NCBI RefSeq assembly: GCF_026151205.1
Contig: NC_087078.1
Location: 6,217,675 to 6,281,674, forward strand
Length of the DNA: 64,000 nucleotides
DNA from: Bolinopsis microptera
Taxonomy: Eukaryota > Ctenophora > Tentaculata > Lobata > Bolinopsidae
Direction: 5' to 3'
Positions within the stretch are counted from its first letter, which is position 1. Every line of letters begins with the position of its first letter. The translations under genes and the position numbers were made by a program. The notes below the pieces were generated by a model that saw only the letters and a list, made by a program, of their open reading frames with translations, was not told the DNA's origin and did not search any database. Positions 1-64,000 of the stretch are shown in pieces.

Positions 1-102
1 CCCTCTACCTTGGTGTCTGATGTAGTTTGTAGAACCGTACAATGCAGTGGTTTTAGTCTTCACTGCTCTGCTGGAGAACCGCTACTGAGGTCTTCATGTT
101 GG
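1..102 (+). CDS. possible internal coding exon at left edge (partial)
   Basis: The first 102 bases are open in frame 1 (34 codons, five cysteines) and are followed at once by a donor-like GTATGT. A pyrimidine-rich acceptor (ending cccttatag) lies near position 252, and the sequence after it is open in one frame up to a stop near 398. That frame does not match the phase of the first exon, so I cannot join the two confidently. I recognise no family. This is a weak call based only on openness and splice-like signals. Confidence 0.2.
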
Positions 103-398
103 GTATGTGATAATATCTCAACAATGTGTGATAATATATTTATTCAATATCTATATTGTAGATAGATCCATAATTATTGAATAAATGACTAATTTATAAG
201 GTGAAATAGTCCATTAATCAGCTAATGATCCCCTCTACCCCTCTACCCTTATAGATAACGAGGCGCTGTATAGACGGTGTGGTAAGACCCTGAAGATACT
301 GACCCCGAGTTACGGGACCTCACCCGTCCTCGTCAGTAGAGCTATGACTGTGGTTACTGCTTCCCTTCCGACTACCTGTACAGGAACTTATGTTTAGT

Positions 399-2462
399 TT
401 GGGGAGCAAACTTGCCACATAGGTCCAGGATCCACAATATATTCGTAACGTGTAATAGAAAAAAAAACGTACAGTTTTAAGTAAAATTTAGCCCTGGCAA
501 GGGTTCACCGTTATATAGGAGTTATAGGCGTCTTGTACTTGCTAAATTATTATCAGCCCAACACCCAAGTAATATTAGCCAAATTTGTATGTACTAAATA
601 AGGATGATCATACGAACCCCTGTCCTAACACCAAGGCCAATAATTAGTTATTGATGTAAGTGCCAATTGGAATAAAATTAAAACAAGCTATTTTAAGAGT
701 AACTATTTTTCAGTTATACGCCGATCTAAGAAAGCTAGCCATCCAACCTGTCCATTCCACGACTGAAATCTTCATACCAGGTTACTATATATTCAAATCA
801 CTACCTCGATATTTATGATATCAATAGATCATTGATAATATACTCGAGTTTGGTGTTTTCACGCCACTGTTTCCACTGTACAGTCAGGTGTGCACTATAC
901 GTATATTAATCGTTGCGCATCCTAACGAGTCCAGAGGTATAACATTAGAAAACACATTCCATTGTACCGGAAATGTGGTGAATCTAGCTTCATCACAGTG
1001 TAAACCCGTTCTGAATTAAACTCGAAGTACTTGATTCGCTGGAAATCGGACAACACGGATCAGGAGATGGTTAAGTCAATTAGCAAATTGGCTTTTTGAA
1101 TGTTCCAATCCCTACGCGCACTTAATTTCAGGAAATTTGCTTAAATGATCCTGCTAGACTCAAAAAAATCCATAGAACGTGCGATTTTAGAAATCATCAT
1201 AAGAATTTTGTGACAATTTGAAATACAGCTTAAAACCAGCGTTGCAATAATAGAAATTTGTCACCTATATTCCATGCAGACCTCCCAACAACAGTACATC
1301 AGCTATATTATCATTTCAATGAGCTTCCAACTATCCTCAGGCCTTAAATCCTCTAAAATCTTTTTCCAGGCTACGCCCCCATTGTCGGGTAATCAGAGAT
1401 ATGAAGAAACCTCAACCTCGTCAAGGACCTGTTCAACCCAAAGAACTGCTAGTTGCTTGCGAACCCCAAACCCTGGAGGTTTTATCTTACTTGTGAGTCA
1501 CTAATATTATTATCAACAGCGCAGAATACACAATAATTGAGTGAAGCGCCATGAAACACTGTTCAAAGTGTTGATGATTCACGACTGGAAGTATTGATGG
1601 AGCACTATAAATAATTGTGTTACTTGCGGTGCACAGGGTGGTATATGTAGTATATGTATATATATTTGTTTCAGGTGCTTGTATATTCCGAGGGAAGGAT
1701 TTGTCGAATGAGAGACAAAGACCACAGCTGAATCATAATGCCAAACCAAGGAAAGTGCTTCATTTGTAAGTGATACCTAACAACGTCAAGACAGCTGCTT
1801 GTGATGTACCGCCTCCCGAGGGAGAGGGCGCGAGAGTGGTGAGCTTTAATTTTACCTTGTGCCATTTCATTTCAGTTAAATACGTCATCATTCAGTGTCG
1901 TCAGAATAATCGGACTTTTATTATATTTGAGGTACGCTTCTAATTTGATTTACAATGAGTACTGTGATACAGAAATTTCATTATTCGTTTTGAAAAAAAA
2001 AACATGGTTTATCAAATATCACAAATATGGTAAATCAATTACCTATAAATGTGAATAAAAATGATAATGTAATATTTTGTGGCCATCAATCAGAGTCCAG
2101 AGATCTCTGTATTATTTTGTTCGTATTCCAGTCGAATCATGTTTCACTTTTTTACACGGCACAGTTTTGCAATTGTGTCTAGATACTCTTCTCGGCTTGG
2201 GCTTTCGTGTTTGAAGCGGTTGAAATGACAGCCTACCACGCTCCAGCGACGTCGTATTTGTCTTTTATCCAGATATCTGCGATCTCCCCCAATCCCCAGC
2301 TGTTTCGCAACTCCCGCAAAAATTGTCCTTGTTTGGCGTCCGGAGGGTCATTTTCCGACCCACATTTGTATTTCCCAAGCCCCAAACTTTCTCGACTAAC
2401 TGCCTCGACCTCTTTTCTCTGCATTCTCCCAAGTTTCCTTATTACTATTAGAATTGACAGAA
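399..2462. other. intergenic sequence, nothing recognised
   Basis: AT-rich sequence. The short open frames here have no recognisable composition or motif, and I see no RNA gene, satellite or transposon terminus. Confidence 0.4.
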
Positions 2463-2720
2463 TTAGCCCCTCGTGGTAGTGGTGGGAGGGGCCATTCTTC
2501 CGAGCTCATTAGGATCCAAGGATGACCAGTCAAACTCTTCCCACCATTCATCAGGGAGGTCCTTGATGACGTTGTCAACTCTGATCTTTACGACGATCCA
2601 AAGGGTTGTCACAGAACAGGGCAATGTTTGGAGGGTCATGAACAAGAACAGAGCCGTCAGCTGGATAAAGTATGCAAATAGGACCAATCTTTTATACTGT
2701 AAATTTTGAGTGTTTGTCAT
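2463..2720 (-). CDS. possible small membrane protein or exon
   Basis: A minus-strand frame of 85 codons starts with ATG. It reads as a basic start, a hydrophobic segment at about residues 13-32 (VLFAYFIQLTALFLFM), then an acidic, tryptophan-rich stretch (DLPDEWWEEFDWSSLDPNE) and a threonine-rich end. The helix followed by a compositionally sensible segment is why I list it. No family is recognised, no neighbours support it, and it may be chance or a single exon. Confidence 0.22.
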   Translation of the reverse strand: MTNTQNLQYKRLVLFAYFIQLTALFLFMTLQTLPCSVTTLWIVVKIRVDNVIKDLPDEWWEEFDWSSLDPNELGRMAPPTTTTRG

Positions 2721-3360
2721 GCTGCCCGAATATCAAACAAGTTGGTATATGCTGCTAGCGATCGTTGCTATAGTTTGCTATAATGTTGCATTGCCAATTT
2801 GTCCTCGACCATATTAAATCGACGTTATTTCCTATTTCTAGAATAATCCATTTCGTTCTTCGAATTTTGATTGGGCGGTCCCTACTTCGTTTCGAAGACA
2901 CGCAAAAATATTGTGCAAAGATGGACATCTCTAAAAGTAAAACCTGTTATGAGGATAGATGGAGCATTGAGTTTTTAATCACTATCCATAACAGAGAAGA
3001 TCATAATATCCTATAGCTGCTAATCATTCGTTAGAGTTGACGGGATCCTTGTGCTGTTTCGTTACCTCTGAATATGTTTTCGTATTCACAGTTGAATTTT
3101 ATGAAGGAGCAGAACTCCGAGTAATATCCTTAAGGTATCTATATTGATAAAGTGAAACTCCAGTGTGAGATGAAGGGGGATTGAAACCCCACTAAATCAA
3201 TATTATGCTCCATATACCTTCTGTTACAACCAATACAAAATAATAATTATAAAAACAAAATATTAGTAAATTTTATAAAAACACAACAAAAACCAAAACA
3301 TTTACGTTAAAACTATATTCTGGTAATCTTTTTTCGCTCTTATGAGTGGGTCAATCATTT

Positions 3361-3487
3361 ATTTTGAATTGTAGTTGACGAAGTGAGAGTCTCCACTCAG
3401 TGTGTACACAATAATTTCCTATTGTCGACGTTTTCGGCTACATGCCTTTGACATAGAAAGACGTAATTTGATAACTTACATAGCTCA
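3361..3487 (+). repeat. outer inverted repeat, left copy
   Basis: The reverse complement matches 13082-13203 with scattered substitutions and small indels. Shared blocks include gagctatgta, catgacaaagg-like and gagactctcacttcgtc. Confidence 0.6.
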
Positions 3488-3496
3488 ATACATGAA

Positions 3497-3554
3497 ATAG
3501 ATTTGTAGTGTTGTAATTAGTTTAAAAAAACTAATTACAACACACAAAATCTAT
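3497..3554. repeat. 27-bp-arm hairpin
   Basis: Arms of about 27 bases flank a 4-base A loop. The inner 15 bases (tgttgtaattagttt and its complement) pair perfectly, and the outer part has a few mismatches. It lies just inside the left outer inverted repeat. It could be a cruciform or MITE remnant. Confidence 0.55.
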
Positions 3555-5550
3555 ACTTTATTGTTTGAGTTTGAAACGCCATAAGGTTTTGTGATGGACT
3601 GGACTTTCAACGCATAGGATCACCGTGACTTCTCTTACTTCGGCTCCAGAAAATACAGTTACGGCAGTATAAACCATCGCGCCTAAGGCCCTACCCACCA
3701 CAGTTCACGCTGTAAATAAGATACTAACTGTATACTAGGAATTAGACGATCCACGACTTCAATAAGGGCATAACGTTACTTGCATGGTCACTAAAATACC
3801 AGACAGCTCAGACTCTATCCCGTTCCACTCGGATAATGAAACAGCTTAACGGGTGAAATCATCACTGCCAGCTTTGGGGCCACTCGCAAACTTAACTTTC
3901 CGTAACTAGTCACTGATGAGCGACGTTGAACACGAACTAAGTTAATGGCACAGTGTACGCAATGACCCAGAGTCTCATTTTTTCTGGGAGCATGCGATAC
4001 AACCCGAACCTGGCGTCACCTCTGTCGTGTGTTCATGACCTTTAGACGCAATAGACAAGCCCCTGCGCACGCCACCTTCCTAAAATCCATGAACCGTCCA
4101 ATAGCACCATCCGACCCCCTGAGACCCTCCAAACAGACTGTTCCGAACCTTACTGACTCTATGATACGTAACACCCATCATCTTTTCCCTCTAACTTTCG
4201 AGTCATAAAGCTTGACAGGTACCCAACTCACGACTAATAAGTTGGAAAATTTTTTTGAAAACGCGTTTAGTGAGTATATCTTCCGGTATTAATGGATTTG
4301 TTCGAGATATGACCATAGAAGCTATACACTTTCCCGTGAAATTAGGGACAATTTTAACTACTTGTTTTGTTAGAACCCAAAAAACAGTGTTATTTTTTTC
4401 AACTCCCTTCTAGAACGTAATGCATGGTTAAATAAGGAAGTTGATATTGGTTTTAACCGCTGCATGTTTGACTTTAGTCTGAACGAAATCGTAACTTTTT
4501 GGTTTTTTCGACCCCACGCACATTTGTAGATTGATATCTTATAAAGGGTTTGAGATTTTAGATAAAGATCTGGAAATTGGATTCACATTACTCAGCTGCC
4601 AAGAGTGAGATAGCTAACTGTCTGGTGACCGGTGTTCAAAAACTCTTCTATGCGAAGCGAGAAAGTTCGAAAGCACTGGCCAGTAAGGCGGAGTTTGTAT
4701 CGCTCTTGCCTGGTAACTAACGGTTAAATTCAAACTCACAACGCCGTTACCCAAGCCTACTACTTGTACTTGCCGGCGCCCTAAAATTTTCACAAAATGT
4801 TTCCAAAATCTTTAAGGGAATATAAGCTTACAAAATTTCCTTTCGTATATAGGATTAAAACCCTCGACATAAAAATATAAGTCATGCCGCGGCACTTATT
4901 AGCTTATCGTAAGTTACTAAATCTTGCCCGAGTTTTTTTTTTTAAACACTTTCGAATATTTCTGAAATCAGTACCGCAACGTAATATTGTAATTTTGTAG
5001 ACTACGTTTACGATTCTATCACACACAGAGCTGTAAGTTCTTGATAGGTAGTCCTAACAGTTTTTCTTTTTCTTCTTTACCTTTCTCAGCACACAGTTTA
5101 TTCCTCATTCATTCACACGCACACACATTTAGCATTTTATACAATAATTATTAAGACTGTACAAGCATTTCTATACACCATACATTACACTCTATCTTTT
5201 TAATATCTTATACTTTAAATATTCACAAATATCTGGTATTTACACAGTCTTGAACATGGTTGAACCTAGTTTTCAAATCACAATCTCAAGTGCTACGGTG
5301 TCTTATGCCTCCTAGAAATGTTTTTCATTTTGTCCTCTATGTGACAAACCAGTTCATAAAAAATCCTCAAAGATTATCTTGGTTGTATTACTGGCTGTCT
5401 AAACCTAATACCTGGCTATAGAGTAACTTCCGAACGAACTTAAGGATAATTACAATACAATAACCCCCACTTTTAACACCCTATATTCGTTCTCACTACT
5501 GAATCATATAGGCGAACTTACGAGAAATAGATTCCAGCGAAATCCCGATC
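3555..5550. other. non-coding sequence, nothing recognised
   Basis: No open frame of note. Probably decayed transposon sequence inside the composite region. Confidence 0.35.
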
Positions 5551-5552
5551 TC

Positions 5553-5568
5553 AAAAAAAAAAAAAAAA

Positions 5569-5640
<72 letters not shown>

Positions 5641-5659
5641 GGGGGGGGGGGGGGGGGGG
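5553..5659. repeat. A-tract followed by ~90-base G-tract
   Basis: Sixteen A, then G from 5569 to 5659 broken only by single T at 5606 and 5640. Such a length is either a real, highly quadruplex-prone tract or a long-read or assembly artefact. It sits just upstream of the LINE endonuclease relic. Confidence 0.9.
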
Positions 5660-5689
5660 AAAAATTTGTATATCGGAGATATTTGTTAG

Positions 5690-7845
5690 CTGAACTGGAC
5701 CAACACCCTGATAATATCATGACCCCTTGAGCAATCGCGAAATTAAGATACTTTCTTAAACGTAGATCACTCGTGAAGAATATCTCGAATTTTAGAGAAG
5801 AAATAGAAACATCTCCCAAATTTGACCTCATCTGCCTCAATGAAACCAACTGTAAAATTCAATCTTCCTAATGTCTGAACGACATTGAAATCGTACAGTT
5901 TTACGAGCCCTTTTCAAAGAATCTGCACTTAAATCGGGAACCGGAGGTGGCTTGCGCTCTATGTTAACAAACGCTTTTTGGTGATTACGAGAAAATTACA
6001 GGAACTCGCACTCAATCTGAGTCCAAGAAGAATTACTTGCGGAGAATTTCAATGCTTAAAATCAACAATTTTAAAAACGGAAATAAACAAAAATCATCGG
6101 TAAAATTCTACCGCTCGCCATCCACAAGCCCTAAAAAATTCCTTGAAAAGTTTGAAAACGTGCTCAGGGGTCTTGATAACACTCCAGAAAGCAATTAGTC
6201 GGCCTGGTTGATGCAATATTGATCTTATTAAATACGAAACCGACGCTTACAGCCAGGAAATCTTATAAGCTTTACTAGAAAAATATGGGTTAGCCCAGAC
6301 TGTCTCCAACCTACCAGGGTAACTGACCACAGTGCAACGCATATTGATCACGTGTAAATACTAATCACGTGACCAAACGTATTAGTTTGTAATGTCGTGA
6401 CGTTTGTATATGTCAGAGACATCTCGCGGTTAGCACGACCCATTAGTTTAGGAGCCACACCTAGTTTGAACGAGCGATTCCGTATCCAACGGTAAAGAAC
6501 AACTACACAAGTCTTGAAATTAGAGGCCCGTGTATTTAACGAAGCTAATCATGCTAAATTCAAAGAGCTTATTTAAGTGAGACCTGGATGATGCTACCTC
6601 CTCAACGTGCGCTGATGAACAATACAATTCCATCTATCAAACGTACATGACCACCAACAATACTGCATACCCCCTGAAGCGCGACAGTTCGAGAAAGAAA
6701 ATTCGAAAGAGCTGACCCAAAGCCTTGGAATCTTACCCTGGCTTGAAGGCGCATGCAATCCGCAAGATGTTTACTTTTTTTAGAAAAAACTATAATCCAT
6801 CACAAAAAACTGCGACGCGTAATGAAAAATGCGAAAAGTTTTGTCACAAACATGTGAATCTAGCCAAAGAAAAGTACTATAAGAAAAATGTTTGACAATC
6901 CCCCAAAAAAAACTGCTCTAAAAATCAATGGAAAATTATCAATGGCCTCCTGAACCGTAACAGAAAAAAAGTTCGGGTGTTGACACACGGGGGCCGTCTG
7001 AAGGACGACGATGGCACGATTTAACTCCGATCTGGCAGTCGCTGAGAAATTTTGCGGTGGGACGTGCTATAATGGCGTCGGAGGGGCGGTTCTCCGGTGT
7101 GTAGACTTGCGAGCCAGTGTATCAGTCGAGTATCAACTCGCTGCCCTGTCGGAACTTTTGACCCAGGTGTTTCAAGCATTACTGTGAGACCGTGAGAGTG
7201 TATCTGGGGGGGGTCGCAGGTGATAGGTTGTAAGGCGTAGGCTGACGACTGTTTCTTAAGCCTACATCACACGGTGAAGTCCAAAAAGATAATATCCATG
7301 GCTTAAGAACAAGTCCACACTCGAATTTGTAAAATTGAAGCCATGAAAATTCTAACTCTGCGAAAACTTTACCAGGGCCACTAGCTCATGTCATTAACTG
7401 TTCGTTTCTCCAGTGTACCTTCCCAAATGCTCTAAAACTGCGAAAGTCGTTCCTATCCACAAAGTGGTTCAAAATTGGAAGTAGCTAATTATAGGCCGAT
7501 CTCTCTTTTGGGAATCATTCTCGAAAATTTATGAGAAACTTATGCATGCTCGTGTTTTAGATATTTTTCGATAAGAAGTTTCTCTTTTCGAAAATCAATA
7601 CGTATTTTTCGGCCAGGAAGATCGTGCGACCATGCACTGCTCAATGCCCAAATTTCCTATACTTACAACTCTCTGAATAAGAAACAAATTTCCCTACAGC
7701 TCCTGCTCGAGTTACAGTAAAGCTTGACGTGCTTTGATCAGAGACCCTTACTTAAGAAGCGTTGACCATTGTGGGATCAGGGGATCCGAGCACGAATGGT
7801 ATAGATCTTACCTTTTGTAACGATCCTCAAACGTAACTTTAAACG
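5690..7845 (+). pseudogene. decayed non-LTR retrotransposon, endonuclease and start of reverse transcriptase
   Basis: Reading across frameshifts and stops, the plus strand shows an AP endonuclease followed by a reverse transcriptase. Near 5817 it reads KFDLICLNET, the usual start of the endonuclease. Near 6310 come residues like VTDHSATHIDHV. Near 7490 comes YRPISLLGI (reverse transcriptase motif region), then KLMHARVLDIF and a decayed LLL-D-SKAFD-type block near 7700. The match is to CR1/jockey-like LINEs, a class-level call from motif order only. The frame is broken throughout, so it is inactive. At 7845 it is cut by the Mutator-like element and resumes at 11467. The stretch 6970-7250 does not read as LINE and may be a further small insertion. 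Confidence 0.7.
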
Positions 7846-8856
7846 TAGGGCCCTTTCGTGATATCATGGATCGCGTAGGTTTCCACCAGATCTGGTAGTC
7901 CTCATAAATCTGCGGCCTCTATGGTCGTCATCTCGCCACAACTCCGAAAAAGTTGGCATGTGAAAATGTGCAGCCTTCCAGACATCGCGATTGGTTAACG
8001 AGTTGTCGTACGTCACCTCAAGATCGGTGACATGGGGCTTGAACAGGCCAGAACCCAATTTGATTGGGTCTGAGGTCACGTTATTATGAGCCTGAGGTCA
8101 CGTGACTATGCCGTCACCAGAGCTCGTTTCTCCGTTTCCCGCTCTTTGGACCAGGTGAGCTTGCTATGCATTGAAAGTGGGGTGTATGTACAGCAGTACT
8201 GTAGTTACACCAATTACCCCCTAATAGAACGAAGATATTTATTTTCCGAACAGAAAGCTAGAAATTTACCAAAATATCGACTTTGAATAAAAATTTTATT
8301 TTGAATGACCACTCCTGATCTAAAATTGCACGAGAAATCGATTAAACTTGGTTTCAGAAACCTCAACAATTGGCTCCTCATGCCTTAAAATCCCCATGTT
8401 TTAAACGAATACAATCAACATTTTGATCCTGTGATTAATTAGTACCAGTAACAAATGCACAACAAACCTCAGCACTTACATTGCATTCGGGGGGGGGGTG
8501 GGGGGGGGGGGGGGGGGGGGAGGGAGGGGGGGGGGCGGGGTCCGATTTCGAGTGACCAATAATCGTATGAGTGATGATATTTATACTCATGCGTTCCTGA
8601 TCATCATCAGCAATCATGAACAGGAGCGCGGTTGCTTTAAATCAATGGTTTAGCCGTATTTTTGTGGATTCGACCCCTGTTTTTAACGTTTATCAGACTT
8701 TGTAATTGAATGTAGTGAGGATATCTTTACAAATAAGAGGACCAGTAAAATAAAATTGCCACAAGTGGTATCTCTCACTCACTTTCGATAAGACACCATG
8801 AAAATACTTACTTAACCATAAGATTCGGAATTTTTTCAACCGTTAAAGATATCGGA
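7846..8856 (+). repeat. left TIR of the Mutator-like element
   Basis: Pairs with 10488-11466. The only large difference is a G-rich homopolymer at 8489-8540, which the other arm lacks. Confidence 0.75.
8489..8540. repeat. ~52-base G-rich tract
   Basis: G broken by a few A, T and C. The corresponding point of the right TIR (about 10810-10815) has only a short cccc, so this tract is an expansion or artefact specific to the left arm. Confidence 0.85.
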
Positions 8857-10487
8857 ATTTATAAAAATGTAAGATCAATTTTTACAAAAAATCAACGAAT
8901 CGTTATAAATTCCATAGCAGTTAGTTTCTTCTGCTTTTTCGTTTCCTGTCTGTGCTCTGCGACAGCAATTTGGTTGCCCAGACGTTCCAATCCCCCCTAC
9001 CACTTTCTTACCACAGGATGACATAAGAGCCACTTGCCTCTCAACGCTTGATAGTTGTTGCGCAAATACCGTTTTGAAGGCATTCTTATATAGGAGATGA
9101 TAGCGGCTCTCGTCGGACCATGATAGCAAGGGGGGTAGGGTTTAACCCGAGCCATACTCCTTACTTTGCAGAGGATAATTGTGTTATTTTGTAATTTAAA
9201 CATGTACTGAGACTGAAGCAACTAAAACTTAACTCGAACACATTAGTACTATATAATATGTTGAATAAATGATTGATTAACCTCGTTATTTTATAGTGAT
9301 AATAAATTATGCAAAAAAGGTAATTTTGAAAATAATTAGTATTACCACGCCCGTTTTAAAACCGCCATCCACAGAATGCCCTCCTTATAGATGGGGAGCT
9401 CGGTGAACTTCCTTGCGTCATGTTCAAATCTGGCTTGTAAAAAACCCTCACACGTCGGGAGGGTGGCACCATTCTCCTCCCAGTCAAGGATTTTCAGACA
9501 ATCGGCCACACCCTCCCTCCGCACATTGTTCATCATCGGCCTGATATTCATCATCAAACAAATTTAAAATGACTTCGAATAATATAAATAATATCTTATT
9601 GTTCTAAATTTCATAGCTGACATTCACAAATACATAATACTGATAAAGTGCTACGTTACTAATAGGAAAGACAGAACTACAATCACAGCTCTCTTAAAAA
9701 AAAATGTTTACTATGATTGTGATTATGAATATGTTTTTATGTCATAACAATCGTCCGTCTATGGCCTGATAATACAGATATGTAACAGAGCTCCCTATCC
9801 TCGCTCATTGTTGCAAGTAACCGGTGTCAGAAAGCCGTCGGAGACCGGTGCACGAATTCTCCGATAATGTTGTTATTGGTCGCTCCCACACTGGTTATGG
9901 CAATTCTACACTCAAACAGAACATTCTAAAAGATCGATTATTACGCTAAAACCCCTGCTGTAAACAGCCTTACCCAAATTGCCACTGTAGTATGTGCTTG
10001 TAGTGATATAATATATAATATGTGTGAAAAGAGCCGATAATACTTCAGATTTTTATCGAATAAATTCATAAGGTACTTTTATAAAATAAAGTAACAGCGC
10101 CAACGTGAATTTATTTATTAGAAATCGTTAACACCATAATTTTACTAAAATAGATCTGCGGATTTCAAAGTGCTAGTAACACTCGGGATCGGTTGCCGGA
10201 TTCAAAATTCAAAAAATTCCTAGGTAGTAGGTTATTTACGAAAATTGAAAAAACAGACCCTTTAAAAAGCTGCCCAACTGAAAATTGCACAAATTGCAAA
10301 ACAATACAAAGATATCATTGGAAAAAACCGTCGATCGACATTCTAACAACTCATCCTCATTTAACTGCCACCTAAACGCAAGGTTTTTTTTATACATATA
10401 ACTGATAAAACAATTGCAGCGGTATCATTCCACATAATTTTCGATTAACCGTCAAAGGTTGATAGGTGTGATTAATTATATAAAATT
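8857..10487. other. interior of the Mutator-like element
   Basis: No convincing transposase. Minus-strand frames at 8875-9129 and 9342-9557 have fairly protein-like composition but no motif I can name. A plus-strand frame at 10193-10375 contains a CPTENCTNC cysteine cluster. Any of these may be transposase debris. Confidence 0.35.
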
Positions 10488-11466
10488 CTGATATTCTTCA
10501 GCGTTTGAAAAATTCCGAAATCATATGGTTAAGTAAGAATTTTATTGTGTCTTATCGAAAGTGAGTGCAGAAACACCTTTGTGGCAATTTATATTTACTG
10601 GTCCTCTTATTTGTAAAGATATCCTCCATACATTCCATTTACAAAGGTCTGATAACCGTTAAACAGGGGTCGAATTCACAAAAATAACGTAAACCATTTT
10701 TTTTGATTTAAAGCAACCGCCGCTCCTGTCTCTTGATTGCTGAATGAATGATCAGAACGCATGACGTAATACATATCATCACGACGATTATAGGTCACTC
10801 GAAATCGACCCCGTTAAGATGCAATAATACTGCGATGGTTTTGTCTGTGCATTTTGTTAACCCTATTACTAATTAATCCACAGGATTTATTCCCCCCCAA
10901 AATGTTTATTGTATCGATAAAACATGGAATTTTAGGCATGCGGAAGCTTGTTGAGTTTCTGAAACCATTTATCGATTTCCGTGCAATTTTAGTCAGGAGA
11001 TGGTCATCAAAATAAATTTTGAACAAAGTCGATATTTTGGTAAATTTCTAAGCTTTCTGTCAGAAAATAAATCTTCGTTCTATTAGGGGTAATTGGATGT
11101 AACTACAGTACAGATGTACTTACACCCACTTTCACATGCATGCAAGCTCACCTGGTCCAAAGAGCGGGAAACGGAGAACGAAGCTCTGTGCGTCATAGTC
11201 ACGTGAACCTCAGGCTCAATAAACACGTGACCTCAACCCAAATCATTTGGTTCTGGCCTGTTCCAGCCCCCTGTCACCCGCTCTTGAGGTGACGTACGAC
11301 AACTCGTTAACCCAATAGATGTCTGGAAGGCTGCAAATTTTCACATGCCAAACTTCCCAAAGGTTTTTAGGAATTGTGCGAATGACGACACATAGAGCCG
11401 CAGAATTATGAGACCTACCAGATCCTGGTGGAACCTAAGCGATCCATGATAGCACGACAGGCCCTA
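10488..11466 (-). repeat. right TIR of the Mutator-like element
   Basis: Reverse complement of 7846-8856. Ends in GGCCCTA next to the right copy of the 9-bp target duplication. Confidence 0.75.
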
Positions 11467-12640
11467 CTTTAAACGGAACTTGCTCTTCTTAGCAATCCCA
11501 GTAGTTACGGCGTAACGCTCAAGGGTAGCATTTTATGACCTCTCTTATTTGATTTATATAAACGACCTACCTGGAATTAGTGATTTTGCAATGTTCATCC
11601 TTATGCCGACACGCAACTATTAAGTAGCGGAACCACCCTAGAAGAAATACAATTAAACTCTAATCAGCTAATTGCATGGTCCTTGTAGATTGGGTAGGTG
11701 CTAATGGGCTATCTTTAAATGTACAAAAGACGTGTTACATGATTTTCACTAGAAAAAAATCGCCTTCAGCGCTTTATATTTGTCACATTGACAACACTGT
11801 AATCGAACGTAAGACTGAAGCAAGATTTTTAGAGTGACCTAGACGAAAAAGCTCACTTGGCAAAAACACATTACGGCATTAGAATAAAGATGGGTCGCTA
11901 CCTCGGAGTTATGTATAAGCTAAAGCACTCTACCTATCAAAGCCCGCCTAAACATTTCCAAAGCCTTATCCAATCCCATCCTAAATGTCTGTTCTTTAGT
12001 GTGGGGAAATTTGCCTCAAAATGTCACATCGAAATCTCTGTGTCACCAACAAAAGCAGAAATATAAAAAAAAAAGAAAAAAAAAATTAGAGCTGTTATGT
12101 CAGGATATTAAATTTATAGATATAAGACGGCAATCCCCCGGAGCTCCAAAAAGTTGCGTATTAGGTGCATAATATCCTAACAGTCCATAGCGTACCCATT
12201 GTAAAAAACGCTCTTAATTCTTACTACACAAAGTAAGGAAACATGCCAAGCCTTCTCCCTAAATCCATCAAAGAACTTTTTCCCCTCACGATATTCCACC
12301 TATAACCACATACGAAACATAACCTTTCTTTGGTTCACAAACTTACAACGCCCTAAATTTAAGAAATACTCTTTTCCAAGGACCCATGCTCTCTATTACA
12401 AAACAAAGTAAGGAAATAACTATTCCAAGTTCTACCTTTTCAATTGAAATCTTTAAAAATTCAGCTAAGCGCGAACTCCTCAAGCTGCAAGAGCTCAGGA
12501 GAGCGATGAAAATTGCCAAATTTCTTACTTTAATAGTATACCTGGGCTAAGAAAGTCTCAAAGAGAAGGGCGCTCGCAATAGACTACAACACCGAGTTAG
12601 TAAGCGACAACGCGTAAAGACAAATCATCGCACAAATGAC
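11467..12640 (+). pseudogene. decayed LINE reverse transcriptase, C-terminal part
   Basis: Continues the reverse transcriptase interrupted at 7845. Near 11520 it reads like QGSIL.PLLFDLYINDLPGI (motif B region). A decayed catalytic ADD region follows near 11600, then GLSLNVQKTCYMIF near 11725, and a thumb-like segment near 11850-11940 (IRIKMGRYLGVMYKLKH). Stops and frameshifts are frequent. The order and content match a CR1/jockey-like LINE. It was inactive before or since the Mutator-like insertion. Confidence 0.7.
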
Positions 12641-12715
12641 CATGAATCTTTTATCAACAACATATCCACTTTTAATTTCACTGCCTTTATGCAATGCCGA
12701 ATTTAGAAGGGGGGG

Positions 12716-12743
12716 AAAAAAAAAAATATTGGATAATAAAAAT

Positions 12744-12801
<58 letters not shown>
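12716..12801. repeat. A-tract and 56-base G homopolymer
   Basis: A short G/A tract at 12710-12726 and an unbroken G run at 12746-12801, near the 3' end of the LINE relic. Confidence 0.9.
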
Positions 12802-12802
<1 letters not shown>

Positions 12803-13081
12803 TAATATAAAGTTTTAAATTAACATCTGCCGCGCAAAACTTTTTATCTATTAGTATTAAATATAATTAGCATGGTTAACAAATTTCGACTTCAACCAGT
12901 TTATTGCCACCGTTAGTTATATAGTATTTTAGAGGGCATTTATTTTAATATCTGTTATTTTACATTTATTATATTTTAAAGTGAGACTTCAATAATTTCA
13001 GTTAATGTAAATAACCATTGATAAATAAATTGCCGCACACGCCAACCTCCACCGTGGGGTTTTCAAAACAAAAACAAAAAA

Positions 13082-13203
13082 TGAGCTATGTAAAGTTATC
13101 ATTACGTCCTGTCTATGACAAAGGCCTGTCGCCGAAACGGTCGACCAATAATATGTTTTAACCACACTGATGGAGACTCTCACTTCGTCTACTATAATTC
13201 AAA
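13082..13203 (-). repeat. outer inverted repeat, right copy
   Basis: Reverse complement of 3361-3487, with identities spread over about 125 bp. Confidence 0.6.
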
Positions 13204-13393
13204 TAATTAAAAAAAAAAAACTATATTCTTATTCAAAATTATAATACTCCTTCAAATAAGCAATTGTTACAAAGTAATTTTGTATTAAAGAAAAGATATA
13301 AGTCCGGTCCTATATTCGTCTCATAAAATGATATAAGTTAATATCTTGTATACTAACTGCGGGAAGTTGGTTCGTATTAGCTCGGACAGTCCC

Positions 13394-13550
13394 CTATGCA
13401 AACGTCTAGGCAACGTCCGTCAACAACAAAAGAACCTCTATGCAAACGTATATGCAACGTCCCTGCACAATGAACACTCTATGCACACTCCCTGCACGGT
13501 CCGTCTATGCAACGTCTATGCAACGTCTAAGCACGTCCCTGCACAGTACC
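13394..13550 (+). repeat. degenerate short repeat (tctatgcaacgtc)
   Basis: The words tatgcaacgtc and cctgcac recur many times at irregular spacing, immediately left of the foldback repeat. Confidence 0.55.
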
Positions 13551-13555
13551 ATATG

Positions 13556-13917
13556 AACACCGGCTACTAGCCGCTACTAGCCGCTAGTAGCCACTTTTGT
13601 AATAACACTCCGCAACTTCACATTAACAACGGCCTACTAACCGGCACTTGAAAAGTGGTCACTAGGCCGGCTACTAACCGGCCTCACTAGCCGCTAGTGA
13701 CCACAAAGTGGCTACTAACCGGCTACTAACTCCACTATCCGGCTTATTTAAGCCGAGCTTCTAAAGCCAGACCTATTAGTAGCTCGATCTAAAACCGGCT
13801 ACTAGCCGGCTAGTGACCCTCTTAGTAGCCGGTTAGTAGCCACTTTGTGGTCACTAGCCGGCAGTAGCCGGTAGATAGCCGGCTAGTGACCACTTTTAGT
13901 GCCGGTTAGTAGCCGAA
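13556..13917. repeat. foldback array of ccggctactaaccgg / ctagtgaccac words
   Basis: The left half (about 13600-13735) and right half (about 13800-13915) are inverted copies of one another, for example gtgaccacaaagtggctac on the left and gtagccactttgtggtcac on the right, around a centre near 13750-13790. The short words are themselves near-palindromic. The whole block could fold into a long hairpin. It lies about 330 bp upstream of the orphan tail exon. Confidence 0.7.
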
Positions 13918-14247
13918 TGAATAAACTCGTTATGCTTCATATCTCGGTCATCTGAGAAGCTACAGTTCTAATTCTTTCAGGACAAACGTAATTCGAATGG
14001 CCAAACACAATTCAATAACATTTAGCTTGATCCGAATATCCAAACTATCAAATAAATGTGAAAATGAACCTCCATTTGAAAAAAATGAACGCGAATATTT
14101 TTCGAGTTGACAAATTCCTCGAACCAGTGGTGGTACTAAGTCATACCAGGAGGAAGTATTTCAATTGGGCACTCAGTGACTGAGCTATTAAGGCCAACGT
14201 TTGCACACTGACTTTTGGCCCACCCTGTATATCCTACACTTACGTAG

Positions 14248-14490
14248 AAAGCTCAAAAATGTCGAGGCCAGCAATGTGGTAATAATAACGCTATAAATAC
14301 TGCAGTTCCCAACCTTGCTGAAACAATCCCTTCGACTGAACACAACTACGGCAATGTTGTTCTCCGAGTTACCTCACCCACCAATGGTCATCTCTACAAT
14401 AATGTCGTGCTACAAACTGAACCTGCTCTAGACGAATCAGCATACGATTACGTACGAATCGAGGATGTGGTGAGGCACAACATTAGATGA
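14248..14490 (+). CDS. orphan C-terminal exon with YxxV tyrosine motifs
   Basis: A frame opens after a stop at 14245-14247 and ends in TGA at 14488-14490. An acceptor AG lies just before or within its start. The product's last ~65 residues contain HNYGNVVLR, HLYNNVVLQ and AYDYVRIEDVV, three tyrosines each followed by V at +3. This is the same kind of cytoplasmic tail as in the two receptor genes immediately downstream on the same strand. No ectodomain or membrane helix is visible upstream, where a foldback repeat and the transposon region lie. It is therefore either the last exon of a gene with a long intron or the remnant of a family member cut by rearrangement. That it belongs to this family is inference from motif style and position. 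Confidence 0.55.
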   Translation, partial: KAQKCRGQQCGNNNAINTAVPNLAETIPSTEHNYGNVVLRVTSPTNGHLYNNVVLQTEPALDESAYDYVRIEDVVRHNIR

Positions 14491-15948
14491 ACCAAGATTT
14501 GGCAGAGTTGTGAGTCGTAATTATTCCTATGAACTGATTAAGGAATCTGACTGTTGTCAAATTCTAAACTTAAAGTATTATATTTTTATTATTGGTTTGA
14601 GTTATTGTTTGCTACAAACTTAACGAACTAAGGAACTTGGCGTGCTAAATATTTCAGTTGTTTTTCAATGTATGTTATTAATTATTGTTTTGATCTTATT
14701 TTCAAAATGTATTTTATGATTATCAGGTAACTTTTTCATAATACGAGTGAATTTGTTAACATATAAGACTATCCCATGTTCAGTACTTTCATTTGATGAT
14801 TCCGTTTATAAAATCGGATAACTGACACGTTTTTTGTATGTTTTATTCAATGCATGTTATTACTATTGACAATAGATAAGGAGTGGTTTGTATAGTGATT
14901 AAAACATTATTGATTGAATTCTCCAGCGTATTATTTTGTACAGCGCATTAGTTTAGATATTTTAACTAAATTTTGTGAATATATCGGCGACAGAACTACA
15001 AAAACTGTGTCAGAACTAGGACACTAAATTGTGACTTATGAGGCTCCGACCACCAATGGCTAATATAAACAGCCCCCCTCTCCTCCCCAATCCCCACTCC
15101 CCGTTCATACCCACTATCATACTTGTGGGTGGTCAAAAGAAATATGCAAGTTTGCAAAGATGATACGATAAATGCTGTTTGAGTAGACGACATCTTCCGC
15201 GTGAGAATAAGAAACCTGATATTCCGTTACAAGGAATCATAGAAATGGGAATTTGAACGTTTTTAGTATTAAGCTACGATATTCGTTAACGTTTGCGTCG
15301 ACTGTCACTTTTGTAATGGAGCTATCAGGCCTGACTGAGATATTTGTTTTTGTTTAATTATCTGAAGCTCTACTAAACATAAGGAAATATAAACTATTTA
15401 TTCTAATACTATGGGCCCTTCTCTATTTACAAGTCGGACATATGGTAACAAATTGTCAGTTTTAAGTTACACAACTTTCTGCTTTTGACTTAAGTCATGC
15501 ACTGCGATACGATAAAATAATGTTAAATAGGACCAAAATTAGAGTTTATAAACTCTAAAGGATAAATCCTTTAGTGAACATAAAACTTCTAACGAATGAT
15601 GAACAAAATATTAGGATAATCAAGTTTCTTTTCACAACAATGTATAACTATCCAAGTTTTACGAAATTGAAAATTATTGTATCTAAAGCAAAAAGTTTGA
15701 AGTTGAAAAGTGCTCCCAGCTCAGCATCATATTATTACCTGGATAGAACCATATTCTTAAATTTCACCCCGTGACAAAGAGAAACCTGATAGCACGACAT
15801 GAATGACACTGGAATCTACCGCTAACAACTGATGTATGCACAACAGCGAGCAACTGAATTATCTTATTCCTTTTGTAACTCTTGCGTTTTTCTCAATTGT
15901 AGGTTGATTCATGGATATTAGTTGAAGTATTGATGCTTTGTTGTGCGG
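14491..15948. other. intergenic region upstream of receptor gene 1
   Basis: AT-rich and without convincing coding sequence. It probably holds the 3' UTR of the orphan exon and the promoter of gene 1. No TATA or other motif was confidently placed. Confidence 0.4.
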
Positions 15949-18900
15949 ATGGTGGTGCTATTTCTGGTTTTACAGTTCTTACTTATGGTATGCTATAATT
16001 TCTCGTATTTTATCTTAAATTGAAATCTACAGATTTTCACAACAGATTTCCTTAAGCAAAAAGTTATCATTATATGATAACCGATTAAATAGTATAAATC
16101 TTTCTTTTTTTTAATCGATAAAACAGTTTATTCACAATTAATATTCTTTAAATTATAATTCACTTTCAGGAGGAACTTTGCTCTAGTGGGGTTGGTAAAA
16201 TCAAGTTTCTGAGATATGAGGACGAATCTGACTGTGGTGGCGTCTTTTCTGATACCTGTGACTTTTACTTCAAACCAATGAAGATTCAAGACGGTAACGG
16301 AAAAACTCTGAAGAACATAGCAGAAACTGACGCTACCGATGACGAAGCTAATGTTGATTTGACTACAGTCAGTCAGCTCAGCAGTCCAATTCAGATGAAT
16401 ATTCCGACAAATAGGACAGTTAAAATTGTTACAACTGTTTGGGATAGTGATACTAATCCTGACGATGAGATAAGAGAAATAACAGATTTCATGGTTCCTT
16501 TTAGCACTGTATCAGTTGGTGATGATTGGAAACAGGCAATAAAAACCAGCTCAAACCCATATATGAAATTTACTGTTCAATATAAACTTACACAGTGTAA
16601 TGGTCATTTTACCGGACTGGGATGCAACTTTTGTACATCCAACTACTTCTCCGAGCTGTGTAACAAGTACTGTAAACCTGTGCTTGGAAACTACACTTGT
16701 AATAATACAACTGGAGATAAAATATGCGTCAATAATAAAGCTGGACTGAACTGTGATCGATGTAAAGTTGGTTTTGTTGGAGCAGACTGTGATTCATGTG
16801 CCCTAAACTACTATCCTAATGGAACATGTAATGTTCTATGTGAGTCAGTTTCAGGACAGTACAATTGCACTGATCAAGGATCAAAAGTGTGTCTAGGAAA
16901 GTGGAAGGGTACTGACTGTAATTCATGTATCAATCATTATTATGGACCTTCTTGTTCCGATTTCTGCAACGAGACTGCCAAATACAAATGTGATGATTCA
17001 GGACACAAAGACTGTAAGGACAACTACTATCCACAGCAACAATGTGATGTGTTCTGTGAGCCAGTTTCAAGACAGTATAACTGCAGCGACCAAGGAACCA
17101 AAGTGTGTCTAGGACACTGGGATGGTACTGAATGTGATTCATGTATCAATCATTATTATGGAACAAATTGTTCAAAGTTATGCAACGAAACTTTGCAATA
17201 CACGTGTGATGGATCTGGAGACAAAGTTTGCAAGGACAACTTCTATCCAAAACAGCAATGTGATAAATCATGTGTTTCTGTAACATACATACATGTTACA
17301 TGGCGAGATCTCCATCCAAAAGGATTAGTCTGCGTCGACTGCGTCATTACTTTGTATTATACAACTTCGGCGGGTAACATTTCTCCATCCCTTTCGGTCT
17401 GCAGCTAATCTTCTCATACAATCAATCGAGAGTCCATTACGATCCAATCTCTGCTCAGCATCCTCAATGAATACATCATTTAAGCTCTTCCTAGGCCTGC
17501 CTCTTGATCTCTTCCCATGCTTGGGTTTCCATTCAAGTAAATAGTTGGGCAACCGATCTTCAGGCATTCTACTGACATGTCCAAACCAACGCAGCCGTTT
17601 TGTTGTTATTATGTCAGCAAGGGAAGTTATTGATGCCCTTCTTAAAACATCCTCATTACTTACTCGATGGAACCACCTCACTCTCAGGATTCTTCTTAAG
17701 CAGTACTGATGGAAAGACTCCAATCTTCTTGTCTGCACTTGAGTCGTGTTCCATATCTCACATCCATAGGTCAGAATGGTAAGAACAGCTGCGATGTAGA
17801 TTCGCACTTTGTTGTTAATGCTTATGTTCTTATTCTTCCAAATGTTGTTGAGTTGGTTAAAAGCTCCGGTTGCTTTTCCAATCCTGACACTTATTTCTTT
17901 ATCAATCTTGCCATCTGATGTAATTTTGGCACCCAAATAAGTGAATTGAGTGACCTGCTTTGCAGAGTTTCCATCGACAGTTATATCTATGGTCCTATTC
18001 TCTGGGAGTGGGTGCTGCGATGTATCTTTCCCAATGACCATGATCTCTGTTTTCTTTGCGTTCATCTTTAAACCCCCAAGTCCACAGTATTTCGCAATAT
18101 TGTCCGTAGTTTCTTGCAGTCCTTCAACAGTGTCATCCATTCCTGCGATGTCATCAGCATAGTCAAGATCAATGACACATTTTTCCGGTTGTCTGGAACT
18201 TTGTCTGTACTGAAGTGTAAAACCACGGGATATATTCTTAAACTTCTCTGCAAGTTCTAATCCCCAGTTAAGTACAAGATTAAAAATAGGGGGCCCTTGC
18301 ACATCACCTTGTCCAGTCCCCGAATCGACATCAAACCATCTTGTCAATTCTCCATTGACACGAACTGCACTTTCAGTTGCTCTAAAGAACGCTTTGAAAA
18401 CATTGATATATTTTGTCGTTAACTGTTTCTGTAACAGGAAAGTACAATTGCAGTGACAAAGGAGATAAAGTTTGTCTCGGACACTGGAATGGTACTGAAT
18501 GTGATTCATGCTCTCTCAATTACTTCGGACCAGATTGTTTCAAGTTCTGTAATGAGACTGCAAACTACACATGTGATGATTCAGGAGATAAAAAATGCAA
18601 GGACAACTTCTACCCAAATCAGCAGTGTGACACGTTCTGTAAGCCAAACCCCGGTTTCTACACCTGCAATTCTACGACTGGTGAGAAAATATGTGGGAAC
18701 AGAACAACTGGAAAACAATGTGACCAGTGTGTAGTGAATTACTATCCGCAAGGAAAATGTGATCTGTTCTGTCAGGCAAAAACAGGGAAATTCAACTGCA
18801 GCGACCAAGGAGATAAAGTTTGTCTAGGACACTGGAATGGTACTGAATGTGATTCATGTGCCTTGAATTACTTTGGAACAGATTGTTCAAAGTTCTGTGA

Positions 18901-20359
18901 CAATTCATCAGCGAGATACACATGCAATAAAACTGGAGACAGAGACTGCAGGGAATACTACTATCCAGCACAGCAGTGTGATAAGTTTTGTCTTGCTGAA
19001 CCTAGTAACTACTCGTGTGACAACGCTACAGGAGAGAAGATCTGCTATGGTAAGAAGGCTGGAGATAATTGTGAGCACTGTATCGATGATTACTACCCAG
19101 AGGGAGAATGCAATGTGCTCTGTGAGCCCGAGGAGGGTAATTACACTTGCAGTGATGATGGAGAGAAGCTATGTGTTAAAAACAGAGCTAGTCCAGACTG
19201 CACATCTTGCATAGAAAACTATTATGGGAAAACATGCACAAATTTCTGTAAGGAAACCACGAATTACAACTGCTCTGAAGATGGTAACAAGATATGTTTG
19301 AACTCCAAAGCACTAGCGGATAAAAACTGTGTAGCTCCTGATGATGGTGGACATAAAGAAAAGGTAAAAGACGCTGACAAAACTGCAATTATTGGAGGGG
19401 CTGGTGGAGGGGTCGTACTGGTCATTATCCTGGTACTTTTGGGGATTTTAGTGGCAGCCAGGAGGAGACAAAAGAATGGCAAAGGAGAATATTTAAAAGA
19501 TCATATTGAGCTGGTTGAAAATCCTTGTGCTCTATACTCAACTATTAATAAATCACCGGTCTATGCAACAGTAGATAAACGGCCTCTTTCACCAGCAGCG
19601 ACAGACGAGCAAGATGTTTATGATCGACTGGACAGATCTCGTAAATCTCTTAAAGCCAAACCACAGACCACCATACCGAGTGAATATACGGAGGAAGAGG
19701 AGGAGGAGGAGGAGGAAGAGGAGGAGGAAGAAAGGTATGCAGACGCCTCTATAATGGTAACAGTCGCCAAAAATCAGTTAAATTTTCCCGGAGTGAATGA
19801 ACAAGATGTTTATGCAAAGTTAGACAGAGGAGAAAAATCGGATAAATCCCAAAGAGAGCGACAAGATCGTGAGGAAGAAGAAAGATACGCAGATCATGTG
19901 ATTTCTGTACCAACAGATGAACAAGCTGTATACGCCAAGTTGGACAGAACAGCAAAAGAGGATAATACCCAAGCAGAGAGAGAAGATTTTGAGGAAGAAG
20001 ATAGGTATGCGGAACATTTCCCAGCAACAGACGAAGAAAATGTCTATTCCCGACTAGACAGGACCACCAAGCCTCACAATATCCATGATAACCAGGAGGA
20101 AGATGAAACCTATGCCGATATCACCATCACAACAGCAAATCATCAACCCGCAGATGAAGACCTAAATGTCTATGCTCAATTGAACAAAAGAAATGCCAGA
20201 AACTCGACAGCTCCCCCAGTGGAAGATGGTGAGATGTATGCTGATGTGGCGTTTGTGAAGAGCAGAGGGAAAGATGATCGCGTGATGTTTAGTAATCCTG
20301 GTGCTGAAGAAGAGTGTGGGGAAGAAGCTACTTACATTACAGTTACTGAATTAGTTTGA
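15949..20359 (+). CDS. receptor gene 1: C2/MNNL + 13 DSL-like modules + TM + multi-tyrosine tail, interrupted by a LINE
   Basis: Exon 1 (15949-15987) encodes a hydrophobic start, MVVLFLVLQFLLM, and ends at a GTATGC donor. Exon 2 starts at 16170 after cactttcag in the same phase. Its first ~135 residues resemble the Notch-ligand N-terminal (C2/MNNL) domain: CDFYFKP, then VWDSDTNPDDEI and GDDW, leading to a degenerate first DSL. About 13 tandem DSL-like modules follow (pattern YYGxxCSxFC...YTCxxSGDKxC). Then come a membrane helix near residues 701-726 (19384-19458) and a ~300-residue tail. The tail has five units, each with a VYxxL(D/N) motif and, about 20-40 acidic residues later, a YAD/YAE motif, plus YSTI, YATV and a terminal YITV. 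A poly-Glu run lies at 19692-19733. A LINE splits module 6. Without it the frame closes exactly (about 1025 residues). As drawn, the allele would truncate at 17408 inside the LINE. Function is inferred: a cell-surface receptor or ligand signalling through SH2 partners. Confidence 0.8.
15988..16169 (+). other. intron 1 of receptor gene 1
   Basis: Starts GTATGC and ends cactttcag. Phase 0 on both sides joins the signal-peptide exon to EELCSSG. Gene 2 has the same arrangement. Confidence 0.65.
17273..18436 (-). mobile_element. 5'-truncated LINE insertion with 13-bp TSD in receptor gene 1
   Basis: The sequence tgtttctgtaaca occurs at 17273-17285 and 18424-18436, bounding a 1138-bp insert. The insert lies on the minus strand, 3' end at the left, and its last bases form a short catg/tatg-type tail rather than poly-A. 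Removing the insert plus one duplication (1151 bp) restores an uninterrupted host frame. This is direct evidence of target-primed insertion into a coding exon. Confidence 0.9.
17325..18423 (-). CDS. LINE reverse transcriptase, C-terminal fragment
   Basis: Minus-strand open frame of about 365 residues belonging to the insert. It starts inside the reverse transcriptase (KYINVFKAFFRATESAV), so the element is 5'-truncated. Visible features are motif B-like SGTGQGDVQGPPIFN, the catalytic LDYADDIAGMDD, thumb-region LTILTYGCEIWN, and a C-terminal RWFGHVSRMP followed by RGRPRK. It is the same family as the LINE at 46.45 kb, judged by shared order and wording of these motifs. It lacks motif A and upstream domains, so it is not active. 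The intact frame suggests a recent insertion. Confidence 0.85.
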
Positions 20360-20520
20360 TTTAAGGAGTGTTTAAGTGGGTTTAAGTGCGTCGATGTTAA
20401 GTTATTTGTGGCATATTGTTATTAATATTTTCATCATATTACGAGTAGTTGGAAGTTATTGGATTTTTAAATCATGAATTTTTTTTTCTATTTACTATTG
20501 ATTATTGTCATTTTTACTAT

Positions 20521-20526
20521 AATAAA
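20521..20526 (+). promoter_or_regulatory. candidate polyadenylation signal of receptor gene 1
   Basis: AATAAA about 160 bases after the stop at 20359, in an AT-rich 3' region. The distance fits a normal 3' UTR. Confidence 0.5.
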
Positions 20527-21303
20527 AGTCAAGCATTGAGCATTCAAATTATTATTTTTTTACGAGTGTAGACTGTAGATTGAAAAAAAATTCATTTTGA
20601 TGTTGATTTTCACTACAAATTTCAGATTATGATTAGACAAGATGATTTGTTTCAATGCACTCAAATATTCACAGAATTACAAAGTGTGACATATTCAAAT
20701 CTCAGAAATTTATGAGAAGTACGGAGACGTAATTGGAAATGTTAATGGCAGAGTAAACCATCGATAATACTAATATAATAGTAATGATCAAAAAGTTGTC
20801 ATCTTACTTTGTGTAGTTTGGTAAGGGATTTAAAAACTGTAATGTGCACATTTTAACATTATCTCATCATGACATTCAGTCTGGAAATACTAACAAAACT
20901 CATCAGTATTATACCTTGTTTACTAATACTTTGATAGCCAAATATTAAAGCTACACTTTATAGAATTAACAAGTAATTTGAGAGTGAAATGCTTGTGTTG
21001 AGTACTGAGTTGTGTCTCCGTAGTAAGTTGTATTCTACCACGTCAATAAGTTGATACAGTAGCACGTCAATACCTCAATATGTTTAAGGAGTAGATCGAG
21101 CAGTTAAGAGGAAGTTCAAACTCCGACCAGGGTCAAGTTAATACTCACATCGTGTATACTCACTACTCAGTAATACATCCTTTTTTACATCGTGCTGGCA
21201 AATATTGTTTACCTCTTTCCACATTTGTAATGCCATTGAAGGCTTGTAGTTTTTGATGTACTCATTATGTCCTGACCGTTTGGTGGTAGCAGCAGGCAGA
21301 TAG
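20527..21303. other. intergenic region between the two receptor genes
   Basis: No coding sequence seen. It should contain the gene 1 terminator region and the gene 2 promoter, but I cannot place specific sites. Confidence 0.4.
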
Positions 21304-24300
21304 ATGAGGGCACTAGTATTCTTGGTAACGGCACAACTTCTTTTGGTAAGATTATTTAAGCCAGATTAGAATTTTATATATTTACTACTTTTACTATTTC
21401 TTTTGAACTTGTTTACGCTTATAATTCGTTAAGGCAATAGTGGAATATGCTCATCGGTTGAAAATAAGTACTTTCATCTATTATTTAATGATTGCATCTC
21501 AACTATGGTGTCTGTATAAACTACAAATACGAAGACTGAATAGCGTTTTCATCATTTAATTCTATTGCTATTCGAAACTCACTCACAGGCTGTGTGTTAC
21601 TGCAGTGGACAAGGTCAAGTGCAATTTCTGACTTACACAGATTCAAAATCTTGTGGAGCTTTGGAACGTGGGTGTGACTTCTACTTTAGAAACGACATCT
21701 GGGTCCCTACCCTCGCACAAGATTATTCTCAATTTTCTTGTTGTGTCCACAACTATACCGTTGATCAGAGTCACATCTGATGACTTCAGTGAAAGGGCTG
21801 ATGACTTCAGTGAAAGAGCTGGTGACCTAGTGAAAGTGCTGGTGACGATGAGAAAGACCATAAACCAGGGATTCCTTCGGGAGCATGTAAGATTATATCC
21901 AAAGTTTGTTCGCCAATGGGGTGTGTCTGGGTGTCAAAGATCTTCAAGGTGGGTGCTACTTGTGATGAACTCTAGAAGGATGGGATGGTAATACTCGGTC
22001 TGGCCGTCTGGAAGCCCATAGAATTCCAGTTCAGAAACCGAGTAAGGAGGTGCGGCTACTGATGAGAAGCCTCCTTAAAGTTTATTTGGGTTAGAAACGA
22101 CATCTGGGTCCCTACCCTCGCACAAGATTATTCTCAATTTTCTTGTTGTGTCCACAACTATACCGTTGATCAGAGTCACATCTGATGACTTCAGTGAAAG
22201 GGCTGATGACTTCAGTGAAAGAGCTTGTGACCTAGTGAAAGTGCTGGTGACGATGAGAAAGACCATAAACCAGGGATTCCTTCGGGAGCATGTAAGATTA
22301 TATCCAAAGTTTGTTCGCCAATGGGGTGTGTCTGGGTGTCAAAGATCTTCAAGGTGGGTGCTACTTGTGATGAACTCTAGAAGGATGGGATGGTAATACT
22401 CGGTCTGGCCGTCTGGAAGCCCATAGAATTCCAGTTCAGAAACCGAGTAAGGAGGTGCGGCTACTGATGAGAAGCCTCCTTAAAGTTTATTTGGGTTAGA
22501 AACGACATCTGGGTCCCTACCCTCGCACAAGATTATTCTCAATTTTCTTGTTGTGTCCACAACTATACCGTTGATCAGAGTCACATCTGATGACTTCAGT
22601 GAAAGGGCTGATGACTTCAGTGAAAGAGCTGGTGACCTAGTGAAAGTGCTGGTGACGATGAGAAAGACCATAAACCAGGGATTCCTTCGGGAGCATGTAA
22701 GATTATATCCAAAGTTTGTTCGCCAATGGGGTGTGTCTGGGTGTCAAAGATCTTCAAGGTGGGTGCTACTTGTGATGAACTCTAGAAGGATGGGATGGTA
22801 ATACTCGGTCTGGCCGTCTGGAAGCCCATAGAATTCCAGTTCAGAAACCGAGTAAGGAGGTGCGGCTACTGATGAGAAGCCTCCTTAAAGTTTATTTGGG
22901 TTAGAAACGACATCTGGGTCCCTACCCTCGCACAAGATTATTCTCAATTTTCTTGTTGTGTCCACAACTAAACCTATTGAATTTTACAATACGGAGGGTA
23001 ATATACTCAATACAATTGCTCGAACTGAGGACACAGCGAACAGTGCAACAGTTCATTTCAGCACAGTGGATGGCTTGAGAGATCCGATTGATTTAATGAT
23101 TCCTACAAATAATGATATTATTTTTTCAATATCTGTGTATGATGAAGATATAATAAACAACGATGATTTCATAAGAACAATGAGTGATTTGACGGTACCA
23201 TTTTCCAATGTTACGAAACGTTCCGGTTGGATTGAAGAGACTTACACAACTACAAAATATAACAGAGGAACAAAAACCGCAACTCTCACTATCCAATATA
23301 GACTAGTAAGCTGTGATGAGTACTTCACTGGGCTAGGATGTAATTCTTGTGAGACAAACTATTACGGAAAGGATTGTTCCAATTTTTGCTCCCAAAATGC
23401 AAACTACACGTGCGATGAATCAGGAGACAAAGACTGTAGGAACCACTTCTACCCAGACGAGATATGTGACACTTACTGTGAACCAGTGGAAGGAAACTAC
23501 TCGTGTGACAACGCTACAGGAGAGAAGATCTGCTATGGTAAGAAGGCTGGAGAAGACTGTGAATACTGTGTTGAGAATAACTTCCCAGAAGGAGAATGCA
23601 ATGTGTTCTGCTCACCAGAAATGGGGAAATACGACTGCAAACCGTCCGGAGAAAGGAATTGCCAGGGAAATTGGGATGGTTCTTATTGTGAAAGTTGTAA
23701 GATTAACTACTACAAAGTGGATTGTTCTAAGTTCTGTAATGAAACTTCAACAAACTACACATGTGATGGATCAGGAGACAAGGAGTGCAGGGACCACTTC
23801 TACCCACAAGGGATATGTGACACATACTGTAAACCAGTGGAAGGAAACTACTCGTGTGACAACGCTACAGGAGAGAAGATCTGCTATGGTAAGAAGGCTG
23901 GAAAAGACTGCGAAGACTGTGCTGAGCATCACTACCCAGAAGGAGAATGCAATGTGCTCTGTGAGCCGGAGGAAGGGAATTACACTTGCAGTGATAAGGG
24001 AGTAAAGCAGTGTGTTGGGAACAGAACTGGATCAAATTGTGAGCAATGCCTCGCTGATCACTTTGGAAAAAATTGCTCCAAGTTGTGTAACGACACTTCA
24101 GCTAACTTCACGTGCGATACATCAGGAGACAAGGAGTGCAGGAACCACTTCTACCCTCAAGAGATATGTGACAGTTACTGTAAACCAGAACCAGGTAACT
24201 ACACCTGTAACATTACTACCGGAGACAAAATATGTGAGAAGGGGAAATCAGGAGACGCTTGCGATGAGTGTAAAAACGAAAAGATAGGACAGAGTTGTGA

Positions 24301-26125
24301 TCAATGCAAGAGTTACTTTGATGGATACGACTGTGCTGTATGTGCCACACATTATTACCCAGAAGGTAAGTGTAATGTGCACTGTGAACCAGTTCCTGGA
24401 AACTACCAGTGTAATCACACCACAGGAGCGAGGATATGCCAAGAAGGAAAGACTGGAGGTGACTGTGATCAATGCAAATCCATTAACTGCTCTACTATTC
24501 ACAAGGATGAAAAAACAGACGATTCAAAAACCAAGAAAAATATGAATATCGCCATAATCGCTGGAGCAACAGCTGGTGCAGGACTACTCTTTTTATTTTT
24601 CTGCATAATCGGGCTCTTCTTATTGAAACATTGCAAGCAAAGTAAAGGCAATGCACGAGAAAATGTGGAAGATGTGGCAGATGAATATGTTGATGCTGGC
24701 GGGGAATATGAAACTCATCTTGGGAGCAATGAGATCTGCTTTAATGGAGAAGAGGTCGTCTACTCAACACTAAATATCCTTAATGTTAATGCAACTGAGA
24801 ATGCTGAAGACGCAGGATATGCTGATGACACTGTAATTCTACTTGAACCGCTCCATGCTGCCAGCTCAAACCACGATGAAGAGGAACAGTCAGCAGAAAA
24901 GGGAGTCCAAATCCAAGTTCATGAAGACGCTCAAACGTATGATCTTAACTCGTCAATCAACGGACAATCAAACTCAACGGGCCTTCAATCCAACTATACC
25001 GAAGAAGAAAAAGAGGAAATCTATTCTCACCTCAGCCATCTTGAAGATCACTCAAAAAATGACACAAGAAGCTCATTTGGATTATTTGGTACCAATCGTG
25101 ACTTCAAAATGAAGATCACTGATGTGGGCAAGGAGTATGCAGACACGCTCTTATTGAATACTAATACAATAACACAACTGACTGAGGAACCATCTGAGGA
25201 TGATCAGCTTGTTTATTCAACCATAAACAAAGAGCTCCTTCCAGTTAACCAAGAAAGGAATGTTGAAGATACAGGTGTGTACAATGCAATTAGCAAATAC
25301 CCCACCCAGTTGGCTGAAGGAAATGCACCCGGTATTCATCCACATATTGATACTGGTGAGAAGAATCAAAGCACTCCGACAAAGATAAATCAATCTGCTT
25401 CTCATCTGATTAATAAGATCTGCTTTAATGGTGAAGAGGTTGCCTATTCAGCACTGAATAACCTTCTTAATATAACTGAGAATACTGTAGAGCCGGAATA
25501 TGCTGATTTCTTCATAGAGCCAATAGAAGCTTACTTAAATCACGATCAATTGGAACAGTCAGCACTTTCCAATAGACTCCAAATCGGACATCATGAAGAA
25601 ACTGCAGTGTATAATCTTAACGCAACAATCAACGAAGAATCCTCATACTCGACAGACAGCCAATCCGAGTTTCCAGAAAAGGAGAAAGAGGAAGTTTATT
25701 CTCACCTCAGCCATCTTCAAAATTACTCAGGAAACGAGGAGAAAAAGACATACGGAACATCTGGCAACAATCGTGACTTCAAAATGAAGATCACTGATGT
25801 GGGCAAGGAGTATGCAGACACGCTCTTATTGAATACTAATACAATAACACAAATGACTGAAGAACCATCTGAGGATGATCAGCTTGTTTATTCAACCATA
25901 AACAAAGAGCTCCTTCCAGTTAACCAAGAAAGGAATGTTGAAGATACAGGTGTGTACAATACAATTAGCAAATACCCCACTCAGTTGGCTGAAAACACGT
26001 CCGGTGTTTATGCTCGACTAGACCGGCCAGGAGGATCAAATCAACATATCTCCACCACTAAGGGGGAGATTCTTTATCAGGATGTTATTTCACTTCAAAC
26101 ATCGGTGCCGACATTAGATAAGTGA
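21304..26125 (+). CDS. receptor gene 2: C2/MNNL + 9 DSL-like modules + TM + ~500-residue tyrosine-motif tail; N-terminal part disrupted
   Basis: Exon 1 (21304-21345) encodes MRALVFLVTAQLLL and ends at GTAAGA. Exon 2 starts at 21589 after actcacag in phase 0 with AVCYCSG and reaches CDFYFRN, matching CDFYFKP of gene 1. Here a 405-bp unit is present three times plus a partial copy. The frame resumes near 22958 at TKPIEF, equivalent to gene 1's KPMKI. The two halves are out of frame by one base even if the repeats collapse to one copy, so either an intron lies here (weak donor GTCCCT near 21706, acceptor cacaag near 22936) or the allele is broken. After the C2-like domain come nine DSL-like modules in three groups of three, a membrane helix (24541-24630) and a tail with about 15 motifs such as VVYSTL, EIYSHL, LVYSTI, GVYNAI and GVYARLDR. 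VVYSTL and LVYSTI fit the ITIM consensus. The ligand is unknown. Confidence 0.75.
21346..21588 (+). other. intron 1 of receptor gene 2
   Basis: GTAAGA donor and actcacag acceptor, phase 0, at the same position in the protein as intron 1 of gene 1. Confidence 0.7.
21686..22970 (+). repeat. 405-bp tandem triplication inside receptor gene 2
   Basis: Three nearly identical 405-bp units start at 21686, 22091 and 22496 and are followed by a partial fourth copy of about 70 bases ending at 22970. Copy 2 shows one visible difference (gagcttgtgac against gagctggtgac). Each unit holds an 82-codon open frame, a strong donor-like caag|gtgggt and a possible short intron (gtaata... to ...gggttag). The partial copy shows that about 339 bp lies between copies of a ~66-bp flank, which fits an insertion amplified by unequal exchange, or an assembly error. 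Confidence 0.9.
25092..25993 (+). repeat. 676-bp-period duplication within the gene 2 tail
   Basis: Positions 25092-25317 and 25768-25993 are nearly identical (a handful of substitutions in 226 bp). The sequences before each copy (from about 24727 and 25411) are alignable but diverged. The tail is thus two ~225-residue signalling cassettes, each with the same ordered series of about seven tyrosine motifs. Confidence 0.85.
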
Positions 26126-27600
26126 GCATTATATTTACATATTATGTACAACTAGAAACTTGGGAATTGAACGTTTAAAGTAGTGGACCAGCCTGATATT
26201 CACTGTGAACACTCAACATTGAAGTAATTATTTTAATATTTTTGGTATAAAGGTAATCGTAATCCAAATGGTAAAACTTCAAATATTACCATGTTTAGAC
26301 CTGGTATTTGTTTAATCTTGCAGAAATTGGCTTTGTTTTTTAAACTGATGATTATGTATCTATTGCTCTTGTAAGAACTAATTTCTTGGCTATCAAATAT
26401 TTATATTTATGGAAGGTCATGCAAAGTTAAGAAGATTATCAATACCTTCTGTACCTTGTACAATTATCGCGGAATTTTTTTAACCTAGAACATGTTTGTT
26501 AATTTTAACATTAATTTACTTTTCAATATGAGCAAAAAGTATCGGGGCAAAAAGCTCAGGATGGCCGACTCTTAATTTCGAACCACGGTCATGACCTCAG
26601 ACGCACCCGACTACGGTGAATTGGCACAATGAGTTTGTAGTCACACAGCTTCAGTAGTTTCTGGAGCTGCATTTTTGGAAATCTTTAAGTTTATTTTTAT
26701 GTACGACTGTATTAATCATAATTGAAATTCAGTAAAACCCTGGTTTACCGTGTCCTGTCTACCAACAAATCTGTTCGACTAAATCCGACAGTACTTACAT
26801 ATTTGAGAATTCTCAATCCCGCAATGCTCTAGGATCCAGTCTTCAGATATTTCATCAAGGTATTTGCATTCCATCCCGGATACTGGAGACATTAATTTTG
26901 CAGATGGTTAAAAACTTCGAATAAATTTTCAATCTGGCATTTGATTACCCCTTTTGATAAATAATTAAACAGTAATTTATTAGAATGTATGATACAAAAT
27001 GTAACCAATGATAAGGTATGCATAATTTAATTTCTTTAATATGATCAATTGTTTTTGAATAGTTAGATCAATTAGCTTGAACTTTCAATCGGAATTTATT
27101 GCTTTATTATCTTGATGCAACTACCTACATGTCACAGATGTTATTTTAGTAGAGAAAATTAGAGTTGAAAGCATGGTAAATTTGAAAGCGACCAGTTATA
27201 AATTATTGTGTCCTGAAACCCCCTTGCCCAGATCTCCCGAAATACCCTAATTTTATGTACCCTAAGATTAAAGTAAGAAACATGTTTCATAGAATTTTCG
27301 GTTGATGAAAGACAGAAGAATGGACTTGAATCGTGATCATCATGATCAGGACATAACAACGTGATGTTTGAATAAAATTTCTTGGTAGAACAGCTACAGC
27401 TTTTCAAATAGAGTCTTTTATAACTTCATTGTTTCTCTTCTTACAAGCTACTGGTAGTGGGTCCGAATCCTCAAGCATCTCTAACACATTTGAGGGTTGT
27501 TGGTGGTTATCTATGGGCGCTGAACTGTTCGAGTGTTCGAAACATTAATAAGAATATCGACTAAAAATTTAAACAAATTCACAAATAAATGAAGGGTTAA
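26126..27600. other. intergenic region between receptor gene 2 and the GPCR exon
   Basis: 3' sequence of gene 2 and, from the right, of the GPCR gene (converging genes). An AATAAA at 26920-26925 is the first plus-strand signal noticed, but it is 800 bases from the stop. No other gene seen. Confidence 0.4.
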
Positions 27601-27623
27601 AGTTGAAGGTATTTTATAAGCGC

Positions 27624-28111
27624 TCAAATAGTCAAGTTTCGCCTCAAGATCCTTGATTCCCGGGAGCAGGATAAATGTCCAACAAAGGAAGTCCCTCTAA
27701 ATCCTACTCCTACAGACGGCTGCCCATGCCCCTTTCGACCAAACTTAGTCAACAGCCAAAACTTAAACCCATTCATTCGAAAACAGTACATAATTGGGTT
27801 CAACATAGCATTCAACACAGTGAAATGAAGTCTGCTTAAAATCCACGCATATCCTGCTACATACAAGTTTAACACAGCATCAGAAGGACTAGTTCCCTCA
27901 ACGCCGTCATAGTAGTTGTTCAGACCGACAATGTCTTTGAGAACCACGACGAAAAAAGGAAGGTTACACAGGAGAAAAATCGTGGTGAAAATAGCAACTG
28001 TGACTGAAGCTTTCCTCTTTTCTTTGACTTTGTTTGCCCTTTTGGCTACCTTTAATTTGTCGTTTTTGTCGTGCATTTGCAATAACCGCATGTCTGTATC
28101 AGCCTTTGCAC
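27624..28111 (-). CDS. class A GPCR, last exon (TM6, TM7, C-terminal tail)
   Basis: Minus-strand exon of about 162 residues. In order it shows: a lysine/arginine-rich third intracellular loop (AKRANKVKEKRKAS); TM6 with the CNLP form of the CWxP motif in IFTTIFLLCNLPFFVVVL; an extracellular loop containing NNYYDG; TM7 ending in the canonical NPxxY as NPIMYCFR; and a basic tail of about 55 residues. The exon starts after tcctcaag on the minus strand. TM1-5 must lie further upstream on that strand, so beyond the 14-kb satellite that begins at once or on another contig. The rhodopsin-family call is firm from TM6/TM7. The ligand class cannot be told. Confidence 0.85.
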
Positions 28112-28115
28112 CTTG

Positions 28116-31100
28116 AGGATGAAAAATGGGGACAGAGATTGGGACATATGATTTTACAATTTTATTAGGGATTTTGACTTCCAGTACCCAATTTGGTTTC
28201 TTTTCATCATTCATTGACTGACTAATTGGTTTCTGGGCAGAATTTCATCTCATCTGTCAAAATTTTAGGGTTCAGAAAATTTCATATTTGAAAATGGGGA
28301 CAAGGACTTTTGATAATACAACGTTTCGTTTTGTTAAGCCTTCTGCTGTGGGCATCCTCGACCGTAATCAAACATGTCCAGCACCTCTATTCGTGTCTAT
28401 GCCACCTATAGTTGATTACTAATGGTTGCAGGTGAGAAATTCAGTCAAAACTGTTAAATTTTGGGTCCTGGAATTTCATCTTCAAAAATGAAAATGGACA
28501 GAGATTGGGACAATATGATTTTACAATTTTATCGGGCGATTTTTGACTTCCAGTACCCATTTGGTTTCATACCATCATCAATTGACTGACTAATTGGTTT
28601 TCTGGGCAAAAATTTAATCTCATCTGTCAAATTTGTGTTCGGATAATTTCTATTTGAAAATGGGCAAAGGATTTTGAAAATACAACTTTCGTTTTGTTAA
28701 GCTATCTGCTGTGGGCTTCCTCCGGACCGAAATCAAATTCAGCACCTCTATCGTTGTATATGCCACCTTTAGTTGGACTTACTAATTGGTTGCAGGTGAG
28801 AATTTCAGTCAAAACTGTAAAATTTTGTCCTGGAAATTTCATCTTCAAAAAACTGAAACATGGGGGACAAGAGATTGAGGACAATATGATTTTACAATTT
28901 TATCGGGATTTTGACTTCAGGACCCCATTTGGTGGCAACTCATCAATTGAACTGCCTAATTTGTTTCTGGGCAAAAATTTCCATCTCTTCTGTCTAATTT
29001 GTGTTCAGAAAATTTCATATTTGGATAATGGGACGGACTTTTGAAAATAACAACGTTTCGTTTTGTTAAGCTTTTGCTGTGGGCTTCCCTCCCGACCGAA
29101 ATCTCAAACTTTCCTGCACCTCTATCGTTTCATATGCCACCTATAGTTGACTACTACTTTGGTTGCAGGTGGAAATTCAGTCAAAACTGTAAAATTTGGT
29201 CCTGGAAAATTTCATCTTCAAATATGGATAATGGGGACAGAGATTTGGACAATATTGATTTTACAATTTTATTCGGGATTTTGAATTCAGTACCCCTATT
29301 TGGTTTCATACCATCATTCAATGTGACTGATCTAATTGGTTTCTGGGCTAAAAATTTCATCTCATCTTGTTCAAATTTGTGTTCGGAAAATTTCATATTT
29401 GAAAATGGGACAGACTTTTGTATATCACTTTTCGTTTTGTTAAGCTTTCTGCTGTGGGCTCCTCCGACCGAAATCAAACTTCCAGCACCTCTATGTGTCT
29501 TATGCCACCTATAGTGACTTCTAATTGGTTGCAGTGTGAGAAATTCAGTCAAAACTGTAAAATTTGGTCCTGGAAATTTTCATCTTCAAAAAACTGAAAA
29601 TGGGACAGAGATTGGGACGCAATATGATTTTACAATGTTATCGGGATTTGACTTCCTAGTACCCCAATTTGGTTTCATAACCTCATCCAAATTGACTGAC
29701 TAATTGGTTTTCTGGGCAAAAATTTCATATCTCAGTCAAATTTGCGTTCAGAAATTCATATTGGAAAAATGGGACAGGACTTTTGCAAATCAACGTTTCG
29801 TTTTGTTAAGCTTTCTGCTGTGGGCCTTCCCCGACCGAAATCAAAACTTCCAGGCACCTCTATCGTGTTCATACGCCACCTATAAGTTGACTACTAATGG
29901 TTGCAGGTGAGAAATTCAGTCAAAATACTGTATAAAAATTTTGGTCTTGGAAATTTCATCTTCAAATAACTGATATGGGACAGAGATTGGGAGACAATAT
30001 GTTTTTACAATTTTATTCGGGATTTTGCTTCCAGCACCCCAATTTGGTTTCATACATCATCAATTGACTGACTACATGGTTATGGGCAAAAATGTCATTA
30101 TTTGTCAATTGTGTTCAGAAAATTTCATATTTGAAAATGGGACAGGACTTTTGAGAATACAACTTTGCGTTTTGTTTAGCTTTCTGTGTGTGGGTTCCTC
30201 GACCGAAATCAAACTTCCAGCAACTCTATCGTTGTATATGCAACCTGTAGTTGACTTACTAATTGGTGGCAGGTGAGAAATTTCAGTCAAAAACTGTATA
30301 AAATTTCGGTCTGGAAATTTCATCTTCAAAAACCTGAAAATGGGGACAGAGATTGGACAACATGATTTTACAATTTTATTCGGGATTTTGACCTTCAGTA
30401 CCCCAATTTGGTTTCATACCATCAATCAAATGACTGGTACTAATGGTGTTTCTGGGCAAAAATTTCATCTAATCTGTCATATTTGTGTCAGAAAAAATTT
30501 CATATTTGAAACAGGGACAGACTTTTGAAAATACACTTTTCGTTTTGTTAGCTTTCTGCTGTGGGCTTTCCTCCGATCCGAACAAAATTCCAGCACTCTA
30601 TCGTGACTCAATATGCCCACCCTATAGGTGACTTACCTAATTGGTTGCAGGTGAGAAATTCAGTCAAAACTGTAAAAATTTTGGTCCTGGAATTTCATCT
30701 TCAAAAAAATGAAATGGGACAGAGATTGGGACATATGCTTTTACAATTTTAATTCGGATTTTGACTTCAGTACCCCAATTTTGGTTTCATTTACATCAAA
30801 TTGACTGACTAATTGGTTTGCTGGGCCAAAAAATTTCATCTAAATCTGTCATATTGTGTTCAGAAAATTTCATATTTGAAAAGTGACAGACTTGTGAAAA
30901 TAACAACTTTTCGTTTTGTTTAGCTTCTGCTGTGGGTTCTCCGACGAATAATCAAACTTCTGCACCTCTATCGTTGTCTATCCACCTGTAGTTGACTTTA
31001 CTAATGGTTGCAGGTGAGAAATTCAGTCAACTGTAAATTTCCCCCCCCGGTTCTGGAATTTTCATCTTCAAAAACTGAATGAAAATGGGACAGAGATTGG

Positions 31101-34100
31101 GGACACATGATTTTTACAATTTTATTCGGGATTTTGACTTCAGTACCCCAAATTTGGTTTCATACCAATCATCAATTGACTGACTAATTGGTTTCTGGGC
31201 AAAAAATTCTTTTATCTAATCTGTCAAATTTTGTGTTCAAAAAATTTCTTATTTGAAAATGGGGACAGACTTTTGAAACTACAACTTTTAGTTTTGTTTA
31301 GCTTCTGCTGTGGGCTTCTTCCGCCGAAATCAAACTTCAAGCACCTCGATCGTTTGTCAGTATGCCACCTATAGTTGAACTTACTAATTGGTTGAGGTGT
31401 GAAATTGCGTCAAAACTGTTTAATTTTGGTCCTGGAAATTTCATCTTCAAAAATACTGAAATGGTGACAGAGAGTGGGACAATATGATTTACAATTTTAT
31501 TCGGGATTTTACTTCCAGTACCCCAATTTGGGTTTCATACCATCATTCAATTGATGATAAGTTGGTTTCTGGGCAAAAAATTTTCTTCTAATCTGTCAAA
31601 TTGTGTTCAGAAATTTTCATATTTGAAAATGGACAGACTTTGAATCAAACTTTTCGTTTGTTTAGCTTTTGCTGTGGGCTTCCTCCGACCGAAAACAAAC
31701 TTCAGCACCTCTATCGTGTCATTTGCCACCCATTGTAGTTTTGACTACTAATTGGTTGCAGGGTGAGAAATTCAGTCAAATCTGTTATAAATTTCGTGTC
31801 TGGAAATTTTCATCTTCAAATATGAAAATGGGACAGAGATTTGGACAATATGTTTTTACAATTTTATTCGGGTTTTGACTTCCAGTACCACAATGTGGTT
31901 TAATTACCATCATCAAATGACTGACTTAATTGGTTTCTGGGCAAAATTTCATCTCTTCTGTCAAAATTTGTGTTCAGAAAATTTCTCTATTTGAAATGGG
32001 ACAGACCTTTTGAAAATACAACTTTTCGTTTTGTTAAGCTTTTGCTGTGGGCTTCCTCCGACCGAAATCAAACTTCCAGCACCTCTATCGTGTCATTATG
32101 CCACCGATAGTTGACTACTTAATTGGTTGCAGGTGAGAAATTCAGTCAAAACTGGTAAAATTTTGGTCCTGGAAATTTCATCTTCAAAAACTGAAAATGG
32201 GGGACCAGAGATTGGGACAATATGATTTACAATTTTATTCGGGGATTTTGACTTCCAGTACCCAATTTTGGTTTTCATACATCATCAATTGACTGACTAA
32301 GTGGGTTCTGGGCAAAAATTTCCATTAATCTGTCAAATTTGTGTCAGAATAACATTTCATATTTGAAAATGGGACAGACTTTTGAAAATACAACTTTTCG
32401 TTTTGTTTAGCGTTCTGCTGTGGCTTTCTCCGACCGAAAATCCAAAACTTCCAGCACCTCTATGTGTCTTTGCCCCTGTAGTTGACTTACTAATTCTGGT
32501 TGCAGGTGAGAAATCTAGGCAAAAACTGTAAAATATTTCGGTCATGGAAATTTCATCTTCAAAAAACTGAAAATGGGACAGAGATTTGGACATATGATTT
32601 TACTATTTTATTCTGGATTTTGACTTCCAGTTCCATTTTGGTTTCATACATCATCAATTGACTGACTAATTGGTTTCTGGGCAAAAATTCATCTCCATCT
32701 GTCATTTTGTGTTCAGAAAATTTCATATTTGGAAATGGACATGACTTTTGATAAATTACATACTCTTCGTTTTGTTTATGCTTTCTGCTGTGGGCGTCCT
32801 CCGACGAAATCAAACTTCCAGCACTCTATGTGTCATATGCCACTAGAGTTGACTTTCTAATTGGTTGCAGAGTGAGAATTCTGTCAACAAAAACTGTAAC
32901 TTTTGGTCTGGAATTTCATTTCAAAAACTGAAAAAGGGGCAGACAGAGATTGGGACAATATGATTTACATTTTTATCGGGATTTTGACTTCAGTTCCCCT
33001 ATTGTGTTTCATACCCGCATCAATTGATTGACTAATTGGTTTCTGGGCAAAGTATTTCATTCATCTGTCAAATTTGTGTTTCAGACAATTTATATTTGAA
33101 ATTGGGACAGACTTTTGAAAATACATACGTTTCGTTTGTTTAGCTTTCTGGCTGGGGCTTCCTCCGGACCGAAATCAAATTCCTGCCACCTCTAATCGAG
33201 TCATATTGCCACCTATAGATGACTTACTAATTGGTTGCAGGTGAGAAATTCAGACAAAAACTGTTACCAAATTTTGGTCCTGGAAATTTCATCTTCAAAA
33301 ATGGAAAATGGGACAGAGATTGTGAACAATATGATTTTACATTTTTATTCGGGGATTTTGACTTCAGCACCCCAATTTGGTTCTACATCTTCAATTGATG
33401 ACTAATGGGTTTCTGGGCAAAAATCTTTATCTAATCTGTCAAAATTAGTGTTCAGAAAATTTCATATTGAAATGGACAGACTTTTGAAAATACAACGTTT
33501 CGTTTTGGTTAGCTTTCTGCTGTGGGCTTCCTCCGACCGAAAATCCTCAACTTCCAGCACCTCTATCGTGTCATATGCCACCTGTTGTTGACGTACTAAT
33601 GTGGTTGCAGGTGAGAAATTCAGTCAAAACTGTTAAGAAATTTCGGTCCTGGAAATTTCATCTTCAAATAACTGAAAATGGGACAGAGATTGGGACAAAG
33701 GATTTTACAATTTTATTCGGGATTTTGATTCCAGTACCACCAATTTGGTTTCATACCTCATCAATTGACCGACTAATTGGTTTCTGGGCAAAAAATTTTC
33801 ATTAATCTGTCAAATTGTGTCAGAAAATTTCATATTTGTAAATGGGACAGACTTTTGAATAATACAACTTTTCGTTTTGTTTAGCTTTCGGCTGTGGGCT
33901 TCTCCGACACGAAATCAACTTCCAGACCTCTATCGTGGCATATTGGCCACCTGTAGTTGACTTACTAATGGTTGCAGGTGAGAATTCAGTCAAAACTGTA
34001 AATTTCGGTCCTGGAATTTCATCTTCAAAAACTGAAAATGGACAGAGATTTGGACAATATGATTTTACAAATTTTATTCGGGATTTTGACTTCCAGTACC

Positions 34101-37100
34101 CCAATTTGGTTTCATACCTCATCAATTGACTGACTAATTGGTTTCTGGGCAAAAATTCATCTCATTGTCAAATTTGGGTTCAGAAATTTTCATATTTGAA
34201 AATGGGACAGACTTTTGAAATTACAACTTTTCGTTGTGTAGCTTTCTGCTCGTGGGCTTCCTCGACGAAATCAAACTTCCAGCTCTCTCTATCGTGTTAA
34301 TATGGCCACCGATAGTTGACTTATTAATGGTTGGCAGGTGTGAAATTCAGTCAAAACTGTAAATTTTGGTCCTGGAATATTTCTCTGCAAATAACTGAAA
34401 ATGGGGGACGGAGATTGGGCAATATGATTTTACAATTTTATCGGGGATTTTGACGTCCAGTACCCCAATTTGGTTTCATACCTTCATCTTCTGACTGGAC
34501 TAATTGGGTTCTGGGCAAGATTTCATCTCATCTGTCAATTTGTGTTCAGAAAATTTCTATTTGAAAAATGGGAAGACTTGTGATTAGACAAACGTTTCTT
34601 TTGTTAGCTTTCTGCTGTGGGCTTTCCTCCGACCGAAATCAAATTCCAGACCTCTATCGTGTCATAGCACCGTTATTGTTGACTTACTATTGGTGGCAGG
34701 TGAGAAATTCAGTCAAAACTGTAATAATTTTGGTCTGGAAATTTCATCTTCAAAATTGAAAAATGGGACAGAGATTTTGGACAATACGATTTACAATTTA
34801 TTCGGGGATTTTTGCTTCCTGTACCCTAATTATGTTTCTTTCCATCTCAATTGATGACTAAATTGGGTTTTCTGGGCAAAAATTTCATCTCATCTGTCAA
34901 ATTTGTGTTCAGATAAATTTATATTTGAAATGGGACTGACTATTTGTAAATACAACTTGTCGTTTTGTTAAGCTTTCTGCTGTGGGTTTCGCTGCCTCGA
35001 CCGAACTCAAACTTCAGACAACCTTATCGTGTCATATGCCACCTGTATGTGGACTTATAATTGGTTGCAGCAGTGAGAAAGTCAGTCAAAACTGTAAAAT
35101 TTCGGTCGGGAAATTTCACTCTGCAAAACTGAAAATGGGACAGAGATTGGGGACTATTGTTTTACAATTTTATTCGGGATTTTGACTTCCAGTACCCCAA
35201 TTTGTTCATACCATCATCAATTGGACTGACTAAATGGTTTCTGGGCAAAAATTTCATCTATGTCTGTCAAATTTGTGTTTCAGAAATTTCATAATGTGAA
35301 AAATGGACTGACTTTTGGTAATATACAACTTTTCGTTTTGTTTAGAACTTTCTGCTGTGGCTTCTACTACAATACGACGAAATCAAACTTCCTGCACCTC
35401 TATAGTGTCTTATGCCACACAGTAGTTGATTAACTAATTGGTTTTGCCAGGTTGAGAGAATTCAGTCAAAAAACTGTAAAATTCGGGGTCCTGAAAATTT
35501 CACTTCAAAAATGATAAATGGGACAGAAGATTTGGACAATATGATTTGCACAATTTTATTCGGGATTTTGACTTCCAGTACCCCAATTTGGTTTTCATAC
35601 CATCATCAAGTGACTGGACTATTAACTTGGTTTTGGGCAAAAATATTCATCTCATCGTCCAAATTGTGTTCTGAAATTTTCATATTTGAAAATGGGGACC
35701 AGACTTTTGATAAATACAACTTTTCGTTTTGTTAAGCTTTCTCTGTGGGTTCCTCCGACCGAAAGCAAACTTCCAGCACCTCTATCGTGTCATATGCACC
35801 TTTTGTCGACTTACTAATTGGTTGTGCAGGTGAGATATTCAGTCATAAATGTAAAATTTTGGTCAGGAATTTCATCTTCAAAAACTGAAAATGGGACAGT
35901 GATTGGCGACAATATGATTTTTACTAATTTTATTCGGGATTGTGACTTCATACCCCTAATTTGGTTTCATACCATCATCAATTGGCTGACTAAATTGGTT
36001 TTGGGCAAGTATTTCATCTCATCTGTCAAATTTGTGTTCAGAAAAATTTCTTATTTGCAAATGGGACAGAACTTTTGAAAATACATCGTTTCGTTTGTTA
36101 GCTTTCTGCGTGGGCTTCCTCCGACCGAAATCAAACTTCCAAGCCCTCTATCGTGTCTTATTGCCTCCTATAGTTGACTTACAATGGTTGCAGGTGAGTA
36201 TTTCAGTCAAATACTGTAATATTTTGGTCCATGGAAATTTCATCTTCAAAAACTGAAATGGGACAGAGATTGATTGGGACAAATTCGATTTTCCAATTTT
36301 ATTCCCCCCCCGGATTTTTTTGACTTCCAGTACCCTATTTGGTTCATACCATCATCATGGACTGACTAAATTGGTTTCTGGGCAAAAATTTAATCTCATC
36401 TGACAATTGTGTTCAGAAAAAATTTCATATTTGAAAAAATGGGACGACTTTTGGAATATTCAACTTTTCGTTTTGTTAAAGCTTCTGCTGTGGGCTTCTC
36501 CGACCGAAATCAAACTTTCAGCACCTCTTTCGGGTCTTATGCACCTATAGTTGACTTTACCTAATTGGTGGCAGGTGAGGAAATTCAGTCAAAACTTAAA
36601 ATTTTGTCCTGGATATTTCATCTTCAAAAACTGAAAATGGGACTGAGATTGGGACATATGTTTTTACAATTTTATTCGGATTTTGACTTCCTGACCCCCA
36701 AGTTGGTTTCATGCTCTTCATCAATGTGACTGACTAATTGGTTTCTGGGCAAAAATTTCATCTCATCTGTAAAGTTGTGTTCAAGATAAATTTCATATTT
36801 GAAAATGGGAAGACTGTTGGAAATTACAACTTTTCGTTTTGTTTAGCTTTATGCTGTGGGCTTCCTCGACCGAAATCAAACTGCAGCACCTCTATCGTGT
36901 CTTATGCCCCTGTAGTTGACTTACTAATTGGTTCAGGTGTGAAGTCAGGTCAAAACTGTAAAATTTCGGTCTGGGAAAAATTGATTTCAAAAACTGAATA
37001 TGGTGGTCTGAGATTTGGAAAATTGATTTTACAATTTTATTCGGGATGTTGACTTCCAGTACCCCAATTTGGTTTCATACCATCATCAATTGACTGCACT

Positions 37101-40100
37101 ATTGGTTTCTGGGCAATAATATTTTTCATCCTCATCTGTCACATTGTGTTCAGAATATTTTCATATTTGAAAATGGGACTGACTTTTGAAAATACAACTT
37201 TCGTTTGTTAAAAGCTTTCTGCTGTGGGCTTCCTCCCGAACAGAAATCAAACTTCCAGCACCTCTTTCGTGTCATATGCCACCTATGTTGACTTAACTAA
37301 TTGGTTGCAGGTGAGAAGTCAGCTTCAAAACTGTTAATTTTGGTCCTGGAAATTTCATCTTCAAAAACTGAAAATGGGACAGGATTGGGACATATTGTTT
37401 TACAATTTTATTCGGGATTGTGACTTCCAGTACCCCATTTTTGTTTATACCCTCATCAATTGACTGACTTATTGTTTCTGGGCATGAATTTCTTCTCATC
37501 TGTCAAATTTGTGTTCAGATAATTTCATACTTTGAAAATGGGACAGACTTTGATAAAAAAAAAATACAAAGTTTCGTTTTGTTAACGCTTTCTGCTGTGG
37601 GGCTTCCTCGACCGAAATCAAACTTCCAGTCAGCACCTCTATCGTGTTCTTATGCCACCTATAGTTGACTTAATAATTGGTTGCAGTGAGAATTTCAGTC
37701 AAAACTGTAAAATTTTGGTCCTGGAAATTTATCTTCAAAAACTGAAAATGGGACAGAGATTTTGGACAATACGATTTTGCATTGTTATTCGGGATTTTGG
37801 ACTTCCAGTACCCCAATTTGGGTTTTCATTCCATCAGCATTTGACTGACTATATGGTTTCGGGGAAAAATTCATCTCATCTGTCAAATTTGTGTTCAGGA
37901 AAATTTCATATTTGGAAAATGGGACAGACTTTTGAAAATACAACTTTTCGTTTTTGTTAAGCTTCTGCTGTGGCTTCTCCTCCGACCGAAAATCAAACTT
38001 CCTAGCACCTCTATCGTGTCATATGCCACATGATAGTTATCTATAATTGGTTGCAGGTGAGAAATTCAGTCACAACGTGATAAAAATTTTGGTCCTGAAA
38101 TTTCATCTTCAAAACTGAAAATGGGACAGATGATTGGGACAATATGATTTTACAAATTTTATTCGGGAGTTTGACTTCCAGTACCCCAATTTGGCTTTCT
38201 TACCATCATTCAATTGACTGACTATTTGGATTCTGGGCATAAATTTTCATTCATCGTCAAATTTGTGTTCAGAAAATTTCATTTTTGAAAATGGGACTGA
38301 CTTTTGAAATACAAGTTTCGTTTTGTTAAGCTTTCTGCTGTGTGGGGCTTCCTCCGACCGGAAATCAAAAACTTCCAGACCTCTATCAGTGTCATATGCC
38401 ACCTATAGTTGCTTACTAATTGGTTGCGGTGTGAAATTCAGTACAATAACTGTAAATTTTGGTCCTGGAAATTTTCATTCTTCAAAAACTGATAATGGTG
38501 ACCGAGCTTGGGACAATATGATGTTACAATTTTATTCGGGATTTTGATTCCAGCACCCCAATTTGGTTTGATCACATCATCAATTGAAGTCTAATTGGTT
38601 TTGGGCAAAATTTTCATCTATATATCTGTCAAATTTGTGTTCAGAAAATTTCTTATTGAAAATGGGACTGACTTTTTGAAAATATACAACTTTTCGTTTT
38701 GTTTAGCTTTTCTTGCTGTGGTTCCGCCGACCGAAATCATACTTCCTGCAACCTCTATCGTGTCTTTTGCCACCTGTAGTTGACTACTAATTGGTTGCAG
38801 GTGAGAAATTCAGTGTCAAAATCTGTATAATTTGGTCCTGGAAATTTCATCTTCGAAAAACTGAAAATGGGCCAGAGATTGGGGACATAGGATTTACAAT
38901 TTTAATCGGGATTTTGACTTCCAGTACCCCAATTGGTTCATACCATCTTCTTTGAATGACTAATTGGTTCTCGGGGCTATAAGTTCATCTATCTGTACAA
39001 TTTCGTGTTCTGAATATTCATATTTGATATATGGGACAGACTTTTGAAATACAAGCTTTTCGTTTTGTTAAGCTTTCTGCTGTGGGCTGCCTCCGACCGA
39101 AATCAAACTTCCACGCACTCTCTATCGTGGAAATTATGCACTATTGTTGACTTACTTATTGGTTGCAGGTGAGAAAATTCAGTCAAAACTGTAAAATTTC
39201 GGTCTGGATGGAAATTTCATCTTCAAAACTGAAAATGGGACAGAGATTTGGACAATTATGATTTACCATTTTTAATTCGGGATTTGACTTCCCAGTCCCC
39301 ATTTTGGTTTCATTACATTTCAATTGACTGACTACTTGGTTTCTGGGCAAATTTTGCATCTCGTCTGTCAAATTTGTGTTCAGAAAATTTCATATTTGAA
39401 AATGGGACAGACTTTTGAAAATACAACTGTCGTTTTGTTTTAGCTTTCTGCTGTGGGCTTCCTCGACTCGAAATCAAACTTCCTGCACTGCTATCGTGTC
39501 AGATGCCACCTGTAGGTGACGTACTAATTGGTTGCAGGTGAGATTATTTCAGTCAAAACTGTAAATTTCGGGTCCTGGTATTTCATCTTCAAAAAACTGA
39601 TAATGGGACGTGATTGGGACATATGTTGGTACAATTTTATTCGGGGATTTTGACTTCCAGTACCCCAATTTGGTTTCATTCCATCATCAATTGATACTGA
39701 CTATTGGTTTCTGGGCAAAAATTTCTATCTATCTGTCAATTTGGTGTTCAGAATATTTCATTTTTGAAATGGCTGACAGACTTTGAATATACAACTTGTC
39801 GGTTTTGTTAGCTTGCTGCTGCTGTGGGCTTCCTCGACCGAAATCAAAACTTCCAGCACCTCTATCGTGTTTCATTGCCACCGATAGTTGACTTACTAAT
39901 GGTTGCAGGTGGAGAAATTCAGTCAAAACTGTAAAATTTCGGTCCTGGAAATTTCATCTTCAAAAACTGAAAATGGACCAGAGATTTGGACAATTTGATT
40001 TTACAATTTTATTCGGGATTTTGACTTTCCAGTACCCAATTTGGTTTCTACCATTCATCAATTGGCACTGACTAATTGGGTTTTCCTAGGCAAAAATTTC

Positions 40101-42285
40101 ATCTCTCTGTCAATTTGGGTTCAGAATTTCATTATTTGAAAATTGGACAGACTTTTGAAAATACATCTTTTAGTTTTGTTTTAGCTTTCTGCTGTGGGCT
40201 TCTCCGACCGAATCAAACTTCAGCACCTCTTTCGTGTCCATATGCCACCTATAGTTGACTTACTACATTGGTTGCAGGTTGGAGAAATTAAAAATTCAGG
40301 CAAAACTGTAAATTTTTGGTCGTGGCAATTTCTTCTTCAAAAACTGAAAATGGGTCAGAGATTGGGACAATATGATTTTACAATTTTATTCGGGACTTTT
40401 GACTTCCAGTACCCTATTGGGTTTCATACGCCATCTTCATTTGACTGTACTAATTGGTTTCTGGGCAAAAATTTCATCTCTATCTGGTCAAATTTGTGTC
40501 AGTAATGTCATATGTGAAAATGGAAAGACTTTTGAAAATACAATTTTCGTTTTGTTTAGCTTTCTGCTGTGGGCTTCCTCGACCGAAAAATCCAAACTTC
40601 CAGCACCTCTATCGTGGTCTTATGCCAACCTGTAGTTGACTTACTAATTGGTTTGCAGGTGAGAAATATTCAGTCAAAACTGTAAAATTTCGGTCTGGAC
40701 TTTCTCTTCAAAACTGAAAATGGGACAGAGTTTGGACAATATGAATTTAACAATTTTATTCCGGATTGGACTTCAGTACCAATTTGGGTTTTCTCATACC
40801 ATCAATCAATTGACTGACTAATGGTTTCTGGGCAAAAATTTCATTCATCGTCAAATTTGGTGTTCAGATAAATTTCCATTTTGTAAAGGGACAAGACTTT
40901 TTGAAAATACAACTTTTCGTTTTGTTAAGCTTTTCTGATCGTGGGCGGCCTCCGACGAAACTCAAACTTCCAGCACCTCTATCGTGTCATTTGCTCACCT
41001 CTATCCCGTTGACTTACTAATTGGTTGCAGGTGAGAATTCAGTCATACTGGCTAAAATTTTGGTCCTGGAATTTTCTTCTTCAAAAACTGAAAATGGGAC
41101 AGAGATTTGGGACAATATGATTTTACAATTTTATTCGGGATTTTGACTTTCAGTACCCAAGTTGGTTTCATACATCATCAATTGACTGACTTAATTGGTT
41201 TCTGGCAAAAAATTTCATTCATCTGGTCAAATTTGTGTTCAGAAATTGTCATATTGATAATGGGACAGACTTTTGAAAAATACAATTTTCGTTTTGGTTA
41301 GCTTTCTGTGTGGGTTCCTCCGACCGACATCAAACCTTCCAGCACCTCTATCGTGTTCCATATGCACCTGTAGTTGCACTTACTATTGGTTGAGGTGGAA
41401 TTCAGTAAAAACTGTAAAATTTCGGTCATGGACATTTCATCTTCAAAAACTGAAAATGGGACAAGAGATTTGGACAAGATGAACTTTTACAATTTTTATT
41501 CCGGATTTTTGACTTCCAGTACCCAAGATTTGGTTTCATACCATCATCAATTGATGACTAATTGGTTTTGGGCAAGGATTTCATCACATCTGTCCAATTT
41601 GTGTTCTAGAAAAATTTCATATTGAAAATGGGACAGTCTTTTGAAAATACAAACTTTTCGTTTTGTTAAGCTTTCTTGCTGTGGGTTCTCCTGACCGAAA
41701 ATCAAACTTCCAGCACCTCTATCGTGTCATATGCCACCTATAGTTGACTTATAATTGGTTGCAGGTGAGAAATTCAGTCAAAACTGTAAAATTTTGGTCA
41801 TGGAAGTTTCATCTTCAAAAATGAAAAATGGACAGAGAATGGGACAATTTGATTAACTATTTAATTCGGATTTTGACTTCCAGTACCCAATTTGGTTTCA
41901 TACCATCTTCAATTGACTGAAAATTGGTTTCTGGGCAAGAATTTCATCTCTCTGTCAATTTTGTGTGCAGAAAATTTCATATTTGAAAATGGGGACAGAC
42001 TTTTGAAAATACAACTTTTGTTTTGTTTAGCTTTCTGCTGTGGGCTTCCTCCGCCCGAAATCAAAACTTCCAGCTCCTCTATCGTGTCACTGTGCCACCT
42101 GTAGTTGACTTACTAATTGGTTGAGGTGAGAAATTCAGTCAAAACTGTAAAATTTCGGTTCTGGAAATTTCATCTTCAAATAATACTGAAATGGGGACAG
42201 AGATTGGGACAATATGATTTTTACAATTTTATTCGGGGGATTTTGACTTCCAGTACCACATTGGTTTCATACAATCTTCAATCCG
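28116..42285 (+). repeat. 14-kb satellite, ~370-bp unit built of two ~185-bp half-units
   Basis: The phrase ctgctgtgggcttcctccg recurs about every 365-377 bases from 28342 to about 42036, giving roughly 38 head-to-tail units. Within a unit, two halves align: both begin with gact[t/g]actaattggtt, both have aaatttcat...gaaaatgggacaga in the middle, and both end with acttccag[t/c]acc...tcat...att. The unit is therefore an ancient dimer. Copies differ mostly by one-base insertions and deletions, many in homopolymers. The left edge coincides with the GPCR exon acceptor, and the right edge stops mid-unit. Short open frames inside are accidents of the repeat. Confidence 0.95.
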
Positions 42286-42720
42286 GAAAAACTTTCAAAA
42301 TATACGGACCTTCAAATGATCTAGGGTACATAGTTCCGTGTTGATTAGTTTCAATTGAGCATTAACGAGGCCACGCATCGGCGATCTAGAAGCCGTGTTT
42401 CGATGCGTCCTAACGGCAACAACACTGCCCGACTATATCTGAATTTTAGTTGCGATAGCAACAAGTTACAATTCGACGTAGCTCTCAAATAAGCTACAAG
42501 TTCAATTCAAATCGGAAATATAAAAAGACTCTCAATATATGAACCTTATCTCCGAAGGTATCTATTTAATGAATTAATGGAAGTATTATTATATTTGAAG
42601 GCTTATTATACGACTCTATCAATTGTGTTCAAGTAACCATAAATTGAGACTGATTAAAAGCTCTAAAATCTAAAATATAAAATATAAATAAACCACAACG
42701 GCAGTAGCCAAAAATCACAA
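42286..42720. other. unique sequence after the satellite
   Basis: No gene recognised. Abrupt change from satellite at about 42285. Confidence 0.4.
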
Positions 42721-42830
42721 GAACAAGTTATTACCAGAAGAAACGAGTTATCTCCAGCAGAAGAAACAAGTTATCTCCAGCAGAAGAAACAAGTTATCTC
42801 CCGCAGAAGAACCAGCTATTGAACATCAGA
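42721..42830 (+). repeat. 23-bp tandem repeat, ~4 copies
   Basis: Unit aacaagttatctccagcaga plus aga, with one gagtt and one cccgc variant. Confidence 0.8.
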
Positions 42831-43059
42831 AGAACCCATCTGACAAGGATAATTCTGTGTTTTGTGGATCTGTATAATCTGTGAAATATAATATATCAGG
42901 AATATTATATAAGTATACAACCGACTGACCTATACATAATCCTATATAGTTAGTTGGTATTATAATATAATTGCTGATCAATTATCTCTACATTTATTTT
43001 ATTAATACTTGTAGTTTCATTTGTGTCAAGAAGTGAATTCAACACCAAGTGCCGGACTT

Positions 43060-43190
43060 CACGTTGGTGGGTGGGTCACTTTTTCTCCCAAAAACACAGT
43101 TAGTACATGGTACTAACTGGTGGGTCTACTGCCCATTTTCCAAAAAAAAACAGTTAGTAAATGGTACTAACTGGTGGGTAGCTAGAGAAA
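43060..43190 (+). repeat. repeat with GGTGGGT...CAGTTAGTA motif and palindrome
   Basis: Two copies of a ~53-base block containing a run of A, cagttagta, ggtactaactgg and tggg. The first copy has a perfect palindrome, cagttagtac-atg-gtactaactg (43097-43119). Related blocks in the same orientation lie at 48040-48190. Confidence 0.65.
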
Positions 43191-43880
43191 AACTGTGTAT
43201 ATCTGGGCTTGAAAGTTTCAAAATGCGTTCAATTTCAAAAATCCAGACGCTTGCTCCAGCAATCAACACCCAATTATCAGACGAGGCAGACACCTGCATA
43301 AAGCACACTTAACTTGGCACCTAATGTGAACAATACACAATCCTAGGTTCACATACCATGGCCATTGTACCATGTAATTGGTAATTGTTCCCGAATGATC
43401 ATGAACGATAATAGTATGTTAATTTTAGAGGTGTATATATCGTGAAAATTGTTTATTTTAGTAATTGAGGAATGAGGATCATTCAGTTCCAGCACTGAAC
43501 TACACACAGTTTCAATTACGTCATTTATGTTTTACAGATTTCAAATTTAGTTTACTTTGAATAGTTCGCATGCAGTTTCAACTAGTTCAAAAAGGTATTT
43601 AATATTGTTTTAAAGTTCTATCAAACTTGTTTTATTGCACTTTTTAGGCCAGTTAAACATGAATATTATTGCCAATGGGAATTTACCATTTTGGTAAACC
43701 TGCATTTCCAATTGCACAATAAGCAGATTAATCAGTGTTGTATCAGAGATTGACTGTTTCGCGTTGAGATTCGGCCATTTGAAATGTTGTGTCCATATTA
43801 TGATATAATGAATGTCACTGAAACAGTTTTGTACTTAATTTTCCCTACAATAGGATGTCGCTACGGCCGGTCGCTACCTA
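43191..43880. other. non-coding sequence upstream of the C2HC gene
   Basis: Nothing coding recognised. An acceptor-like ccctacaatag lies at about 43843-43853, just before the first ATG region of the next gene. Confidence 0.35.
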
Positions 43881-44654
43881 ATGCCGCTTGTCTGTGGCCA
43901 CTGTGGTCGGGTGTGTGACAATCGTCACAACCTCACCCTTCACACCAAAGCGTGTAGGAGAAGGCCTATCACATCTACAGAAGATAGAGGGAGGACGTTA
44001 CATAAGTTCTTCAAGAGGTCACATAACGACCAGGTCTGTTTATTTATATATTTTGCTTTTTGCAAGTACATGGCCAACTCATTTAAAAAGCTGTAAATTT
44101 CTGAACTAGTGTCATGACCCAAACCTTCCTTTGAGATATGTAACATCCTCTGTCCCCAGGACACAGTTTCTCTAGAGTGTACCCCAGTACGTGATAGTGT
44201 GACTGAACTACAGGACACAGTTTCCCAAGAGTATATCCTAGTACATGATGATGTGACGGATGAGGACTCTTTTACTCACAAGGTAGGCCATTTTCCATCT
44301 GTTTCCATTGAACTTTTAAACGTTTTGCAATTGTATTTGAAGTGTGAATATATTTCTCAAGGTATGGAATTTAAAATACAAAGAGTAGTCAATCTACGCA
44401 ATGTCATTGTGATAATCGATATTAGTCATAATATACAGTCTTCCTTTCAGGACACACAAAGTGAGCAAGTGCAATTCTGCGAGGGACTTTCAACGACAGA
44501 TCCTATCCTACAGAACTTTCCGTTCCAGCTACTGTCGGAGGAGTGGGCGTCCCACATTGTTGTAAACAATAATAGAATACACCATCAGAAGTGCTTTAAA
44601 ATGGACTACATGATTGACCTAGCTACAAATGATACAGTCAAACCAGTGCTGTAG
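43881..44654 (+). CDS. three-exon gene encoding a C2HC-finger small protein
   Basis: Exons 43881-44033, 44160-44282 and 44451-44654 join with consistent phase-0 junctions (donors GTCTGT and GTAGGC; acceptors tgtccccag and tcctttcag) and give 159 residues. The N-terminus is a single zinc finger, CGHCGRVCDNRHNLTLHTKAC, with Cys-Cys-His-Cys spacing, followed by a basic stretch (CRRRP). The rest is acidic with no known domain. Exon 2 is itself a 53-bp tandem duplication (both halves begin GACACAGTTTC), and exon 3 also begins GACACA, so exons 2 and 3 may share origin. The single finger and small size suggest a nucleic-acid-binding protein or part of a domesticated or decaying transposon protein. 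Family not recognised. Confidence 0.55.
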
Positions 44655-44739
44655 TGACCTGAAATATAATAATGTGTATAAGAATATCTGCAGTCGAGCA
44701 GCTAAGTCACATGATGGAGAAGATTGTTTCGGTTTACAG

Positions 44740-44909
44740 AACAAATACCTGACGTATTCTCAAACACAGTCCAGGATGAAAAAATCGAGGAGCTGAAGCG
44801 GGACCTCATCCTAAAGGGGTTGAATAATAAAAGAAGTTCAAAGCGTCTGGGGGATACATTGACTGTTCATCAACGGTTAGTTCATCTAATAGCCACTAAT
44901 GACGTACCT
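44740..44909 (+). CDS. possible exon upstream of the ORF1-only LINE
   Basis: After the acceptor-like ggtttacag at 44739 the sequence is open and reads QIPDVFSNTVQDEKIEELK and on, a charged helical segment. It runs into the 50-bp sequence later duplicated by the LINE. A donor-like CAACG|GTTAGT occurs at 44875/44876. It may be an exon of the same transcription unit as the zinc-finger frame at 46163, but phases do not join well. Confidence 0.3.
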
Positions 44910-46173
44910 TTTTTTATGAAAATCTTTTCAAAATTTACATACAATATAACATGTGGCGCAAAATAAAAACAAAATATAACTGATTGCGATCTCTAAAGGA
45001 CAGATGTATGTAAATTTCAAAGGGAAACCAGAACGCAGTAAAATTGTAGTCGAAACCACACCGCACAAGCCTAGTCCCTGGTAAATGAAAATCAATCAAA
45101 TAATATGTTGATAAAAAATCATATCCCATCAGTCCTTCTCGGAGCTTACGATCTTATTGTTCCTTATAACATGAACTCGCTGAGGCTCCAATTCCCGTTT
45201 CTGCTTAACTTCAAGAACTAACTTCCTGAAGGCAGCTCTCTGCTCGGCTGATCGGTCGGGGCTGATGTACACTGAGTCATACCCCTCCACTTCTCTTAGT
45301 TTTCTCGCTTTGCTCAACACTTGCCGCACATGATCTGAGCCGCTGAGAGTGAACTTGATAGGTTTAACGGCTGGTCCTCCATCTGATACAGTTCTCCCCA
45401 TCCTACAGCAAGAAACGATTCGAGGTTTCTCATCTATGTTTTCTAGTACCTCAAGCACTCTCTTTTCCAGGATTTCTTCACTCTTTTCTGGTAGACCGTA
45501 GATGACCAGATTTTGACTACGATCCTCTTCCTCGGAGGCACGTTTCAGAGCAGCTTTCATTTTCTTAGGCGCTAGCGCCTTGCTGCATGAATTCTTCACA
45601 ACTGACGACCAGGCTTTGAGTTCGCTTTTCACTGTCGTCTGAACGGAGGTCAAATCTTCACTTTTCTTCTCAAGCAATTGTCCTTGCAGTTTAATCACAG
45701 TGTTCTGATCTGCAATCTTTTCGTCCTTCAGTTGGTCGATTTCATCTTGTAGTTTGGTGGCTGAAAACAACAGCGGTGAACAATAACTGTCGAGAATGTC
45801 GATAAAAGTTTCCATCCAATCACACAGCGTAGCCTTGGTGATCTGAGGCTTGTTGAGCGTTTCTTTACGTAACACATTGGATTTCTGAACACCTGCCGCT
45901 TAACGCATATCGTTGAGTAGCATAATCTGAGCACCCAAAATCTGTTCAGCATACATTGATCTGAATTTTAGTGTAGAGTAATTCAACGCTATTTCATTGT
46001 CAAGATTCTCCAAGTATTTGTTAACCATGATGTACAATGTACACGCAGGGCCAGTTTAATATACACGAGTATATTATCTGCTACACAGTGAGAGCTGTTT
46101 AAACCGACGCAAAAGCAATTAACTGACTGTTCATCAACGGTTAGTTCATCTAATAGCCACTAATGACGTACCT
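44860..46173 (-). mobile_element. ORF1-only LINE with a 50-bp target duplication
   Basis: A 50-base sequence is present identically at 44860-44909 and 46124-46173. Between them, 1214 bp on the minus strand comprises a ~95-bp leader, ORF1, about 220 bp of 3' sequence and a terminal A run (minus strand ataaaaaaa). There is no endonuclease or reverse transcriptase, so the element must have been mobilised in trans, like HAL1-type derivatives of mammalian LINEs (analogy). The duplication is much longer than the usual 5-20 bp. Confidence 0.8.
45129..46028 (-). pseudogene. LINE ORF1 protein (coiled coil + RRM-like), one in-frame stop
   Basis: ATG at 46028 (minus) opens a 299-codon frame with one TAA at 45900-45902. 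After a short N-terminal region comes a coiled coil (LQDEIDQLKDEKIADQNTV...), a hinge, and an RRM-like RNA-binding region starting EEDRSQNLVIYGLPE and continuing through VKPIKFTLSG to VYISPDRSAEQRAAFRKLV and IRNNKIV. This is the usual layout of LINE ORF1 proteins, which bind element RNA. The frame at 53.7-55.3 kb is a relative of similar length. The internal stop makes this copy inactive unless read through. Confidence 0.8.
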
Positions 46174-46336
46174 GGAGTACATATTACGGTGTACCAAGTG
46201 CAATGCTGCTAAGGAGAGCGGGGAATCCCTTCTTAGAAAAAAATGCGATTGGGGATGTGCCAGCTGTGGCTGCAATAATTTCAGCAATAGGAAGAGATGC
46301 TATAGATGCGCTAAAGCTCGTGCAGCTAAAGAGTAA
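46163..46336 (+). CDS. small RanBP2-type zinc-finger protein or exon
   Basis: 57 codons from ATG to TAA: MTYLEYILRCTKCNAAK, then DWGCASCGCNNFSNRKRCYRC and a basic end. The W-x-C-x2-C-x(n)-NF-x2-R-x2-C-x2-C pattern is the RanBP2 zinc finger, which usually binds single-stranded RNA or ubiquitin (family knowledge). A preceding CTKC pair suggests another finger half. The frame lies just right of the LINE target duplication, and its ATG is inside the duplicated 50 bp. A diverged relative is at 58997. It could be an exon of a larger gene interrupted by the LINE. Confidence 0.55.
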   Translation: MTYLEYILRCTKCNAAKESGESLLRKKCDWGCASCGCNNFSNRKRCYRCAKARAAKE

Positions 46337-46441
46337 CCGGAGTAACAGAACTCAGAGCGCCCCAGACTGGGGCCCAGAGGATCATCGACTCTCTTATTAA
46401 ATTACAGATATATTATTTCAACTCTTTGTTTAATTGTCTGC

Positions 46442-47973
46442 ATTCTATCCTGGTTGGAGAAATTGTTCTCTAAAGTTTGGAATTCAGAAGCAGTGCCTGA
46501 CGACTGGTTGAAAGGCATCGTGATAATTGTACCAAAGAAGGGTGATACCTCTCATTGCTCCAATAATAGGGGGATCACTCTAAGATCTAAAGCATCTAAA
46601 CTGTATCAAATCATCATATTACAACGCATGAGTGACGGTTTAGAAAGTCTGCTACGAGACAATCAGTGTGGGTTTAGAAAGAACAGATCATGCATTGATC
46701 AGATTTATTCACTCCGCACTATTATACATAACTGCATTGAATATAATCTCCCCCTGTATGTAAATTTTGTGGACTTCAAGGCAGCTTTTGATTCCATCGA
46801 CAGGAATTATATTTGGAAAGCTTTCAGTCATTATGGCCTGCCATGTAAATACATTCGAATAATACAGGCATTTTTTAATGGAACTGTTAGTGCTGTTAGA
46901 CACAATGGTGAACTATCAGAATGGTTTGAAGTAAGTTCAGGCAGTGGCCAAGGAGACATTCAGGGTCCCCCACTTTTTAATGTCTGCCTCAATGTGGCTG
47001 CTGAGAGAACAGAAAGCAACAAAGTGGTGTCCCACGGAGCGGTTCTTCAAAGATCTATCAGTCCGCTCGTTGATGATATCACTGTGTTAGATACAGATTA
47101 TGCAGATGACATGGCTGTACTGGATAACAGCGAGGAAGGTCTTCAAGAAACAACTGACCTTTTGTGTATGTATGGTGCCCAGGGAGGTCTTAGAATCAAT
47201 GGTAAAAAGACTGAGGCTATGGTCATTGGTAAAGCAACCTCTCAACGGCCATACACGAAAGAAGCCACAGTGAACATCACTGTTGAAGACACGCCAGTGC
47301 AGCAAGTTAGTGACTTTACGTACTTAGGTACAATTATTTCCAGCGACGGTACTATCGACCGTGAGCTGTCAGCTAGGATTCAGAAAGCTTCCGGAGCCTT
47401 CAATCAACTGAGTAATATATGGAAAAACCGCAACATCCAGTCTTATACAAAGATCAGGATTTATAAGGCAGCGGTTTTGACAATATTGTTATATGGTAGT
47501 GAGGTTTGGAACACAACCAAAAAGCAGCTACATCGCTTTGAGGTGTTCCATCAGCGTTGCTTGAGGAGAATACTTAGGATAAGATGGCTCGATCGGGTTA
47601 GAAACACTGAAGTGCTGGAGCGTGCAAAGATAAATCCAGTAGAGACGTACATAGGAGCAAACCGCCTGCGTTGGTTTGGCCATGTCACCAGAATGCCAGA
47701 CACTAGGCTTCCTAAGTACCTGCTTAACTGGACCCCTGCCCATGGGAGAAGATCTAGGGGCCGTCCAAGAAAGAACTGGAGGAAATGTTTGCTGGAAGAT
47801 GCTGCATCGTTTACAGGAAACACTGACATAGACCTAGAAGGAGCGAGCGAGATGGCTAGTGACCGAAAACTTTGGAGGGAGATGATACGTCACAAACGGG
47901 AGTTCATTGGTGCAGGCCACTCGAATGATTGAGGAGACCTAATCAAGTACAAGTAAGTAAGTATTCTATCCTG
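46442..47973 (+). mobile_element. 5'-truncated LINE insertion, 11-bp TSD, AAGT tail
   Basis: attctatcctg is present at 46442-46452 and 47963-47973. The insert (46453-47962) ends in a tetranucleotide tail of aagt units. It begins inside the reverse transcriptase. Confidence 0.85.
46453..47932 (+). CDS. LINE reverse transcriptase (5'-truncated, frame intact)
   Basis: An open frame of 492 residues with finger motifs (VPDDWLKGIVIIVPKKGD, NNRGITL), motif A VDFKAAFDSIDR with its catalytic Asp, motif B SGSGQGDIQGPPLFN, and motif C TDYADDMAVLD with the YADD catalytic pair. The thumb has ILLYGSEVWNTT, and the C-terminal region RLRWFGHVTRMP followed by RGRPRK. The endonuclease and RT N-terminus are missing. 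It belongs to the same family as the copy in receptor gene 1. The lack of stops suggests a young insertion. The apparent start codon is only the first one inside the truncated element. Confidence 0.9.
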
Positions 47974-48039
47974 TTATATCTGAAACTAAAAAAGTCTTCC
48001 TTTAAAGTTTAAATGAGCTCTTTAAAAAGAAAGCAATTT

Positions 48040-48190
48040 CTGGGTGGGTATCTTATTCTATATACCAAAAAACAGTTAGTACCACGATTTTTCGACAGTT
48101 AGTACTGCAAAAGGTGGCGAAAGGGGTGGGTGTCTTACGTATTATCCAAAAAAACAGTTAGTACCGCAAAGGGGGTGGGTGTGTATTATT
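48040..48190 (+). repeat. GGTGGGT...CCAAAAAAACAGTTAGTAC repeat, second locus
   Basis: Two to three imperfect ~60-base blocks with the same words and orientation as 43060-43190. Confidence 0.6.
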
Positions 48191-48290
48191 ATCTAACTTT
48201 TAAAACAATCTCGAAATAGTAAAGTAACATCTTAAGAGACTGATAAGTGCCCAAAAAAAACATAACAGTTCTCTGAAAAATAAAGGTTAA

Positions 48291-50660
48291 TTATGAGGTA
48301 AATAATTTTCTCCACAAAACTCTGTTAGAGGCAGTAGCCCTAAGATCATAAAGATCATTAATATCACGTAATGGTAGGTTTCTTTTATTCAAATCATTTA
48401 TAATAAACTTTAAAAGATTACTTTGGTGTCGACCAACACGTCCTTTCATGGTAAATAACGCATTAACAGCAAATTGAAGAGCTCTCTGAGCTGGTGATGA
48501 GCAGTCACTGCGAAGGACATGTCCAAGCATTTTCCAGCGAGCATATGTCACTCGCTCTGACAACGGTGTTACACCACAGCGTTCATAGAGTGCTTTATTA
48601 CTGATAATAATGGGATAAGTCATCTTCAATATTTGACGCAGGTGTCTTCTATGACATGCATCAAGTTTGTCAAATAGGTTCTGAGGGGTAGCCCAGCTAT
48701 TGCAGTTATAGAGCATAACAGATGTAACGTATGCTTCGTATATCTTAATCTTGGTCTTCAGATTAATCTTAGATCCTTGCATCCAAACTTTCTTGTATTT
48801 TTCGAATGCAACATTTCCAAGGATTATACGATGCTGTATGTCTTCTTTACTACATAGCTTAGAGCCTAGGGACACACACTTCCTCCAAGGTTCTCTATTT
48901 CTTAGAGGTTCTCCTTTTTCGTCCTTCTCACTACTTCTAGCCAGATAACACTTTACAAACTCGGTTTTAGATTCATTTACAAGCAAATTCCATTCTGAGA
49001 GAATTTCCTTGCAAATTGGAAGGAGCTGGTGTAACGAATCCTCATCTTCATCAGCAAAGTCCACATCATCAGCATATTCCCATTCTAAAGGAAGGGAGCT
49101 TTCTGATATGGGAGGATTTGGGCGTAGATGTATAACAACAACTCTAAGGTGGTAGAGTGCTCCAGCTAGGTACATGGTAAACAGCGAGCCAGACAAACAG
49201 TCACCTTGAAAGGCTCCTATTGTGACTTCGAACTCTCCCGATGTCGTCTTTTTGATCTTAATTCTGAGCTTGGTGTTGGCGAGCAGATATCTAACTAGTC
49301 TTATGTCATCTTCTGAGCATCCTGCATCTTCGAGTAGCCTGAGTATAGTTGACCGATGTATTGTGTCGAAGGCTGATGACATGTCTATCCCCATTTTACT
49401 AAACTCCCAATGTTTCTCCTTGACAACAGAAATAAGAACCCTTTGTGTCCAGACAATATTAGAGCAGCTGTGTCCTGATTTATAGGCATTCTGCCATGGC
49501 CCAGTGTAGTCTGCTATCTGTTGTTGAATACGCTGGAGTGTTATCATGGAAAGGATTTTCCTAGTTCCATTGAGAAGGCACAAGGCCAAGGGACGCAGAC
49601 TCTTAACTGGTCCTTTTGGTTTTCCAGGCTTCTGTAGGGGGGTAAGATATCCCTCAGTGAATGATTGAACGTGCTCTTGTTTTTCAAAGGACTCATTGAT
49701 AAGTGATGCAAACTTCATGTAGAAAGAAGGAGGTGCATACTTAAGGAATTCGTTAGGGAGGTTGTCAGGACCAACGGCTTTGCCGTTCTTTAGTTTCTTG
49801 GCTGCTGTCTCAACTTCAAGTGTAGTTATAGGCGTATCTAATGGCTTAGCAGCTCCAACAAAAGGTTCTAGTGGGGGTTCTGGGCCTGTGTAATGTTCCA
49901 TGAACCAGTTCTTGACTATGTCTGCCTTATCTTCGTCATGGAGAGCAAGTTCTTCTGTTTCTGGTAGGAATACTGAAATAGGAGGAGTGTCCTTTGTGCT
50001 TGAAATTGCTCTGGTTGCTTCGAACATTCTTCTGGTATCATCAGTGGAGTTGATCGTCTCAGCTAGAAGGTTGGCATGAGCGGTTTCAAGTGTAATAAGG
50101 CGCTTTGCAATGTCATTCTTGAGTCTGTTGATTTCCTTACGCATGATAGTTCTGTCACGCATTTTGTTGTCGTTTAAATGTTGTAGTAATTGGTGTCTCT
50201 TTTCTGACATAGAGACGACTTGTGGGTCTGATGTTCTGTGACGTTTGGCTGTGTTTCTTTTCATACCCACTGTTTCAGATGCAGCAATTTTAACCGCCTC
50301 GAAAAGGTTGTTAAAACTTTCAGTGACTGACTGGGCAGATGTATCAGTTTCAATCTTCTGAGCAGCATTTTGTTGAAAAGAACTTTGAACATCTTTGCTA
50401 CAAACCAATGAGTTGGTGTTATACTGCTTGACTGTGTGTTTGGCAGTACTGTAAAGTTTGTAACGTTTACTGAGGTCAAAAGTTGCTTTTACAATTTTGT
50501 GATCATATTGAAGTTTTGCACCAGCGTAAGACCTAGCGTCAACAAGCAGAGGGGTACTTCTAGATCTACATAAAACATAATCAATTTGAGAAAACCAGGG
50601 TACAGACTTTTTGGATCTACGGTCTGTACGGTGGGTGTGTCTAGTGAAAAATATCCAAAA
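48291..50660 (-). CDS. second LINE family: endonuclease end + reverse transcriptase
   Basis: Minus-strand frame open for about 789 codons. It begins with the end of an endonuclease (TRHTHRTDRRSK, then QIDYVLCRSR) and a linker. The reverse transcriptase follows: PDNLPNEFLKYAP, motif A IDMSSAFDTIHR, motif B GAFQGDCLSGSLF, motif C WEYADDVDFADE, thumb VMLYNCNSWATP, and a C-terminal region ending RVLWRKLF. A TAG at 50661-50663 and the C homopolymer at 50702 mark the truncated 5' end. It differs clearly from the RGRPRK family. The frame is intact, so it is young, but the missing endonuclease N-terminus makes it immobile. No target duplication was found. Confidence 0.9.
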   Translation of the reverse strand, partial: FWIFFTRHTHRTDRRSKKSVPWFSQIDYVLCRSRSTPLLVDARSYAGAKLQYDHKIVKATFDLSKRYKLYSTAKHTVKQYNTNSLVCSKDVQSSFQQNAAQKIETDTSAQSVTESFNNLFEAVKIAASETVGMKRNTAKRHRTSDPQVVSMSEKRHQLLQHLNDNKMRDRTIMRKEINRLKNDIAKRLITLETAHANLLAETINSTDDTRRMFEATRAISSTKDTPPISVFLPETEELALHDEDKADIVKNWFMEHYTGPEPPLEPFVGAAKPLDTPITTLEVETAAKKLKNGKAVGPDNLPNEFLKYAPPSFYMKFASLINESFEKQEHVQSFTEGYLTPLQKPGKPKGPVKSLRPLALCLLNGTRKILSMITLQRIQQQIADYTGPWQNAYKSGHSCSNIVWTQRVLISVVKEKHWEFSKMGIDMSSAFDTIHRSTILRLLEDAGCSEDDIRLVRYLLANTKLRIKIKKTTSGEFEVTIGAFQGDCLSGSLFTMYLAGALYHLRVVVIHLRPNPPISESSLPLEWEYADDVDFADEDEDSLHQLLPICKEILSEWNLLVNESKTEFVKCYLARSSEKDEKGEPLRNREPWRKCVSLGSKLCSKEDIQHRIILGNVAFEKYKKVWMQGSKINLKTKIKIYEAYVTSVMLYNCNSWATPQNLFDKLDACHRRHLRQILKMTYPIIISNKALYERCGVTPLSERVTYARWKMLGHVLRSDCSSPAQRALQFAVNALFTMKGRVGRHQSNLLKFIINDLNKRNLPLRDINDLYDLRATASNRVLWRKLFTS

Positions 50661-50701
50661 CTACACTTTGTCGACGTGATGTCCGACACTTGGTACCCGA
50701 T

Positions 50702-50725
50702 CCCCCCCCCCCCCCCCCCCCCCCC
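50702..50725. repeat. 24-base C homopolymer
   Basis: Unbroken C run (G run on the LINE strand) just upstream of the truncated LINE 5' end. Confidence 0.95.
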
Positions 50726-51093
50726 TGTTTATAATCTGGGTATAATTTCTTAAATAGTTAATGGTCAGTTATATTCATATAGTTGATATTTTGTTCGTTC
50801 GTAAATTAGTATTTTTCACCCACACCTCAAATTAATTAGTTTAATAGTCACTACGGAAGCACCGAAAATCATATAAGTTACATTTCCCAGCAGTTAGTTT
50901 CGACCCTAAGTTGTCATCAAGTACAGTAGAAAGCCTACTCAGTAGACTCCGAGTACCTCGCATGTGTGGAGAATAGTAATAAGAAGAGTCAAGAGCAGTA
51001 AAACCGGCTGTACCGAATGAAAAGAAAGATAAAAAAGTGGAAGAACAAAGAAATCCGGAGTAGAGGTCAAAAATTCCGGATTTTGTACGGCTT

Positions 51094-51118
51094 CCGGGTC
51101 CAGTTAAACTGGACCCGG
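51094..51118. repeat. perfect 12-bp-arm palindrome
   Basis: ccgggtccagtt-a-aactggacccgg, GC-rich in an AT-rich surround. Could form a stable hairpin. Confidence 0.85.
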
Positions 51119-51624
51119 AGCTGTACAAATATGTCGGTGATGTTATCGGGGAAATAATGACCGAATTAGCTGGAGAAAGAACTGGGAGAGTTCAATCTCA
51201 TTTTCGACAAGGTCTTGAACCTTCAATCCTTGTTATCCAGGACTAGTTTACCATTTTATACACGTTACCATTTTTACCTTTCTACAAAACCCCAAAATTT
51301 AAAGTCTTTCAATTTTTTATCCTACCACTAAATCGAGCAGCCAGGTACTACCTAGAGTGCTACAATATACATACTTGAATTATTGGTACTAATTATTATT
51401 ACTGCAAATAAGCAAATTGCAATGTCTGCAAAGTTGTACATGATGACCAAAAAGGAAGACCCATTTATGTCCCTTCCTGTTATAAATCATTAGAGTATGT
51501 TAACATTTAAATGATTTGGGAAAAAACTAAAAGGATGAAACAGAGATTATACAAGTTGCCGCAACTAAAAGGATGAAACAGAGACTGTACAATTTGCAGC
51601 AAACTGAAGAAGAGAAAAGAATCA

Positions 51625-52008
51625 ATGATTATAACTCCAGGCCAAACACTGCCCCACGGTCCTCAGCAAAAGCATCCACCGCTTCCCACCGTCCCTGCCG
51701 TCACTCCACCCCCTCCCACCGTCCCTACCACACCTGCCACACACGACAGAGTGATGGGACGAGTCAATGCTGGTTCCTCACTTGCCTCTGCTTTGGACGA
51801 GGAGTCTCTCTCGGTGTCCTCCTTCTCTCGCAAAAGAGTTGTAGCGGATGAATCAAAGGTGGATATGGCGGCGTTGCAGCACGGAATACTGCAACTACGA
51901 AACGTCACATTGAAGAATATGTTCCCTCTAGCATCTTCAATTTGTAACCGGAAGCTGAGGACTCTGCATGCTGCAGGAACGGTTCCAAAACCGAAAAGAC
52001 AGTATTAG
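51625..52008 (+). CDS. unknown proline-rich small protein
   Basis: 127 codons from ATG to TAG: a proline/threonine-rich start (PPLPTVPAVTPPPPTVPTTP), a serine-rich middle (SSLASALDEESLSVSSFSRKR) and a more ordered end with one cysteine and a basic tail (PKPKRQY). Composition suggests a disordered region and a short helical end. No family recognised. Just upstream, the words aactaaaaggatgaaacagaga are tandemly repeated. It may be an exon of a transposon-derived gene. Confidence 0.4.
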   Translation: MIITPGQTLPHGPQQKHPPLPTVPAVTPPPPTVPTTPATHDRVMGRVNAGSSLASALDEESLSVSSFSRKRVVADESKVDMAALQHGILQLRNVTLKNMFPLASSICNRKLRTLHAAGTVPKPKRQY

Positions 52009-52114
52009 TTAGTTTAATGTATAATTTTATTAATGTATTGCCATTGGTTGTTTAATGTATTGGTTTTCAGGAATTAGGTTAATTAAATTGGTTTAAATTG
52101 GTAATACACTTTGT

Positions 52115-52297
52115 TTGTCGGTTATTATTACACCAGAAGATTTTTTACTTTTGCTGAGAGCAATTTTTGATCACTATTCAGGTCTGCAAATAAATAAGAC
52201 TATGCTGGAAATGGAATGCATAAAGATCAAATCGGAAATAGTGGCGACCGATGACGACAGCAATGACGATTCAGACGACAGTCTCCTTTTAGGGTGA
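52115..52297 (+). CDS. unknown acidic-tailed fragment
   Basis: 60 codons without an upstream ATG: ITPEDFLLLLRAIFDHYSGL, a helical segment, then an Asp/Ser tail (DDDSNDDSDDS) to the stop. It is likely the last exon of a spliced gene whose other exons I cannot place. Function unknown. Confidence 0.3.
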   Translation: MSVIITPEDFLLLLRAIFDHYSGLQINKTMLEMECIKIKSEIVATDDDSNDDSDDSLLLG

Positions 52298-52944
52298 CTT
52301 AGGTAGTTTAAGGCGACTGAAGGGGAAACAATTAAAAATGGCGGAAAAATAATGCTTGTACCTAACCATAAGCGACAGGAGGTCCTCAGACCAAGTGTGC
52401 CTAGGTCCTAGCTAGATTACCAAATTTACAACAGAAGCAAAACAAACTGAGGATGATTTTCGAATTTGATAATTTATTATTGTTCTTTCTTAATCAACGT
52501 GTTTCACTTAGTACGTTTTACTCCAATAAGTTTAAAATATATTGTACAACATGACACCAGAAGAAGGAAAAGAAATAGCATCTTGTTGTGACTGGAAGAT
52601 TTGTACAAAATAGCATGTAAATAGAAGATCCACCTATCAGAGAGGTTTGCATTACAAAAAGGAAGAAATCAGATAAAAAGAAGAAAATTCAGGATTTAAA
52701 AAAAGGCAAGTTGATGGTAAACCATCAACGTGTTCAGGGCTCAAACAGGTAAGGATGTGCAGTACGTAGATATTAGTATTGTCTTGAATAATGCCTTAAA
52801 TCATTTTATATGCATGTTTCAATCCTAAAATATGTAAATTAATCAGTAGAGTATATAGAGTTCATATTTTGTTTATTGTAAGATTGAATATATCATCACT
52901 TTGCACACCTGACTCAAACTTGTCCATTTAGATATCAACGAAAA

Positions 52945-53112
52945 ATGAGTGACATAGAGTCGATCATCATTTTAAAGGAGGACTGGGACGAGCTTACCAA
53001 TACAACTACAATAATGGACGACTCATTTGTAATGTGCGACAGAACAGGACCCTTAAGGTTTTTGAGATTAGTTCTGCACTGGATTACCATTTTAATAAGT
53101 TTTTATATTTAA
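52945..53112 (+). CDS. possible 55-residue exon or ORF
   Basis: ATG to TAA in one frame (MSDIESIIILKEDWDELTNT...), preceded by the acceptor-like gtccatttag. An acidic segment is followed by a hydrophobic end (LVLHWITILISFYI). Unknown. Confidence 0.25.
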   Translation: MSDIESIIILKEDWDELTNTTTIMDDSFVMCDRTGPLRFLRLVLHWITILISFYI

Positions 53113-53699
53113 TTTTCTTCCGCAAATCCCCAAATTTAACGTCTTTCATTTTATAAAATCTACCACTAAGTCGAGCTGAGGTACACTAAGTGTGCTACAA
53201 GGAGGACAATAAGAGAACGAAACAGCTCTTAGAGACCAGAAACAAACGTCAGGGCAAGTTAACATAGTAGCAGGTACAGAAGTAGCATATATGTTAGAGT
53301 TCCACAATCAGGCTACGCTTGATTTGATGATTTGAAACTTTTACAAAATAGCAAGTATACAAATGTACAGCAATTCGAACAAACATATAAAATGGGCCGA
53401 AATGTATAAATGCTAAAAAGCGTGGGTCAGTGAAACAAGTACAGAGGACAACTTTCAGAACAGGAGTTTTTTGGCCGCCCAGAGTCTCTATAACATCACC
53501 TCCACCTAGTAATAAAATTATGCAATGTGAAAAGTGTGAAACAATCAAATAATAATGTATGTATATAATATAATTGTCTCTCAAATACAGATAACGTCCG
53601 TAAACTCTTAAAATACCCCTACTAGTACATATTATACTGATCGGTGTCTGAGAAACATGAATAACGTCAACATGGTGCCTTCTTAACCCGGCTACAGAC

Positions 53700-54106
53700 C
53701 TTCCCGTCAGGGGCGTGCCCAGGGGGTGGCGATGGAGGCGGTCGCCGCCCCCTTTTTGAAATGTTGACCTATAATTTTTTGTCGAAAATTGCGTTTTATA
53801 GCAGAAAAATATTTTTATAAAAAATTTTATAAAAATTTTCACAAAAAAAATTAAACGACTGATTAAGTCCAGAAATTTCTAATGACCAAGTGTGTATCAA
53901 CTGCTTTGAACCTTCTGTAATGATATCCTTAATCCTATTGGCTTAGCATATAATTCTATAATTCAGTCAAAAAATTTTCCGGGGGCTGCGCCCCCGGGCC
54001 CCTGCCGCCGCTCGCTTTGCTCGCGGCGGTAGCTTCGGAGCCGGCGCTTCGCGCCGACTCCTCACCTACCCCTTTCAAAAATCCTGTGCACGCCCCTGCT
54101 TCCCGT
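53700..54106. mobile_element. hAT-like MITE 1 (391 bp) with 8-bp TSD
   Basis: Element 53708-54098 with ends CAGGGGCGTG...CACGCCCCTG. cttcccgt is duplicated at 53700-53707 and 54099-54106. 8-bp duplications and CAGGGGC-type ends are typical of hAT elements (family knowledge). The core has a GC-rich block (ctgccgccgctcgctttgct) beside AT-rich sequence. No transposase. Confidence 0.9.
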
Positions 54107-54518
54107 TACGGATGTAGTGGTCGAGATGAGTCTGTTCAGCCCTCTTCTTCTTCAGGTCAGTTACCACGTTCTTCCTTGCTGCACGCTCTTCACTGGATCT
54201 ATCAGGACAGATCCATACATCTTTGTGTGCATCAGCCATCCTCAGTCTCCCTGTTTTCATCAGAATCTGATGAACTGCTGTTGAGCTTGGGACGGTGATC
54301 TTGACTGGTCGGATAGCCGTGATACCTGGCCTCTTCCAGCCGACTCTAGTCGCTTCAAAATGAGGTTTCTCCCCGATCTCCTCCAATAGTGCGGTTACCA
54401 AAGCTGGAAGCTGTTCTTCATCCTCTTCTTTCAGTCCAAACACTATCAGATTCTTGCTCCTGTCCTCCTCTGCAGCCACACTCTTCATTACATTCTTCAG
54501 AATTTTACTGTTGCAGAC

Positions 54519-54858
54519 CGCGCCACCAGGGGCGTGCACAGGATTTTTGAAAGGGGTAGGCGAGGAGTCGGCTCGAAGCGCCGGCTCCGAAGCTACCGCC
54601 GCGAGCAAAGCGAGCGGCGGCAGGGGCCCGGGGGCGCAGCCCCCGGAAAATTTTTTGTTGATACACACTTGGTCATTAGAAATTTCTGGACTTTATCAGT
54701 CGTTTAATTTTTTTTGTGAAAATTTTTATAAAATTTTTTATAAAAATATTTTTCTGCTATAAAAAGCAATTTTCGACAAAAAATTATAGGTCAACATTTC
54801 AAAAAGGGGGCGGCGACCGCCTCCATCGCCACCCCCTGGGCACGCCCCTGCGCGCCAC
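54519..54858. mobile_element. hAT-like MITE 2 (324 bp), inverted relative to MITE 1
   Basis: Element 54527-54850, reverse complement of MITE 1 over nearly its whole length but lacking about 67 bp present in MITE 1. cgcgccac is duplicated at 54519-54526 and 54851-54858. Confidence 0.9.
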
Positions 54859-55554
54859 TTGTGTTGTTCTTTTGTACAGCTGCACTGTAGCTCTTAATCC
54901 CTGTCTCCACCGTTGTTTGTACTGTCTCTTCAACTGACGTCTTAAACAACTGTAGTTGTTCGTCCTTCTGCACTAGCAACTGGTCCTGCAACCTGACAAT
55001 CTTTTCCTTGTCTGCTAGTGCTTCCGTCTTGAGGCACTCAACGATTTCCATCATAGCGCTCATCTGACTACTCTGCCGTCGTACGAGGTCTGCTGCTTTC
55101 ATAACCCATTCTGCCATATACCTTTTATAGATAGACGGAGACATGAGTATTTCCTGGTCCATATCTCCACGAATTTCGAAGTTTTCTAATTTCAGTTCTC
55201 TTGCCATTGAAGTGAACCATCTATCAGCACAGCCCTCTACATCTTCCTTTTCTTCGTAGTTGAAATCCTTGATTTTCTTCTGAGATCGGGTCAAATACAG
55301 ATCATCCTCCATGATGTACTTGTATAATAATGTACAAGTACACACGCAAAGGCTAACTACGCGGTAGCAGCAAACTGAACTTATCGCTAAGTTACAAAAG
55401 ATAAGAGAGCTCGATAATTGCAACGTAAGCTACACACACTACACACAAGAGTGAAACTGAAAGCCCCAAACAGTAACACTAAAATCAGTCTTCAGGAATC
55501 AGGATAAACAAAACCAGGTTAAAGTAAAAATGGGGAGTCGTGCAGTAAGTGATA

Positions 55555-56033
55555 AACGTCGTTAAGAACACGTCGTTAAGAACACGTCGTTAAGAACACG
55601 TCGTTAAGAACACGTCGTTAAGAACACGTCGTTAAGAACACGTCGTTAAGAACACGTCGTTAAGAACACGTCGTTAAGAACACGTCGTTAAGAACACGTC
55701 GTTAAGAACACGTCGTTAAGAACACGTCGTTAAGAACACGTCGTTAAGAACACGTCGTTAAGAACACGTCGTTAAGAACACGTCGTTAAGAACACGTCGT
55801 TAAGAACACGTCGTTAAGAACACGTCGTTAAGAACACGTTGTTAAGAACACGTCGTTAAGAACACGTCGTTAAGAACACGTCGTTAAGAACACGTCGTTA
55901 AGAACACGTCGTTAAGAACACGTCGTTAAGAACACGTCGTTAAGAACACGTCGTTAAGAACACGTCGTTAAGAACACGTCGTTAAGAACACGTCGTTAAG
56001 AACACGTCGTTAAGAACACGTCGTTAAGAACAC
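55555..56033 (+). repeat. 14-bp satellite, ~34 copies
   Basis: Unit cacgtcgttaagaa repeated head to tail almost without change. One visible variant reads cacgttgttaagaa near 55837. Confidence 0.95.
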
Positions 56034-56854
56034 TCGTCGGGATGAATGAAGCAGAGCTTCGACGGGTATGTCGCATGTTTCTAATTTCTAATTTCTAATT
56101 TCTCATATTTGCTGTATAACGAAGAACGTCATCACAAAATAATACGATCAGTTGTGTGTGACCATATATAGAGAACAATACAAATTGTTCAGTTCAGACT
56201 CCGGTGGTTTCAGGCAGGGTGAATAAATTAGTGGACGGTGGAGCTGGTCCCAAGCACAGGTCGCTTTTCAAATCCAACAATAAGCAATGACCTTCGGCAC
56301 TTGAAACCTCCTAAAGCCTCCATAGATTTATTCACCATTGAAATTGTTAGATTGTAGAGTAAAAATAAACAATTGTTTTATTAATAATTGTTTTATTAAG
56401 TAATTGTTCTATTGATAAAAAAATAATTTTAACCTTGAAAAATTTTAACCTGAAGCACTGTAAAATTATAAGATTGAATAACAGACGTAACAACACTGTA
56501 TGCTCCCAGCGGTTCATATCTTCGCTAGTAATGCTCGAACACATAACGTGCAAACTTGAGCCAGCCACGATACAGCTACAGTCAAAACAAGTCTTTATGG
56601 TTGAGAGCATGGTTGTGATCAAACAGAAATGTGACGTGTACTGGAGTAGAGGACTTAATGAAATATAGGACATGGCTGACTTACTTAAAGTTCAACTTGC
56701 TATAATTGCTGCCAGCCGCCACACTTTGCCACAGCATGCAGCAGCAAGTAAGAGTTAAGAGGTTCGCACCTATCATAACTTCGGGAGGGGGTGTAGAACA
56801 TACCTGGCGGAGAGAATAAAGAAGGAGTGTGAAAGATTGGTGAGAGAGTGAAAG
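56034..56854. other. intergenic, nothing recognised
   Basis: AT-rich. A few taatttc repeats at about 56080-56100. No coding call. Confidence 0.4.
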
Positions 56855-57058
56855 ATGCCACCAGGAAGAGGTCATGGTCACTACAAGTCGGACATGAGAG
56901 GCAATAGGAAGTTCCTGGGATGGTACGTACAAGAGATTAGGGTGCTGAGAGAAACGGCGGAGGAAGCAGAGAGGATCCCGCCAGAAATGTTAGTAGCAGG
57001 GATACTGGGGCTGACGAGGTTGTGCACTCTCCACAATCGGTTTGCGGTCTTTAAGTAG
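56855..57058 (+). CDS. unknown 67-residue protein
   Basis: ATG in a fair context (gaaagATGcc). MPPGRGHGHYKSDMRGNRKFLGWYV, then an amphipathic helix-like stretch (EIRVLRETAEEAERIPPEMLVAGILGLTRLC), and stop at 57058. Basic start and helical end. No family recognised. A minisatellite begins just after it. Confidence 0.35.
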   Translation: MPPGRGHGHYKSDMRGNRKFLGWYVQEIRVLRETAEEAERIPPEMLVAGILGLTRLCTLHNRFAVFK

Positions 57059-57091
57059 GAGATTCATACCTAGAGGTAATGAATGGGGTAG

Positions 57092-57440
57092 AGTAAGTTG
57101 TATTCGTAACTAGATGTACGGAGATAATTGTGTTAGTTGTATTCGTAACTAGATGTACGGAGATAGTTGTGATAGTTGTATTCGTAACTAGATGTACGGA
57201 GATAATTGTGTTAGTTGTATTCGTAACTAGATGTACGGAGATAATTGTGTTAGTTGTATTCGTAACTAGATGTACGGAGATAATTGTGTTAGTTGTATTC
57301 GTGACTAGATGTACAAAAACAATTGTGTTAGTTATATTCATTACTAGATGTACGGAGATAAATGTGTTATAAGTTGTATTCGTAACTAGAGGTACGAAAA
57401 CATTGTGTTAATTAGGTTCGTGACTAGATGTACGGTACCT
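57092..57440 (+). repeat. 39-bp minisatellite, ~8-9 copies
   Basis: Unit contains gtattcgtaactagatgtac and ggagataattgtgttagtt. The period is a multiple of three, so both strands read as 13-residue repeats without stops; I take those frames as accidental. Confidence 0.9.
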
Positions 57441-57654
57441 GGGTTAGGAGTATGGTTGTGGAGGGTGTTCAACAACGGTTGGTGTGGACGGAGAGACGGC
57501 GGATGGTCGACTTGCTACGACTTCGACAGAACAGCAGAAGAAGTAAGGAAAGTAGAAGGGGCAATTTAGGAGAAGGACAGTGTAGAAGGGTAGCAAGTTG
57601 TGTTTATACATTTTTAAAAGTATTTGAGGTTTATTGGGCTTTATTACGTGAAGT

Positions 57655-58290
57655 TTATCACGTAGTTTTTAATTATTTATTTGTTTGTAACACGTGAGAT
57701 GTTTCACGTGAAGTTTTGATTGTTCAGATTGGTACGTGATGGAACACGTATTTTTTTTATAATTTTTTAAATATTTGTAGCACGTGAAATTTTTTAAGGG
57801 TAGTTTTTCGCGTGAGTTGTATCACGGGGATGATGTTGGTATTTTTACGAGCATTATTTATTTTAATCTATTTAATCATTGTTGTACTTGTAGTAGGAAA
57901 CGTGAGGGTACGTGTCATTTATTTAATTATTTGTGGATATTTTTATGGTATTGTTTAAGAGGGAGTTTTAGGATTTTTTTAGGATTTAGTAGGTAGGGGG
58001 AGAGTTGATCGAATTTGTCAATACCTCCTGGAGATATTGACAAATTGATTAAATTTTCCCGGGGGATATAGTGTAAGGTAGTAACAGCTGTAGTTTTAGC
58101 ATTTGAATAGATTGTAGTTTAGTGATTAAGAATTACAGTTAGTGTTTAAGTGTAGATTTAGGATAGAAATTAGTTTAGATGATTGTGTAGTAGGGCACGT
58201 GTTAGTCGGGTGTGTAGGTTTTAGTAGATTTCTATGGCTGGGCCGAGCCGCGCGGTACCACGTGGGTGACCACGTGGTATCACGTGGTGC
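57655..58290. promoter_or_regulatory. cluster of CACGTG palindromes
   Basis: At least seven exact CACGTG sites in about 640 bp (near 57692, 57707, 57780, 58196 and three within 58258-58290), plus several one-off variants (tacgtg, cgcgtg). CACGTG is the core E-box bound by bHLH-ZIP factors such as MYC/MAX and USF (established). Use as a promoter here is inference. Confidence 0.4.
58017..58047. repeat. 15-bp-arm hairpin
   Basis: tttgtcaatacctcc and ggagatattgacaaa pair with one mismatch and a one-base loop. Confidence 0.7.
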
Positions 58291-58995
58291 GGGTCGATAA
58301 CGCAATTCTGGACACGTTAGGTTTAGTTCTGGAAACGTTTATTAGGTGACGTGTTTAATCCAAGTGTTAACCGCTGATCTAGAACGAACTAACGTGGCCC
58401 GTCCTGCCACAGTTTAAAGTTGTAAAATTGTTGATTATTATCCTTATATTTCACCTTCGAACGTTATTATTCGATTCAACTGTTTCCCTTGTTCAACTCT
58501 AGCGTAGGGACGAATTGTAGCACATTCTACCGTTTAAATTGAAATTGCCGCACTTATTTCCGTGTGGAGTAAATTAGTAAAGCTTACGATACTCGAAGAT
58601 CGTATTTCAGTCCAATCAGAGCAGGTGCCGTTTCTAAGAGATTAGTGTTTTTACTAGCGTTCGTCACGAATTTATCATTCCCTTTTGATTCATATTTTCG
58701 TGTATTACCCCTTAGAATCCCTTTATGTTAACTCTGTGTACGATACTAAAATATCGTATCTGTCGTATTAACGTAGAATTCAATACTTAGTTATAGTGAG
58801 TTAATATTGCGGTTGTCAGTCGCTAAGAACGACTGAGTGTGTAGTGTATATTGTGAGTAAACGTCTTGTGAGCAGGCAGTGTTTACCATCGGTACGCCCG
58901 GGAGGACTGGTCTGGTTGCCTACCTAATTTTACACTTAGATAGTTTATATTAGCACGTGTTTATATTAATAGTATGTTATCACGATTGCAAACAG

Positions 58996-59240
58996 GATGT
59001 CTAGTTCATCGAGATATAATCCATATGAATGCACAAAGTGGAAATGTGCCAAATGTGGCAACATCAATGAAGCAATGAGGGGCGGAATGTGTTGCGGTGC
59101 AAAAAGTGCAAATATGATAAAAGCAATGGCTCCTCACTGGTTAAACTACGTGGAGACTGGGAGTGTCGAAAGTGTCACGAGAACAACTTTGCAAGAAGGT
59201 CAAAGTGCTACAAATGCCTGGAACCGAAGAGGGTACGGAG
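58996..59240 (+). pseudogene. RanBP2-type zinc-finger exon with an apparent frameshift
   Basis: Begins after an AG with ATG at 58997: MSSSSRYNPYECTKWKCAKCGNIN. The frame then loses sense, while the next frame reads LRCKKCKYDKSN and LRGDWECRKCHENNFARR then SKCYKCLEPK, a textbook RanBP2 finger with all four cysteines. The exon ends at a strong GAG|GTAAGG donor. So coding sense switches frame near 59070-59090: a real frameshift or a base-call error. It is related to the frame at 46163. Confidence 0.55.
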
Positions 59241-59648
59241 GTAAGGAAACGGGATTTACAACAGTACCCACTAATACTATACTCGTAATGTACAACATTT
59301 CATAATTTGTTGACCCAAAACTGTGCTACTATTTCACATGGGGAACATTTTTGAAGAGTGGTTTCACTGATCATTATGTTTTATTCAAATCATTGCTTGT
59401 TTAGTCTATTTTATATTATATAGAATTTAAGCTTTTAATAAAATGGATATTAATATAATATATATATTATTGAAACTAACGGGTATACTTTCAATCCATT
59501 GTGCCATCAATTGCCTAGGTGTCGAAATCTCAAATTGTGAACTTAATTATTTTTTAGTAAAACGCCATTTTACTTTTTTATTTACAACGACCAATCCTAA
59601 TTCAATGTTGTGTCTACCCTTAATTAATCGTGTCAAGTTGTTCCTTGG

Positions 59649-60035
59649 ATGACTGCAACTAAAAGGAAGTCTAAACCCAACACGGCAGCTAAGAAAAAGT
59701 TCACTAAACCTGCTCGAGTGGGGAGAGTAGTTCCGTTGAACGGCGGGAAGAAACGGAGAGATACAGGGGCGCTAGCCAAAGATCAGATTCAGGTGAAGCA
59801 ATGCCGGAAAGTAAAAACCGAAGAAAAGATAGTTGAAGGCGTGGAAGTGGTGAGGCAGTTTAAAGAAGAGGTGATGTTGGTTAATAAGGTGACAGCTTCC
59901 TCTGCAATCACCTGGAGGAACTATAGACAGGTTCTGCTTAATCTCGGTGTGCCAGATAAGAACTGCAACGAACTCGCTGAGGAGATAGGTCTCCTCCAAA
60001 GTGATCGTCTAACTGCTCAGATTATTATATATTGA
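59649..60035 (+). CDS. unknown basic protein (128 residues)
   Basis: ATG to stop, with a lysine/arginine-rich first half (TKRKSKPNTAAKKKFTKPARVGR, GGKKRRD), a charged middle (KVKTEEKIVEGVEVV) and a more globular end (SAITWRNYRQVLLNLGVPD, NCNELAEEIGLL). This could be a nuclear or nucleic-acid-associated protein. No domain recognised. It lies in a run of small plus-strand coding segments. Confidence 0.45.
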   Translation: MTATKRKSKPNTAAKKKFTKPARVGRVVPLNGGKKRRDTGALAKDQIQVKQCRKVKTEEKIVEGVEVVRQFKEEVMLVNKVTASSAITWRNYRQVLLNLGVPDKNCNELAEEIGLLQSDRLTAQIIIY

Positions 60036-60233
60036 ATTACTATTTACCTTTGTTAGTCATTGCAGTGAGAGTGCGTAGTGGAGTGTGTTATTCAGTAAAG
60101 CAATTGACTAGGAAAGATTCACGTAGTACAATATTGTGTATAATCTCATTATCATTGTTCAAGTAGATAGTATTGTGTATTATCTAAATTTAATTATTCC
60201 AGTTTTATAATATCGTGTTTATCTTATTATCAG

Positions 60234-60623
60234 ATCCGGCTGAAACCGGATTATAATATATTCTGCCTCTCTGATTATGTCTTGGACTATATACAAAAAT
60301 TTGATCATGATGTCCAAACTCCTGTACAACCTCCTGTCGTAAACGATGCTGGAGAGACTGCCCAGACTAAACCTGTTGATGAAATTGGTTGTAGTTCGAG
60401 TTCAAGTGCCCAGACTAAGCCTGCTGATGGAAATGGTAGTAGAAGTTCGAGTTCAAGTGGCAGTTCGGGTTCTAGTGGCAGTTCGGGTTCCAGTAGTGAT
60501 AGTTCGAGCTCAAGTTCCAGTGCAATCGGTAGCTCTAACGGCAGGACTTTTTCGAACAGCAGAAAAAATCCAGCCAAGAAATTTATTCGCATCAATCATC
60601 ACCATTCTGACTCAGATAATTGA
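60234..60623 (+). CDS. terminal exon of a serine-rich protein
   Basis: Acceptor atcttattatcag then an open frame: IRLKPDYNIFCLSDYVLDY and IQKFDHD, two short repeats with AQTKP, a long Ser/Gly tract (residues ~65-95), a basic NSRKNPAKKF stretch and a His/Asp end, stop at 60623. Looks like a disordered C-terminal domain of a spliced protein. Identity unknown. Confidence 0.4.
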   Translation: MRLKPDYNIFCLSDYVLDYIQKFDHDVQTPVQPPVVNDAGETAQTKPVDEIGCSSSSSAQTKPADGNGSRSSSSSGSSGSSGSSGSSSDSSSSSSSAIGSSNGRTFSNSRKNPAKKFIRINHHHSDSDN

Positions 60624-60823
60624 TTATTTAGACACCACCAAATACTATTTGGTGAAAGCTATTCGGTGAAGATTACTCAGACATTTGTATATTATAACTT
60701 TCATAAATCCAAATTATGTTCAAATAATTAATCGTCCACGCTTACATAATATTGATTTAAAGGCTAAATAACAACCACATTTTTTATTTTGGTTTCGCAA
60801 CTGAGCAAAATAAACTCCCACAG

Positions 60824-61143
60824 AATCATCTGCAGAACACCTGATAGAAAGGGTTAACAAAGCAGGGAAAAGCTTGAGGGCTTTCTGCCCCTCCTTCGTG
60901 AGAGACAGAACTCGCTGTTTTCTATCACTCAATAGAAACATACCCAAAACATACACGGATGACAGAGATGGGGTGCTCAAGATGATATCACTTTCTCTGG
61001 GAAAGTATGTGAGGAAGGAGAATGTACAAATAGAGAGACCACCGGTACAACTTAACGACAATAACTGGTTACTCCACTTCTCTCTAACCAGCATAGAGGC
61101 AGATGAAATGGAAAAGGTGATGAAATCAAAGGAGACAGGGTGA
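60824..61143 (+). CDS. exon of unknown protein, overlapping the next ORF by TGATG
   Basis: Acceptor ctcccacag followed by an open frame of about 106 codons (SSAEHLIERVNKAGKSLRAF, then LSLNRNIPKTYTDDRDGVLK and LNDNNWLLHFSLTSIEADEM) ending TGA at 61141-61143. Composition is convincingly protein-like on this strand. The opposite-strand frame is hydrophobic shadow. The stop overlaps the next ATG. Family unknown. Confidence 0.45.
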
Positions 61144-61361
61144 TGTCCAGCATCACAGAAGTATGCAGGAGACGAAGAAAGGTTTTCAGAAACTCGAGGG
61201 AGTACCAATTGGTGAAAATCAACAACAGGAGGGCAGTTGCAGTGCGATTCAACACAGCGACTCGCGTGATGGGCGAGATTCGCGAGAATTCGTCCAACAC
61301 GCGACTTCAGCGGGCACTGGACAGCCTGGTGAGCATCAGAAACATGGAGAGGACTTTCTGA
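61143..61361 (+). CDS. unknown basic 72-residue protein
   Basis: ATG at 61143 in a TGATG overlap with the previous frame: MSSITEVCRRRRKVFRN, KINNRRAVAVRFN, SNTRLQRALDSLVSIRN. Arginine-rich and helical. Such start-stop overlaps suggest reinitiation on one mRNA, as in some LINEs and viruses, but may be chance here. Confidence 0.4.
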   Translation: MSSITEVCRRRRKVFRNSREYQLVKINNRRAVAVRFNTATRVMGEIRENSSNTRLQRALDSLVSIRNMERTF

Positions 61362-61557
61362 GGATTCCTTCTTTCTGTTTTGATATTTTATTGTATTTAT
61401 TTATTGTGATTCACGAGTTTCATTTGTTTAACTTCAAATTTGTTACTTGAATAATATTTTTTTTTAGACTTATGTTTTGATTTTGTATTCCCCTTTCACC
61501 TTCTTAACCTCCCTTTATCCGCTTGTCTAACCTTCTATCACTTTTCTAGTTACTAGC

Positions 61558-61806
61558 ATGTCATCATCAAGGGACCTGATGAAGGCCGTTACTGCCATCA
61601 GCAGTGCGTATACCGACGACCTGAAAGAGTTAGAAGAACTCAAGAAACGCCTCAGGCGGGCAGAAAGAAGAATAAGAGACCTAACAGTGGAATTGGAGTA
61701 CTTGGCGGATCAACAGGCAGCAAGAATGGACACCCAGCCGGCGCCCCTGCCCTATTTCCACAGCCCCACCTCGCCCAGCACAGAGCCATACAGCAGCCCT
61801 CATTAG
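61558..61806 (+). CDS. unknown coiled-coil small protein
   Basis: 82 codons from ATG: MSSSRDLMKAVTAISSAY, then a clear heptad-like segment (DLKELEELKKRLRRAERRI, DLTVELEYLADQQ) and a proline/serine tail. Likely oligomerises. It lies in the same plus-strand series as its neighbours. Function unknown. Confidence 0.45.
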   Translation: MSSSRDLMKAVTAISSAYTDDLKELEELKKRLRRAERRIRDLTVELEYLADQQAARMDTQPAPLPYFHSPTSPSTEPYSSPH

Positions 61807-62067
61807 CTCGGGAGGACGACGTGTCTCGCAGAGGCTGTTCTTATCATTCTTGTTTTTTATTTGTTTAATACATTTCATATTTTATATTTAAAGTGTTTTA
61901 CCTCTCTCTTAAAATTACAACTCATGCTATTCTTTTTTCTTTTAATTTTTAATCTCAAGCCGACCAAAACACAGCCGAAAATGTTGTAATGAAGGCAGTC
62001 TAACCTCCCATACAAATCAAAATTAGTCCTGATGGTTAAACACACACCAACGCATTTTTATCCTCAG

Positions 62068-62969
62068 AAACCAAGGGATCTGAACAAGTAACTCCTGCAG
62101 ACATTCCTGTACCCCCCTGCGTTCAGGAAGACAACCTAGAACAAGCACCCACCACCTCGACGACTGCAGATCTCATGGGGGCTGCCCCACTCACGGAAAC
62201 ACCTCCCGATGCGGGACCTTCAACCACGAATCATCCGAACGAGATAGAGCTCTCAGACCAGCTGATACAAGACATGCTTGCTGAATCTATACCTCAACAA
62301 CAGCAAGAACAAGAGAAAATGGAAAGTAATACTGACAAGAATCTATATCCTATATGGATCCACAAATCGGATTACCGCCCAATCTCTCAGAATGAGAGCG
62401 ACGCCTTGAAATCTGATATGATGAAGAACTTTCTGACTCTTGCGAGAAATGGCGACCTCACAATTGACTTTCGATTCACCTCGAAATTCTCGGACCTTAA
62501 GTCCGGTAAGATGAAACTAACATCAGAAGCGCCTGAGGCCGCAGAGGCTATCAAGCGGGTCTTATCTAGCATGCCTTTTTGGAAGGTCTTGACCACGGAG
62601 GACCTGAACACACAGGAAGGCAAAACTTTCTGGGTGTTTGTTCCCCCGGTGTGCCACGAATTCGTTGAAGACAACTCACTCAACGAGTTGATTCGTGCAC
62701 ACACCGGGTGGTTCTTAGAACCAAACGATGTCAGAACTGCGTTACCCCCGAAAAAAATTAAGGAAACTAGAAATCACCTTTGCTACATATTCTTTAAATC
62801 CTATAAAGCCCAGTGCTATTTCTTACACTTTAGATGGAATATATCCCTTCTTGGATGCACCCTGAAGTTACAGGAATACGGCGAACGAAGGGACACCACA
62901 CCAACACTTACTACAGACAACTCTCCTCAAGATCTTGTTAATTCACTATCGAAATCATCCCTTCAATAA
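62068..62969 (+). CDS. large exon of a nucleic-acid-binding-like protein
   Basis: Acceptor ttttatcctcag then 300 open codons to TAA 62969. The start is disordered and Pro/Thr/Gln-rich (TKGSEQVTPADIPVPP; IPQQQQEQEKME). The second part is globular: ESDALKSDMMKNFLTLARNG, LTIDFRFTSKFSDLKSGKMK, RVLSSMPFWKVLTTED, TFWVFVPPVC and NELIRAHTGWFLEPND. The beta-alpha rhythm and the Trp positions recall RRM-like domains seen in some retroelement-associated proteins (DUF4780-like), which is only a resemblance. Neighbouring small frames may be exons of the same gene. Confidence 0.5.
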
Positions 62970-63410
62970 CTAACTCGTACTCGCCCTCAAACTGGAACAC
63001 GGAACTAAACAACCACGCGGGACGTGGATGTCTTTTAAAATTCATTTCATGATTGAATGAAACTTGAATGTCTTATTTATGTGGCTTCGAAATTCTTACC
63101 ATTTCAATCAACAAATATTCTATTATATTTTCAATCATATTTTTGTTAAATTATGGTGTGGCTACAAATTACTGAAATGCCAATTAAATTCTTTTCGTAA
63201 GACAAAAGTTCTTCACTAATTCATGACAATTCTAATTTTTGATTTCAATTCTTGATTGAATGATATGTTAAACGTGCTAGAACACTTGTAACCTTCTCGC
63301 TCTTCTCATTCCCTGATAGATTTAGCTACCTAAAAGTAAAACTGGGCCATGAAGGAGGCAATTTATATTTATTACCTACTAACAATCAAATATTACCTCT
63401 TTAGCAAACC
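62970..63410. other. intergenic, nothing recognised
   Basis: AT-rich. Repeated gattgaatga words near 63050 and 63255. An acceptor-like ttacctctttag lies at about 63393-63404, before the last gene. Confidence 0.4.
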
Positions 63411-64000
63411 ATGGTTGGAAGTATTACTACTCACGCCAAGGATGATGGAGAAAAGACTCCAGATTCTCTGGTGCTTGTTGTTGGAAAGAAGACTGCCAGC
63501 TCTTCGCAACAGAAGAAGACTCCAGAGTCTGTTGTTGAAAATCAGTCAAGATCCTTGCAACGAAAAAAGACCCCAGAGTCTGTTGTTGAAAAGAAGTCCA
63601 GATCTTTGCCACGAAAGAAGACTCCAGACTCTGTTGTTGAAAATCAGTCCAGATCCTTACCACGAAAGAAGACTCCAGACTCTGTTGTTGAAAAGAAGTC
63701 CAGATCTTTGCCACAAAAGAAGACTCCAGATTCTGTTGTTGAAAAGAAGTCCAGATCTTTGCCACGAAAGAAGACTCAAGATTCTGTTGTTGAATATCAG
63801 TCCAGATCCTTGCCACGAAAGAAGACTCCAGATGTTGTTGAAAATCAGTCCAGATCCTTGCCACGAAAGAAGACTCCAGATGTTGTTGAAAATCAGTCCA
63901 GATCCTTGCCACGAAAGAAGACTCCAGATGTTGTTGAAAATCAGTCCAGATCCTTGCCACGAAAGAAGACTCCAGACTCTGTTGTTGAAAATCAGTCCAG
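63411..64000 (+). CDS. start of a 17-residue-repeat basic protein (runs off the window)
   Basis: ATG in a strong context (aaaccATGG) opens a frame that stays open to the window end (196+ codons). After a unique start (MVGSITTHAKDDGEKTPDS) the protein is a tandem repeat, consensus KKTPDSVVENQSRSLPR, about nine copies, alternating ENQ and EKK. Several copies lack two residues (KKTPDVVENQSRSLPR), so DNA periods are 51 or 45 bp. TP and RSLPR sites and the basic charge suggest a disordered, phosphorylatable, possibly chromatin- or cytoskeleton-associated protein, which is inference. The minus strand of this region is also open, but its frame lacks a sensible start. The 3' end is missing. Confidence 0.6.
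   Translation, partial: MVGSITTHAKDDGEKTPDSLVLVVGKKTASSSQQKKTPESVVENQSRSLQRKKTPESVVEKKSRSLPRKKTPDSVVENQSRSLPRKKTPDSVVEKKSRSLPQKKTPDSVVEKKSRSLPRKKTQDSVVEYQSRSLPRKKTPDVVENQSRSLPRKKTPDVVENQSRSLPRKKTPDVVENQSRSLPRKKTPDSVVENQS

Follow-up and report, generated by a model that had tools for sequence, protein, structure and literature searches.

Clustered DSL-module genes with tyrosine-motif tails in the ctenophore Bolinopsis microptera: a candidate family of recognition receptors

Described DSL proteins and tyrosine-motif receptors

Notch ligands are textbook developmental signals. Delta and Serrate/Jagged are type-I membrane proteins in which a C2 domain precedes a single DSL module and EGF repeats, and the III-IV loop of that module has 11 residues (PRxDxxGHxxC). 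The family described here, from the ctenophore Bolinopsis microptera, shares with them the order of a C2-like domain and then DSL and the type-I topology, and its matches in the PDB are Jagged and DLL chains. It differs from them in having many fused DSL modules, a III-IV loop of 7-8 residues, no Pfam match to MNNL, a long tyrosine-rich tail and few-exon, clustered genes.

Repeated DSL modules have precedents. A survey of cnidarian genomes described genes that consist solely of DSL repeats, 1-11 in number, together with a gene that has an MNLL domain and three DSL domains (Gazave et al. 2009, PMC2770060); the passage concerned leaves undecided whether these Nematostella multi-DSL genes are true genes. 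Compared by description only, they resemble the present family in the repeated DSL and, in one case, the MNLL domain, and differ from it in that the same passage mentions no helix, tail or clustering (PMC2770060). According to a review, Capsaspora has a receptor tyrosine kinase that is Delta-like and carries two DSL domains (PMC4810162); like the present family it joins several DSL domains to tyrosine signalling, but it has a kinase domain, whereas the Pfam matches of 13 family proteins include none. Among ctenophores, the same review reports that Mnemiopsis lacks the diagnostic domains of Delta and that Pleurobrachia has a Delta (PMC4810162). Our search of the literature for DSL domains associated with ITIMs, allorecognition or repetition, outside which most subscription papers fell, recognised no such family. 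The statement of an earlier note on this DNA, that no described family shows this exact combination, has to be qualified by the cnidarian and Capsaspora precedents, as outlined in those sources.

Clustered recognition receptors that bear ITIMs or ITAMs include Alr of Hydractinia, fester of Botryllus and the mammalian KIR. The family resembles these in its clustered, paralogous genes, its faster-evolving ectodomain tip and its tyrosine-motif tail, and differs in that its motif is YxxΦ or YAD and rarely a strict ITIM; Pfam matched no Ig or Sushi domain in the ectodomains of the 13 proteins. The engulfment receptors Draper, CED-1 and MEGF10 are defined by an EMI domain and EGF repeats, and the same 13 proteins gave no Pfam match to either EMI or standard EGF repeats.

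Family members in the window and in the genome

Genes in the window, the whole stretch of 64,000 nucleotides that was analysed, had been read as a clustered family, and a genome-wide search for paralogues bears this out: across 264.7 Mb in 13 chromosome-sized contigs, 93 matches resolve into about 35 family loci, 17 of them on a single contig. Relatives were absent from the collections of viral and prokaryote contigs, NCBIfam returned nothing above its cut-off and Rfam nothing at the gathering score. A full member consists of a short candidate signal-peptide exon followed by a large open frame encoding a C2-like tip, a DSL rod, a membrane helix and a tail; in at least one member (C7:6596809) the helix and tail sit in a separate downstream frame. 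A comparable candidate signal-peptide exon was recovered in 12 of 13 paralogues; of 200 stretches drawn at random from the window, 48 also gave one.

Sequence comparison shows an inverted segmental duplication, and the window falls within one of its copies. It holds three family members, each of them either interrupted or truncated. For genes 1 and 2, uninterrupted relatives are present at C7:6453542-6456829 and 6458065-6461373, at a distance of about 215 kb and in inverted orientation; there a single open frame spans tip, array, helix and tail, and the inserts of both genes are missing.

Gene 1, on the forward strand, begins with a candidate signal-peptide exon, MVVLFLVLQFLLM, ending in a phase-0 GT donor (15949..15987), and continues with the C2-like N-terminal domain (16170..16598) and the first part of the DSL array (16599..17285), which has 5 modules by cysteine spacing and a Pfam DSL match at E 1.9e-26. 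Here the gene, which the earlier note had taken as complete, is split by an 1138-bp reverse-transcriptase insert of LINE type on the reverse strand (17286..18423; RVT_1, E 5.6e-9), flanked by a 13-bp target-site duplication (17273-17285 and 18424-18436). The array resumes with 7 further modules (18437..19354; Pfam DSL, E 6.2e-34), and is followed by the membrane helix (19388..19459; hydropathy maximum 2.92) and a cytoplasmic tail of 299 aa with four YAD motifs, closed by a stop codon (19460..20359).

Gene 2, on the same strand, was likewise not found to be complete. A candidate signal-peptide exon, MRALVFLVTAQLLL (21304..21345), has a near-identical counterpart in the uninterrupted paralogue, to which the start of the C2 exon (21589..21688) also aligns. 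This exon is split by a tandem repeat with a 405-bp unit, present in about 3.2 copies over 1280 bp (21689..22968), a length that is not a multiple of 3 and so shifts the frame. The remainder of the C2-like domain (22969..23311), delimited by alignment with gene 1, leads into an array of 9 DSL modules (23312..24493; Pfam DSL, E 7.7e-21) with a higher-order period of 351 bp by TRF. The membrane helix (24554..24625; hydropathy maximum 2.48) and a tail of 499 aa with four YAD motifs and a stop codon (24626..26125) complete the gene; each of the two genes thus has the one hydrophobic helix attributed to it. The gene 2 tail is internally duplicated (24734-25315 and 25418-25993); its diverged half keeps 4 of 5 tyrosines at an identity of 60/115, which is too weak to serve as evidence of conservation.

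The third member (14226..14490, forward strand) starts inside its membrane helix, of which the end is present, and continues into a short tail that is in a different frame from the helix. Its 80-aa ORF (14248-14487) carries four YxxΦ motifs. That it is a genuine remnant, as the claim of a third gene's tail had it, follows from an identical copy elsewhere, the 80 residues being 100% identical to those at C7:6466586-6466825, and from a related TM+tail exon at C7:6598219, to part of which the peptide is 40% identical (E 5e-12). At the DNA level, 14226-15041 matches C7:6466847-6466059 at 94.6%.

The ectodomain and the tyrosine-motif tails

The long arrays of DSL-like cysteine modules were confirmed by profile search, with a Pfam DSL match in every window piece; PF01414 scores above its cut-off in 3/3 window proteins and 10/10 paralogues scanned. 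Modules were counted with a regular expression for the first five cysteines, which yields the 5 plus 7 of gene 1, the 9 of gene 2, and 2-15 per frame over 21 frames. The check proposed at the outset, whether laminin-EGF fits the modules better than DSL, came out far in favour of DSL in gene 1 (1.9e-26 against 0.18 for EGF_laminin), and a laminin-EGF identity was rejected. EGF_laminin exceeds its cut-off in a single one of the 13 proteins, a paralogue on contig C3 (E 1.2e-5), and a second protein comes near the cut-off from below (E 0.00064). In 135 of 137 modules the III-IV loop is 7-8 residues long and thus 3-4 residues short, while both of the exons examined from this genome that encode a single DSL have the 11-residue loop. 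A fused-loop disulphide pattern may be proposed from the cysteine spacing and from what is generally known of such modules; the structure predicted for the array from four window stretches has a mean pLDDT of only 36.5. In sequence searches of the PDB, gene 2 alone found just an unrelated entry (E 0.78); the second piece of gene 1 ranked a galectin construct first (E 0.0044, although no individual stretch passed), immediately ahead of Jagged-2 (E 0.11), and a two-row profile reached Jagged-1 at E 0.04. N-glycosylation sequons are in excess in the ectodomain pieces.

The N-terminus had been proposed to be C2/MNNL-like. Searched against the PDB with Foldseek, the model of the gene 1 tip has Notch ligands as its ten best matches (best E 1.4e-5), and they make up 20 of the 26 at E<=0.001; the model is weak (mean pLDDT 42.5, ten-residue means 37-76 over residues 1-150), and other C2 domains score like Notch ligands against it. 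The tip is C2-like on a low-confidence model, and Pfam MNNL (PF07657) has no match in the 3 window proteins, 10 paralogues and 16 C2 domains. A DxD loop is present in the tip of 13 of 16 members. Between paralogues, dN/dS is 0.69-1.01 in the tip against 0.39-0.65 in the remainder; the tip is higher in 7/7 pairs, with a bootstrap fraction <0.05 in 3/7. The dS values are uneven along the pairs (in one, 0.022 in the DSL part against 0.112 in C2), which suggests gene conversion among paralogues.

The long tyrosine-motif tails hold up for genes 1 and 2, each with 10 YxxΦ motifs, above chance: tail 1 has 15 tyrosines and 2.0 expected motifs (p<0.0002), tail 2 has 25 tyrosines and 4.7 expected (p 0.0074). 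Judged against shuffles, YxxΦ is in excess (p<0.01) in 9 of 12 family tails. The suggestion that some motifs match ITIM applies to tail 2, with five strict [ILVS]xYxxΦ motifs (1.28 expected, p 0.0064), and fails for tail 1, with none; the paralogue of tail 2 has three and the nine other tails none, so that ITIMs occur in 2/12 tails and do not prevail. ITAM spacing, YxxL/I-x(6-12)-YxxL/I, was found in 0/12. The tail of gene 1 and paralogues on contigs C7 and C2 have in common the blocks YSTI-x5-YATV, TYADV/I and ATYITV/I, and the C7 and C2 paralogues share tyrosine blocks though the intervening tail sequence differs.

Candidate functions and the fate of the window copies

The DSL identity, C2-like tip, clustering, tyrosine tails and faster tip are all features to be expected of recognition receptors. 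On this sequence evidence we consider the chances about even that the family represents fast-evolving recognition receptors, which would signal or internalise, probably via their tyrosine motifs, and which might serve immunity or allorecognition. In such a receptor the C2 tip would make contact with varied ligands carried by other cells or by microbes, the DSL rod would act as a stalk and would have lost the usual fit to Notch, and the tail would either be phosphorylated by kinases of the Src-family type and recruit SH2 proteins or be read by AP-2 for uptake; the genes would evolve by duplication, gene conversion and loss. That they further amount to an undescribed class of immune or allorecognition receptors, in which the head of a Notch ligand became a variable C2 tip and DSL a fused-loop stalk, with tyrosine-motif tails and gene conversion in clusters, is a more tentative proposal to which we give less than even chances.

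The tails could also belong to scavenger receptors for endocytosis or phagocytosis that behave like Draper/MEGF10: the ectodomain would bind debris or microbes, and the YxxΦ motifs would act in AP-2 sorting or in engulfment. The YxxΦ motif is indeed also the AP-2 sorting motif, and its enrichment in tails where ITIMs are rare and ITAMs absent fits this function; but ten such motifs in one tail exceed the need of an endocytic receptor, and YAD and ATYITV are also common to paralogues. Neither of these points is decisive, and we regard scavenging as rather unlikely. The resemblance of C2-DSL to Notch ligands would equally suit modulators of Notch signalling, that is Delta-derived decoys or cis-inhibitory ligands with tails regulating trafficking, were it not for the shortened III-IV loop of nearly all modules, set against the 11 residues of the two single-DSL exons, and for the number and clustering of the genes, which make such a role quite improbable. 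Purely homophilic adhesion, with the tails as disordered acidic cytoplasmic anchors that do not signal, would account for the DxD loop, the long rod and the excess of sequons; the tyrosine blocks kept by the C7 and C2 paralogues amid differing tail sequence speak against it, and we think it very improbable.

If the members are signalling receptors, as they look to be, the head and DSL parts of a developmental ligand would have been co-opted for recognition at about 35 loci, and the family would supply testable candidate genes for the immune or self-recognition system of this animal. It also becomes more likely that the multi-DSL genes of the 2009 survey, flagged there as possibly misassembled (PMC2770060), were real.

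Separately from the role of the family, the window copies are probably, though not certainly, pseudogenes or null alleles. Continued function of these copies, whether by splicing out the inserts or from another haplotype, is unlikely, although their frames are open outside the inserts and their non-C2 parts give a dN/dS of about 0.4 when compared with the paralogues. When GT-AG pairs that keep the frame were enumerated, gene 1 offered a donor within the insert, at 17374, for the acceptor at 18438, but this pair leaves about 30 insert-derived residues; in gene 2, where the frame is shifted by the 405-bp array, splicing from donor 21668 to acceptor 22905 restores it at the cost of dropping C2 residues around CDFYF and reading repeat DNA as protein. 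By simple consensus counts, the two donors score 6 and 7 of 9, compared with 6 of 9 in the first introns of the genes themselves.

Architecture and spread of a probable DSL receptor family

Reading window 14.2-26.1 kb through stop-to-stop frames and their translations, we found two tandem plus-strand genes. Both open with a 13-14-residue candidate signal-peptide exon (gene 1, 15949-15987; gene 2, 21304-21345; both plus strand) and a phase-0 intron, after which a second exon runs from a C2-like domain through the DSL array and membrane helix into the tail, the order that the earlier note had claimed. The DSL identity it gave the modules is borne out by Pfam E-values of 1.9e-26 and 6.2e-34 for gene 1 before and after an insert, and 7.7e-21 for gene 2. 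Laminin EGF, a better match to which the note had said would refute it, was rejected as the module identity, with a Pfam E-value of 0.18 versus 1.9e-26 for DSL in gene 1. In a PDB sequence search, the first piece of gene 1 comes closest to Jagged-1 (E 0.008), followed by a laminin fragment (E 0.011); the second piece reaches Jagged-2 at no better than E 0.11, and gene 2 by itself retrieves no relative. Notch ligands occupy the first seven rows recovered by a profile of 12 family N-termini (best E 0.0025), mostly via the DSL part; the C2 part searched without DSL gave no significant match.

The genome comprises 264,652,675 bases in 232 contigs, with C1-C13 (15.2-26.2 Mb each) holding 258 of the 264.7 Mb and the four smaller contigs that we looked at (C14, C15, C16, C20) reaching at most 198 kb. 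Gene 2 as the query yielded 93 exon-level matches in this genome, some containing stops. When same-strand matches are merged over gaps of 1.5 or 2 kb, all 93 fall into 35 loci, 17 of them on C7; a 2.5-kb gap makes 33. These counts take in some fragments. The family is clustered, as had been claimed, and joins a Notch-ligand-like ectodomain to tyrosine-motif tails; to a specialist such a family would be unusual. The membrane helix lies inside 10 of 18 large frames examined, and two of the other eight have a helix exon further downstream. A candidate signal-peptide exon precedes 12 of 13 members checked. Random 900-bp stretches of the window pass the filter in 48 of 200 cases, so chance could account for individual members, though it does not account for the set as a whole.

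The earlier statement that no such family is described stands in part. Cnidarian genes of 1-11 DSL domains alone, and one with MNLL plus three DSL, precede it in the passages retrieved from Gazave et al. 2009 (PMC2770060), who questioned whether the multi-DSL genes were real. According to a review passage (PMC4810162), Capsaspora has a receptor tyrosine kinase that is Delta-like and bears two DSL domains. The only paper found to mention both a DSL domain and allorecognition, on Botrylloides (PMC5882950), characterises the DSL ligand of tunicates as fast-evolving and, in the passages retrieved, describes no C2/multi-DSL/tyrosine-tail family.

Interrupted and truncated window copies

Gene 1 and gene 2 had been taken as complete-length; each is in fact split. 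The gene 1 insert (17286-18423, 1138 bp) carries an antisense reverse-transcriptase frame (RVT_1 5.6e-9) and is flanked on both sides by copies of a 13-bp sequence, and the 1280 bp that split gene 2 consist of a tandem repeat with a 405-bp unit. Both inserts are absent from an inverted paralogous segment, C7:6452042-6462096, whose alignment to window 15413-27540 shows 83-98% identity. The segment bears two frames, one of 1096 residues that is 92% identical to gene 2 and one of 1103 residues that matches gene 1; a candidate signal-peptide exon lies upstream of either. Frame-keeping splice pairs spanning each insert, with scores (a simple consensus count) as good as those of the real first introns, raise the odds that splicing keeps the window genes functional; we nevertheless consider this unlikely, as gene 1 would gain about 30 insert-derived residues and the C2 domain of gene 2 would be changed. 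Two long reverse-transcriptase frames elsewhere in the window (46346-47932, plus strand, RVT_1 4.5e-26; 48291-50660, minus strand, 4.9e-18) are of the same element kind as the gene 1 insert.

The tail of a third gene, also reported earlier, was recovered at 14226-14490, where it begins within the membrane helix; the 80-aa tail that follows recurs identically at C7:6466586-6466825, close to another family exon. In both copies a frameshift or a very short intron puts helix and tail out of frame with each other; in a relative at C7:6598219 they share one open frame. Further along, at 28123-42282, a 372-bp unit is repeated about 38 times (81% matches). The repeat starts within a minus-strand frame whose last part is a GPCR-like TM6-TM7 segment (27624-28244; 7tm_1 E 8.5e-6, under the cut-off).

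The DSL array and the C2-like tip

Notch-ligand DSL disulphides are sequential (I-II, III-IV, V-VI), and the III-IV loop belongs to the Notch contact. Assuming this pairing, the cysteine spacing of the array, with alternating loops and a YYG-type module running directly into a YYP-type module, reads as though neighbouring DSLs share a loop, the last of one serving as the first of the following one. The III-IV loop has 7 or 8 residues in 135 of 137 modules (9 in one, 11 in one) from 21 frames, the window pieces and close paralogues of these among them; it has 11 in both single-DSL exons examined. The array would form a stalk that probably does not bind Notch. With 150 of 214 candidates scored, a Pfam DSL genome search yielded at least 72 matches, among them separate single-DSL exons such as C3:8854857, of canonical spacing. 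Another unusual DSL combination occurs at C3:3444500-3453500, where two neighbouring genes have a canonical-spacing DSL (3446152 and 3452122) followed by sushi-like sequence, as read by eye, and at least one has a membrane helix further on.

Recognition may fall to the C2 tip. Across seven paralogue pairs, three from one gene trio and two involving window copies, dN/dS is 0.69-1.01 in C2 and 0.39-0.65 in the rest, C2 being higher in all seven (bootstrap fractions 0.005, 0.017, 0.021, 0.055, 0.057, 0.149 and 0.270). As the C2 values are not clearly above 1, they support a faster-evolving tip rather than proving positive selection. Synonymous divergence is uneven along pairs (C7 1.719 versus 1.710 Mb, dS 0.022 in DSL and 0.112 in C2; 1.710 versus 1.715 Mb, DSL dS 0.504), which suggests gene conversion. 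In the three tandem paralogues of C7:1710629-1720874 it differs very strongly between C2, array and tail, a sign that they may have exchanged segments.

Tyrosine motifs of the tails

The multi-tyrosine character claimed for the tails holds, YxxΦ counts exceeding 3000 shuffles (p<0.01) in nine of the 12 tails, all but C7:1.724, C12:9.971 and C12:9.975 (Mb). Close paralogues are among the 12, so the tails are not all independent cases. The claim of ITIMs narrows to gene 2 (five strict [ILVS]xYxxΦ matches) and its paralogue (three), the remaining tails having none, and ITAM spacing occurs in 0 of the 12. Gene-1-type tails of C7 and C2 have YSTI-x5-YATV, TYADV/I and ATYITV/I blocks in common. The output would be phosphotyrosine or endocytic. 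An internal duplication in the gene 2 tail (24734-25315 and 25418-25993) is mosaic: one half has a dS of 0.53, the other of 0.04, which looks like recent conversion.
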